Below are positions 1-64,000 of a stretch of 64,000 bases of DNA, in pieces. A program made the position numbers and the translations under genes. The DNA lies in assembly GCA_903813345.2 (NCBI GenBank), contig CAIIXF020000012.1, forward strand, positions 19,663,520 through 19,727,519, written 5' to 3'. This DNA comes from Owenia fusiformis (Eukaryota > Annelida > Polychaeta > Sabellida > Oweniidae). Every line of letters starts with the position of its first letter. Position 1 is the first letter of the stretch. Below the pieces are notes generated by a model. That model was not told the DNA's origin. It was given only the letters and a program-made list of their open reading frames with translations, and did no database searches.

Positions 1-127
1 GCAGCCCCTTGGAGACTTACGGAATTGAACAAAGTAGCGAACGTTGTGATCTTTCAACTTTAATTTGTTCTTTTTCACCACTTTATGTGTAGTGTTTTCA
101 TTTAGGAGGCGGTCTTATTTGAATGCA

Positions 128-361
128 TCATTTCAGGTCTTTATGAATCAATAGATCAATAAGCAGACTAAAATTATAATTTAGCAGTTTCGTTAAAAAA
201 ACTGATTTGGAATACCCAGTGACTTTAGCAGCCCTCCCTACAATGTTTGACATTGCTATCTCGGCATGCCCTCTTCTATAATCAGTAGCAAAAGCTCGCA
301 AAACATTTTCCAAAATATTTACTACCGCTTTCCTTGAAGACATGGTTGGACGACATGTCAT
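128..361 (-). pseudogene. Possible transposase helix-turn-helix fragment
   Basis: A 77-residue open frame reads SNIVGRAAKVTGYSKSVF in its middle, preceded by a charged helix (LRAFATDYRRG). This resembles the N-terminal helix-turn-helix segment of some eukaryotic DDE transposases, in which a helix is followed by an (R/K)..A..TG.S.STV-type motif. No DDE core, partner exon or terminal repeat is visible nearby, and the frame simply ends. It could be a decayed transposon exon or a chance frame. Family resemblance is inferred from memory only. Confidence 0.25.
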
Positions 362-1580
362 TATCGATACAGTAACTAGTCACGTGATCATACCAGAGCC
401 ACAGATTCCCACACGCCAGGACGCCAGATGCGCCTAACTTTGGCCCCGGGCGCCAAACAAATCAAATTTACACGTATACCTGGCGTACAAGAGTTCCCAC
501 TATAATATACCTGTTATCCTGTCATTTCAATCATGAAAATTGGTGAAAAGACGAAGATTTCACGTGAATTTAATGCTGCTTTTGCTAAATCAGCTGATCG
601 ATATTTACAATTTTTCCGAAAGTGTGCTTTCCCGGCATCAATTTAGTGGTATGAATGTAATTGAGATCGTTGATAGGCCCGATTGACGCGCAAAGTATTC
701 TGGGAACTACTCCTTATCTTGTAGGTTTAATATTTTGTCTCCTTTTTGTGTCTCGCGTTTTGATTGGTCTAATTTTCGGCAATGTGAATTATTTGACCAA
801 TCATTGTGCAGATAAGTTTTGAATTTGAATTTACCGCCGTTTTAAAGTTCATCATGAATTCTTTGACCAATCAGCTTCATTCCCTCTGACCTTTCACGTG
901 TGGTCACGTGACCAAAACATCAAAACATGGATTTGGAAAAAATATTTACTTTTCTCTAGTTTTGATCGTTTTTAGCTGATCATATCTTCTTAATGAATAG
1001 AAATGTGATCAGATCAGACCAGATTGAAGTTTTCAAGAATATAGGCTGTGATTATGAGCTCTCTGAGCTTTTGAAAGCCGATAATGGACATTCATATTTG
1101 AAAAGATTTTTTTTCCAAAAAACGAATCGATTGAAATAAGTTCTGGTCTCTGACTCCGAGCCGATGAAGAGTCTTTCCAGGCATGAGTAGCGGTTTCAGT
1201 GGAGTAATCATAGTATATTTATGCAGTCATGTTTGTCAACACAGAAAAACTGATAGTTGTAGCCCAGAAATGCATCTGTACTCGCTATTTTATACATGTT
1301 CCCGGGGCCTATGTAGAAAACTCTTAATAAAGAGGCAATGGGGGATTTAATTCGTTTTTTCTTGGCCTGTAACTATTGAAGTTACAAGCCACAATGTTGG
1401 CGCCTAACTTTTCTGCTGGCTTCCAAGTATTTTCCATTACAAGCCACCATGGCTAGTAAAGAAATTTGGGAATCTGTGCCTCTGGATCAGACATGTGTTA
1501 CGTGATCAGTCACGTGAGCTTGCAAAATGGACAATCTAAATTTCCCAAAATTCTGCTAAGATCAATATCGACATGTTGTT
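362..1580. other. No gene seen; CCAAT and CACGTG cluster
   Basis: No coding region is supported here. CCAAT boxes or complements lie at about 763-769, 795-801 and 865-871, each inside a GACCAAT or ATTGGTC context. CACGTG E-box palindromes lie at 895-900 and 905-910, with more near 380 and 1520. The clustering is promoter-like, but no transcript start or adjacent gene can be tied to it. Confidence 0.3.
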
Positions 1581-1690
1581 GCCTTCATTGTCGTGTTTGG
1601 CTGCGTTCCACAATGTAATCTAGCAGGAGGAATGACATAGAACGAACTGTTAAGTAGACACACGGTAACATTTCATTAATTCGTTATTTT
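1581..1690. repeat. Dispersed repeat, copy 1 (partner at 3160-3267)
   Basis: This ~110-bp stretch is similar on the same strand to 3160-3267. Both contain GTCGTGTTTGGCTG, GTTCCACAATGTAA and a TCGTTATTT end. The segment ends just before the foldback element that starts at 1702. It is probably part of an older interspersed repeat of unknown class. Confidence 0.6.
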
Positions 1691-1701
1691 AAGGACAGGG
1701 T

Positions 1702-2097
1702 GCATGTTGGGAAATTTTCTGCACTCCTCAATTGAGTCACGTGTTATTTTTCAAACAAGAATAATTCCTTCCCCACATTGTCTATATCTTCCAGGTTTGC
1801 ACAAAGGGTGCACTTATGTGCCTAGAAAAGCCTTGTGAGAAGATTCGTTTTGTAAAATGTATAAAAAATGAGAAAATTCAATGAAAAAAATTTCTGAAAA
1901 ACTTCTGAATTTTTTCTCTGAATTTTCTTGTTTTTTATACACTTTATCAAAACATTCTTCTCACAAGTCTTTTCTAGGCACATAAGTGCACTCTCTGTGC
2001 AAGACTGGAAGATATAGACAATGTTGGGAAGGAGTGATTCTTGTTTGAAAAATAACATGTGACTCAATTGAGGAATGCAGAAAATTTCCCATCATGC
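1702..2097. mobile_element. Foldback/MITE-like element with ~190-bp arms
   Basis: The sequence from 1702 inward is an imperfect reverse complement of the sequence ending at 2097. Both arms contain, in opposite orientation, GGGAAATTTTCTGCA, CTCAATTGAGTCAC, TTTTTCAAACAAGAAT, ATTGTCTATATCTTCCAG and TGCACTTATGTGCCTAG. They meet near 1900, leaving almost no loop. Open frames on both strands here come from the arms and are not genes. Such structures are typical of foldback or long-TIR MITEs. No convincing target-site duplication was found. Confidence 0.8.
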
Positions 2098-2617
2098 TAT
2101 GCACAGTCAGAGAGAATGTTTCTGGCGAAAATTCTGGGATTTCAAACACTTGAAGTTGGGAAACCGGAAGGGCTTACCTTTTTTAATTCCCGAATCTCTC
2201 CGAAATTAGCTCATCTTGGTGACTGTAAATTGCACAGCTGTATTCAATGGAGTCTTGTCATATTCGATCAGCCTCAATTTTAAAGTGTATATTTTATTTT
2301 TAACGTGATTTCATCGTTTTTTGTCGACTGGTAACAATCCGCGGGGCTAATGGCAAGATGGATGACTTTTGACCTGACCTTGACCGATGGTGATCACGTC
2401 ATCAATATTACCAAGATGGCGGTTTCAAAATTTTCTAAAATCGCTTCAAATAAAATTATGTTAATTCCTAGCGAGTAAAGATATCTCTTAGTTTGCTATT
2501 TCACAATAAGATAACGAAATATGTAAGGAATTCGTATTTATCAATTAAAACATCACATCGACATGTGGTATTCGTAAACTAGACGATGAAGATAACGAAA
2601 GCTGGGGGGTTTTGCAA

Positions 2618-2801
2618 TGACGTCACTTCTCGAAAGAAATTCTCAACGAGCTGCACAAAATAAAAAAAGCGAGCACGGGATTCGAACCCGGGCCTCCAGC
2701 GTGCTAAGCCAGGATTCTCCCTCTAGACCACCGTAATTTTACGAAGGTGATTGAAATTAAACGCTACTTATTTTGAATGCTATGATTCGGAAGTGACGTC
2801 A
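2618..2801. promoter_or_regulatory. Two perfect TGACGTCA palindromes flanking a tRNA-like unit
   Basis: The full cAMP-response-element palindrome TGACGTCA occurs at 2618-2625 and again at 2794-2801, on either side of the tRNA-like sequence. Both sit in similar contexts (AATGACGTCACTTCT and AAGTGACGTCACGTTCT). They may be CREB/ATF sites, or simply conserved ends of a SINE-like repeat. Function is not shown. Confidence 0.3.
2667..2738 (-). tRNA. tRNA-like sequence, probably tRNA pseudogene or SINE head
   Basis: On the minus strand the sequence contains an A-box-like TGGTCTAGAGGG and an exact B-box GGTTCGAATCC, spaced as in a tRNA. The T-arm pairs for four of five base pairs. The anticodon arm can form with two wobble pairs around loop TTAGCAC, which would give anticodon AGC (Ala). 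The 5' and 3' acceptor strands do not pair, so a functional tRNA is unlikely. A T-rich run, usable as a Pol III stop, follows directly. A tRNA-derived SINE head or decayed tRNA fits best. Confidence 0.5.
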
Positions 2802-3159
2802 CGTTCTTCACGTTTTGTTTGAGAGCGAGAACGAGACTAGTGCCAGAATCCCGGCTTTTTGGTCAGTCGACCTGTTCAAAGTACATTTAGTAATAATTAT
2901 CGCTTTTCAGAACAATTTAGGAAACAATATTTTCTATCTACGTTGATTACAAAGCATCTAAGGTACGTAAATTTATATGAACAACTGAGTCAATAGGGAT
3001 AAATAGCCCAACGAGAGTCGGCGGTCTTAAAAAATACTTGGATCTGGATGCCAGTCCTGGTATAGATATAGTTCCAGCGCAGTTCGAAGAACTACGTATT
3101 AGATGTCCGTGATGCTATGAAATTATCCCGAGAATTTGTGTTTTGATTTTTAGAATGCT

Positions 3160-3267
3160 GCCTTCAGTGTCGTGTTTGGCTGAGTTCCACAATGTAACCT
3201 AGTCCGATAGATGGCATACAACATACTGGTAAGTAGATACGTGATTACATCACACCATTCGTTATTT
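3160..3267. repeat. Dispersed repeat, copy 2 (partner at 1581-1690)
   Basis: Diverged same-strand copy of 1581-1690, sharing GTCGTGTTTGGCTG, GTTCCACAATGTAA and the final CGTTATTT. The sequence beyond its right edge has no foldback, unlike copy 1. Confidence 0.6.
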
Positions 3268-3948
3268 GAACCATATGATGAACTGGTTCCGAGAATAAAA
3301 AAATTGAGTTTACTCGCCTAGACTAGCCTACAGATTATCGCCCACGAAAACAATGTGAAAATCTCTATCAGATATTTACCGTCAAATTCCACACAAAAAT
3401 ACTGTTTTAAGTATCTTACCTTTACTAATGAGCATAACAAACACGCTCGCAAGTTCCTCAGATCTTTTGGTATTGTTTCAAGTGACATATTTAGGGTATA
3501 AAGCCGACTAAGTATTAGCTGGAAAAACAAATGCCGGATGGCCGGACTACTTTAATTTGAAATATACGTCCGCGCAACAAAACCTTTCAGTTTACACAGG
3601 TACATTATAGGTCCTGATTGACGCTACTTGAAATTGTTTATCTATTTATGTATTTGAAGCTAAAAATCCGTGTCAATATAACAAACAATTTGTTCAAAAT
3701 ACCCAAGACGACTTAATGTTACTCCTAAAGTAAATTATAGTGCTTAGAAGAGGTCTTCTGACACTAGACGAAAACCCTGGACGAAAATTTAGAATTTTAG
3801 AATTTAGAATCCGTGATCGTGTTATCACTGAGGGCAGACTCAGGGCATGACTACAATTATACAAACTACATTTATACAGTTACATTTATACAGTCACATT
3901 AATCTAAAGATATTGTGTTGACTTGTGATTGTTGCGACAAGGGAACAC
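3268..3948. other. No gene seen
   Basis: AT-rich sequence without a supported gene. The short open frames lack recognisable domains. A small direct repeat, ATTTATACAGT(T/C)ACATT, occurs near 3870-3900. Confidence 0.3.
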
Positions 3949-4240
3949 AGGGGCGGATCTGGGAACCAACAAGGGGGGGCCAAAAATTCTGGTCTGATAA
4001 AAAACCTTTTTTGGGCCCCTAAAAACCAAAATGTGGGCCCACATTTTGAAATTTTGAGGCCCATTTTCTTCAAAATTTGGCCTAAAATTAAAAAATAAGG
4101 CCTTAGAAGGCCCATTTATGACCAAAAAAGGCCTACTTTTTGGGGCAACAAGGCCTTTTTTGGCCCAAAAATTCTTTTGGGCCCAATTTTTTTTTCTGGG
4201 CCCACCCGAGGGGGGGGGGGGCCCGGGCCCAGTGGAACAA
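3949..4240. repeat. GGCC-rich low-complexity patch with poly-G
   Basis: The region opens with GGGGCGGATCTGGG and is made of repeated GGCC, GGGCCC, AAAAGGCC and TTTTGGGCCC blocks. It ends in CCCACCCGAG, a 12-base G run and GCCCGGGCCC. A similar end (GGACCCACCCAAG then poly-G, then AGATCCGCC) occurs near 54866-54905. The pattern suggests a degraded repeat family with GGCGGATC-type ends. The local open frames are composition artefacts. Confidence 0.5.
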
Positions 4241-4593
4241 GAGTTCATCCCCCTCCCACTCTGAAAACTCCTCCGTGGTATTAGATCTACATGTAAGTAG
4301 AAAAAATTATATAATCGTCCCTTCACTATAAGGTTCTAACTAATATGGGTCAATGATGCATGTGAAAGTGGGTTCCCCCTAAATCACGCTCTTTCCAAAG
4401 ATTAGGTTATAAAGCTCTCCAACAGAAATAGGCGGGAGATTTCTAATGCAATAAGGTTCTATGTCCTTCATTTGAAATAGATAATTACTGCTAGATGGTT
4501 CTATCTCTTGAGATAAAACTTTTTAACATTCAATGTCATGATTCAAATTGGAGATAAAACCTTTTTACATTTAACGGCATAGTATGTTTGGTC

Positions 4594-5122
4594 TACCGTA
4601 CTCCTGGTAAATTTCGACGCTATAAAATTTCGTGATTTTTCAAAATTGCAATTTCGCGACGACTAAGCCTATTTAATTTCGCGGATTTGAGTTGATGACA
4701 TTTCGCGGATTGCACAAGTTGAATTTTTTCCTCCAGCTCTGTAAACTCCATATTGATAATATAAATATACTTCATGCCTTTTTAGTACATATGCATGATC
4801 TAGCAAGTACTATCAATTGTTGATATAAAATTGAAGACATATAAAATTGATATTGATAATATTATTATATTGTATTATATTATATCATATTGATAATATT
4901 AATATACTTACATGCCTTTTTACATAATGCATGAGCTTAGCAAGTACATCAATTGTTGATATAAAATTGAAGACATACCGAACGAAACATATCAAAAGTC
5001 CCGAGTCAAATCCCCCGAGGGATTTAAAAGACAAATTTCGCGACGATAAATGTTCGCGATTTTACTACATTCGCGAACAAAGCGAAATTAAATCGCACGC
5101 GAACAATACCCAGAGTACAGTA
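4594..5122. mobile_element. Probable MITE with TACYGTACTC ends
   Basis: The left end TACCGTACTCCTGGTA matches, with a few mismatches, the reverse complement of the right end (TACTGTACTCTGGGTA). Inside, near both ends, are TTTCGCG/CGCGAA-rich blocks in opposite orientation, typical of a palindromic MITE. The centre holds an 89-bp tandem duplication (4752-4840 and 4889-4976). No transposase is present. No clear target duplication was found, so the exact ends are uncertain. Confidence 0.55.
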
Positions 5123-5819
5123 TTCCTTTGCAGGCACGCCCGGATTTTACACAAAAATTGCACCCACCTTTTGTGACAGAATTTTATAAAAATGTTATAA
5201 TGACTTGTCATGTTCGATCTGGATAGAAAAAAGGTTACCCTTCGCAATAGTGTGGCTTGCTTCTGTAAATATAGCTTCATCTAATTGACAAGCACTGTAT
5301 TCCAGGGTAATAAAAGGTTCTATCATCATTTAAACTCATTGTTGTGTTACAGAAGCAAACGGTTCTAGACTACATTAGCCTTTAGACATTGACATTTCTT
5401 GCCATCCTGATCAGGAATGATTCATCTTGGCTATATGATGCATCAGCATTTATGTCAAAATTCTACTTTACTGTATCACAAAGATAGAGGAACCTAAATG
5501 TTTGTTCTCTGTTTTCTCAAATATGGTTCAAGTGGACATAGAACCTTTTAATAGTGGAGGGATTATGTCATGATTAAGGGACAGAAAATATTGACATTTC
5601 AAAAGTAACGCTTTTCGTCTCTTTTACAAGTAACGCAACTTTATCATTGGACCATGGGCAATAAGAAGGGTATGCAACTCTGTTTAATAACAATATTAGA
5701 CCTTCAAAATGAGCATTGCCATGCTTCCCCTTTATGGTAATATTTCAAAAAGCATTAGATAAATGTATATGTTTTAGTATTATTTTGAATGAAAATCCAA
5801 TATGATTTTTTATGTAGAC
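5123..5819. other. No gene seen
   Basis: AT-rich sequence with no supported coding region, RNA or clear repeat. Motifs such as AAGTAACG near 5600-5640 foreshadow the tandem array that follows. Confidence 0.3.
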
Positions 5820-6262
5820 ATTTTCGAAACAAGTAACTTTGTCATAAAAAAATGTAAATTTATCGGACTTTAACTTTTCTCCTCGAAGAATGGATGAATT
5901 TTTATGTAAGCATTTTCAAAACACGTTACTTTATTGGACTTTAACTTTTCTCCATGAAGAATGAATGGATTTTTATGCAGGCATTTTAAAACACGTTACT
6001 TTGCCTTTTAAAAACGTAACTTTATTGGACTTTAACGTTCTCCAAGAAAATGGATGAATTTTTATGTAGACATTTTCGAAACACGTTACTCTGTCATAAA
6101 AAATGTAACTTTATTGGACTTTTTATCTCCTCGAAGAATGGATGAATTTTTATGTAGCTAGGCATTTTTAAAACACGTTACTTTGTTTTAAAATCGTACC
6201 TTTATTGGACTTTCACATTATCCACAAAGAATGGATGAGTTTTTATGTAAGCATTTTCAATA
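5820..6262. repeat. Tandem array, about five units of 70-91 bp
   Basis: The phrase TTATTGGACTTTAAC recurs at about 5862, 5932, 6021, 6111 and 6201. In each unit it is followed by TCTCC..GAAGAATGGATGAATTTTTATGTA, a GCATTTTC/TAAAACACGTTACTTT block and an AAAA run. The first unit is short (about 70 bp) and the others are 89-91 bp. Units differ by roughly 10-20%, so the array is not young. Confidence 0.75.
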
Positions 6263-6428
6263 AAATTTTTGTTCATGTTATTTTAATGTTTATGTTTATG
6301 TAATTGAAACGTAGTATAAATAGAACGCAACATTCACACTAGCATGTATTTAATGTCTAGCGTCGTGAAATTCGAACGTGATTATGGACCATTTGGGAAA
6401 TAAGATATATTTGGAACTGATACCAGAC

Positions 6429-6495
6429 CACGGGTAGTATCTAAAGCCCCGCTATGATTTAAAAATCGCGAGCAAGTTCCCGCTGAAATCGCGAG
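6429..6495 (+). repeat. Left terminal inverted repeat of the 4.0-kb transposon
   Basis: 67 bp starting CACGGGTAG and ending GAAATCGCGAG. It pairs with 10377-10443 with about three mismatches and contains the CCCCGCTATGATT and CCCGCTGAAATCGCGAG motifs. Confidence 0.9.
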
Positions 6496-6835
6496 GAATA
6501 AGAAGAAGTCATGGGTTCTTTTTGTGTTCTTGAATTGTATGATTTACAAAACGTTTTCTTTTAATTTTTCCCAATGATTACATGGTATTGAGACTAAAAA
6601 AGCAACTGCTGGAAAAAATGTATCACGAGCGGTCGTTCTGTGGTTCGTTATTTGTCAATTGAAGAGAGAAAGTATCTTTTTGAATCTTTATCTATATATT
6701 TCTATGCGTTATTGGTGAAGAACGATGTTGTCCTGTGGTTGAAATAACGATAGTGATATGAAATAAAGATGTACCGAGTTTCACTTTCTAAAGCTTTACA
6801 GAACATTTTATATTTAAATTTGATCATATCCCTCA

Positions 6836-6935
6836 AGGCCCCGCTTCTAGCAGGAGCAATTAAGCAAAGATCCCGCTGAAATCAGGAGGAGGCCCCGCTG
6901 AAAACATGAGGAGGTCCCGCTGAAAACAGGAGCAA
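6836..6935. repeat. Left sub-terminal repeat block of the transposon
   Basis: Several near-repeats of (G/T)CCCGCTGAAA(A/T)CA(G/T)GAG. The block is inverted relative to 9970-10040, where CTC(A/G)TGTTTTCAGCGGGG recurs. Repeated sub-terminal motifs of this kind often serve as transposase-binding sites. Confidence 0.7.
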
Positions 6936-7289
6936 GTGTCTCTCAAAAATGGAGTGAATCCCGATTATACCCTGAAAATCTCCCACTTTCGTACCCACCT
7001 TCGTCCACTATTGTACCCAGTTTGATGAATACATTATTTGTCAATACAATTCTCAATAACAGCAAACACAACTGTTTAATATAGTTCATATTATGATACA
7101 TTGTTATGGAAAACTGCAGTATCATATTTCCATGCCATTTTACAGAATAAGAAAGATCATCTGAGAAATGTGATGAATATTAGATCGGACGAAATGTTAA
7201 ACATTTAACCTCATTTTCATAATTTGAAGTAATATAAGATATTCTGTATTCTCTGTATTGCAACTGTCCCCTCTGTTCCATCTTTGAGT

Positions 7290-9033
7290 ACAAGTCGATA
7301 TTCCCTCCTCGTTTCCTTCCTCGCTTCCTCCCTTCCTTGCTTCCCTGCATTCTTGCATCCTTCCTTCCTCGCTTCCTTCCTTCCATCCTTGCTTCCTTCC
7401 TTCGTTTCTTGCATCCTCCCTTCCTTGCTTCCTCACTTCCTTCCTTCTTCGCTTCCTTGCATCCTTCCTTCCTCGCTTCGTTCCTTCCTTGCTTCCTTCC
7501 TTCATTGCTTCCTCGCTTACTTCCTTCCTCGCATCCTTCCTTCCTTGCTTCCTCCTTTCCTTGCTTCCTCCCTTCCTTGCTTCTTTCCCTCCTTGCTTCC
7601 TCGCTTCCTTCCTTCCTTCCTTGCTTCCTCGCTTCTTTCCTTCCTCGCTTCCTTCCTTCCTTGCTTCTTTCCTTCCTCGCTTCCTACCTTCCTTTCTTCT
7701 CCGACTCTTCTTTTCTTGCTTCCTTCCTTCTTTGCTTCCTTCCTTCCTCGCATCTTTCCTTCCTCGCTTGCTTCCCACCTTGCTTCCTCGCTTCCTTCCT
7801 CCCTCGCTTCATTCCTTCCTTGCTTCCTCGCCTCTCTCTTTCATCACTTCCTTCCCTCCTTGCTTCATTCCTTCCTTCCTCGCCCCTTCTTTTCTTGCTT
7901 CCTTCCTTCCTTGCTTCCTCGCTTCCTCCCGTCCTCGCATCTTTCCTTCCTCGCTTCCTTCCTACCTTGCTTCCTCGCTTCCTTCCTTCCTCGCTTCCTT
8001 CCTTCCTAGCATCTTTCCTTCCATGCTTTTTTCCCTCCTCGCTCCCTTCTTTCCTCCTTTGTTTCCTCGCTTTCTTCATAAATTTCTTCCTCACTTCCTT
8101 TCCTCCTTCCTTCCTTGCTTCATTCCTTCCTTCCATGCTTCCTCGCTTGCTTTCTTCCTGGCTTCCTCGCTTCCTTCTTTCCTTCCTTCCTTCCTTCCTC
8201 ACTTCCTTCCTTCCTCACTTCCCTCCTTCATTCCTTGCTTCCTCCCTTCCTCACTTCATTCTTTCCTCCTTCCTTGCTTCCTCGTTCCCTTCATTCTTTC
8301 CTCACGTTGTTCTTTTGTCGCTTCATTCCTTCCTTACTTCCTTCCCTCCTTGCTTTCTCGCCTTCTTTCCTTACTTACTTCCTTCCTTGCTTTTTTCCTT
8401 CCTTCCTTTCTTGCGTCTTTGCTTGCTTCCTTCCTTCCTTGATTCATAGTTTCCTTCCTTCTTTGCTCCCTGGCTTCCTTTCTTCCTCGTTCCCTTCCTT
8501 GCTTCCTCAGTTCCTTCCTTCCTTCCTCGCATCGTTCCTTCCTTGTTCCCTCGCTTCCGTCCTTTCTTTCTTCCTCAGTTCCTTCCTTCCTTGCTTCCTC
8601 ACTTTCTTCCCTCCTCGCTTTCTCGTTTTCTTGCTTCCTTGCTTCCTTCCTTCCTTCTTTGCTTCCTTGCGTCCTTCCTTCCTCGGAATCTTTCCTTCCT
8701 CACTTCCTACCTTGCTTCCTCGCTTCCTTCTTTCCTCGTTTCCCTCTTTCCTTCCTTGCTTTTTTCCTTCCTCGCTCCCTTCTTTCCCCCTTCTTTGCTT
8801 CCTCGCTTCCTTCACAAATTTCTTCCTCACTTCCTTCCTTTCTTCCTTCCTTCCTTGCTTCATTGCTTCTTTCCTTCCCTCCTTCCTTCCTTTTTTCCTT
8901 CCTTGCTTACTTATATTACTCCCACCTTCACTTCTTCGATTTACTTCCTCCATCCCTTCTTTACTTGCTTGCTAACTCAATTACTTACTTCGTTGCTTGT
9001 TTACTTCCTCACATCCTTGCTTGCTTTCTTGAT
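7290..9033. repeat. 1.7-kb polypyrimidine array, TTCCTTCCTCGC-type
   Basis: Degenerate tandem of CTTCCTTC, CTTGCTTC and CTCGCTTC words with nearly every plus-strand base a pyrimidine except scattered G and A. Long frames exist on several strands and phases (up to 370 codons of repeated Ser, Leu, Pro, Phe, or Arg/Lys/Glu on the other strand). They arise because a 4-base repeat lacks stop codons, and are not genes. Such a polypurine/polypyrimidine tract could form triplex DNA. Confidence 0.92.
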
Positions 9034-9063
9034 TATTTACATTCTTATGGCAGTGGAAAGACA

Positions 9064-9655
9064 AATTTTGATGAAAACCTGCAAACGAACAAACGAACGA
9101 GCAAAGAACGCAAGGATGGACAGAAGAACAGCCGAAAAAACAATGAATGGACAAACGGACGGATAGGCGGCCAAAAGAACGCATGAAGGAAAGAAGATAG
9201 AAGAAAACAATTTACAAAAGATCGAACCCACGCACGCAAGAATGTAGTTACAAACGAACGCACGAATGAACGCACGAACGAACGAACACACAAACGAACG
9301 CAAAAAGAACGAACAGACGAACGCACGCATGAATGGACGGTTGAACGAAAGCACGCACGGACGAACGGACGGCTAGACGGACGAACCCACGAACGAAAGG
9401 GCAGTCAGACGAAAGCAAGCACAAACGGACGGTCAGACGAACGCATGCGCACACAAACGGATGGACAATCGCACGGATGCACGCACGAACGAACGAATGG
9501 ACGGTCGGACGAACGCTGCCACGAACGCATGATTGGGCGATGCACGCACGAACAATCAATCTGTCGGATGAACGCACGCATGAACGAACGGACCGTCGGA
9601 CGAATGCACGCACGAACGAACGGTCGGTCGAATGCACGCACGAATGAACGGTCGG
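9064..9655. repeat. 0.6-kb degenerate GAAC/GCAC tetranucleotide array
   Basis: Repeated AACGAACGAACGCACGAACG words with interspersed GGACGGTCGGACG. Composition changes sharply from the adjacent CT array after ~30 bases. The Arg/Ser/Val-rich and Thr/Asn/Glu-rich frames here are composition artefacts. The array lies inside the 4.0-kb transposon. Confidence 0.9.
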
Positions 9656-9969
9656 ACAAAGAAACCAATGAAATATATTTGTCCTCAGAAGTATAATCCT
9701 TGGAATAGTTAATTATGTAGAATGTACATTTAACTCCGAAATGTACAAAGTCTATTTACATATAAAAATTTGATCATGCCGCTGACAGATGGATTAGACT
9801 GCCTGAAGTTGAAGAAGAAATATTTTTGATGTTGCCATAGAATGATATGTTATGTGATTGTCATTAATACGTTATTTGCACATTCGTGTACGTTCATATA
9901 AAGAAGTTCACTATATTCATGGAATAATGATGAAGCTTTCCTCGTGATCGAAGCGGGTAGTCGTGAAAT

Positions 9970-10040
9970 TTGCTCGTGTTTTCAGCGGGGTCTCCTCATG
10001 TTTTCAGCGGGGCCTCCTCATTTTTTCAGCGGGGCCACAG
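9970..10040. repeat. Right sub-terminal repeat block of the transposon
   Basis: Three copies of a TTTTCAGCGGGG(T/C)C(T/C)CCTCAT-type motif. It is the inverted counterpart of 6836-6935. Confidence 0.7.
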
Positions 10041-10376
10041 GAACACCTTTAATGATGTATTTCGACCCCCATGGCAGGTGTCATTGTCCAGTAACTTATC
10101 AATACAGACCATCTTGATCCGATATTTATTATGGAGTATGTAAATCGTATTTATTGCCTTTATTTTAACGATAAAGGTAATATATGAACAGTAAATTATG
10201 CAAACGTGCATGTTGACGCCCCTTTCCTTCATGCAAGTAAAAAATAATCATTTTTCATGTCATTTTTTGTCAAATATATCTGTTTTCAAAGTTTTGCTGG
10301 AGTATCAAAGAACGGTAATAAGTATTTTCATCCTTTTGGTTCATTTTCCAAAGTGATACAAATAAACAGGACTATG

Positions 10377-10443
10377 CTCGCGATTTCAGCGGGGACTTGC
10401 TCGCGATTTTTCAATCATAGCGGGGCTTTAGATATTACCCGTG
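10377..10443 (-). repeat. Right terminal inverted repeat of the 4.0-kb transposon
   Basis: 67 bp ending ATATTACCCGTG, the reverse complement of 6429-6495 with about three mismatches. It is followed directly by CAGAC, the 5-bp duplication also seen at 6424-6428. Confidence 0.9.
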
Positions 10444-10448
10444 CAGAC

Positions 10449-11173
10449 GCTTAAAACTGATGCGTACTGGCATTCGATTACAGCAATTTCTCGCGGTGTT
10501 CATTGGTCAATCTCAACAGACCACCTTACGTCTGATCACGTGGTTAGATCCTATGAGCATTCATTATACAAATAAGAACAAAGGAATTTTCGAAGTTGAA
10601 AAATGTCGATACGTAAAAACGAAAATAACACAGTATATCATAAAAATTGCTATTATTTGCCGTTGTTGTAGACAAAATGAATAAGCAGAGCCCGGATTAT
10701 TATGCCAGCATATGCTCGATCTGGATGATGTGGAGCTAATGTGACCAGGACATAACAAGTGTCTAAAAGCATGCAGTGGTTCCAGACGAGGAAAACTAAG
10801 GAATAGGTAAAAAAATACAAAATATAAAAAGTACGAATGATGGTGTCATGCAGCACAACGACAATGTCTTTTTAGTAAACCTAATAGCAGGTAATTGGCA
10901 ACTTCATGAAAAGCTGAAATCTAAGAAAAATCAATCAAAATGGCCACCTTTTCAATTTTTCCAAATTTCTCAATAACACTGGATTTCCATTGACAACTTA
11001 CTAGGTTTACTTAGAGAAGACAATGTAATGATACTTTCCTGAATTAAGCAAGAAAATACACACATGTCTTCATACTTTATTTTGTTCCAGAAAATAGCAC
11101 GGGCAGAAATTATGTTTGGAAAAAATAACCTTATTTTTGTATGGGTATCAGAAATTATGGTCTCTGGGTAGAA
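10449..11173. other. No gene seen
   Basis: Unique-looking AT-rich sequence between the transposon and the large tandem array. The short frames have no recognisable domain. Confidence 0.3.
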
Positions 11174-11457
11174 ACAACATGTTTTTATCTAGCACAGATG
11201 GTGAATCCCTGCGAAAAGACGGTCCTGTTGAAATCACATTTTTCTCTTGCAATCAGTTGCATCCCATTAGCAGGGGGCTACTCCCAGTACTATTTCAGTT
11301 CTACTTTTAATGGGGGAGGCCTCAAGTCACTTCACTTTTTTTAGTTTGAGCTGTGGTCTTATAGATTTTAGCTTGGGTTGCTTAATTCAAGTTTTTGGAA
11401 AGGTATTCCCTCGATAGTCTGTGTGTGGTGGGGGGCTACTTCCAGTAGGTCAATGAA

Positions 11458-11940
11458 ATACAATACAATACAATACAATACAAAACTATACAATACAATA
11501 CAATTCAATACAATACAATACTAAGCACTAGATCCATGATCTTGGTCATCTGGTTCGTTGGTTGTCTGGTTCGTTGGTTGTTTGGTTCGTTGGGTGGAGT
11601 GTTGGTTAGTTGGTTGATTAATTAGTTTATTGGTTGGTTAGTTTTAACCTATTGGGTGGTCTGGTGGTTGTCTGGTTGGTTAGTTGGTTAGTAAGTAAGT
11701 TGGTTGATTAGATTAAGCCTATTGGGTCATTGGTTGGTCGGTTGGATGTCAGGTAGGTTGGTTGGTTGTCTGGTTGTTTGACACCCCCCCCCCCAAGAAA
11801 AATTAACTGGAGTGATGACTTCCCAAAAACTTGAATTAAACAACCATGTCCACAATCAAAAGACCCACATCGCTCCATCAAATCCAACTCAACAATAAAA
11901 AGGTGACTTGAGACCCCCCCCCCATGAAATTAAACTGGAA
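11458..11940 (-). repeat. Inverted block, reverse complement of 36546-37049
   Basis: After the shared CTACTTCCAGTA at 11446-11457, the sequence runs as the reverse complement of 36546-37049. It starts GGTCAATGAAATACAATACA, passes through the (TACAA)n and TTGG-rich minisatellite, and ends AAATTAAACTGGAA. The right edge unit keeps the direct order. The block also faces the direct CCAA/TTGTA block at 12320-12700, making a large palindrome with arms of several hundred bases. Confidence 0.88.
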
Positions 11941-12917
11941 GTGCATCCCATTAGCAGGGGGGGGACTCCCAGTACTCTTCCAGTTTTCCTGCGGAAAGAC
12001 AGTCCTGTTGAAATCACATTTGTCTCCATTAGGGGACTAGGTTGAGTTTCAAGGACTTACAGTATATGTCGCATTTTGACCAGTATTATCTCTTGCAATC
12101 AGTTGCATCCCATTAGCAGGGGGGGGGGAACTCCCAGTAGTTTTTCAGTTTTCCTGCAGAAAGACAGTCCTGTTGAAATCACATTTGTCTCCATTAGGAG
12201 ACTAGGTTGAGTTTCAAGGACTTACTGTAGATGTCGCTTTTGACCAGTTTTTATCTCTTGCAATCAGTTGCATCCCATTAGCAGGGGGCTGCTCCCAGTA
12301 CTATTCTAGTTTTTCTTGGGGGGAAGTCAAACAACCAGACAACCAACCAGACAACCAACCAACCAACTTACCGAACATCCAACCGACCAACCAATGACCC
12401 AATAGGCTTAATCTATTAACTAACTTACTTACTAACCAACCAACTAACCAACCAGACAACCACCAGACCACCCAATAGGTTAAAACTAACCAACCAACTA
12501 ACTAATTAATCAACAAACTAATCAACACTCCATCCAACGAACCAAACAACCAACGAACCAGACAAGCAACGAACCAGACAAGCAACGAACCAGATGACCA
12601 AGATCATGGATCTAGTGCTTAGTATTGTATTGTATTGTATTGTATTGTATTGTATAGTTTTGTATTGTTTTGTTTTGTATTGTATTGTATTTCGTTGACC
12701 AGTACTTACTCAGTAATGATTCAATTTTAAAGTTGACTTCAAGTACTACTCCAGATCTAAATTTTGAAGGTCTGAAGTCTTGTGTTCATTTTAGCTACAG
12801 TTGTAGATTGAAGGGTCTTTTCTTTTGGGTTTTCATGTTAAAATTGTGGGCTTAGTTTCGGGGTTTCTTTCTTTTTAATTGAACCATCGCTGATCTTTTC
12901 CTTAAATGTACTTTCAG

Positions 12918-13889
12918 GTGCAGTCCTCTTGCCTTGGAGAGAACAGAAAGAACCACAAAGGGAAAACCACAGAGAATCTACAATTTGTGCTACCTACCTG
13001 CAGCATTTGTGATCTACATACCTCTTGCCTTGGAGAGAACAAAAAGAAACACAAAAGGAAAACCACAGAGAATCTGCAATTTGTGCTACCTATCTGCAGC
13101 ATTTATATCTACATACCATCTTGTTAAGGTACTGTAACACATAATCAGTTCTATCATTTGATGATTTTGCTCTCTGGTTCAGTACAGTTATTCCACAACG
13201 ACACATTTTTCAATTGTTGGGATTCTAATCCGATTGTTGGCACATGTATGTTTGGCAAACATTTTTTCTAAGAAATACACTAAAAGAGGACTGCCTTGAT
13301 TTCACTTAATGTACAGATGTACCATGAAGCCATGTTTCATTATTTTCACATGTGGTCTGTGTTCTTAAAGAATATACATATGCTCAACTATTCCATTCTT
13401 CCTACAGAGTTACATCTGCCCAAGCAGTTAGTTGACTTGATGATATAAATCTTGAGCCAGGAGGGGTATAAGGCTATGACAGATTTACTAGAGTCAATGA
13501 AAGGAATGTCTTTGCATTCCCTCCTCCGCTTGTATTGGAAGTGACTCGACCAAGTTGCATCCTTGTATTTTTCATTTTCTTATCTTGTATCTTTCAGGTA
13601 CAACTATGAGAGAGATGCAGCAAACACACCAAGTTAGGGCGATAGCTGGATCAGTCTTTCGACAACTTTGAACCATCATGTCCGGTCCACGTAAACAGTA
13701 TCATGGGCGAGAGGTGTTCGTGTTCCTGTCACCAAAGCACCAAAGTAAGTACATTTTTTTTTCTATTCAATTATTACAACAGGTTAGTTCCTCTGTTTTC
13801 AGGTTCCCTTTCAGCTTGGAGATGAGGAGCCCGATGACCAACGACACAACCGAGACAACAGCTGCGTTCCTGCGTTCCTGCTACCTAAG
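12918..13889 (+). pseudogene. Decayed exon block of unit 0
   Basis: The first block (12918-13128) follows a TACTTTCAG acceptor and contains an internal ~90-bp duplication. The second begins at 13408 after CTTCCTACAG. The third begins after CTTGTATCTTTCAG near 13598 and ends at a GTAAGT donor. The fourth begins after TCTGTTTTCAG near 13801 and ends at 13889. It carries the same in-frame stops as the other copies and lacks the later 14-bp duplication. Confidence 0.5.
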
Positions 13890-14339
13890 TTAAGTATTCC
13901 TTCCTGGTTTTGCATAGGGATGGGGGGCGCCTCCCAGTTTGATATTTACTTGTGGACTTTTGTTGGCCGACCCATATTTTTGGTGGAGAAACTTGGACTC
14001 TAAGGTAAAGTGGGAGGGGGGTGGTTGGGTTTCCGGGGGGATAGAGTTCATGTTTCAAAATCAAAAATATGGAAGTCTACTGGTTTATATCAAATTGGGA
14101 GAAATAAATTTTATCTTTTGTAATATTCTGTAAATTTTTAGTAGTGTAGTGTAAAGTATAGTGTAAAGTTTTATTTAAAGTTTTTATGTAAAGTTTTATG
14201 TAAGATAACAACTACTCCTACAACATGTTTTATCTATTTGTAGCACAGATGGTGAAGTCCCTGCGAAAAGACGGTCCTGTTGGAATCACATTTTTTCCAC
14301 GATGGGACTAGGTCAAGTTTCCAGGACTTACAGTAGATG

Positions 14340-15560
14340 TCGCATTTTCACCAGTTTTATCTCTTGCAATCAGTTGCATCCCATTAGAAGGGGGGGGGGG
14401 AACTCCCAGTACTATTCCAGTTTTCCTGCGGAATGACAGTCCTGTTGAAATCACATTTGTCTCCATTAGGGGACTAGGTTGAGTTTCAAGGACCTACCGT
14501 ACATGTCGCTCTGACCAGTTTTTATCTCTTGCAATCAATTGCATCCCATTAGCAGGGGGGGGGGGACTCCCAGTACTCTACCAGTTTTCCTGCAGAAAGA
14601 CAGTCCTGTTGAAATCACATTTGTCTCCATTAGGGGACTAGGTTGAGTTTCAAGGACTTACCGTAGATGTCGCTTTTGACCAGTTTTCATCTCTTGCAAT
14701 CAGTTGCATCCCATTAGCAGGGGGGGGGACTCCCAGTACTATTCCAGTTTTCGTGCGGAAGGACGGTCCTGTTGAAATCACATTTGTCTCCATTAGGGGA
14801 CTAGGTTGAGTTTCAAGGACCTACCGTACATGTCGCTCTGACCAGTTTTTATCTCTTGCAATCAATTGCATCCCATTAGCAGGGGGGGGGGGACTCCCAG
14901 TACTCTTCCAGTTTTCCTGCGGAAAGACAGTCCTGTTGAAATCACATTTGTCTCCATTAGGGGACTAGGTTGAGTTTCAAGGACTTACCGTAGATGTCGC
15001 TTTTGACCAGTTTTCATCTCTTGCAATCAGTTGCATCCAATTAGCAGGGGGGGGGGGGAACTCCCAGTACTATTCCAGTTTTCGTGCGGAAGGACGGTCC
15101 TGTTGAAATCACATTTGTCTCCATTAGGGGACTAGGTTGAGTTTCAAGGACCTACCGTACATGTCGCTCTGACCAGTTTTTATCTCTTGCAATCAATTGC
15201 ATCCCATTAGCAGGGGGGGGGACTCCCAGTACTCTTCCAGTTTTCCTGCGGAAAGACAGTCCTGTTGAAATCACATTTGTCTCCATTAGGGGACTAGGTT
15301 GAGTTTCAAGGACTTACAGTATATGTCGCATTTTGACCAGTATTATCTCTTGCAATCAGTTGCATCCCATTAGCAGGGGGGGGGGGGAACTCCCAGTAGT
15401 TTTTCAGTTTTCCTGCAGAAAGACAGTCCTGTTGAAATCACATTTGTCTCCATTAGGAGACCAGGTTGAGTTTCAAGGACTTACTGTAGATGTCGCTTTT
15501 GACCAGTTTTTATCTCTTGCAATCAGTTGCATCCCATTAGCAGGGGGCTTCTCCCAGTAC
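14340..15560 (+). repeat. Eight ~160-bp sub-repeats, each with a poly-G tract (representative)
   Basis: Each sub-repeat contains ATCTCTTGCAATCA(G/A)TTGCATCCCATTAGCA, a G run of about 7-13, (A)ACTCCCAGTACTnTTCCAGTTTT, CTGTTGAAATCACATTTGTCTCCATTAGG and GGTTGAGTTTCAAGGAC(T/C)TAC. Two alternating subtypes (CAATCAG then TTTTGACC, versus CAATCAATTG then CTCTGACC) suggest duplication in ~320-bp pairs. Equivalent arrays lie at about 17640-18840 (8), 20900-21780 (6), 23865-25070 (8), 27150-28360 (8), 30410-31290 (6) and 33365-34245 (6). Confidence 0.9.
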
Positions 15561-16191
15561 TATTCTAGTTTTTCTTGGGGGGAAGTCAAACAACCAGACA
15601 ACCAACCAGACAACCAACCAACCAACTTACCGAACATCCAACCGACCAACCAATGACCCAATAGGCTTAATCTATTAACTAACTTACTTACTAACCAACC
15701 AACTAACCAACCAGACAACCACCAGACCACCCAATAGGTTAAAACTAACCAACCAACTAACTAATTAATCAACAAACTAATCAACACTCCATCCAACGAA
15801 CCAAACAACCAACGAACCAGACAAGCAACGAACCAGACAAGCAACGAACCAGATGACCAAGATCATGGATCTAGTGCTTAGTATTGTATTGTATTGTATT
15901 GTATTGTATTGTATTGTATTGTATTGTATAGTTTTGTATTGTTTTGTTTTGTATTGTATTGTATTTCGTTGACCAGTACTTACTCAGTAATGATTCAATT
16001 TTAAAGTTGACTTCAAGTACTACTCCAGATCTAAATTTTGAAGGTCTGAAGTCTTGTGTTCATTTTAGCTACAGTTGTAGATTGAAGGGTCTTTTCTTTT
16101 GGGTTTTCATGTTAAAATTGTGGGCTTAGTTTCGGGGTTTCTTTCTTTTTAATTGAACCATCGCTGATCTTTTCCTTAAATGTACTTTCAG

Positions 16192-17178
16192 GTGCAGTCC
16201 TCTTGCCTTGGAGAGAACAGAAAGAACCACAAAGGGAAAACCACAAAGGGAAAACCACAGAGAATCTACAATTTGTGCTACCTACCTGCAGCATTTGTGA
16301 TCTACATACCTCTTGCCTTGGAGAGAACAAAAAGAAACACAAAAGGAAAACCACAGAGAATCTGCAATTTGTGCTACCTATCTGCAGCATTTATATCTAC
16401 ATACCATCTTGTTAAAGGTACTGTAACACATAATCAGTTCTATCATTTGATGATTTTGCTCTCTGGTTCAGTACAGTTATTCCACAACGACACATTTTTC
16501 AATTGTTGGGATTCTAATCCGATTGTTGGCACATGTATGTTTGGCAAACATTTTTTCTAAGAAATACACTAAAAGAGGACTGCCTTGATTTCACTTAATG
16601 TACAGATGTACCATGAAGCCATGTTTCATTATTTTCACATGTGGTCTGTGTTCTTAAAGAATATACATATGCTCAACTATTCCATTCTTCCTACAGAGTT
16701 ACATCTGCCCAAGCAGTTAGTTGACTTGATGATATAAATCTTGAGCCAGGAGGGGTATAAGGCTATGACAGATTTACTAGAGTCAATGAAAGGAATGTCT
16801 TTGCATTCCCTCCTCCGCTTGTATTGGAAGTGACTCGACCAAGTTGCATCCTTGTATTTTTCATTTTCTTTTCTTGTATCTTTCAGGTACAACTATGAGA
16901 GAGATGCAGCAAACACACCAAGTTAGGGCGATAGCTGGATCAGTCTTTCGACAACTTTGAGCCATCATGTCCGGTCCACGTAAACAGTATCATGGGCGAG
17001 AGGTGTTCGTGTTCCTGTCACCAAAGCACCAAAGTAAGTACATTTTTTTTTCTATTCAATTATTACAACAGGTTAGTTCCTCTGTTTTCAGGTTCCCTTT
17101 CAGCTTGGAGATGAGGAGCCCGATGACCAACGACACAACCGAGACAACAGCTGCGTTCCTGCGTTCCTGCTACCTAAG
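16192..17178 (+). pseudogene. Decayed multi-exon gene fragment (unit 1, representative)
   Basis: Four exon-like blocks with good splice signals are visible. Block 1 is 16192-16417, after TACTTTCAG. Block 2 is about 16697-16830, after CTTCCTACAG, and one frame reads LHLPKQLVDLMI, a stop, then ILSQEGYKAMTDLLESMKG and LHSLLRLYWK. Block 3 is 16887-17033, after TTGTATCTTTCAG and before GTAAGT; it reads REMQQTHQVRAIAGSVFRQL, a stop, then AIMSGPRKQYHGREVFVFLS. Block 4 is 17092-17178, after CTGTTTTCAG; one frame reads VPFQLGDEEPDDQ..NRDNSCVPAFLLPK. The composition looks protein-coding, but stops and phase breaks make it dead. Block 1 carries an internal duplication and resembles the exon at 38349-38450. 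The parent protein is not recognised. Confidence 0.5.
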
Positions 17179-17508
17179 TTAAGTATTCCTTCCTGGTTTT
17201 GCATAGGGATGGGGGGCGCCTCCCAGTTTGATATTTACTTGTGGACTTTTGTTGGCCGACCCATATTTTTGGTGGAGAAACTTGGACTCTAAGGTAAAGT
17301 GGGAGGGGGGTGGTTGGGTTTCCGGGGGGATAGAGTTCATGTTTCAAAATCAAAAATATGGAAGTCTACTGGTTTATATCAAATTGGGAGAAATAAATTT
17401 TATCTTTTGTAATATTCTGTAAATTTTTAGTAGTGTAGTGTAAAGTATAGTGTAAAGTTTTATTTAAAGTTTTTATGTAAAGTTTTATGTAAGATAACAA
17501 CTACTCCT

Positions 17509-20500
17509 ACAACATGTTTTATCTATTTGTAGCACAGATGGTGAAGTCCCTGCGAAAAGACGGTCCTGTTGGAATCACATTTTTTCCACGATGGGACTAG
17601 GTCAAGTTTCCAGGACTTACAGTAGATGTCGCATTTTCACCAGTTTTATCTCTTGCAATCAGTTGCATCCCATTAGAAGGGGGGGGGAACTCCCAGTACT
17701 ATTCCAGTTTTCCTGCGGAATGACAGTCCTGTTGAAATCACATTTGTCTCCATTAGGGGACTAGGTTGAGTTTCAAGGACCTACCGTACATGTCGCTCTG
17801 ACCAGTTTTTATCTCTTGCAATCAATTGCATCCCATTAGCAGGGGGGGGACTCCCAGTACTCTACCAGTTTTCCTGCAGAAAGACAGTCCTGTTGAAATC
17901 ACATTTGTCTCCATTAGGGGACTAGGTTGAGTTTCAAGGACTTACCGTAGATGTCGCTTTTGACCAGTTTTCATCTCTTGCAATCAGTTGCATCCCATTA
18001 GCAGGGGGGGGGGGACTCCCAGTACTATTCCAGTTTTCGTGCGGAAGGACGGTCCTGTTGAAATCACATTTGTCTCCATTAGGGGACTAGGTTGAGTTTC
18101 AAGGACCTACCGTACATGTCGCTCTGACCAGTTTTTATCTCTTGCAATCAATTGCATCCCATTAGCAGGGGGGGGGGACTCCCAGTACTCTTCCAGTTTT
18201 CCTGCGGAAAGACAGTCCTGTTGAAATCACATTTGTCTCCATTAGGGGACTAGGTTGAGTTTCAAGGACTTACCGTAGATGTCGCTTTTGACCAGTTTTC
18301 ATCTCTTGCAATCAGTTGCATCCCATTAGCAGGGGGGGGGGACTCCCAGTACTATTCCAGTTTTCGTGCGGAAGGACGGTCCTGTTGAAATCACATTTGT
18401 CTCCATTAGGGGACTAGGTTGAGTTTCAAGGACCTACCGTACATGTCGCTCTGACCAGTTTTTATCTCTTGCAATCAATTGCATCCCATTAGCAGGGGGG
18501 GGGACTCCCAGTACTCTTCCAGTTTTCCTGCGGAAAGACAGTCCTGTTGAAATCACATTTGTCTCCATTAGGGGACTAGGTTGAGTTTCAAGGACTTACA
18601 GTATATGTCGCATTTTGACCAGTATTATCTCTTGCAATCAGTTGCATCCCATTAGCAGGGGGGGGAACTCCCAGTAGTTTTTCAGTTTTCCTGCAGAAAG
18701 ACAGTCCTGTTGAAATCACATTTGTCTCCATTAGGAGACCAGGTTGAGTTTCAAGGACTTACTGTAGATGTCGCTTTTGACCAGTTTTTATATCTTGCAA
18801 TCAGTTGCATCCCATTAGCAGGGGGCTGCTCCCAGTACTATTCTAGTTTTTCTTGGGGGGAAGTCAAACAACCAGACAACCAACCAGACAACCAACCAAC
18901 CAACTTACCGAACATCCAACCGACCAACCAATGACCCAATAGGCTTAATCTATTAACTAACTTACTTACTAACCAACCAACTAACCAACCAGACAACCAC
19001 CAGACCACCCAATAGGTTAAAACTAACCAACCAACTAACTAATTAATCAACAAACTAATCAACACTCCATCCAACGAACCAAACAACCAACGAACCAGAC
19101 AAGCAACGAACCAGACAAGCAACGAACCAGATGACCAAGATCATGGATCTAGTGCTTAGTATTGTATTGTATTGTATTGTATTGTATAGTTTTGTATTGT
19201 TTTGTTTTGTATTGTATTGTATTTCGTTGACCAGTACTTACTCAGTAATGATTCAATTTTAAAGTTGACTTCAAGTACTACTCCAGATCTAAATTTTGAA
19301 GGTCTGAAGTCTTGTGTTCATTTTAGCTACAGTTGTAGATTGAAGGGTCTTTTCTTTTGGGTTTTCATGTTAAAATTGTGGGCTTAGTTTCGGGGTTTCT
19401 TTCTTTTTAATTGAACCATCGCTGATCTTTTCCTTAAATGTACTTTCAGGTGCAGTCCTCTTGCCTTGGAGAGAACAGAAAGAACCACAAAGGGAAAACC
19501 ACAAAGGGAAAACCACAGAGAATCTACAATTTGTGCTACCTACCTGCAGCATTTGTGATCTACATACCTCTTGCCTTGGAGAGAACAAAAAGAAACACAA
19601 AAGGAAAACCACAGAGAATCTGCAATTTGTGCTACCTATCTGCAGCATTTATATCTACATACCATCTTGTTAAAGGTACTGTAACACATAATCAGTTCTA
19701 TCATTTGATGATTTTGCTCTCTGGTTCAGTACAGTTATTCCACAACGACACATTTTTCAATTGTTGGGATTCTAATCCGATTGTTGGCACATGTATGTTT
19801 GGCAAACATTTTTTCTAAGAAATACACTAAAAGAGGACTGCCTTGATTTCACTTAATGTACAGATGTACCATGAAGCCATGTTTCATTATTTTCACATGT
19901 GGTCTGTGTTCTTTAAGAATATACATATGCTCAACTATTCCATTCTTCCTACAGAGTTACATCTGCCCAAGCAGTTAGTTGACTTGATGATATAAATCTT
20001 GAGCCAGGAGGGGTATAAGGCTATGACAGATTTACTAGAGTCAATGAAAGGAATGTCTTTGCATTCCCTCCTCCGCTTGTATTGGAAGTGACTCGACCAA
20101 GTTGCATCCTTGTATTTTTCATTTTCTTATCTTGTATCTTTCAGGTACAACTATGAGAGAGATGCAGCAAACACACCAAGTTAGGGCGATAGCTGGATCA
20201 GTCTTTCGACAACTTTGAGCGATCATGTCCGGTCCACGTAAACAGTATCATGGGCGAGAGGTGTTCGTGTTCCTGTCACCAAAGCACCAAAGTAAGTACA
20301 TTTTTTTTTCTATTCAATTATTACAACAGGTTAGTTCCTCTGTTTTCAGGTTCCCTTTCAGCTTGGAGATGAGGAGCCCGATGACCAACGACACAACCGA
20401 GACAACAGCTGCTTTCCTGCGTTCCTGCTACCTAAGTTAAGTATTCCTTCCTGGTTTTGCATAGGGATGGGGGGCGCCTCCCAGTTTGATATTTACTTGT

Positions 20501-20766
20501 GGACTTTTGTTGGCCGACCCATATTTTTGGTGGAGAAACTTGGACTCTAAGGTAAAGTGGGAGGGGGGTGGTTGGGTTTCCGGGGGGATAGAGTTCATGT
20601 TTCAAAATCAAAAATATGGAAGTCTACTGGTTTATATCAAATTGGGAGAAATAAATTTTATCTTTTGTAATATTCTGTAAATTTTTAGTAGTGTAGTGTA
20701 AAGTATAGTGTAAAGTTTTATTTAAAGTTTTTATGTAAAGTTTTATGTAAGATAACAACTACTCCT
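17509..20766 (+). repeat. Array unit 2 (3258 bp, higher-order type b)
   Basis: Same order of parts as unit 1, with eight sub-repeats. Variants shared only with unit 5 include TATATCTTGCAATC, GTTCTTTAAGAATATAC, GAGCGATCATG and GCTGCTTTCCTGCG. Confidence 0.9.
19450..20436 (+). pseudogene. Decayed exon block of unit 2
   Basis: Near-identical copy of the 16192-17178 fragment, with both shared in-frame stops. It carries the type-b changes GAGCGATC before the ATG and GCTTTCC in the fourth block. Confidence 0.5.
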
Positions 20767-23728
20767 ACAACATGTTTTATCTATTTGTAGCACAGATGGT
20801 GAAGTCCCTGCGAAAAGACGGTCCTGTTGGAATCACATTTTTTCCACGAGGGGACTAGGTCAAGTTTCCAGGACTTACAGTAGATGTCGCATTTTCACCA
20901 GTTTTATCTCTTGCAATCAGTTGCATCCCATTAGAAGGGGGGGGGGGGGAACTCCCAGTACTATTCCAGTTTTGGTGCGGAAGGACAGTCCTGTTGAAAT
21001 CACATTTGTCTCCATTAGGGGACTAGGTTGAGTTTCAAGGACCTACCGTACATGTCGCTCTGACCAGTTTTTATCTCTTGCAATCAATTGCATCCCATTA
21101 GCAGGGGGGGACTCCCAGTACTCTTCCAGTTTTCCTGCGGAAAGACAGTCCTGTTGAAATCACATTTGTCTCCATTAGGGGACTAGGTTGAGTTTCAAGG
21201 ACTTACCGTAGATGTCGCTTTTGACCAGTTTTCATCTCTTGCAATCAGTTGCATCCCATTAGCAGGGGGGGGGGAACTCCCAGTACTATTCCAGTTTTCG
21301 TGCGGAAGGACGGTCCTGTTGAAATCACATTTGTCTCCATTAGAGGACTAGGTTGAGTTTCAAGGACCTACCGTACATGTCGCTCTGACCAGTTTTTATC
21401 TCTTGCAATCAATTGCATCCCATTAGCATGGGGGGGGGACTCCCAGTACTCTTCCAGTTTTCCTGCGGAAAGACAGTCCTGTTGAAATCACATTTGTCTC
21501 CATTAGGGGACTAGGTTGAGTTTCAAGGACTTACAGTATATGTCGCATTTTGACCAGTATTATCTCTTGCAATCAGTTGCATCCCATTAGCAGGGGGGGG
21601 GGAACTCCCAGTAGTTTTTCAGTTTTCCTGCAGAAAGACAGTCCTGTTGAAATCACATTTGTCTCCATTAGGAGACTAGGTTGAGTTTCAAGGACTTACT
21701 GTAGATGTCGCTTTTGACCAGTTTTTATCTCTTGCAATCAGTTGCATCCCATTAGCAGGGGGCTGCTCCCAGTACTATTCTAGTTTTTCTTGGGGGGAAG
21801 TCAAACAACCAGACAACCAACCAGACAACCAACCAACCAACCAGACAACCAACCAACCAACTTACCGAACATCCAACCGACCAACCAATGACCCAATAGG
21901 CTTAATCTATTAACTAACTTACTTACTAACCAACCAACTAACCAACCAGACAACCACCAGACCACCCAATAGGTTAAAACTAACCAACCAACTAACTAAT
22001 TAATCAACAAACTAATCAACACTCCATCCAACGAACCAAACAACCAACGAACCAGACAAGCAACGAACCAGACAAGCAACGAACCAGATGACCAAGATCA
22101 TGGATCTAGTGCTTAGTATTGTATTGTATTGTATTGTATTGTATTGTATAGTTTTGTATTGTTTTGTTTTGTATTGTATTGTATTTCGTTGACCAGTACT
22201 TACTCAGTAATGATTCAATTTTAAAGTTGACTTCAAGTACTACTCCAGATCTAAATTTTGAAGGTCTGAAGTCTTGTGTTCATTTTAGCTACAGTTGTAG
22301 ATTGAAGGGTCTTTTCTTTTGGGTTTTCATGTTAAAATTGTGGGCTTAGTTTCGGGGTTTCTTTCTTTTTAATTGAACCATCGCTGATCTTTTCCTTAAA
22401 TGTACTTTCAGGTGCAGTCCTCTTGCCTTGGAGAGAACAGAAAGAACCACAAAGGGAAAACCACAAAGGGAAAACCACAGAGAATCTACAATTTGTGCTA
22501 CCTACCTGCAGCATTTGTGATCTACATACCTCTTGCCTTGGAGAGAACAAAAAGAAACACAAAAGGAAAACCACAGAGAATCTGCAATTTGTGCTACCTA
22601 TCTGCAGCATTTATATCTACATACCATCTTGTTAAAGGTACTGTAACACATAATCAGTTCTATCATTTGATGATTTTGCTCTCTGGTTCAGTACAGTTAT
22701 TCCACAACGACACATTTTTCAATTGTTGGGATTCTAATCCGATTGTTGGCACATGTATGTTTGGCAAACATTTTTTCTAAGAAATACACTAAAAGAGGAC
22801 TGCCTTGATTTCACTTAATGTACAGATGTACCATGAAGCCATGTTTCATTATTTTCACATGTGGTCTGTGTTCTTAAAGAATATACATATGCTCAACTAT
22901 TCCATTCTTCCTACAGAGTTACATCTGCCCAAGCAGTTAGTTGACTTGATGATATAAATCTTGAGCCAGGAGGGGTATAAGGCTATGACAGATTTACTAG
23001 AGTCAATGAAAGGAATGTCTTTGCATTCCCTCCTCCGCTTGTATTGGAAGTGACTCGACCAAGTTGCATCCTTGTATTTTTCATTTTCTTATCTTGTATC
23101 TTTCAGGTACAACTATGAGAGAGATGCAGCAAACACACCAAGTTAGGGCGATAGCTGGATCAGTCTTTCGACAACTTTGAGCCATCATGTCCGGTCCACG
23201 TAAACAGTATCATGGGCGAGAGGTGTTCGTGTTCCTGTCACCAAAGCACCAAAGTAAGTACATTTTTTTTTCTATTCAATTATTACAACAGGTTAGTTCC
23301 TCTGTTTTCAGGTTCCCTTTCAGCTTGGAGATGAGGAGCCCGATGACCAACGACACAACCGAGACAACAGCTGCGTTCCTGCGTTCCTGCTACCTAAGTT
23401 AAGTATTCCTTCCTGGTTTTGCATAGGGATGGGGGGCGCCTCCCAGTTTGATATTTACTTGTGGACTTTTGTTGGCCGACCCATATTTTTGGTGGAGAAA
23501 CTTGGACTCTAAGGTAAAGTGGGAGGGGGGTGGTTGGGTTTCCGGGGGGATAGAGTTCATGTTTCAAAATCAAAAATATGGAAGTCTACTGGTTTATATC
23601 AAATTGGGAGAAATAAATTTTATCTTTTGTAATATTCTGTAAATTTTTAGTAGTGTAGTGTAAAGTATAGTGTAAAGTTTTATTTAAAGTTTTTATGTAA
23701 AGTTTTATGTAAGATAACAACTACTCCT
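20767..23728 (+). repeat. Array unit 3 (2962 bp, higher-order type c)
   Basis: Shorter because it has six sub-repeats instead of eight. The minisatellite has an extra ACCAACCAACCAGACAACC block. Variants shared with units 6 and 7 include CCACGAGGGGACTAGG and CCAGTTTTGGTGCGGAAGG; TAGCATGGGGG is shared with unit 6. Confidence 0.9.
22412..23398 (+). pseudogene. Decayed exon block of unit 3
   Basis: Near-identical copy of the 16192-17178 fragment with the same in-frame stops and splice-like signals. Confidence 0.5.
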
Positions 23729-26700
23729 ACAACATGTTTTATCTATTTGTAGCACAGATGGTGAAGTCCCTGCGAAAAGACGGTCCTGTTGGAATCACAT
23801 TTTTTCCACGATGGGACTAGGTCAAGTTTCCAGGACTTACAGTAGATGTCGCATTTTCACCAGTTTTATCTCTTGCAATCAGTTGCATCCCATTAGAAGG
23901 GGGGGGGGAACTCCCAGTACTATTCCAGTTTTCCTGCGGAATGACAGTCCTGTTGAAATCACATTTGTCTCCATTAGGGGACTAGGTTGAGTTTCAAGGA
24001 CCTACCGTACATGTCGCTCTGACCAGTTTTTATCTCTTGCAATCAATTGCATCCCATTAGCAGGGGGGGGGGGGACTCCCAGTACTCTACCAGTTTTCCT
24101 GCAGAAAGACAGTCCTGTTGAAATCACATTTGTCTCCATTAGGGGACTAGGTTGAGTTTCAAGGACTTACCGTAGATGTCGCTTTTGACCAGTTTTCATC
24201 TCTTGCAATCAGTTGCATCCCATTAGCAGGGGGGGGGACTCCCAGTACTATTCCAGTTTTCGTGCGGAAGGACGGTCCTGTTGAAATCACATTTGTCTCC
24301 ATTAGGGGACTAGGTTGAGTTTCAAGGACCTACCGTACATGTCGCTCTGACCAGTTTTTATCTCTTGCAATCAATTGCATCCCATTAGCAGGGGGGGGGG
24401 ACTCCCAGTACTCTTCCAGTTTTCCTGCGGAAAGACAGTCCTGTTGAAATCACATTTGTCTCCATTAGGGGACTAGGTTGAGTTTCAAGGACTTACCGTA
24501 GATGTCGCTTTTGACCAGTTTTCATCTCTTGCAATCAGTTGCATCCAATTAGCAGGGGGGGGGGAACTCCCAGTACTATTCCAGTTTTCGTGCGGAAGGA
24601 CGGTCCTGTTGAAATCACATTTGTCTCCATTAGGGGACTAGGTTGAGTTTCAAGGACCTACCGTACATGTCGCTCTGACCAGTTTTTATCTCTTGCAATC
24701 AATTGCATCCCATTAGCAGGGGGGGGGGACTCCCAGTACTCTTCCAGTTTTCCTGCGGAAAGACAGTCCTGTTGAAATCACATTTGTCTCCATTAGGGGA
24801 CTAGGTTGAGTTTCAAGGACTTACAGTATATGTCGCATTTTGACCAGTATTATCTCTTGCAATCAGTTGCATCCCATTAGCAGGGGGGGGGGGAACTCCC
24901 AGTAGTTTTTCAGTTTTCCTGCAGAAAGACAGTCCTGTTGAAATCACATTTGTCTCCATTAGGAGACCAGGTTGAGTTTCAAGGACTTACTGTAGATGTC
25001 GCTTTTGACCAGTTTTTATCTCTTGCAATCAGTTGCATCCCATTAGCAGGGGGCTTCTCCCAGTACTATTCTAGTTTTTCTTGGGGGGAAGTCAAACAAC
25101 CAGACAACCAACCAGACAACCAACCAACCAACTTACCGAACATCCAACCGACCAACCAATGACCCAATAGGCTTAATCTATTAACTAACTTACTTACTAA
25201 CCAACCAACTAACCAACCAGACAACCACCAGACCACCCAATAGGTTAAAACTAACCAACCAACTAACTAATTAATCAACAAACTAATCAACACTCCATCC
25301 AACGAACCAAACAACCAACGAACCAGACAAGCAACGAACCAGACAAGCAACGAACCAGATGACCAAGATCATGGATCTAGTGCTTAGTATTGTATTGTAT
25401 TGTATTGTATTGTATTGTATTGTATTGTATTGTATAGTTTTGTATTGTTTTGTTTTGTATTGTATTGTATTTCGTTGACCAGTACTTACTCAGTAATGAT
25501 TCAATTTTAAAGTTGACTTCAAGTACTACTCCAGATCTAAATTTTGAAGGTCTGAAGTCTTGTGTTCATTTTAGCTACAGTTGTAGATTGAAGGGTCTTT
25601 TCTTTTGGGTTTTCATGTTAAAATTGTGGGCTTAGTTTCGGGGTTTCTTTCTTTTTAATTGAACCATCGCTGATCTTTTCCTTAAATGTACTTTCAGGTG
25701 CAGTCCTCTTGCCTTGGAGAGAACAGAAAGAACCACAAAGGGAAAACCACAAAGGGAAAACCACAGAGAATCTACAATTTGTGCTACCTACCTGCAGCAT
25801 TTGTGATCTACATACCTCTTGCCTTGGAGAGAACAAAAAGAAACACAAAAGGAAAACCACAGAGAATCTGCAATTTGTGCTACCTATCTGCAGCATTTAT
25901 ATCTACATACCATCTTGTTAAAGGTACTGTAACACATAATCAGTTCTATCATTTGATGATTTTGCTCTCTGGTTCAGTACAGTTATTCCACAACGACACA
26001 TTTTTCAATTGTTGGGATTCTAATCCGATTGTTGGCACATGTATGTTTGGCAAACATTTTTTCTAAGAAATACACTAAAAGAGGACTGCCTTGATTTCAC
26101 TTAATGTACAGATGTACCATGAAGCCATGTTTCATTATTTTCACATGTGGTCTGTGTTCTTAAAGAATATACATATGCTCAACTATTCCATTCTTCCTAC
26201 AGAGTTACATCTGCCCAAGCAGTTAGTTGACTTGATGATATAAATCTTGAGCCAGGAGGGGTATAAGGCTATGACAGATTTACTAGAGTCAATGAAAGGA
26301 ATGTCTTTGCATTCCCTCCTCCGCTTGTATTGGAAGTGACTCGACCAAGTTGCATCCTTGTATTTTTCATTTTCTTTTCTTGTATCTTTCAGGTACAACT
26401 ATGAGAGAGATGCAGCAAACACACCAAGTTAGGGCGATAGCTGGATCAGTCTTTCGACAACTTTGAGCCATCATGTCCGGTCCACGTAAACAGTATCATG
26501 GGCGAGAGGTGTTCGTGTTCCTGTCACCAAAGCACCAAAGTAAGTACATTTTTTTTTCTATTCAATTATTACAACAGGTTAGTTCCTCTGTTTTCAGGTT
26601 CCCTTTCAGCTTGGAGATGAGGAGCCCGATGACCAACGACACAACCGAGACAACAGCTGCGTTCCTGCGTTCCTGCTACCTAAGTTAAGTATTCCTTCCT

Positions 26701-27014
26701 GGTTTTGCATAGGGATGGGGGGCGCCTCCCAGTTTGATATTTACTTGTGGACTTTTGTTGGCCGACCCATATTTTTGGTGGAGAAACTTGGACTCTAAGG
26801 TAAAGTGGGAGGGGGGTGGTTGGGTTTCCGGGGGGATAGAGTTCATGTTTCAAAATCAAAAATATGGAAGTCTACTGGTTTATATCAAATTGGGAGAAAT
26901 AAATTTTATCTTTTGTAATATTCTGTAAATTTTTAGTAGTGTAGTGTAAAGTATAGTGTAAAGTTTTATTTAAAGTTTTTATGTAAAGTTTTATGTAAGA
27001 TAACAACTACTCCT
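23729..27014 (+). repeat. Array unit 4 (3286 bp, type a)
   Basis: Matches unit 1 base for base over long stretches. The visible differences are mainly poly-G and TTGTA run lengths. Has eight sub-repeats and carries GCATCCAATTAGC and CTTTTCTTGTATC as in unit 1. Confidence 0.9.
25698..26684 (+). pseudogene. Decayed exon block of unit 4
   Basis: Near-identical copy of the 16192-17178 fragment, same stops. It shares the CTTTTCTTGTATCTTTCAG acceptor variant with unit 1. Confidence 0.5.
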
Positions 27015-30000
27015 ACAACATGTTTTATCTATTTGTAGCACAGATGGTGAAGTCCCTGCGAAAAGACGGTCCTGTTGGAATCACATTTTTTCCACGATGG
27101 GACTAGGTCAAGTTTCCAGGACTTACAGTAGATGTCGCATTTTCACCAGTTTTATCTCTTGCAATCAGTTGCATCCCATTAGAAGGGGGGGGGGAACTCC
27201 CAGTACTATTCCAGTTTTCCTGCGGAATGACAGTCCTGTTGAAATCACATTTGTCTCCATTAGGGGACTAGGTTGAGTTTCAAGGACCTACCGTACATGT
27301 CGCTCTGACCAGTTTTTATCTCTTGCAATCAATTGCATCCCATTAGCAGGGGGGGGGACTCCCAGTACTCTACCAGTTTTCCTGCAGAAAGACAGTCCTG
27401 TTGAAATCACATTTGTCTCCATTAGGGGACTAGGTTGAGTTTCAAGGACTTACCGTAGATGTCGCTTTTGACCAGTTTTCATCTCTTGCAATCAGTTGCA
27501 TCCCATTAGCAGGGGGGGGGGACTCCCAGTACTATTCCAGTTTTCGTGCGGAAGGACGGTCCTGTTGAAATCACATTTGTCTCCATTAGGGGACTAGGTT
27601 GAGTTTCAAGGACCTACCGTACATGTCGCTCTGACCAGTTTTTATCTCTTGCAATCGATTGCATCCCATTAGCAGGGGGGGGGGGACTCCCAGTACTCTT
27701 CCAGTTTTCCTGCGGAAAGACAGTCCTGTTGAAATCACATTTGTCTCCATTAGGGGACTAGGTTGAGTTTCAAGGACTTACCGTAGATGTCGCTTTTGAC
27801 CAGTTTTCATCTCTTGCAATCAGTTGCATCCCATTAGCAGGGGGGGGGGACTCCCAGTACTATTCCAGTTTTCGTGCGGAAGGACGGTCCTGTTGAAATC
27901 ACATTTGTCTCCATTAGGGGACTAGGTTGAGTTTCAAGGACCTACCGTACATGTCGCTCTGACCAGTTTTTATCTCTTGCAATCAATTGCATCCCATTAG
28001 CAGGGGGGGGGGGGACTCCCAGTACTCTTCCAGTTTTCCTGCGGAAAGACAGTCCTGTTGAAATCACATTTGTCTCCATTAGGGGACTAGGTTGAGTTTC
28101 AAGGACTTACAGTATATGTCGCATTTTGACCAGTATTATCTCTTGCAATCAGTTGCATCCCATTAGCAGGGGGGGGAACTCCCAGTAGTTTTTCAGTTTT
28201 CCTGCAGAAAGACAGTCCTGTTGAAATCACATTTGTCTCCATTAGGAGACCAGGTTGAGTTTCAAGGACTTACTGTAGATGTCGCTTTTGACCAGTTTTT
28301 ATATCTTGCAATCAGTTGCATCCCATTAGCAGGGGGCTGCTCCCAGTACTATTCTAGTTTTTCTTGGGGGGAAGTCAAACAACCAGACAACCAACCAGAC
28401 AACCAACCAACCAACTTACCGAACATCCAACCGACCAACCAATGACCCAATAGGCTTAATCTATTAACTAACTTACTTACTAACCAACCAACTAACCAAC
28501 CAGACAACCACCAGACCACCCAATAGGTTAGAACTAACCAACCAACTAACTAATTAATCAACAAACTAATCAACACTCCATCCAACGAACCAAACAACCA
28601 ACGAACCAGACAAGCAACGAACCAGACAAGCAACGAACCAGATGACCAAGATCATGGATCTAGTGCTTAGTATTGTATTGTATTGTATTGTATTGTATAG
28701 TTTTGTATTGTTTTGTTTTGTATTGTATTGTATTTCGTTGACCAGTACTTACTCAGTAATGATTCAATTTTAAAGTTGACTTCAAGTACTACTCCAGATC
28801 TAAATTTTGAAGGTCTGAAGTCTTGTGTTCATTTTAGCTACAGTTGTAGATTGAAGGGTCTTTTCTTTTGGGTTTTCATGTTAAAATTGTGGGCTTAGTT
28901 TCGGGGTTTCTTTCTTTTTAATTGAACCATCGCTGATCTTTTCCTTAAATGTACTTTCAGGTGCAGTCCTCTTGCCTTGGAGAGAACAGAAAGAACCACA
29001 AAGGGAAAACCACAAAGGGAAAACCACAGAGAATCTACAATTTGTGCTACCTACCTGCAGCATTTGTGATCTACATACCTCTTGCCTTGGAGAGAACAAA
29101 AAGAAACACAAAAGGAAAACCACAGAGAATCTGCAATTTGTGCTACCTATCTGCAGCATTTATATCTACATACCATCTTGTTAAAGGTACTGTAACACAT
29201 AATCAGTTCTATCATTTGATGATTTTGCTCTCTGGTTCAGTACAGTTATTCCACAACGACACATTTTTCAATTGTTGGGATTCTAATCCGATTGTTGGCA
29301 CATGTATGTTTGGCAAACATTTTTTCTAAGAAATACACTAAAAGAGGACTGCCTTGATTTCACTTAATGTACAGATGTACCATGAAGCCATGTTTCATTA
29401 TTTTCACATGTGGTCTGTGTTCTTTAAGAATATACATATGCTCAACTATTCCATTCTTCCTACAGAGTTACATCTGCCCAAGCAGTTAGTTGACTTGATG
29501 ATATAAATCTTGAGCCAGGAGGGGTATAAGGCTATGACAGATTTACTAGAGTCAATGAAAGGAATGTCTTTGCATTCCCTCCTCCGCTTGTATTGGAAGT
29601 GACTCGACCAAGTTGCATCCTTGTATTTTTCATTTTCTTATCTTGTATCTTTCAGGTACAACTATGAGAGAGATGCAGCAAACACACCAAGTTAGGGCGA
29701 TAGCTGGATCAGTCTTTCGACAACTTTGAGCGATCATGTCCGGTCCACGTAAACAGTATCATGGGCGAGAGGTGTTCGTGTTCCTGTCACCAAAGCACCA
29801 AAGTAAGTACATTTTTTTTTCTATTCAATTATTACAACAGGTTAGTTCCTCTGTTTTCAGGTTCCCTTTCAGCTTGGAGATGAGGAGCCCGATGACCAAC
29901 GACACAACCGAGACAACAGCTGCTTTCCTGCGTTCCTGCTACCTAAGTTAAGTATTCCTTCCTGGTTTTGCATAGGGATGGGGGGCGCCTCCCAGTTTGA

Positions 30001-30277
30001 TATTTACTTGTGGACTTTTGTTGGCCGACCCATATTTTTGGTGGAGAAACTTGGACTCTAAGGTAAAGTGGGAGGGGGGTGGTTGGGTTTCCGGGGGGAT
30101 AGAGTTCATGTTTCAAAATCAAAAATATGGAAGTCTACTGGTTTATATCAAATTGGGAGAAATAAATTTTATCTTTTGTAATATTCTGTAAATTTTTAGT
30201 AGTGTAGTGTAAAGTATAGTGTAAAGTTTTATTTAAAGTTTTTATGTAAAGTTTTATGTAAGATAACAACTACTCCT
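27015..30277 (+). repeat. Array unit 5 (3263 bp, type b)
   Basis: Counterpart of unit 2 with eight sub-repeats and all type-b variants. Private changes include CAATCGATTG near 27655 and TAGGTTAGAAC near 28525, which show the second higher-order copy is not a pure text duplicate of the first. Confidence 0.9.
28961..29947 (+). pseudogene. Decayed exon block of unit 5
   Basis: Near-identical copy of the 19450-20436 fragment, with type-b GAGCGATC and GCTTTCC variants and the same stops. Confidence 0.5.
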
Positions 30278-33232
30278 ACAACATGTTTTATCTATTTGTA
30301 GCACAGATGGTGAAGTCCCTGCGAAAAGACGGTCCTGTTGGAATCACATTTTTTCCACGAGGGGACTAGGTCAAGTTTCCAGGACTTACAGTAGATGTCG
30401 CATTTTCACCAGTTTTATCTCTTGCAATCAGTTGCATCCCATTAGAAGGGGGGGGGAACTCCCAGTACTATTCCAGTTTTGGTGCGGAAGGACAGTCCTG
30501 TTGAAATCACATTTGTCTCCATTAGGGGACTAGGTTGAGTTTCAAGGACCTACCGTACATGTCGCTCTGACCAGTTTTTATCTCTTGCAATCAATTGCAT
30601 CCCATTAGCAGGGGGGGACTCCCAGTACTCTTCCAGTTTTCCTGCGGAAAGACAGTCCTGTTGAAATCACATTTGTCTCCATTAGGGGACTAGGTTGAGT
30701 TTCAAGGACTTACCGTAGATGTCGCTTTTGACCAGTTTTCATCTCTTGCAATCAGTTGCATCCCATTAGCAGGGGGGGGGGGAACTCCCAGTACTATTCC
30801 AGTTTTCGTGCGGAAGGACGGTCCTGTTGAAATCACATTTGTCTCCATTAGAGGACTAGGTTGAGTTTCAAGGACCTACCGTACATGTCGCTCTGACCAG
30901 TTTTTATCTCTTGCAATCAATTGCATCCCATTAGCATGGGGGGGGGACTCCCAGTACTCTTCCAGTTTTCCTGCGGAAAGACAGTCCTGTTGAAATCACA
31001 TTTGTCTCCATTAGGGGACTAGGTTGAGTTTCAAGGACTTACAGTATATGTCGCATTTTGACCAGTATTATCTCTTGCAATCAGTTGCATCCCATTAGCA
31101 GGGGGGGGGGGAACTCCCAGTAGTTTTTCAGTTTTCCTGCAGAAAGACAGTCCTGTTGAAATCACATTTGTCTCCATTAGGAGACTAGGTTGAGTTTCAA
31201 GGACTTACTGTAGATGTCGCTTTTGACCAGTTTTTATCTCTTGCAATCAGTTGCATCCCATTAGCAGGGGGCTGCTCCCAGTACTATTCTAGTTTTTCTT
31301 GGGGGGAAGTCAAACAACCAGACAACCAACCAGACAACCAACCAACCAACCAGACAACCAACCAACCAACTTACCGAACATCCAACCGACCAACCAATGA
31401 CCCAATAGGCTTAATCTATTAACTAACTTACTTACTAACCAACCAACTAACCAACCAGACAACCACCAGACCACCCAATAGGTTAAAACTAACCAACCAA
31501 CTAACTAATTAATCAACAAACTAATCAACACTCCATCCAACGAACCAAACAACCAACGAACCAGACAAGCAACGAACCAGACAAGCAACGAACCAGATGA
31601 CCAAGATCATGGATCTAGTGCTTAGTATTGTATTGTATTGTATTGTATTGTATAGTTTTGTATTGTTTTGTTTTGTATTGTATTGTATTTCGTTGACCAG
31701 TACTTACTCAGTAATGATTCAATTTTAAAGTTGACTTCAAGTACTACTCCAGATCTAAATTTTGAAGGTCTGAAGTCTTGTGTTCATTTTAGCTACAGTT
31801 GTAGATTGAAGGGTCTTTTCTTTTGGGTTTTCATGTTAAAATTGTGGGCTTAGTTTCGGGGTTTCTTTCTTTTTAATTGAACCATCGCTGATCTTTTCCT
31901 TAAATGTACTTTCAGGTGCAGTCCTCTTGCCTTGGAGAGAACAGAAAGAACCACAAAGGGAAAACCACAAAGGGAAAACCACAGAGAATCTACAATTTGT
32001 GCTACCTACCTGCAGCATTTGTGATCTACATACCTCTTGCCTTGGAGAGAACAAAAAGAAACACAAAAGGAAAACCACAGAGAATCTGCAATTTGTGCTA
32101 CCTATCTGCAGCATTTATATCTACATACCATCTTGTTAAAGGTACTGTAACACATAATCAGTTCTATCATTTGATGATTTTGCTCTCTGGTTCAGTACAG
32201 TTATTCCACAACGACACATTTTTCAATTGTTGGGATTCTAATCCGATTGTTGGCACATGTATGTTTGGCAAACATTTTTTCTAAGAAATACACTAAAAGA
32301 GGACTGCCTTGATTTCACTTAATGTACAGATGTACCATGAAGCCATGTTTCATTATTTTCACATGTGGTCTGTGTTCTTAAAGAATATACATATGCTCAA
32401 CTATTCCATTCTTCCTACAGAGTTACATCTGCCCAAGCAGTTAGTTGACTTGATGATATAAATCTTGAGCCAGGAGGGGTATAAGGCTATGACAGATTTA
32501 CTAGAGTCAATGAAAGGAATGTCTTTGCATTCCCTCCTCCGCTTGTATTGGAAGTGACTCGACCAAGTTGCATCCTTGTATTTTTCATTTTCTTATCTTG
32601 TATCTTTCAGGTACAACTATGAGAGAGATGCAGCAAACACACCAAGTTAGGGCGATAGCTGGATCAGTCTTTCGACAACTTTGAGCCATCATGTCCGGTC
32701 CACGTAAACAGTATCATGGGCGAGAGGTGTTCGTGTTCCTGTCACCAAAGCACCAAAGTAAGTACATTTTTTTTTCTATTCAATTATTACAACAGGTTAG
32801 TTCCTCTGTTTTCAGGTTCCCTTTCAGCTTGGAGATGAGGAGCCCGATGACCAACGACACAACCGAGACAACAGCTGCGTTCCTGCGTTCCTGCTACCTA
32901 AGTTAAGTATTCCTTCCTGGTTTTGCATAGGGATGGGGGGCGCCTCCCAGTTTGATATTTACTTGTGGACTTTTGTTGGCCGACCCATATTTTTGGTGGA
33001 GAAACTTGGACTCTAAGGTAAAGTGGGAGGGGGGTGGTTGGGTTTCCGGGGGGATAGAGTTCATGTTTCAAAATCAAAAATATGGAAGTCTACTGGTTTA
33101 TATCAAATTGGGAGAAATAAATTTTATCTTTTGTAATATTCTGTAAATTTTTAGTAGTGTAGTGTAAAGTATAGTGTAAAGTTTTATTTAAAGTTTTTAT
33201 GTAAAGTTTTATGTAAGATAACAACTACTCCT
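30278..33232 (+). repeat. Array unit 6 (2955 bp, type c)
   Basis: Counterpart of unit 3: six sub-repeats, extra CCAA minisatellite block, and the TAGCATGGGGG and CCACGAGGGGACTAGG variants. Confidence 0.9.
31916..32902 (+). pseudogene. Decayed exon block of unit 6
   Basis: Near-identical copy of the 22412-23398 fragment, same stops. Confidence 0.5.
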
Positions 33233-36198
33233 ACAACATGTTTTATCTATTTGTAGCACAGATGGTGAAGTCCCTGCGAAAAGACGGTCCTGTTGGAATC
33301 ACATTTTTTCCACGAGGGGACTAGGTCAAGTTTCCAGGACTTACAGTAGATGTCGCATTTTTACCAGTTTTATCTCTTGCAATCAGTTGCATCCCATTAG
33401 AAGGGGGGGGGGAACTCCCAGTACTATTCCAGTTTTGGTGCGGAAGGACAGTCCTGTTGAAATCACATTTGTCTCCATTAGGGGACTAGGTTGAGTTTCA
33501 AGGACCTACCGTACATGTCGCTCTGACCAGTTTTTATCTCTTGCAATCAATTGCATCCCATTAGCAGGGGGGGGGGGGACTCCCAGTACTCTTCCAGTTT
33601 TCCTGCGGAAAGACAGTCCTGTTGAAATCACATTTGTCTCCATTAGGGGACTAGGTTGAGTTTCAAGGACTTACCGTAGATGTCGCTTTTGACCAGTTTT
33701 CATCTCTTGCAATCAGTTGCATCCCATTAGCAGGGGGGGGGAACTCCCAGTACTATTCCAGTTTTCGTGCGGAAGGACGGTCCTGTTGAAATCACATTTG
33801 TCTCCATTAGAGGACTAGGTTGAGTTTCAAGGACCTACCGTACATGTCGCTCTGACCAGTTTTTATCTCTTGCAATCAATTGCATCCCATTAGCAGGGGG
33901 GGACTCCCAGTACTCTTCCAGTTTTCCTGCGGAAAGACAGTCCTGTTGAAATCACATTTGTCTCCATTAGGGGACTAGGTTCAGTTTCAAGGACTTACAG
34001 TATATGTCGCATTTTGACCAGTATTATCTCTTGCAATCAGTTGCATCCCATTAGCAGGGGGGGGGGGAACTCCCAGTAGTTTTTCAGTTTTCCTGCAGAA
34101 AGACAGTCCTGTTGAAATCACATTTGTCTCCATTAGGAGACTAGGTTGAGTTTCAAGGACTTACTGTAGATGTCGCTTTTGACCAGTTTTTATCTCTTGC
34201 AATCAGTTGCATCCCATTAGCAGGGGGCTGCTCCCAGTACTATTCTAGTTTTTCTTGGGGGGAAGTCAAACAACCAGACAACCAACCAGACAACCAACCA
34301 ACCAACCAGACAACCAACCAACCAACTTACCGAACATCCAACCGACCAACCAATGACCCAATAGGCTTAATCTATTAACTAACTTACTTACTAACCAACC
34401 AACTAACCAACCAGACAACCACCAGACCACCCAATAGGTTAAAACTAACCAACCAACTAACTAATTAATCAACAAACTAATCAACACTCCATCCAACGAA
34501 CCAGACAAGCAACGAACCAGACAAGCAACGAACCAGACAAGCAACGAACCAGATGACCAAGATCATGGATCTAGTGCTTAGTATTGTATTGTATTGTATT
34601 GTATAGTTTTGTATTGTTTTGTTTTGTATTGTATTGTATTTCGTTGACCAGTACTTACTCAGTTATGATTCAATTTTAAAGTTGACTTCAAGTACTTCTC
34701 CAGATCTAAATTTTGAAGGTCTGAAGTCTTGTGTTCATTTTAGCTACAGTTGTAGATTGAAGGGTCTTTTCTTTTGGGTTTTCATGTTAAAATTGTGGGC
34801 TTAGTTTCGGGGTTTCTTTCTTTTTAATTGAACCATCGCTGATCTTTTCCTTAAATGTACTTTCAGGTGCAGTCCTCTTGCCTTGGAGAGAACAGAAAGA
34901 ACCACAAAGGGAAAACCACAAAGGGAAAACCACAGAGAATCTACAATTTGTGCTACCTACCTGCAGCATTTGTGATCTACATACCTCTTGCCTTGGAGAG
35001 AACAAAAAGAAACACAAAAGGAAAACCACAGAGAATCTGCAATTTGTGCTACCTACATGTATCTGCAGCATTTATATCTACATACCATCTTGTTAAAGGT
35101 ACTGTAACACATAATCAGTTCTATCATTTGATGATTTTGCTCTCTGGTTCAGTACAGTTATTCCACAACGACACATTTTTCAATTGTTGGGATTCTAATC
35201 CGATTGTTGGCACATGTATGTTTGGCAAACATTTTTTCTAAGAAATACACTAAAAGAGGACTGCCTTGATTTCACTTAATGTACAGCTGTACCATGAAGC
35301 CATGTTTCATTATTTTCACATGTGGTCTGTGTTCTTAAAGAATATACATATGCTCAACTATTCCATTCTTCCTACAGAGTTACATCTGCCCAAGCAGTTA
35401 GTTGACTTGATGATATAAATCTTGAGCCAGGAGGGGTATAAGGCTATGACAGATTTACTAGAGTCAATGAAAGGAATGTCTTTGCATTCCCTCCTCCGCT
35501 TGTATTGGAAGTGACTCGACCAAGTTGCATCCTTGTATTTTTCATTTTCTTATCTTGTATCTTTCAGGTACAACTATGAGAGAGATGCAGCAAACACACC
35601 AAGTTAGGGCGATAGCTGGATCAGTCTTTCGACAACTTTGAGCCATCATGTCCGGTTCACGTAAACAGTATCATGGGCGAGAGGTGTTCGTGTTCCTGTC
35701 ACCAAAGCACCAAAGTAAGTACATTTTTTTTTCTATTCAATTATTACAACAGGTTAGTTCCTCTGTTTTCAGGTTCCCTTTCAGCTTGGAGATGAGGAGC
35801 CCGATGACCAACGACACAACCGAGACAACAGCTGCGTTCCTGCGTTCCTGCGTTCCTGCTACCTAAGTTAAGTATTCCTTCCTGGTTTTGCATAGGGATG
35901 GGGGGCGCCTCCCAGTTTGATATTTACTTGTGGACTTTTGTTGGCCGACCCATATTTTTGGTGGAGAAACTTGGACTCTAGGGTAAAGTGGGAGGGGGGG
36001 TGGTTGGGTTTCCGGGGGGATAGAGTTCATGTTTCAAAATCAAAAATATGGAAGTCTACTGGTTTATATCAAATTGGGAGAAATAAATTTTATCTTTTGT
36101 AATATTCTGTAAATTTTTAGTAGTGTAGTGTAAAGTATAGTGTAAAGTTTTATTTAAAGTTTTTATGTAAAGTTTTATGTAAGATAACAACTACTCCT
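33233..36198 (+). repeat. Array unit 7 (2966 bp, diverged type c)
   Basis: Has six sub-repeats and the extra minisatellite block, as in units 3 and 6. It has many private changes: TCAGTTATGATT, a CATGTA insertion in exon block 1 near 35055, TCCGGTTCAC at 35651 and an extra GCGTTCCTG in block 4. It is a type-c unit that diverged before the higher-order duplication. Confidence 0.88.
34867..35867 (+). pseudogene. Decayed exon block of unit 7
   Basis: Copy of the 16192-17178 fragment with a 6-bp insertion in block 1 and a 9-bp insertion in block 4. The shared stops are retained. Confidence 0.5.
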
Positions 36199-37711
36199 AC
36201 AACATGTTTTATCTATTTGTAGCACAGATGGTGAAGTCCCTGCGAAAAGACGGTCCTGTTGGAATCACATTTTTTCCACGATGGGACTAGGTCAAGTTTC
36301 CAGGACTTACAGTAGATGTCGCATTTTCACCAGTTTTATCTCTTGCAATCAGTTGCATCCCATTAGCAGGGGGCTACTCCCAGTACTATTTCAGTTCTAC
36401 TTTTAATGGGGGAGGCCTCAAGTCACTTCACTTTTTTAGTTTGAGCTGTGGTCTTATAGATTTTAGCTTGGGTTGCTTAATTCAAGTTTTTGGGAAGGTA
36501 TTCACTTCATAGTCTGTGTGTGGTGGGGGGCTACTTCCAGTACCGTTCCAGTTTAATTTCATGGGGGGGTCTCAAGTCACCTTTTTATTGTTGAGTTTGA
36601 TTTGATGGAGCGATGTGGGTCTTTTGATTGTGGACGTGGTTGTTTAATTCAAGTTTTTGGGAAGTCATCACTCCAGTTAATTTTTCTTGGGGGGGGGGGT
36701 GTCAAACAACCAGACAACCAACCAACCTACCTGACATCCAACCGACCAACCAATGACCCAATAGGCTTAATCTAATCAACCAACTTACTTACTAACCAAC
36801 CAACTAACCAACCAGACAACCACCAGACCACTCAATAGGTTAAAACTAACCAATCAATTAACTAATTAATCAACCAACTAACCAACACTCAACCCAATGA
36901 ACCAAACAACCAACGAACCAGACAACCAACGAACCAGATGACCAAGATCATGGATCTAGTGCTTAGTATTGTATTGTATTGAATTGTATTGTATTGTATA
37001 GTTTTGTATTGTATTGTTTTGTATTGTATTGTATTGTATTTCATTGACCAATACTTACTCAGTAATGATTCAATTTTAAAGTTGACTTCAAGTACTACTC
37101 CAGATCTAAATTTTGAAGGTCTGAAGTCTTGTGTTCATTTTAGCTACAGTTGTAGATTGAAGGGTCTTTTCTTTTGGGTTTTCATGCTAAAATTGTGGGC
37201 TTAGTTTCGGGGTTTTCTTTCTTTTTAATTGAACCATCGCTGATCTTTTCCTTAAATGTACTTTCAGTGGCATTCCTCTTGCCTTGGAGAGAACAAAAAG
37301 AAACACAAAGGGAAAACCACAGAGAATCTACAATTTGTGCCACCTATCTGCAGCATTTGTATCTACATACCTCTTGCCTTGGAGAGAACAAAAAGATACA
37401 CAAAAAGAAAACCACAGAGAATCTACAATTTGTGCTACCTATCTGCAGCATTTATATCTACATACCATCTTGTTAAAGGTACTGTAACACATAAACAGTT
37501 CTATCATTTGATGATTTTGCTCTCTGGTTCAGTACGGTTATTCCACACCGACACATTTTTCAATTGTTGAGATTCTAATTCCATTGTTGGCACATGTTTG
37601 TCTGTCAAACAATTTTTCTAAGAAATACGTTGAATGATGACTGCCTTGATTTCATTTTTTGTACAAATGAGTAGTACCATGAAGCCATGTTCCATTTTTT
37701 CACATGTGGTC
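36199..37711 (+). repeat. Array unit 8 (right edge, truncated variant)
   Basis: Begins like the other units but has a single sub-repeat, then sequence shared only with unit 0 (CAGTTCTACTTTTAATGGGG, TTTGAGCTGTGGTCTTATAG). Next come the minisatellite, (TTGTA)n and exon block 1 (37268-37478, without the 14-bp duplication). Homology ends near 37711 after CACATGTGGTCTGT, before exon blocks 2-4. Confidence 0.88.
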
Positions 37712-38348
37712 TGTCATGCTTGGCTGAATAATCATTCCTACTGCACATTGGGCACTAGGATTCAGTACTAAAACTAGCAAATTGAACTCGAAGTGTAAAC
37801 CTCCTAATAGTACCCACCAATAATTCCAAATAGGTCTTACTTAAGCTTTAATATCTTGTTTAAGAACCACTATTCTAATTATTGAAAATGGATCATCCCC
37901 AAGTTAAGTCAATGGTGCCCTTGCTGAAATTCTCATTTTCCCAGAAGAATTTAAGTTGATCGAGTATAAACAAGTAGATTGACGTGAAAGAGAATTGCTA
38001 GAATCCATTTTCAATAGTAATAGGGGCTCTTAAACAGGACAGGATGGTGTTATAGGATAAATTAACCATATACATGTTATAAATCGCAAAACCATGATCT
38101 ATCGTGAAAAACAATAATGTGTAACATCCTCTTCTCCCTCACCCCTTCAATCGAGAACCAACATGACAAGCCAGTACCAATACACCAAGAGGCATTTCAT
38201 GTTCATATATACAAAAGTCATTTTACATATAGAAGAACGAATTGAAACTATCTCATTAGATCAAAAACAGTTGTAAATACTAGTACTCATAAAAGATGGA
38301 GCATTCAAAAATTAAATCATTGCTGATTGTTTTCCTTTTTATTTTCAG
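37712..38348. other. Unique sequence with a small inverted repeat
   Basis: No gene is seen. An inverted repeat of ~40-bp arms lies at 37855-37894 and 38003-38040 (TTGTTTAAGAACC..ATTGAAAATGGAT against its complement), which may be a small foldback. Confidence 0.4.
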
Positions 38349-38450
38349 GCTCACTCCTCTTATCTTGGACTTGAGAACATTTGTGCAACATGTCTGCAGC
38401 ATCTATATTATATACTATCTTGCCATGCACTTGCCATTGACAAAAGATGA
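38349..38450 (+). CDS. Possible terminal exon, relative of the array exon block 1
   Basis: Starts after a strong acceptor (TTTCCTTTTTATTTTCAG) and reads 33 codons, AHSSYLGLENICATC...HALAIDKR, to a TGA. The first two-thirds align with exon block 1 of the array once an A-rich ~38-bp insertion in the array copies is removed (array: CLGEN then CATYLQHLY; here LGLENICATCLQHLYYIL). This copy has no internal stop, and an AATAAA lies 394 bp downstream. It may be the last exon of the source gene or another remnant. The protein is not recognised. Confidence 0.35.
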   Translation, partial: AHSSYLGLENICATCLQHLYYILSCHALAIDKR

Positions 38451-39226
38451 TCGTGTGCGTGCAGACTATCTAGACTATAGAATTTAATTTGTATCAATAT
38501 TAGACATGCTAAATCCAATCAATATATCCGGTCAATATATCTTACACATTGACCTCTGTAGCATACGCCATAAATCATCATGATCCTCATACATAGGACT
38601 TGATATGTACATGTTGTAGGACTTTTTACATCATATTCATGCTTGTATTGGAATTAAAATGTATAACTATATGTGTATTACTATGTTCACAAATTTTATT
38701 TAATGTTATAGCCTTCTTGTGTGGTGTTCTTCCTTTTTGGTTCGATTTGAATGTACAAATGCAAAAATTCATGAATATGTGCAAAATCTATATTGATTAT
38801 TGAATCAAAATTGACACTATATAGATGTATTCCATGATAGATGAATAAAATGAGTAATTTTAAATCTAGTGTGTTTATTTAAAATCAATTAAATGAGAAA
38901 TAAATCACATGCCAAACCCACAATCCGATAGTATTTGAAAATGACATGAATGATGAATTTCACTTAGGATAATATTATTGTGTACTCTAGAAATTGTTAT
39001 ATTTTCTTCAAAAATATGCAAAATTGAACCGATGTTAGAACAAAATGAGTATAATCAGTCATAACAACGCTTGTTGGAATACAAGTAATTTTTGAAAATA
39101 TGTTCTGCAACAAAACACCAACAGCCTTAAAACTTAAGCAGAATGCGTAAAATCCATTCGGTTATCAATTTTTTTTATCAATTATGGACACTGGCCTATA
39201 CCAACAAGAACCAAGGTTGTACAATG
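38451..39226. other. Possible 3' UTR and AT-rich spacer
   Basis: AT-rich, with no coding region. If 38349-38450 is a terminal exon, its 3' UTR would run to the AATAAA at 38844-38849. Confidence 0.3.
38844..38849 (+). terminator. Candidate poly(A) signal AATAAA
   Basis: AATAAA followed by a T-rich and TGTGTTT stretch 20-30 bases later (near 38869), as expected for a cleavage and polyadenylation site. It would end a transcript containing the 38349-38450 exon. Confidence 0.35.
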
Positions 39227-39447
39227 TACAGAGTATTCAATAAATATGTTCTTCCCCTCAACTTTAATATCGAACAAAATGTTGCATTTTTTTGTCTGTA
39301 TGATCTCTGAATTGTTCTTTAGCACTTAAAAACTTGGCTTCATGGAGCAAGAAGTTTCAGATGACTAGCTCAATGTTGTGCACCTTATGCACAAACGTCT
39401 ATACTCTTGAAATCAAAGGGGAGAACATATTTATTTGACACCCTGTA
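39227..39447. mobile_element. CAGGGTGT-family MITE, 221 bp
   Basis: Left end TACAGAGTATTCAATAAATATGTTC pairs with right end GAACATATTTATTTGACACCCTGTA. Both ends start or finish with TA, consistent with a TA target. It belongs with 47301-48191 and the partial copy at 58662, all with CAGGGTGT ends. Confidence 0.7.
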
Positions 39448-40432
39448 GATGTAGCATCCTTGATAGAATATTAAAACTGGTTAATAAACCAAATTTTGGC
39501 AATACATCAAATTACTTAAAAACAGTTTCTAACGCAATGGATGTAATGGGAGGGATAGAATATGAATTTAATTTGAGGGAAAATATGATTTCGGCCAAGG
39601 AAATTATCCTATTGACAGAGGGCGATAGAACAACCCAATACCAGTGGACGGTTTTGGCTCAAATATTATAAATTGATACATAGGGACAAATATTACATGG
39701 AAAATTCATTACAAAAATTGTCCCTAAGATTTTGGATGGAACGGATCATATATATCTTTTTAGCCGATCTGTAAAACCTTTTCATTAAACATTTTTAACC
39801 CCCTGTAAGAAGTTCTAGAACTATTTTGGGTGAGAAGAAATCAATGGCAAATTTAAAGCACGGGTATATCAATTATATTTGGTACATTAATATCAGTATC
39901 CTGAATTCCTCATGTTACATTTTAATTTAATCTTACGGATGACGGCTCAGGCTAGAAAATGCTGATTCAGCATATTTCCTTATTTCAGGGTTTGAATTTG
40001 TTCGAAACTATTCAATAGCACACTTATAGATGGACCAAACAATTAGCAATGTCTGAATGTGTGAAAATAATTTATGCCCTAAACTCCACCTGTCATTCAA
40101 GTTTTCATACGCTGATCGTGGAATGCCACCCAGTGACCACCAACTGCCAAGCACCAACCACCAAACACAATCCATAAAAACTTGGATAATATAACAATAT
40201 GTGGCGATCATATTAAAACACTATGAAACGATATAATTTATTCTTTGAAAACAATCTACAAACTACATATGATATTATAACAGTTTATTATTAGCCACTT
40301 TTAACTATTTTAGATAACCTGCTCTATATGAGATGGGGAAAGGTGCTAAAGCTGATTGACATGGAATATATGCCAAAATAATACTAAGCTACTAAGTTAC
40401 TACACTTAGTTGCCACCGAGCCTCTGGGTTGG
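39448..40432. other. Unassigned sequence with one short open frame
   Basis: A frame up to 39671 has coding-like composition (LDRILKLVNKPNFG, YEFNLRENMISAKE) but matches nothing I recognise. It may be a LINE or gene remnant. The rest shows no gene. Confidence 0.25.
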
Positions 40433-41714
40433 TTGAATTTAGAATTCAGAATTGTAATAGATAAACTGATGTTTTTCTTAATGCTAATGCAATTGCCAAT
40501 CAAAAACATTTACAAACAAATCCTCATATTTCGAGCCACCGAATTAGAGCATAATGGTAACATCGGAGTTATCTCCTATTCATACGATTTGGAATACTCT
40601 GATAAGGTTCAATTTATTGGACACGGCAAAAAACATGTTGAACACTGGTACTTATCCCTCAAAATCAGAGTGGCACAAATTAGTAGTAGGACGGGTAAGA
40701 CACACTCAGAAACTTAACTTACCGGATTTTCTCGCATATAAGCCCTGGGCGTATAACTGAAAGAAGGGGTAAATTCGTCTGTTATTTTACCTCTTATTTT
40801 TCGCCCATGGGCGTATAAGTGTACTACTTTCGATTTTTGGCCAAGTGGGCGTAAAGGTGAGAAGAGCTGATGAATACAATGGACTACCGTACCTACTGCA
40901 TGTTTTGTAAGAATTATAAAGGAAATGTCACCTACAACCTTGGACTTAATGTTGAAACAAAGTAACAACAGAACGATCCACCACTGTCACTTACGGCACA
41001 GCGTTGAACTTAATGTTGAAACAAAGTAACGACAGAACGATCTGCCAGTGACAAAATACTCTTGAATTTATTGAAAAATCAATAAATAGTCATTTTCATA
41101 GGCCCATGGGCGTATAAGCGTACTACATTCGATTTTTGGCCCATGGGCCTAAATTTAGGGGGGGGGGCGTATATGCGAGAAAATCTGGATTATGATTAAC
41201 TGTACTTTGAAATATTCTACCCATTTGTATATTCGAATAAGATGTTCATTTAAACCACAAATTAATCTGATGGGTACTGTGCAACAGATATCCTAATAAA
41301 TGCATGTATTTTTAAGCTTATGGTTAAGCTATTAACAAACCAAACATTGAATGGAAACAATAAATGGGGCAATCAAAATGCCTTATATGTAATTCCGGTG
41401 AAATTGAGACATTAGAACATTTTACTATATTTTGTAGCTCTCTAGATGCTGAAAGAGTAGCTCTACTAGCCCTTTTTTAAAACGGGAGAAGATAGTGTAC
41501 TCCTGATTTTTAAAGAGGATGATGATTTCGATATGATTTTAAAGGCCAAGGCAATTTATTCTATGTATAAAAAACGCAACCTGTTGATGTAAATATGTTT
41601 TAAAAAATATTGAAAATTGTAATGTACTCACATAAAAATAATGTGGTAATAAAGGATACAATACAATATAATATAATACAATACAATACAATACAATACA
41701 ATACAATACAATAC
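40433..41714 (+). pseudogene. LINE A remnant, 3' end of ORF2 and tail
   Basis: Before the internal MITE, frames read KNIYKQILIFRATELEHNG and then, in another phase, LIRFNLLDTAKNMLNTGTYP and SEWHKLVVGRVRHTQ. After it come IRIRCSFKP and a zinc-knuckle-like CLICNSGEIETLEHFTIFC (CxxC, H, C) near 41370-41440, then a stop. This is the usual layout of the last part of a CR1/L2/Jockey-type non-LTR ORF2. The 3' end GTAATAAAGGATACAATACAA runs into a pentanucleotide tail. Frameshifts and stops show it is dead. Confidence 0.7.
40722..41188. mobile_element. 467-bp MITE inserted in LINE A
   Basis: Ends CCGGATTTTCTCGCATATA and, reversed, CCAGATTTTCTCGCATATA are inverted repeats. TTA precedes the left end, and TTA occurs one base after the right end, suggesting a 3-bp Harbinger-type target. 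Internal direct repeats include CCCATGGGCGTATAAG and CTTAATGTTGAAACAAAGTAAC. It splits LINE A coding sequence after GRVRHTQ. No transposase. Confidence 0.75.
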
Positions 41715-41716
41715 AC
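41656..41716. repeat. (ATACA)n microsatellite, 3' tail of LINE A
   Basis: Tandem ATACA directly after TAATAAAGG, typical of the microsatellite tails of CR1/L2/Jockey-type LINEs. The same pentamer in complement (TTGTA)n occurs in every unit of the large tandem array. Confidence 0.85.
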
Positions 41717-43100
41717 GCACAGGGCGCCCTATAGGGACTCATCTGACGCCATTAGGGAACGGTACAAAGCCGCTAAAAGGAATTTTCAAAAAGCATATAA
41801 TATAAGTACGCGAGCTATGAATTCGAAACAGCAGAATTAAATAAACTATACGAGACTGAGGATTTTGGACAAAATATGTTCTGGGTACTACTTAATAGAA
41901 GCAGAAAGTCTGTTACTTTGAAAACATCATCTGATATTGACGATATATGTAACGAATGGAAAAAATTTTTCCAGCAATTAGCAACACCATCACAATCCGA
42001 TGAATACGACAACGCCTTATTCATGTTCTACATGCACGTTAATGAACAGATACGTCTCATGGAAATGCGATCACACGATAATAGAAATATATTCATGGAC
42101 AATCCGATAACATCCGAGGAAATAGAAATGGCAAGCAAGCAGCTTAACCTAAAAAAGGCCTTCGGAATTGAAAATGTTTCCGCGGAGCATATACGGCATG
42201 GAGGCTCTAAATTATTAAAGGTCATCAAATTGATTTTTCAGCACATCATAAACAATGAATATACGCTTAAAAACTTTCGAATTGGGATACTTATTCCACT
42301 TTTGAAAGGAGGAAAACGAGACCCGTTAGAACAAGACGACCATCGGTGCATAACGTTAATGACGTCACTGAGTAAAATGTTGGATAACGTCATGCTGAAT
42401 AGAAGCAAGACGTTTCTTCTTGAACGTATACCGCAACTTCAAGGTGCATCGTTAAAATCATGTTCATCGATCCATACGTCATTGCTTGTTCAGGAAGCCA
42501 TTTCACACAACGTTGAAAAAGGACGTGACGTTTACGTAACGACGTTAGACGTACGTAAAGCCTTCGATGGCGTTTTTATTGAAGGACTCTTCTACAAACT
42601 GTATATCCTCGGCGTTGACGCAAAATTATGGCGCATTTTGTACAACTCCTACAAAACGTATCAGTGCGTAGTTCGAATTGGCATGATGACATGGTTTTAA
42701 TTTCCACTGAACTCGATAACATGAACATTCTACTTAACGCAGTTTATGATCACATTGTAAAATGGCGATACGACATTCACAAAGGAAAATGCAAGACTCT
42801 AAGTTCGGAAAGAAAAGTAGAGCAGCAAACTGTCAACCCACCAAGAATATTGTGAAAATAAATGGCAAGTCCTATTGAGGCAGTAAACACTACAATACAT
42901 GTTGGACTGCTATTGGTCTCTGGTAACATTACCGAATACATTGAAGACAGTCTTTCTAAGGGCTGCAATGACGTACGGTGCCAGCGTTATCCCTTATTAA
43001 TCAAAAGATATCAATAAACTCGAAACGGCGCAGAGAAAAATTGGCAGGAAAATACAATCCTTTCCCGAATGGGCGGAATGCCACGTAGCTCTGATCTAAC
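41717..43100 (+). pseudogene. LINE B remnant, reverse transcriptase with internal deletion
   Basis: Reads IRERYKAAKRNFQKA and FWVLLNRSRKS, then a long open part (41876-42700). RT blocks are clear: FRIGILIPLLKGGKRDP.EQDDHR.ITLMTSLSKMLDNV, then QGASLKSCSSIHTSLLVQEAI, then VTTLDVRKAFDGV with the first catalytic Asp. After VVRIG the sequence jumps, in another phase, to HDDMVLIS, the remains of the YADD block; the segment between these motifs is missing. Downstream, WRYDIHKGKCK and INKLETAQRKIGRKIQSFPEW continue the thumb region. No endonuclease is present. It is a CR1/L2/Jockey-like fossil. Confidence 0.8.
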
Positions 43101-44640
43101 AACACATAAATGATGCAAAACAGTTACTTTGATGAATTACGTAGCCTAATTGTATTGCATTGTATATCTTTATTGCCCATGATGAAATGGAGATACAAGT
43201 TATATGAACAGTAATGTAAACCGGATATATATGGAAATTATATTTCATGCATCCTTGGACCCACCAATGTGAATACGCAAAAATGTATTCCCATAATTGA
43301 CTGGTGTACCGAATTAATATATTTATGCATACTATATCAATTTCTAGAGATGCAGACATATGCAAGAAATGATAACCCCGGATCTTAAACGAATAAATTA
43401 TGTAAAACAGTTATTTAAATGATTTGCCTAAGCAAAATTTATACGGGAATAAAACTTTTTTGCATTAAGCGATGCAAAATTAAGCAATAAAAAAATCCCA
43501 TGGATTTGCAGAATACAACATTATCCCAATACATTTCCATTGCATTCCCCGATCCAACAATATACGGTGAATCGCATTTCGTCATCTAGCTATACAATAA
43601 TATCTAAAACTTATAAGCTTACGGATTAAATAATGTAGGTACATGTCCATCTTTAATACCACGTATCTCACAATAGGAAAACTATCCAAGAATTAACAGA
43701 GACCTTTATTGTTCAATACAGAATATATATGGAAAATGCGATAGAGCTATTGTACGATTTGGTATAATACGAATACATTTTCTTGGATCATCAGGGTTCC
43801 CATTACAGAGTTATGCAAGATTAGATTTTGTCCGCCTCATGTAATAATTATCGAGCATGTTCTTTCGTTTATTTTGATCACGGTTACATCTGCTATTATT
43901 CAAGATAGGATTTACTTGGATCGGCACCCCTTTTCCGTGGTGAACATACTTAACATTTACGCGGATCTCTACTTTTCCTGCATTTTACTATACCAGCCGT
44001 TAATGCTGGGTTCCCAGAGCAAATGCAGAATATTAACATGTTTGTTACCGGATGCAGCAATATATGTGTAATATAAATATGTTACTGGCTGATGCCAAAA
44101 AATGTGTAAAACATAGCTGTATCATATAATACTGACAAAACACGGTTTAATGAAACATTTGCATTGCCCAACTATGCAAATTTATTTGTTTTTGCATTAA
44201 CGCGTATCATCCATTAATCCCAGGTTTCCATATAAATTGCATTTTCCCGCATAATAACTTCCTTGTTGCATTATATTGCATTGTTCGATGCAGAATTATA
44301 TTAAAATATTAACATGTTATTGCCTGATGCAAAAAATTAAGATGAAACATATATCCGCATCTTCTTATACTGATAAAACACGGCTTAATGAGACGTCTGC
44401 ATTAACCAGTGATCCGGATCTGTTATATCTTTGCATTTTATTGCATCAGTCGCTAATACTGGATTTCCATTAACGTCGCATTTTCCCGGATAACAGCAGT
44501 CTTACGCAGTGTAGCCTACGAGCCACTTGGGTGGGAAGGTATAGAATATCAGATCGATATACAGTAAAATTAATGTTCATATGGATGATATTGAGTTTGC
44601 CCATGCAACAACATATACAGAAGACTGTTGATTATACGAA
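43101..44640. repeat. AT-rich insert with diverged repeats splitting LINE B
   Basis: Separates the RT half and the C-terminal half of LINE B. Contains recurring words: AAACACGG(T/C)TTAATGA at 44138 and 44378, ATATTAACATGTT at 44031 and 44306, and many GATGCAAAA and TTGCATT. Near 43150-43185 lies ATTGTATATCTTTATTGCCC, which looks like a LINE 3' tail on the opposite strand. Class unknown. Confidence 0.4.
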
Positions 44641-45165
44641 TGACGCTAATTGAATTTGACTTTAAAGGAATTAAAATGACATCCCCATCGTACACATGTG
44701 GTGCACGTCCAGGAAATATGATCTTTCGGAAATTGTAAAACTAATGTTAGATGGACAAATGATCTCCAAAAGTAGTTGGAAACGTCTAGAGTAAAATGTC
44801 GAATTCGAGACCTACAAGAATCAATGTTTCGAATAAGATGCATGTTATACGAAGGTTTAACTTATTTTATCAATGGTCACTTGTGTCTAATTCCAAATAG
44901 CTGGTATGTTCTGTGTCAAAGGATGCCACGATTGAAAAAAACAATTGACAACTATTGTGAAGTTAATGACTGGTCAATTACAGGTAGGTCACAAAAAGTG
45001 GATATCTCAAAAGAAAATGGTCGATTGTGCAATGTCTGCAACTTAAATGAAAATGAAACAATCGAACACTTTCTTTGCCATTGCGAGTTGTATGTTCAAG
45101 AAAGGTTAGCACTTAACGAAATCTATATTAATACATATATACAGTGGCTTCAATGCCTTTAACAA
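44641..45165 (+). pseudogene. LINE B C-terminal part
   Basis: Reads LSEIVKLMLDGQMISKSSWK, shifts phase near 44780, then SRVKCRIRDLQESMFRIRCMLYEG and the zinc-knuckle-like CNVCNLNENETIEHFLCHC (CxxC, H, C). These align in order with the LINE A segments GTYPSKSEWHKL, LYIRIRCSF and CLICNSGEIETLEHFTIFC, so both remnants belong to related families. Confidence 0.7.
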
Positions 45166-45214
45166 CAACGTCCCATTCCCGATAAACAATGTACCGGAAA
45201 TTAACGAAGAAACC

Positions 45215-45565
45215 TGCTATACTCCGTATGTCACTGTAATCTTAATTTAGGACTAACATTTTCGACTATCAGACTGTACTTGTCTGGAGTAAGGTACCAT
45301 TAACTTTTAAATTATCCGTTGCGATATCCAATGGACGCCTCGAAATCACAGAGACTAGGTACATGTATGATACTCCGAGCCATCAGAAAACCAGCTAAGA
45401 CGCTCAGCTACGAGAGATTACCTATCACTTTCGACGTACTTGAGCAAATGAATGATCTGCTGCGAGGTGGACTATTTGATAATTACAAACGTTCTACTTG
45501 AGGCGGCATACACAGTGGCATTCTTTGTTTTTTGCGATGCGGTGAGTTTACTCAAATGAGTAAAC
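45215..45565 (+). pseudogene. Tyrosine recombinase remnant (DIRS/Crypton-like)
   Basis: One frame gives STIRLYLSGVRYH, a stop, SQRLGTCMILRAIRKPAK and then RLPITFDVLEQMNDLLRGG. After a frameshift near 45500 it gives LLEAAYTVAFFVF, with LRCGEF in the neighbouring phase. This order (STI..YLSGVR, a basic helix, LPIT..VL..M, then AA...FFGFLR.GEF) is the core-binding and early catalytic region of the tyrosine recombinases of DIRS-type or Crypton-like elements. Upstream, CYTPYVTVI in another phase fits the segment before STI. The catalytic R-H-R-Y domain beyond GEF is not seen. Dead. Confidence 0.65.
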
Positions 45566-45567
45566 TC
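45544..45567. other. Perfect 10-bp palindrome
   Basis: GAGTTTACTC, AAAT, GAGTAAACTC: a perfect stem of 10 bp with a 4-base loop. No attached function is evident. Confidence 0.5.
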
Positions 45568-46393
45568 ATACGTAAAATATGACTGAGTAAAATCATACAT
45601 TTTAATATAACACTTGTTTAATTGTTCAATGAAATCCAAATCAAGGGTTAGCATACATTGAGCCAACTTAAGGGTTAAGGGCAAATTATAATATATCTTT
45701 AAGGAACATATTTTTAACGAGCTACCATTGAAAAATCCTCATTCCCAATTCATTCTTTAGCTAGAGTTCATTCAAAGATATGTCAAATTCTGACACATGC
45801 TATTCCCACACTTCATGATTTTTGAAAAGATTCCATCTCAAAAGGAGTTCATAATGACCTCATGAAGCTACAATTAGTTACTGAATACTGGTATATTCAA
45901 TAGCAAATACTCTCAATTGGTACTGACGATAGAAATGACAGATGACAAATAGTATTGTTAGTACCTCAGTGTAAATACTCGCATCTAATTGGTCAATTAG
46001 CGGTCAACATTTTTGCCTGTACCCCACCTGTACCTGTGCATTATATGATATCATATTTTTGACTGCGTATGTTACTGTACACTTGTGAATTATGGGGAAT
46101 ATGACGTCATAATGTTTACCGAAAAAACATGGTAGACGGACATTTTGTAAACGTTGATGAAAGTGATGTTTTGACAAGACGACAAGTATAGCAAAAATAC
46201 AAATAGAAACGTAAAATTAACATTAATTTACTTGTGAGTACGCAGTAATGTGCCGAAAACAGAGAGTTTATACTACCACTGTGTCTTCAGATTTTCTTAA
46301 TATTTTCGTGGTTTGGAGAAAAGATTGTGAATGAAGCCCCGATTGATGATTGTCGTCTACATGTGTATTATTAGTTTCTTCTGACTAACAAAA
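45568..46393. other. No gene seen
   Basis: AT-rich sequence without recognisable coding, RNA or repeat structure. Confidence 0.3.
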
Positions 46394-46495
46394 CAATTGT
46401 AGACCTCTCCATTCGGTCAACCGTCAAAATCATATACCTCGACTGTAAACCTTGAAACTATACTGGTTTACAGTCTCTGGAGAGGTCAACAATTG
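46394..46495. repeat. ~100-bp foldback
   Basis: CAATTGTAGACCTCTCCA at the left pairs with TGGAGAGGTCAACAATTG at the right. An inner pair GACTGTAAACC/GGTTTACAGTC extends the stem. Likely a small MITE. Confidence 0.6.
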
Positions 46496-47300
46496 CATAT
46501 TGTATCACCGTTTCGCTGTTCTTATCATTAATGACGAGAATCATGAACGTTTTGAGAAATGAAAACATTTCAGTAGATGAACTTGTGAATCATTATAAAC
46601 TTTAATTTGTTTTTGAGAAATGAACATTTTATCTTAATAAAGAATGCTGTCAAATCCTTTTTAGACACACGATTTGAAACTTGTGGTCGGCTAATCCTCT
46701 CGTCTTTCTGGAAAATACACTCCCCTCCAAAAGTTTGGCAACCTTAGCTCCCTGCCTCCTCTTTATATTTGAATTTTTATTTACACAACCTGTGAGGAAA
46801 ATGCAGCCTTATAATATTGAAAATGTAACTTGACTTCATTTCCAATGCCTCCAAATTTTCCCAATTTTTTTTCTTCTAAATTTGATGACTTTTTGAAAAT
46901 CGTCATTCCCATGTAAACCAAGAGGAACCAATGGGCTCTATATTTAATTAGTAGATTAGATTCGACCGTAGGCCATCTGTAATTAGGTCTTTGGAGTTTA
47001 AAAATCTCGATAATCCGTTGGCGATTATCAGTGGATCAGTTTTTTAAAAATAAAAAGTGATTATCAGGAAGCAATGCATATTGGTATTGATTTTTTTTAG
47101 ATTTTTTATTATGAACTTTTTCCCTTAACTGTGAAAATAAAATACTCATGCGAAATAATAAATCTAGACTTATTGATATTATCCTCCTTATGCCTTTGCT
47201 TTCCTCTCGAAAAGATGACTGCATCTGGCTTTCTTATTGGACAGAACTTTCAACTGCACGTAATGTGTGTACCTTTTAAGCTTACACTTTAAACATACTG
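46496..47300. other. No gene seen
   Basis: AT-rich sequence with no supported feature. Confidence 0.3.
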
Positions 47301-48191
47301 CAGGGTGTTAAAAAAAATGCAACCCAAACAAATCGCTATATCTTGAAAAATACTGGTTCATTTATGTTCAAATTTTCAGGAAATAAAGAAGAGCCTATGT
47401 ATGTATAGCTCCTGTAAATGGTTAGTTGTAAAACATGATGCCTTGGACACCTGCTCAAAAGACAGTTGTACTAGGGGTGACTGCAACCACACAAAAACTA
47501 AATAACTTCCTAACCATAGTATTTTGTCTCTTCAAATTTGGCACAGATCATCTTCATTCACTGTATGGTAAATCTGTAGAGTGAAATCAAAATCACTTCA
47601 GGGACTTTACAGTCATGGTCGAAATGCTTTCAAATCGCAGTTCAACGCCCTGGTTCAGGGAGACTTAAGAAGGCATTTTGACCATGACTGTAAAGTCCCT
47701 GGAGTGATTTTATTGAAACTTCACAAATTTATCAAAGATTGAATGAAGATAATTTGTGCCAAATTTGAAGTGTCAAAACACTATGGTTAGAAAGTTATTC
47801 GGTTTTATTGCTGTGACAGTCACCTCTGACTGGATTTTCATATTTTCCTAGTAAAACTGTCATTTGAGCAGGTGTCCAAGGCATTATGTTTTACAACTTA
47901 CTGACAACAGGAGCTACACATACACAGACTCTTCTTTCTTTCCTGAAAATATGAACATAATTGAATAAGTATTTTTCACGATATTGTGATTTTCAGTTTG
48001 CGTTTTTCGTATTTTGCTAGTACAACTGTCTTTTGAGCAAGTGTCCAAGACATCTTGTTTTACAACTAACTAACAACAGGGGCTATACATACACAGTCTC
48101 TTCTTTCTTTCTTGAAAATATGAATATAATTGGATTAGTATTTTCCAAGATATAGCGATTTCTTTGGGTTGCGTTTTTATTGAACACCCTG
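47301..48191. mobile_element. CAGGGTGT-family foldback, 891 bp
   Basis: Left end CAGGGTGTTAAAAAAAATGC and right end GCGTTTTTATTGAACACCCTG are inverted. The arms continue inward with GCAACCCAAA, ATCGCTATATCTTG, AAATACT and GGACACCTGCTCAAA/TTTGAGCAGGTGTCC. The right side carries a second, tandem copy of the GTGTCCAAG..ACAACAGG block, so it has been internally duplicated. No transposase. The right flank is TA; the left flank is TG, possibly a mutated TA. Confidence 0.8.
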
Positions 48192-48628
48192 TATATAATT
48201 AATGACATTAACACGATCCACTAAAGTTTGATATTCTTGAAAATAGAGCGTATACTCTGATACTAAAAACACTGAAACAGCAACAATTTAATCTTAAAAT
48301 GATCTCCGAGATGGACGTGCATCTGAAAAAACTGATTTTTTCGCAATGGATCGTTTTTTTCCTTAAAAGTGATGGATAATAAATACCCATTCGATAAAAT
48401 GTCCCTACGGCTATGTTAGAAGAGGTGTTTCAATACCACTGTATGCCACAGATGCCTTGATCTGCCCCTTGAAGGCTGTTCAACGCTTCTTGAACCTAAG
48501 GAAGCGCATACAGTAGAACCTTTATCACCAGACGCTCCATTCTTCCTGTGTCAGAACGGCGAAGCACTTTCGAGAACGGTTTTCATAGCAAAGATGAGAC
48601 ACAATATAGCCTCAACGGGACGCGACCC
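48192..48628. other. No gene seen
   Basis: No supported feature. Confidence 0.3.
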
Positions 48629-49114
48629 TAACATCCCAGTCACATTTCCAACGGCGACCTTGCGGTCTATCATTTCTGCGGCCAGTAACATTTCTACGCT
48701 CGCCGTGGAATTTCTGCGCTCTCATACTTTTGCAGTCACATTTCCCACGGCAGCCGCACGATGAATTTTAAATATCTGTTGATAAATAATACTTTTTTCA
48801 TTCTATTTACATCGGGACAATTTATAAATGTTATTCATAGTGCTAGGATGTAATATCAAATGAAAAGTGATCGTGAAACATTGACAAATAATGATTCAAT
48901 CTTGTTGAGCCAGTTGATTTCTACGGGGACTTCAGAAATGAGCAAATATTATAACTCCGAGTTATAATTTCTACGGCGACCCTGCAGCCTGGATACGCCG
49001 TATGGAGGCCGCAATGTGAGCGTAGTTTTCCTACGCTCGCCGCAGAAATACACCGATTTAATCGATCTGCGGTCGACGCACGGCCTCCGTACGACAAATG
49101 TGACTGGGGTGTTA
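48629..49114. mobile_element. 486-bp MITE with CCCAGTCACATTT ends
   Basis: TAACATCCCAGTCACATTT at the left is inverted at the right (AAATGTGACTGGGGTGTTA). The interior is rich in TTTCTACG, CGGCGACC and GCTCGCCG words, repeated in both orientations, and is more GC-rich than its surroundings. No transposase. Confidence 0.75.
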
Positions 49115-50300
49115 GCTTTTTAATAGGCACTCATTTCGAAAAGGTGCCTCTATCCCATCGTCAAAGCCTGAAAGCGGGGCCTAGATTTTTGGTCGCTGGA
49201 AAGGATACACCCACAGACGCTACATTAGGACACCTAATGTAGTTATCAAGCAGGGACAATTAGGGTTAACAAGATCCTGAATTTTGACTTTGACTACACA
49301 TCCGTAAAACAACATTACGGAACCGTGCGTAGGAATAACAGGTCTATACACTTGATTATACTTTTGCATAATTCTCATTTTAAGTAAATGCGAAGATACA
49401 TTCTGCACATACCTTGGAAGATTATGTTCATTGAACAACCATATCATTGTGCATCAATGCGTATATGGTTTTAAAACTGAATCAAAATTGGACATCTTAT
49501 ATTTATGTGATATCTCTAACACATAGAATAGCGTTTAGCAGAATACATACACAATCCGTGTGATTTCATACACGGTTTGTTCGAGTTTGCACACTTTATG
49601 TTGTAAGATCACACTTGTACATGCGTTGATATCAACTCGTGGATAAAAATGATACCTCTCAAAATCATAACTATCCTATACATATCCTCCACATTTTGGG
49701 TTTTCCGGAGTATATCGTCACGATATCCTCCGCCCGGAGTATATCGTTACGATATCCTCCGGTTATTCATTTTGCCAATAAATATCAAATACATTTTTAA
49801 TGTTATTATACATTTAGTACATTAAGTGTAGGTTAAATTGAAATATTAGACCTTAGGCCTTCGGCCCTCGGTCCACTATTTCACTATATTGCCCTTCGAA
49901 ATGACGTTATTGTACTATTGAGACAATTATAAATACTTTAAAATACTACGTAAAATATAAAAAAAGTAAAAAATATATGTGTGTATATATTTACATAATA
50001 TTCTAATATCACTCTTTGACAGCATGCGCTAGTTAACTGCAGTCTTATTGGTCATATCGGGGGGTTATACAATATTTACAAACTCCTACAATGAAACAGT
50101 TAACTTACAGCTGTATACATCTTACATGTCTTAAACAAATTGACATACACCCTCCAAACACAAAGCACCAGAACTCTTTCTTCCTATTTTGTAGAAAGAG
50201 AAAAAGATATGCTAGATATTGGATCCTTGCGGTTGGAGGATGGAGTAATCAGATCAGTGCGTATACTGGTGGTCCATACTACCAACAGGTCATGTGTAGC
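49115..50300. other. Mostly unassigned; small palindromic repeat at 49705-49762
   Basis: Two tandem copies of a near-palindrome, CCGGAGTATATCGT(C/T)ACGATATCCTCCG, lie at 49705-49762. The remainder is AT-rich and lacks a supported gene. It includes the 3' flank of the gene at 50301-52826. Confidence 0.5.
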
Positions 50301-52826
50301 TTAAGTATTGTAGACACAACATCTTTGATAATACATTCCAACATCACAAAAGTTGCACAACAAAACATCATGTGACTGGTTTTTCTGGATCACATTTTCA
50401 CAAATGAAACATTTTTCAACCCCTGGGGCCAAGTGGTATTTTATCTTGTGCTTAAAACAAAACCCAGCCGTTGTATGGTGTTTTGATATAACCACATCGC
50501 CACAGATGCAGCATACTTTGTCATTGCTAGCTGTGGATCTCTTATTGAAAGCTCTGTGTTTTAGGGAACACATATGACATAGTTTTAACACGTTTTTTTC
50601 TTGTTTTGTACCAGCTGTACTCACAATGACGTTTGGACAGCGTGCCGACTGCAGATATTCTCGTACAAACATTGTGCTTATTTGAAGAGACCTGGGGTCA
50701 TTCCTGAAGAACCCAATTAGTTCTGTTATAAGCGAGCCGTGTAAAAGGTGATATGGTAGGTTTACACATACTGTAAAGTCATTCAAATGTAGATCTTTTT
50801 TGTTATAGAACCCTGCTAGATGCCTATGGTACTCTTCCTCTTTTAGTTTACTCATGAAATGTTCTGGAATGACATTTGACAATACATCATGGCTGAATAC
50901 AATCATTTCCTCTCCACTCTGCCAATGAGTTGTACTTCTTATGAATGGTTTAATCAAGCGCCTTATGGTGGCCCATTGTATTGGTGGCAATGTAATGTTG
51001 TTTTCATAATCGCCAAGAATCAGTGGAGCAAATCGATCTGGTAGGCCACATTTAGAGCAATATATCAAACACATAGCCTTTTTCAGTAATCCACTGTCAT
51101 CTTCAAGCACCAATCTGTCAATGATTTGTTTCATAAGGCCATTGATAGAGTCCGGGAGTTCTCTTATGTGGTCTGTTAGGCGCCTAAAGTGACCAAATAT
51201 TCTAAGGTCTTCACAGGCAGATAACAGCCACAAGGGTAACGAGGAACCCTTGTTAGTGATCAACATGTTCATTTGCTCTTCATCTAATGTTTTGTTGTAT
51301 CTTCCAAGATAAGTGCTTGCTATTTTCCTCCTGTCTTCGACTGGCAGATCTTTCAATTCCAACGTCACTGCATTCTCAGGTAACCTGCTTTCGGTGATGC
51401 TGTTGCAATCTGTGCTAATAATGCAGGTTATATTTAGAGGCCATTCTTTTGGTAGCCAATTCAGATGTGACTGGCTTGCTATGTCCATGGATTCATTCAC
51501 ACCATCAATAACAACAATACAGCCTTCACCCCTATACGTCTTCATTAATTCAATCAGGAGGTCTGCGTACTTGTCACCTGGTTTCAAGGCTTGTTCTTTA
51601 CCATTCAGTTTCATGATGTAATTAAACAACCGCTTTGTGATATTCAAAGGTGTTTGGCTTGAGGAAATGTTACTAATGAAATGGTAGAATACATGTATGT
51701 CTTCGTGTTCCTTCTTTTGGATAAAATTGGCCAACAATGCAGATTTTCCATATCCATGTGGCCCCTTTAAGACAACCAAACGAGAGCAATTGTTTCTTCT
51801 GTTTTGTTCAGTATTATCACCACATAATTGACATAATGCATGAAGTTCCATTTGACGTCCTTCCACAAAAGCAGCCTTGCTTTTCATATATATATCATGA
51901 GCCTGGTCTTCAAATGCCTCCTCATTTGAATAAGATCTCTCTTCAATGGGATATTTCTTACTGATTGCCGATTTGAAAAAACGTAAGACCTCTTTTGCAA
52001 AAGCATCTTCTACTTCAAGCTTTGTTTTTTCATTGGCCTGGTCACTTGAAACAGTACAGTAATATTCAAATACCTGATTTGGAAACATCATATGAATATG
52101 TTCTTTGAGAGTTTTCATTTGTGTTTGCGGCAAGGGTTCAGACTCAACAAAATAGGATTGAACTTTTTCTGGTAACTTGTGTATGAACCCATTATTTCGT
52201 ATACAGAATAATGCATTTGGATTTTTACTTCTCAGCGCTCCATGTAAAATTTCCATAGTAGTGACTGATGTATTGGGAACCCATCGATATTTCTCCTGTA
52301 GATCAAGTGGTACGTCACCATATAACGGGACCCATCCATATCGTTCACAAAGGAGGCTAAGAAAAAATGGTTCGCCATTGGTTTCGTTGTGACATCTATC
52401 AAGTTCTTCCAGACACGTGCAAAGAGTAGTCCTTGTTGTAGAGTCCTTGGGTACACCCCATCGAAGATCACACTCTAGCAGCAAGAGCTTTCTTTCTTCA
52501 CACCATTCTTTCAATTCTGGAAATACCCTCTTTACAAGAATATCTCTTTCTGTGTGAAAGTCACGAAAAGTTGAACTTACAAATATTCTTACTGGTTTAA
52601 ATCCTATTGTGTGTAATGTTGAACTTGATTTCACATTTAGTGATTTGACCACATTACATTGATCATTTATAATGTTCCAGCATTCTTTTACCGTTGCAGT
52701 TGGATTAGCAGGGTCGATGTGCCAAGCGTCTTTGTCACTTGTGTTCAGTAATGACACATCTCGTTTGCTTATCTCTGTTTGGGTATTATCCCTGTTTATG
52801 CATTCGAACTTGTAGTGTCTGTACAT
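50301..52826 (-). CDS. DUF4062-NACHT STAND ATPase with Cys/His-rich C-terminus
   Basis: An uninterrupted 841-residue frame. Residues ~78-175 are a DUF4062/TIR-like domain (IFVSSTFRDF, ECDLRWGV, ERYGWVP), as at the N-terminus of TEP1-, NPHP3- and NWD1-like proteins. A NACHT-type P-loop ATPase follows at ~349-560: Walker A GPHGYGKS (355-362) and Walker B CIVVID (436-441). A helical region spans ~560-730. The last ~90 residues hold CxxC pairs at 750/753, 772/775, 806/809 and 824/827 with His at 757, 793 and 798, probably zinc-binding. No TPR, ankyrin or WD repeats follow. An in-frame TGA lies 18 bases before the ATG. STAND ATPases act as nucleotide-controlled oligomerising switches. An innate-immune or signalling role is inferred. 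Confidence 0.88.
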   Translation of the reverse strand: MYRHYKFECINRDNTQTEISKRDVSLLNTSDKDAWHIDPANPTATVKECWNIINDQCNVVKSLNVKSSSTLHTIGFKPVRIFVSSTFRDFHTERDILVKRVFPELKEWCEERKLLLLECDLRWGVPKDSTTRTTLCTCLEELDRCHNETNGEPFFLSLLCERYGWVPLYGDVPLDLQEKYRWVPNTSVTTMEILHGALRSKNPNALFCIRNNGFIHKLPEKVQSYFVESEPLPQTQMKTLKEHIHMMFPNQVFEYYCTVSSDQANEKTKLEVEDAFAKEVLRFFKSAISKKYPIEERSYSNEEAFEDQAHDIYMKSKAAFVEGRQMELHALCQLCGDNTEQNRRNNCSRLVVLKGPHGYGKSALLANFIQKKEHEDIHVFYHFISNISSSQTPLNITKRLFNYIMKLNGKEQALKPGDKYADLLIELMKTYRGEGCIVVIDGVNESMDIASQSHLNWLPKEWPLNITCIISTDCNSITESRLPENAVTLELKDLPVEDRRKIASTYLGRYNKTLDEEQMNMLITNKGSSLPLWLLSACEDLRIFGHFRRLTDHIRELPDSINGLMKQIIDRLVLEDDSGLLKKAMCLIYCSKCGLPDRFAPLILGDYENNITLPPIQWATIRRLIKPFIRSTTHWQSGEEMIVFSHDVLSNVIPEHFMSKLKEEEYHRHLAGFYNKKDLHLNDFTVCVNLPYHLLHGSLITELIGFFRNDPRSLQISTMFVREYLQSARCPNVIVSTAGTKQEKNVLKLCHMCSLKHRAFNKRSTASNDKVCCICGDVVISKHHTTAGFCFKHKIKYHLAPGVEKCFICENVIQKNQSHDVLLCNFCDVGMYYQRCCVYNT

Positions 52827-54740
52827 TGTAACATCACCTTCTCATATGGAAATGATGATGATGCTAATGATGAAATTTGTGTATGTACCATGTGTAGTAC
52901 AATTTTATGATGGTCTCAGGTACAATGGCAGCAGGATTATATCATACAGTCATGTGATGTGCTGATAAGAGCTGAAATAAATAAATAGAGGTTATTTACT
53001 GGGAGGTATTGAAAATTTGGATTTCATACCAAATGTCAAGATGATACTATTCTAGTATTTCCCGAGGGACTGGATGAACTGATGCATTTGTGTGTGTAAC
53101 GAGGGTACGCAAATGGAATTAAATAATTAGATGAGCGTAAATACTTTTCTAAAATGTAGAAATTGAGAACATTCAATGAACTATTTATTAAAAATACAAT
53201 ATGTAACTTACATCTAAAATATCTATTTCCCCCTTACTAATATTCTAGGTATATTGCAAAACTGGAAGACGTAGACCATGTACAGAATGAACCATATGTA
53301 TCTTAAAGGGGCAACAAGGCCTGTAAAGAAAAAAATTGAAATTTACTTTTTCTGAGCTATCAGGGCAACATTTGGCTAAACATCTTCTTTGACATACCTA
53401 TTTTCTTAAAATGTATGGATAAACTATCAATTTCAGCATTAAGAAGTGTAAATTCAGTTCAAAGGTTCTATAAAGGGAGTTCCACTTATAGATTTTCAAG
53501 ATCCACCACGTTTCAAGAGGAATAGTCAGCTGAAATAATGTTCATTCAGGGGCTTTCTTTTGAAATAATAAAAATACATGTTAGTCTTGATGAAATATCA
53601 AAACTTCAATATATTTTGACATTGGTCCATGGTCTTTAATTTGTATGGTCCCTCTGCACTAATTGTTGCACCTTTTTCTAATGTAAGAAAGCCATTAAAA
53701 GATTTCGAAACATATGGAACTACCTGACAAAGTGACACTGAGTCACTAATGGGTTCATTTTATGAAGACATCCAGTTTTAATCTTGTCATAGTTCACGAT
53801 TGAAGAATTAGAGATACATACTTTTCACGGACTATTTAGCTTCATGCCCTTGACCTCACTTTTATTTTGTCGTCCAGTTGGCCAACGTCAACGTGTACTG
53901 CAGTTACTGTACTCGCAGCTTATTCTGACATTCAATGCTTCTAGTACCAGGGTTCGTAGAATCTTCTAGATTTTTAAACCATTGCAAATTGTGTGCTATA
54001 TCATGCATAGATGTAAAGAAACCGTCAACGTTGAGTAACGTTATAAGTTTTTATTTCCATCTCTAATCTCCATTTGTAAACAAATAATAATAAAAGAGAC
54101 CCCTTAGCTCAAATCAAATAGGCCTAACACTCTTGTCTGAGGTTTATCCTCCACCATTATGGAAAATGACGTGAATGTTTGTGAAATGAGATATCATTTG
54201 TTTTGTTCCTGACTGTAGACAATGACTGTACTGTGAAAAGAGTAGACTATCAAAACTAAAGACTCACGAACTATTTTCTCGCACTGTGCCGGAAGTCGGA
54301 GGTGCAAAAGGTCAAGGTGTTGCAGGTCATCTCTTCTGAATGGGCTACAAGTGCATAGATGTGAGCTGTAATGTACACCGTTTTATGGCAATAGTTTAAT
54401 TCCCAATGAGACAATAACAGTGGATAGTTAGAATTTATATGTCACTTTTGTTGATGCAATATAACTGTGCATCGGAATATTAAGGTAAGTACGATAATTT
54501 TGTTCTGTTTATGCAATCATTTTGCTGCTGAAAGTTTTGAAACCGCGAAAAGGCAAACGCTTCAGTGTTTACATTGCATAGGCAATGTCAACATTTCATG
54601 AATAGCTCACATTATAGTTGCCTTATATAACATGTGTCAATGTTTAACAGCGTGAAGTTGATTTTGAATAACAATACTGAATACTCAAGCTTGAAAGCCT
54701 CGAGGCAACACCTATTGAAAGTTTGAAACCTTATCCAGTT
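52827..54740. other. Upstream flank of the NACHT gene; no gene seen
   Basis: AT-rich. It may contain the promoter or a 5' UTR intron of the minus-strand NACHT gene, but no core element stands out. The short frames are unsupported. Confidence 0.3.
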
Positions 54741-55060
54741 ATTCATGTACGTGTTGAGAAGGGGGGGGGGGGGGGTTCAGGGATGGTTGGTATTGCATTG
54801 TATTGTTAGTATATATTGTATCTGTGGCAGAAAAAATCATTATATACATAGTGATTTCCTTGGACCCACCCAAGGGGGGGGAGCCGGGGCCCCCCAGATC
54901 CGCCAGTCTTGAGCATGGAGCCAAAATCCCTTTAAAACTGCTGTGAATGGTGAAAAAGTGCCTGATTTTGAAAGAATTTTTGGCTATTGGGGTGGGGGGG
55001 GGGTTGGGGGGTTCGCTTGTACCCTCCCCCCTCCTGACAGAAATACTGAAAATTATTGAT
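54741..55060. repeat. Poly-G and GGCGGATC-type low-complexity patch
   Basis: G runs at ~54760-54775, 54876-54884 and 54989-55010. GGACCCACCCAAG plus poly-G plus AGATCCGCC near 54866-54905 resembles the patch ending at 4240. A short (ATTGT)-type stretch lies at ~54790-54830. Probably degraded repeats. Confidence 0.45.
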
Positions 55061-56538
55061 ACCTTAATTTACAGATTCTCGTGTAAAGAGTGCAGTGTGC
55101 CCTGAATCATTCCATTGAAGGTGTTGTTTCCAGTGCAACAACACCTGAGTGGAATGAAGCAGTCACAATGCATTGAAGTCTCCAGTTTAAATTCTTTTCA
55201 GACATTGCAAAATCACCTAAAAGATACAAAACCACTAAAAGAACATATTTTCAATGAAACTTTTTGCAATGGTCAAGTTAGCAAAGTATCAATTTCAATC
55301 TGGAAAGTCAATGTGTCACCTTAACAACTCTTTAACAATTAATTTTGAATGTGGTGATTGGTTATATAATGCACTGCAGAATGTGTTTGAATTACTCAGA
55401 TGCGAGTAGGTAGTTACCAGTTTCGCCACCAGGTGGCTGATTCGGGGAATTAACATGGTAGAGTATTACAAAATTCCCTTAAACTTGAATATGCATCAGT
55501 TTTAGTGGTTCACTTTTCATATTACCCCTATGTATCTGATAGTTATACAAACTAAAATATGTCCAGTAAAAGAAAATATTATCTGCCCAAGACAAGAAAA
55601 GATATTTCACTTTTTGTGGTTTTACAACATGGGGTCTATGAGGAATCTTCCCAACCTAGAAGTCACATTTTCAAAGAAAATTAAATTTTCAAAGTTGATA
55701 AACTCTTTTCAAAACCACATTTTTAAATGTAATTTTACATGTAGATTCCAAATATGACATCAGTTTGACTGAATTGTAAATCAAGATTATTTCTACTCGC
55801 ATCTGGGATATTGGCTGGAATCGGACAGACCTTGCCTTGCTATTTATGAATCTATATTTGATTCTGATATCATAAAATTTTCACTAAGTGTGCATTCGTT
55901 ATATACCAAATATGGGACCCGTCAGCTGAAATAATGATTACCCAATTAGCATTTGAATAGATTTTATTGCCCACTGCTGAGAAGTCCGCTAGCCACCAAC
56001 TATCGAGTGAGGGTTGACTTTTGACCCAACTATCTAGCTTATCTGTTTACCCAATCTTTCAAATGAGGGTTATCATTCATAATATCAATAGGCTATCCTG
56101 GACCCTGTTGCTTTAATAGCTTTATTGCATGATAACTATCTCAAACTAACACCAAATGACAACATGTTCGCTAGAAACTTCATAAAACAGATTATACAAT
56201 ATTATTTCACCGCTAGTTGCAATATTTTCTAGCGAATACACACTTAGATGTAATTAACTGCAAAAGATAGATAGAAACAGATTAATATTAAACCTTCACT
56301 AAAATATTTTGACGTCAGACCATTGTTCTCGTAACCATAGCAACCATTAATTAATCATAATATAACAATGGTATACTTAGAATTAGCCTAGAATTTTTTG
56401 CTTAAATTTCTGGAAAAAATTGACATTATGACAGTCGCAAAATTATCCTGAAACAGAACACTTTCAGATAAGAAAAATTAAAAGCAACAGAAAGCATATT
56501 ACGTTTAAACAAATTTTCAAAAAATTACTTTCAACCTA
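55061..56538. other. Unassigned, with two small inverted repeats
   Basis: A ~50-bp hairpin lies at 55109-55157 (CATTCCATTGAAGGTGTTGTT against AACAACACCTGAGTGGAATG). CAGATGCGAGTAG near 55399 is inverted at ~55794 (CTACTCGCATCTG), possibly the ends of a ~400-bp MITE. No gene is supported. Confidence 0.35.
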
Positions 56539-56550
56539 TTTTCATTCTTT
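56539..56550. repeat. Target-site duplication, 3' side of LINE
   Basis: TTTTCATTCTTT, identical to 58518-58529. It is the 12-bp duplication made on insertion of the minus-strand LINE. Confidence 0.9.
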
Positions 56551-56856
56551 TTTTTTCTTTTTTTTTCTTTTTTTTTTTTAAAATATTTATTCAAGTTTTA
56601 GATTTACATTATAATATAAGGTTACATAATAGTACAGTTAATACAAATATAATTAGGGTCGCTCATTTCTTTATAAGAAAGTATATAAGGGGGGTTTACA
56701 GGGGAGGGGAGAGGCTATAATACTAGATCTAAGTATAGTGGGTCAAAACATCAAAATGTGAGAGTTTGGTTTTTCTATTTGGGTCTTCTTTTTTACCCCC
56801 TTTCTGGCTCTGTATGTATGTTTTGTAGTATTTGGTTTCCAGCTCAGAAAGGGGGG

Positions 56857-57381
56857 TTATACATAATTTTCTATCATTGAATTTATAAGAATCCATTTTC
56901 TGTCATGCAATTCTTCTTGTCCATGTGTTTTTGCAATATATTTGTCAGCCTTCTTTTCTCTTATTAAGTATCTTTGAAAAGCATTTATGGTAGGTGTTTT
57001 TTCTTCCAATTTATTAATGTACATGAATCTCTTTATGAGTAAGGTTGCTAGGTTTTGGCTGAGAGACAATCTTGGAGATCCTAACATAAAAGCTTGGTCA
57101 TCAGGTATCTCTTCATTCAGGATTCTGTAGCATTGTTGTTTGAAATCTTCCATCACTTGGCATTTCAGGAAACCATGTTCTATATCGTCTATTTGGTTGC
57201 TATTGCACAGTACGCATGTTTGGGTTTTTACTTTTTTCATTTTGAAAAGTATTTTTCTGAAGTATATTGCCCTATTTAGTATCCTATATTGAAAATATTT
57301 CATTTTCGTATCTTTTGTCAGTTTGTTTATTAGATTATATATTTTTTCCATTCTATGTCTTTTTGAAAGTAGTCTCTCCAT
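56857..57381 (-). pseudogene. LINE ORF2 C-terminal part with zinc knuckle
   Basis: Continues the RT frame after a frameshift near 57340. It contains CVLCNSNQIDDIEHGFLKC (CxxC, x8, H, x4, C), the C-terminal Cys/His motif of L1/Tx1-type ORF2 proteins, followed by ~100 residues to the stop. Part of the 56551-58517 insertion. Confidence 0.8.
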
Positions 57382-58517
57382 TTGGTTTGACCTGTAGGGG
57401 TCTTTTGCTTGAACTTTTTGCTGAGCTTTTTGTACGTTTTTTTATTGTCCCATGTTTTTAATCTCTCAATATTATCTTCATCATCTTGTAAGTTGGTGTT
57501 TGCCATTAGGGTTTTCCACCTTGGTGGTATGCATCTTATAACAGTGTGGTAGTTGAGAAAGGTCTGGTTTTGTAAATTATATTGATTTCTTAGTTGATCA
57601 TAACTTTTCAAGTGACCATTTTGGTATAAGTGTTTAATTCTTGTTATACCTTTCCTTTCCCATTCTTTATTTTGAAGCGGGTTTTTGTTTTGCTTTATAC
57701 ATTCATTGTTCCATATGATTTCATTGGAGGGGTTGTCAATATCCTGTTCTTTTATATATTTTACCTCGTGCCATATTTTAAGAACTTCATCCAAGCTTTT
57801 CAAATTAGTTGTAATTACATCAGACTTGTAAGGGTTTTCAATGTTATACTCTAAAATGTTATTGTCTCTGTTTTTGTCTAGTTTGCTCATCCAGATTCTT
57901 TTCCATTTACTGTTGCAATCTTCATCTTTTAGTTTACGCAGCCATTTTAGCTTTAGGTTTTTTGCATACGATTCAAGGTGTGTCATATCTAGTCCTCCTT
58001 CTTCTGTTGTTCTCCTAAGCGTTGCTCTTGCAATTTTGTCATTTTTATTTGACCATATAAAGTTGTAGAGGAGATCTTCTAGGTCTTTTAATGTGTTGTC
58101 TTGTGGTATTGGAACTGTTGTCAAAACGTATGAAAGTTGGGACTGAATTAAGGACTTTATTTCACATATTTTACCAACTGGCGTTAGAGATCTTTCTTTC
58201 CATGTTTTAATTAAATTCTTAATCTTCTGTATAGGTTTTTCTAAGTTGGCTTTCCCTATAGGTCTCCCATCCAATGGAATTGTAATTCCCAGGACCTTGA
58301 TTTCAGTTTTTTCTAGTTTTGTGCCTACCTCATTGCATATGTTTTCTGCCTCTGCTGTTATAGCTCTGGTACTTTCTCCTAGTATACCTATCTTTGTTTT
58401 TTCTTTATTTATCTTTAGTCCTGAAACTTTACCAAATTTTTCAAGCATGTCTACGGAGGGTTTAATTGATGCTTTGTCATTTAGGTACAACACTGTGTCA
58501 TCGGCATACTGTGACAC
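57330..58517 (-). pseudogene. LINE reverse transcriptase fragment (from YADD onward)
   Basis: A 395-residue open stretch beginning at SQYADDTVLYL, the catalytic A/YADD motif of non-LTR reverse transcriptases. GLKINKEKTKIGILG and KVLGITIPLDG (thumb) follow, then a long basic connector. The palm motifs before YADD are missing because the copy is 5'-truncated. The first Met is not a real start. A frameshift separates it from the C-terminal part. Few lesions are visible, so the insertion is fairly recent. Confidence 0.85.
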
Positions 58518-58529
58518 TTTTCATTCTTT
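58518..58529. repeat. Target-site duplication, 5' side of LINE
   Basis: TTTTCATTCTTT, identical to 56539-56550. Confidence 0.9.
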
Positions 58530-58661
58530 GTTGCCATTTTCAGGCTTTTACTTATTTTGTGCCTAAAATTTTCATGAGAAAGGCAATTTATTCTTGAACT
58601 CATTCCCTTATAAATTGAGCTAGAAAATAGATTTACATTTCATGGCAACTACATGTATCTA

Positions 58662-59215
58662 CAGGGTGTCAAATAAGTCCCGTCCCCCCTGCTACAGCTA
58701 AAACCTTAATAGACAGTACCTAGTGTGATATACCATTGGAAAGATCATCATGTTAACTCACCAACTCTCAAGTTTTTTGGATGTTTACCCATATTTTTAT
58801 GATGTCCTTTATAGTTAACATAACCTCCTTTAAGCAGCTTTTTGAGTCAAAATGACAAGGATTTGGCCTCAGAAATATGTCAAAAAGTTAATCTTTTTCA
58901 CTTTCCACTTGTTACAAAAAGGTTTTCACCACTTTCCTTGCACCTCTTTTTTCTACACATCTAATCCTATCCAGAAATTGGTTAAATTCATTGCCATGTA
59001 CATATTTAGTCATCTTTTGGTCCTTTGACCTTTCTTATACCCGATTCTTAAAATCCTGCCAAATTGCCATGTTTCTAGGCCTATGGTCACTTCAATTGAT
59101 ACAATGTAAAAATTTGTGAGATTGATTGACATGTGTTGAATATATGCTTATCAACGTAACTTTGGAAGACCTTTCCATTTCCAATGATATATCACACTTG
59201 ATACCAAATGGGAGA
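58662..59215. mobile_element. Partial CAGGGTGT-family foldback
   Basis: Starts CAGGGTGTCAAATAAGTCCC after TA, as in the right end at 39447. Its inner part (AGTGTGATATACCATTGGAAAGATC, ~58730) is inverted near 59169-59200 (CTTTCCATTTCCAATGATATATCACACTTG). The matching outer right end is missing, so the copy is incomplete. Confidence 0.55.
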
Positions 59216-60689
59216 TATTAGCATAGATTTATTGATGCTGATCTAATATGGCATTTTTTAGCGTCTTTATTCGATATTTTTAATTTCATGTTTGAAATTA
59301 AAATTTTCTTGTTTGAATTTTCACTTATCAATTCAAACTTTCAAATTTTTGTCCAATTATTTCAATTCTATGATTGATAATCCATATTTCTTGTTTGATA
59401 TTACACTTTTTAATTCAAACTTTCAAAAGCTTTTGTTCAATTTTAGTAATGTTGTTTAAAAATAAATCTTCAGTGTTTGATATTTTAAATGAGCAATTTC
59501 ACATCTATGAACTGCGATAAACAGCTTCGAAAAGGGAAAATTAAACATCAAACACCAAAAATTAAGATGCCAAACGCTGAAAAAATCTTTAATTGCAAGA
59601 TCAATAATAGCTTCGATGTTCATGATTAAACTAAAAATTCCAAATACTTCCTTCAATTTCCGATCCAAAAGTTCAAACCAAAATAATAAAATGCTCGAAC
59701 CAAAATTGTATAATATTTTTTCTATTTAAACAGTTCGGCATTCTGGAGTTTGGCATTTCAGATATAATATCATTACACATGCATAAATTCAGAAAAATAA
59801 TAGAAAATCTTGCTCTCACATTTTTTCCACTCCAGAAGTAAATATTGATATAATACGCATGCGCAAGATAACTTGCGGAATGCCGAACAGTTTGAATAGA
59901 AAAATAAGAAATGCCAAATAGTTTGAATAGAAAAATGAAAAGTTCGAATAAGAAAAATGTATATATCAAATACCAAAATGAAAAGTCCAAACATGATATG
60001 TATAAAAGTTTGTAGATAAAAGTTAGTTTGAGGTCGTGTAATTATTGCTTTGAACTATAGAAAATTGAATTTAGCATTATTTTTTCTTATTCGACGTAAG
60101 TTTTTCTAATTTTAAGTTCTTAACATTTACTTTGATTTTTTTCCTTATTTGATGTTTTTCAAAAAGTTGCTTTGATTTTAGATTTTTTTTAATTTGAAAT
60201 ATATTTTCTTATTTGATGTTTTAAGTATATTTCGACTATTTAAAATATATCAAATGTGAAACTAACATTGAATTTTGAGCCATTTCTAACACCATAATCT
60301 AAATGACCCAATAATAGATTTAATGATTATCTCCCCTCGCAAAGTGGAGAGCTGAAGCTGTCATCCTTTTAACTTGTGTTGGATAAAATAACATGTACCA
60401 ACATTCAGAAAATATGTGTAAACCGAAAAAATATAATACAAAATTGGTTTGGTTTTGCAGTTTTTAATTTTCTGAATCTGACATTTTGACTAGAACAGCT
60501 AAGCTAGTTAACAAGCCCAACTTAGTACAGTTAAGTGAGTTTGTTTATAAAAAAACAGGCGTATTTAGATTTCAATTATTTACAGAAAGTAAATTTTTTT
60601 GTCTTCAAATTTTACAAGTAACCTTGACATTGATATACATGGACTATGTCATCTGTAAAATCTAATCACATTTTTTTTATTAATTGCAG
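59216..60689. repeat. A/T-rich spacer with foldback and TTTGAA-type repeats
   Basis: Recurring TTCAAACTTTCAAA, GTTTGAATAGAAAAAT and CTTATTTGATGTTTT words occur. 59717-59745 (TTTTCTATTTAAACAGTTCGGCATTC) pairs with 59877-59905. No gene is supported. It precedes the ABCC8/9-like gene and may contain its promoter and a 5' UTR intron, which ends at the acceptor TTTATTAATTGCAG at 60689. Confidence 0.45.
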
Positions 60690-60738
60690 GAAATAGAAAG
60701 CAGGCTTCAATTCAAATCAGTCAACCACAAAGTTGAAC
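60690..60738 (+). other. 5' UTR part of the first visible ABCC8/9-like exon
   Basis: Follows a pyrimidine-rich acceptor ending TTGCAG at 60689 and runs to the ATG at 60739. The acceptor implies an upstream non-coding exon not identified here. Confidence 0.6.
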
Positions 60739-61197
60739 ATGGGTTTCTGTGGGGAAATCCCGGGTATTGACCCAAATTCTACAAATATCACGCTAAGTGT
60801 AAGTCCACTGGAAAATGAATGCTTCATTGACATGCTGAGCATAATACCACACAGCCTCTTGCTTGTCATTTCCATCCCAATTTTGATTGTCTGGAATAAA
60901 TCGCACTATGGGAGCATACCTGTCCAGTCTTGGGTCCACTTTCCAGGACACAACATCCGTTATATTCTCACGATAGCGTTGATTGTCATGAATCTTTTTG
61001 AGCTAGCAGAAGGGGTCCTTTCAGACTCCATGTACCAGGGTTTGCATCTTCATCTGTATGTTCCACATTGTGTTAGCGTCGCAGCATCTATTATGACGTT
61101 AGTATACTACCATAATGTGGAGATGTGGAACTCTCCAAGATTTCTCCTGTTGACTCTTCTATACTGGATGTCGGCTCTAACAATCAAATGTTTGAAG
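60739..61197 (+). CDS. ABCC8/ABCC9: ABCC8/ABCC9-like sulfonylurea receptor, first coding exon (TMD0)
   Basis: 153 codons, ending at a GTGAGT donor. MGFCG, NECFIDMLSIIPHSLLL, WVHFPGHNIRYILT, ELAEGVLSD, HLHLYVP and VYYHNVEMWN follow, in order, the TMD0 domain of SUR1/SUR2 (FCG, CFVDALNVVPH, WLHFPGHNLRWILT, EIAEGILSD, HLHLYMP, VYYHNIE). About four membrane helices are visible. In vertebrates SUR proteins are ABCC-family regulatory subunits of plasma-membrane KATP channels, and TMD0 binds Kir6. The start is ATG at 60739; the TTG two codons upstream is not a start. The gene is partial because it runs off the window. Confidence 0.93.
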
Positions 61198-61818
61198 GTG
61201 AGTAAGCTTAACTTTTTTATCATTGCAAATGTATGTGTTATTCTGTGGGTGACCTATGGAAAAGGAAACTGGGCATACCATATCTACTGGGTATGTCATG
61301 GATCTCAAGGATAGCAAGATGTCGTGGATTTTATCAACATTTGGATGGACTGACTTTTTCACATCAGTCCTTAGCACAGGATTTCAGTATATTCATTTTG
61401 TGTTTTCAATATTCAACAATTTGTATATGTTGTATTTACACCTTGCGAATCTCTAAAAAATCAAAAACTAAAAACTTCATAACTTTCCCTCACTTTGAAT
61501 CCAGCTTACTTTACATGGTTATCCTCAGGATTTTTTCTCAAGTGGGTGCAATTAGTTGTCATTTCTACAATTCAGATCAAAATACATGTAGGTCAAAATA
61601 TGCCTATTTTTCATGATATTCTCATTTTCAAGTGGGTGCAATTGGATTTCCAAGTGGGTGCAAGCCTGTTTTCAAAATCTCAGGTGGGTGGTGCTCCCAC
61701 TTGCTTTAATGCTGGAGAGATCACTGCTTTATATTATGTTCTCCAAAGGAAATTCTTTTTTACGATGCAATATTTTTATTTCAAAATTCTGTCCAATAAC
61801 AATCATTGAATATTTCAG
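61198..61818 (+). other. Intron between ABCC8/9-like exons 1 and 2
   Basis: Phase-0 intron with GTGAGT donor and TTTCAG acceptor. It contains three copies of CAAGTGGGTGCAA (near 61539, 61630 and 61650), a small local repeat. The frames that run through it are not coding. Confidence 0.85.
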
Positions 61819-61938
61819 GTGTTTTGCCTCTTTAAGAAGAACCTAGGCATCGTTAACCTGAGGTTTGACCTGACATGGGATGTCATTGTGGTCTACTTCT
61901 TCCTGCTCATAGTAGAGCTTAATGTACTGCGGATGTTG
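61819..61938 (+). CDS. ABCC8/ABCC9: ABCC8/ABCC9-like sulfonylurea receptor, second coding exon
   Basis: 40 codons, phase 0 on both sides, between TATTTCAG and GTAAGT. Reads VFCLFKKNLGIVNLRFDLTW, then a hydrophobic stretch ending LLIVELNVLRML. It aligns with the SUR segment around helix 5 of TMD0 (IGFSQLRFCLT..., LLLVEVNVIRVR), directly continuing exon 1. The following L0 linker, TMD1, NBD1, TMD2 and NBD2 lie beyond the window. Confidence 0.92.
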
Positions 61939-64000
61939 GTAAGTATTATATATAGTGAAATCTGTGTATGTAGAACACCTCTTGTACTTGTTCTACTTAT
62001 TGGCATGTTCCACTTTCAAAGTTCAGTTAACATTTTTAGTCAAGGGACTCTAAACATGTTCTACTATAATTCCACAGCCAATCTCTATTTGTACCCAATG
62101 GTACCATTTTAGCTATATGGTAGTGTAGTCTCAAACAGTACTGACTACAGTACCTTGAACACTATACTGCACCATACTCAAATGGTACCGGTACCACACA
62201 GTACCATGCTCTTAATGTACCATATGGTTCCGTGGTTTCAGGGTGCTGATTGTGGTGTATATGTTCTGTTTACAGCTATTTAGATGAAACTAGAAAGTTT
62301 ACTTATCAAATCCTTAATTTTTGTTTTTATAGTGAGGTAATATTATGCCATAATGTAATGTAAAATGTACCATGATATATCGTCATCATTTCTGTGAGTT
62401 TTAGGGGAGAGAAAATATGATTAGTTTCACATTAGATCCGGTGGTGAAATTGGGGGAGGCTATAGTATCTCCCATTCAAATAGTGGAGATAAATCTTACT
62501 TAAAATCACAATGAAATGAAACTATTTAAAAGGATATAAAGTGGATGCTGCCCAAATGATTTTACCCATATTATCAACATCTGGAATTCGATAATGATTT
62601 CTTGCGGAAAATTAGAAATCATAGATTAAAACCAGGTTCATTGCCTCTGAAATTCTGATATGCTCTAGTTTGAAAAACCCTTATCAACTCTAATCATCTT
62701 GGATTTCCAAGATCTGAAGATTTCATAATTGAATTCAGCTCTTATCATACATAGTAAAACCACTATTTAACACCCCTTTTTAATACACATCAAAAAATGT
62801 AATCACCTTTAGTGAATACTTTTTCATGGATCCTAAAATACTTTATGATCTGAGGGTTGATATCATGGATATACAGGCTTCCATGTTTTATAGCCAACAT
62901 AACCATTAAGCTTCAATATAAAGGGCCATTCAGCTCAATGAAATAAGTTCAACCTATAAAATCAGAAATAAAATCTTTATTGGCCATATCAAAGTGGATC
63001 TAACAATATAAAAGTGTAACAAGTACATACATACATTAGTTCTCTGTGTTCACTACATTCTTATTGTTTAACCATGTGAGACACTTATTTGAGGGCTGTA
63101 TGTATTAGTGAAAAATGTTCAAAATGTTGGTGATTCATTTTTAACCTTTATTTTCATTATAATGGTTTCTTATTGAAAGAAAATCAAGTTGCTAAACTGA
63201 CCCATTTATTGAAAATAATGAAAATCTGAAAATGATTACCTGTTTATGGAATAGAACAAGATTTTTGCTCATAATTGAGTTTTGGACTTTTTGGGTCATT
63301 TTCATAATATTTGATTCTAGTTTTACTGAAATATCAAACATAAAGCCACATTTTCAGACAATAAGTATCATAACAGACACAAACATCACATATGGGTATG
63401 GGTATATGGGTACTCTCAAGCAACCTTAAATATGACTTTGGTATATAAATGCAATAAAATAAAAAGAGGCACCAACTTAAAAGAAAAACACAGTATGAGG
63501 TCTACATGCAGTAACTAAAAGCATTGTTTTATTTTCAAATTGCTTGTACTGATAACTACCTTGATAATTATTTTTATCATATTCCTGCAAGAATGAATTT
63601 TGATCCATCATGGTATTTCACATGACTGAAGCAATACATTGGTTTAACAGTATGGCTAAAATGAATTTCTGAATACTTTGATATTACTAGAATATGTCCT
63701 CTATAAGTACAAGTACAAATGTTCCCAATGACCAAAGAATACTGTACTTGTGATTGTAAATCAGAGTGCAAGTTACCTTTGAGTAAATATTTGACACCTT
63801 CTTGTTAAACCTGTTGGTTTAGGAAAATAGCACTTTAGTTACACATTAAATAAATACACAGTTTCAGAAATGTTGATTTAGCACATATATGAGTGAATGG
63901 ACTGAATGGAATTGTTTCCCCAAGGCTTATCTAAATCAGGTCATAATGTATTTCCATGTGTGAATTATTTCAGCTCTTGTTAAGCGTTATACCCCCCCCC
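61939..64000 (+). other. Second intron of the ABCC8/9-like gene, not finished in window
   Basis: No further SUR exon (such as the conserved L0 linker) was found to the end of the window. GGTACC/TGGTACCA words recur at 62098-62230. AGAAATAAAATCTTTATTGGCC near 62964-62985 looks like a LINE 3' tail on the minus strand. Ends in a C run. Confidence 0.6.

What the first reader, a model, noticed from the sequence alone, without database searches (positions are those of the whole stretch)
14220..33232. Two near-identical copies of a 9.5-kb three-unit higher-order repeat
Seen: units of 3289/3258/2962 bp are followed by 3286/3263/2955 bp, and rare variants recur in the same order 9.50-9.51 kb apart (15036/24543, 18790/28300, 21427/30933, 19910/29421, 20218/29728). 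Differences are mostly poly-G and TTGTA run lengths, plus a few private substitutions (27655, 28525). Higher-order structure is familiar from centromeric satellites but unusual for 3-kb gene-derived units. It implies a very recent 9.5-kb tandem duplication, or an assembly duplicate of allelic copies.
Basis: seen in the sequence. Interest (0 to 1): 0.75.

Follow-up and report, generated by a model that had tools for sequence, protein, structure and literature searches.

The report
Recent three-unit duplication in macrosatellite array
A block of three roughly 3,000-base repeats appears to have been duplicated in tandem very recently; it lies in an array that forms the inner part of one of several dozen related, gene-like but apparently non-coding loci, mostly on two chromosomes of an animal, probably a marine worm.

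Summary
Units of 3289/3258/2962 bp and 3286/3263/2955 bp differ by 0, 2 and 0 substitutions over 3284, 3257 and 2953 aligned bases; the rest is length of 14 of 22 poly-G tracts and one GTATT unit. At a 9.5-kb shift near-identity runs from 13,673 to 23,811 and breaks on both sides, as one unequal exchange between homologous units would leave it. The order is c-ABC-ABC-C'. A three-unit period could be tested in three other arrays and was absent there (p 0.18, 0.57, 0.73), so I read it as a local event, not as a centromere-type higher-order satellite.

The array is the middle of a dispersed locus: a promoter-like 5' block at 38 listed places (20 on C12, 14 on C2), followed in 30 of 38 by a matching 3' block on the same strand within 6-34 kb (0 with strands flipped, 0 with order reversed, 2.2 on average at random). 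Three unit or edge ORFs gave no protein domain. I read it as a macrosatellite inside a non-coding transcription-unit-like locus. Reads and RNA could not be tested, so an assembly artefact stays possible. The genome is probably Owenia fusiformis.

The parts
14220..23728 (+). first copy of the 9.5-kb block (units A, B, C = U1 14220-17508, U2 17509-20766, U3 20767-23728)
23729..33232 (+). second copy of the 9.5-kb block (U4 23729-27014, U5 27015-30277, U6 30278-33232)
   Evidence: 0, 2 and 0 substitutions against U1, U2, U3
13673..23811 (+). tract equal to 23182-33315 except 2 substitutions, 14 poly-G tracts and one GTATT unit; the exchange lies in its overhang of about 630 bp, or about 1.2 kb if the U0 base at 13672 is a later change
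11939..14219 (+). U0, partial unit of C type at the left edge of the array
   Evidence: 2 substitutions against U3 and 2 against U6
33233..36198 (+). U7, diverged C-type unit (C')
   Evidence: 9 substitutions against U6
36199..37714 (+). U8, truncated edge unit of the older type
   Evidence: 95.6% (36199-36396) and 90.6% (36703-37714) to U1; a marker in it recurs at about 2.46-kb spacing in C12 arrays
11174..11447 (+). left edge: forward fragment matching 36199-36542
   Evidence: 89-96%
11448..11938 (-). left edge: inverted fragment matching about 37049-36546
   Evidence: 97% over 488 bp;
14260..15572 (+). 164-bp minisatellite inside each unit, arranged as alternating dimers of about 328 bp (example: unit U1)
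10444..10729 (+). conserved 5' core of the locus, promoter-like (ATTGGTCAAT, CACGTG 35 bp downstream, TATA-like stretch)
   Evidence: 37 further places, 83-98% over the best stretch; alignment
5901..6428 (+). 5' part of the locus upstream of the transposon, homologous to the same part of another locus
   Evidence: 84% to L056
6429..10443 (.). DNA transposon inserted into the 5' part (67-bp inverted ends, CAGAC on both sides); not part of the locus family
37715..40395 (+). 3' block of the locus with splice-acceptor-like TTTTCAG/GCTCACTCC (about 38341) and AATAAA at 38844
   Evidence: 37 further entries for 37715-38915 (counted); extent and alignment

Best explanation
The two 9.5-kb blocks arose by one recent unequal homologous exchange (or replication slippage with the same outcome) that duplicated three adjacent units of a macrosatellite-like array. 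The earlier array was c-A-B-C-C'; pairing of the U0/A boundary with the C/C' boundary and a crossover inside unit homology (about 0.6-1.2 kb) gave c-A-B-C-A-B-C-C'. The array is the expandable inner part of one of several dozen paralogous loci (38 5' blocks listed), which tend to have a promoter-like 5' block, a variable run of 2.0-3.3 kb units holding splice-site-like sequences, and a 3' block with an acceptor-like site and AATAAA. I infer that these are non-coding transcription units whose repeated inner part grows and shrinks by exchange, with homogenisation mainly within each chromosome. Shown: the duplication pattern, the tract ends, the paired 5' and 3' blocks, the chromosome-specific variants. 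Inferred: transcription, splicing, lack of coding function, exchange as the mechanism.
For: Tract of 10,139 bp with 2 substitutions at the 9.5-kb shift, against 2 substitutions and 37 bp of indels in the 1.7 kb to its left (2 bases at the very edge not counted) and 7 substitutions in the first 300 bp to its right. The excess over 9,507 bp is what a crossover inside homologous sequence leaves. Lag-3 period in this array (p 0.006) but not in the three others that allowed the test (p 0.18, 0.57, 0.73). A 30-mer of the unit occurs 360 times (177 +, 183 -). 38 5' blocks and 38 3' entries; 30 of 38 pair on the same strand at 5.9-33.6 kb, with 0 for flipped strands, 0 for reversed order, and a mean of 2.2 (maximum 8) in 2,000 random placements. 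Chromosome-specific variants: one site G in 25 of 25 C12 units of the newer type and C in 23 of 23 C2 units; a CTC insertion in 22 of 25 against 0 of 23. No Pfam domain at its cut-off in the three unit or edge ORFs searched; stops in all three frames of an exon-like stretch; a first ORF of 22 codons is altered or broken in several loci.
Against: No reads, so the second copy is not proven to be in the animal. No RNA, so transcription is not shown; promoter and splice motifs are recalled patterns. 14 of 22 poly-G tracts differ in length between the copies while only 2 bases differ elsewhere, which may mean poly-G errors in the assembly. The left end of the tract rests on a base private to U0. 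U0 against U3 is also close (2 substitutions in 2.28 kb), so an earlier exchange of similar kind is likely and a strictly single event is a simplification. Only three other arrays allowed the lag-3 test. 8 of 38 5' blocks had no 3' partner in the lists, which hold only the best-scored candidates.
Confidence: 0.72

Rival explanations
1. The second 9.5-kb block is an assembly artefact: the assembler walked round the repeat once too often, or placed two haplotypes in tandem.
For: Copies nearly identical; poly-G lengths are the main difference. If the genome is Owenia fusiformis it was assembled from PacBio reads with Canu and purged of haplotigs (passages of PMC9977687), a method that can miscount repeats.
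Against: Two private substitutions and one 5-bp unit separate the copies. The same paper gives read N50 of 25.75-30.75 kb and 170.07 Gb of reads, long enough to span 19 kb. An allelic insert would be expected to differ more outside poly-G and to bring along flanking sequence (inference).
Confidence: 0.15
2. A homogenised higher-order satellite of centromeric type, in which A-B-C is a standing unit amplified as a block.
For: Nested periods of 164 bp, 328 bp, about 3 kb and 9.5 kb; the arrays listed lie in the middle part of two chromosomes.
Against: No lag-3 period in the three other arrays that allowed the test (four shorter ones allowed lags 1-2 at most); only two copies here; A, B and C differ by 0.25-1.06% only; arrays are short and lie about 0.2 Mb apart, and in this window ORFs with NACHT and ABC-transporter-like matches lie within 30 kb of the array.
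Confidence: 0.07
3. Block gene conversion: a second, older set of three units was overwritten by the first.
For: Would also give a limited identity tract.
Against: Needs a conversion tract over 9.5 kb and an array of the same unit order beforehand; the simple duplication explains the same tract ends.
Confidence: 0.04
4. The units are coding exons of a repetitive protein gene.
For: Stop-free frames up to 126 codons in the unit and splice-like sites.
Against: The exon-like stretch at about 16887-17033 has stops in all three frames (read from 16889); frame-breaking 14-bp and 8-bp indels between units; no Pfam match at its cut-off for the three unit or edge ORFs searched.
Confidence: 0.06

Closest known systems
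Human macrosatellites DXZ4, D4Z4, SST1 (PMC3018141, passages seen; other papers by search listing)
   Same: Tandem units of 2.4-3.3 kb that tend to be specific to one or two chromosomes; SST1 copies are more alike within an array than between arrays; D4Z4 has a polyadenylation signal just distal to the array; DXZ4 and SST1 have ORFs without known protein relatives.
   Different: Here many short arrays (up to about 15 units in those listed) are spread over about 6 Mb on each of two chromosomes, with recurring 5' and 3' blocks around them; copy-number variation and expression are not tested.
FIRRE lncRNA locus with local repeats (PMC4820808, passages seen)
   Same: A transcription unit whose exons and introns hold repeated segments; FIRRE's RRD repeat covers 7 of 13 human exons.
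   Different: FIRRE repeats occur mainly at one locus; here several dozen paralogous loci share them, the units are head-to-tail tandems, and no RNA is shown.
Alpha-satellite higher-order repeats (recalled)
   Same: Several distinct monomers recur as a block.
   Different: Only two block copies, monomers 98.8-99.8% alike, units of 3 kb, no lag-3 period in the three other arrays tested.

Membership tests
Macrosatellite | head-to-tail units of several kb | tested here: met
Macrosatellite | specific to one or two chromosomes | tested here: inconclusive
   34 of 38 5' blocks on C12 and C2, but also C5 (2), C11 (1) and small C509 (1); list limited to best-scored candidates
Macrosatellite | copies more alike within an array or chromosome than between | tested here: met
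   fixed differences between C12 and C2 units; nearest unit on the other chromosome for 3 of 57 units (distances rough)
Macrosatellite | copy number varies between individuals | not testable with these tools
   one assembly only
Higher-order satellite | block of several monomers repeated many times with low divergence between blocks | tested here: not met
   two blocks only; no lag-3 period in three other arrays
Higher-order satellite | located at the functional centromere | not testable with these tools
   no CENP-A or Hi-C data
lncRNA with repeated exons (FIRRE-like) | conserved promoter-like start and polyadenylation-like end around the repeats | tested here: met
   sequence motifs only, recalled; activity untested
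lncRNA with repeated exons (FIRRE-like) | spliced transcript containing the repeats | not testable with these tools
   no RNA data

The most novel reading that the evidence does not exclude
The loci form a chromosome-restricted set of non-coding, repeat-bearing transcription units, spaced about 0.2 Mb apart and pointing towards the chromosome middle, that work together as an architectural or recognition signal for two specific chromosomes (as DXZ4 and FIRRE do for the X, or pairing-centre repeats in nematodes; the latter recalled), with unit number tuned by exchanges such as the one in this window.
Probability: 0.08. Interest if true: 0.85.

Novelty: new variant of a known kind. Interest (0 to 1): 0.5.

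Why it matters
The 9.5-kb duplication is a clean snapshot of how multi-unit blocks arise in long tandem arrays: the exchange can be narrowed to about 0.6-1.2 kb. The wider point is the family: several dozen macrosatellite loci with recurring promoter-like and 3' blocks, concentrated in the middle part of two chromosomes, with inward orientation and chromosome-specific variants. That gives a testable system for concerted evolution and for asking whether macrosatellites act on chromosome structure outside mammals. My paper searches for Owenia with 'satellite' (4 papers) and for annelid with higher-order repeat and satellite DNA (1 paper) listed no paper that describes it, judged by titles and abstract starts.

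Tried and rejected
Coding content: Pfam on three unit or edge ORFs (16180-16557, 37156-37473, 16961-17179) gave nothing at a curated cut-off, two sub-threshold matches (E 0.025 and 0.048) and none for the third. RNA families: none at the gathering score in the window. tRNA: none (bacterial settings). Linkage of the arrays to the NACHT gene: rejected, of 23 matches in the genome only the window's own is full-length. Extension of the locus upstream: 4300-5550 matched other dispersed places and no array locus among its 40 scored candidates. A pattern for the older unit type was wrongly derived and found nothing; the corrected one is. The alignment starts inside the GTATT run and gives spurious distances for some window units (it shows U3 and U6 apart); supersede it. 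A conservation profile of older against newer units showed no clear exon signature. The sigma-70 scan is not meaningful for a eukaryote. Identity of the genome: among the 20 of 525 contigs looked at, C1-C12 are 31.9-62.2 Mb and C13-C20 under 0.7 Mb; 12 homeobox matches lie at C1 17.97-18.96 Mb on the largest; the paper's 12 scaffolds and Hox cluster on chromosome 1 (passages) fit Owenia fusiformis, but 498 Mb against 505.8 Mb is not exact, so it is probable only. Age: 2 substitutions in 9,494 aligned sites; with recalled invertebrate rates of a few 1e-9 per site and generation this is of the order of tens of thousands of generations (inference, wide error). Rows dropped before counts: I left out one 5' entry on C6 that matched only the inner part of the query and one short 3' match on C5 (145 bp); two 3' entries on C2 (12.879 and 12.883 Mb) may be one locus.
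Full report
What was checked. Self-comparison and alignment of the units give U1 14220-17508, U2 17509-20766, U3 20767-23728, U4 23729-27014, U5 27015-30277, U6 30278-33232. Substitution counts are 0 of 3284 (U1/U4), 2 of 3257 (U2/U5) and 0 of 2953 (U3/U6), against 8 (U1/U2), 29 (U1/U3) and 9 (U6/U7). The differences between the blocks are 14 of 22 poly-G tract lengths, one GTATT unit and substitutions at 18150/27657 and 19020/28531.

Shape of the duplication. When the sequence is aligned to itself at the 9.5-kb shift, near-identity runs from 13673 to 23811, 10,139 bp. To the left, U0 and U3 differ by 2 substitutions and 37 bp of indels in 1.7 kb (2 bases at the very edge not counted); to the right, U4 and U7 differ at 23812 and at six more sites in the next 300 bp. 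A tandem duplication of about 9,507 bp made by exchange inside homologous sequence leaves an identity tract longer than the block by the length of the shared homology, here about 630 bp. One caution: the base that ends the tract on the left (13672) is found in U0 alone among the copies compared, so it may be a later change; the tract would then start at about 13127 and the overhang be about 1.2 kb. U0 is a partial C-type unit and U7 a diverged C, so the order is c-A-B-C-A-B-C-C', and the likely earlier array was c-A-B-C-C'. The closeness of U0 to C suggests that an exchange of a similar kind happened before.

Inner levels. Each unit holds 164-bp monomers with a poly-G run. Inside the run, alternate monomers differ by 0-1.9% and neighbours by 5.5-7.5%; the first and last monomers are further apart. 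So there are nested periods of 164, 328, about 3,000 and 9,507 bp. Type C has six monomer starts instead of eight.

Is it a property of the family? I fetched seven other arrays (one, on C2 at 11.51 Mb, only in part) and compared units within each. As I ran it, the lag-3 test was possible in three of them, with 8, 8 and 14 units: p 0.18, 0.57 and 0.73. The window array gives p = 0.006 (20,000 shuffles, uncorrected). The other four arrays, with 4 or 5 units, allowed lags 1 and 2 at most; there lag 1 in the array at C12 19.79 Mb came out low (p = 0.016), where old and new unit types lie side by side. So the higher-order look is, as far as tested, one local event.

The family. The window is C12:19663520-19727519 of a 498-Mb genome; of the 20 contigs looked at, 12 are chromosome-size. 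A 30-mer of the unit with up to 3 mismatches occurs 360 times, 177 forward and 183 reverse; the output lists the first 100, all on C2. Spacing differs by array: about 2.03 kb (C2 17.62-17.64 Mb), 2.46 kb (C12) and mostly 2.9-3.3 kb in the others fetched. The subtype of this window, tested by a 43-mer with at most 1 mismatch, is found 24 times in four arrays between C12 19.68 and 20.44 Mb (C2 copies follow at 2 mismatches). In 57 units cut from the arrays three classes appear: an older class (9 units, mostly 2.4-2.5 kb), a C12 class (25) and a C2 class (23). One site is G in 25 of 25 and C in 23 of 23; a CTC insertion is in 22 of 25 and 0 of 23. This is concerted evolution mainly within chromosomes, though 3 of 57 units have their nearest relative on the other one (distances rough).

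The locus around the array. The 1.2 kb right of the array (37715-38915) has 37 further entries, 70-89% alike over their main stretch, many of them just downstream of arrays. The 0.76 kb left of it, next to a transposon, has relatives at 37 further places, 83-98% alike over the best stretch, which in most is the first 286 bp. In 30 of 38 a 3' block follows on the same strand within 40 kb (observed 5.9-33.6 kb, median 21.3 kb). With strands flipped the count is 0, with the 3' block upstream it is 0, and with random positions inside the spans it averages 2.2 (maximum 8 in 2,000). Eight 5' blocks have no partner; both lists hold only the best-scored candidates and are lower bounds. One C6 entry and one short C5 match were left out, and two 3' entries on C2 may be one locus.

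What the blocks look like. Of 18 aligned 5' cores, 17 hold ATTGGTCAAT (the other starts after that point), 15 hold CACGTG, 35 bp downstream each time, and 16 match my TATA-like pattern. The names of these elements are recalled and no promoter activity is shown. In the 3' block, five of five aligned loci keep TTTTCAG/GCTCACTCC and three keep AATAAA in line with 38844; of the other two, one sequence ends earlier and one carries other sequence there. Homology to one other locus runs on to about 40395. Upstream, 5901-6428 still matches another locus, while 4300-5550 matched no array locus among its 40 scored candidates. The units hold splice-site-like sequences, but an exon-like stretch (about 16887-17033) has stops in all frames, the three unit or edge ORFs searched had no Pfam match at its cut-off, and a 22-codon ORF after the TATA-like stretch is altered or broken in several of 18 loci. 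The most likely reading is a non-coding transcription unit.

Orientation. Taking the 5' blocks in order, C12 reads +++++++++-+--------- and C2 reads +++++--+-+---- (Mann-Whitney p = 0.0002 and 0.011; similar with arrays, p 0.0005 and 0.001, where the lists were put together by hand from truncated outputs). Left-hand loci mostly point right and right-hand loci mostly point left on both chromosomes, a pattern that does not depend on which way the chromosome is written. Old inversions or copying of neighbours could produce runs of this kind, so the p-values, which treat loci as independent, overstate the case.

Artefact question. If the genome is Owenia fusiformis (12 scaffolds, 505.8 Mb, Hox cluster on chromosome 1: passages of PMC9977687; here 12 large contigs among 20 looked at, 498 Mb in all, 12 homeobox matches at 17.97-18.96 Mb of the largest), reads had an N50 of 25.75-30.75 kb and 170.07 Gb in all, enough to span the two blocks.

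Comparison. By unit size, tandem order and concentration on two chromosomes it works like a macrosatellite (definition seen in passages of PMC3018141); variation between individuals and expression are untested. It does not meet the many-copy feature of higher-order centromeric satellites. The plan of 5' block, array and 3' block resembles FIRRE (passages) in anatomy only.

Noticed in passing
6429-10443: A 4.0-kb DNA transposon with 67-bp inverted ends and CAGAC on both sides, holding a 1.6-kb CTTC-type array and an AACG-type array; its last 464 bp are 98-100% alike at 36 further listed places on many contigs.
   Followed up: partly
11448-11938: About 490 bp of the older edge unit lie inverted at the left edge of the array, 97% to the right edge.
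   Followed up: partly
50304-52841 (-): 846-codon open frame with DUF4062 and NACHT/NPHP3-type matches, one full-length place in the genome.
   Followed up: partly
C2:17618916-17640122 of G000: A run of the same family with a shorter spacing of about 2.03 kb.
   Followed up: no
14390, 14555, 14882 and further poly-G tracts: 14 of 22 poly-G tracts differ in length between the block copies although only 2 bases differ elsewhere: fast mutation or assembly error.
   Followed up: no
60697-61311 (+): ORF with a weak match to an ABC-transporter TMD0 domain, below its cut-off.
   Followed up: no
41801-42697 (+) and 57333-58520 (-): Reverse-transcriptase pieces of retroelements.
   Followed up: no
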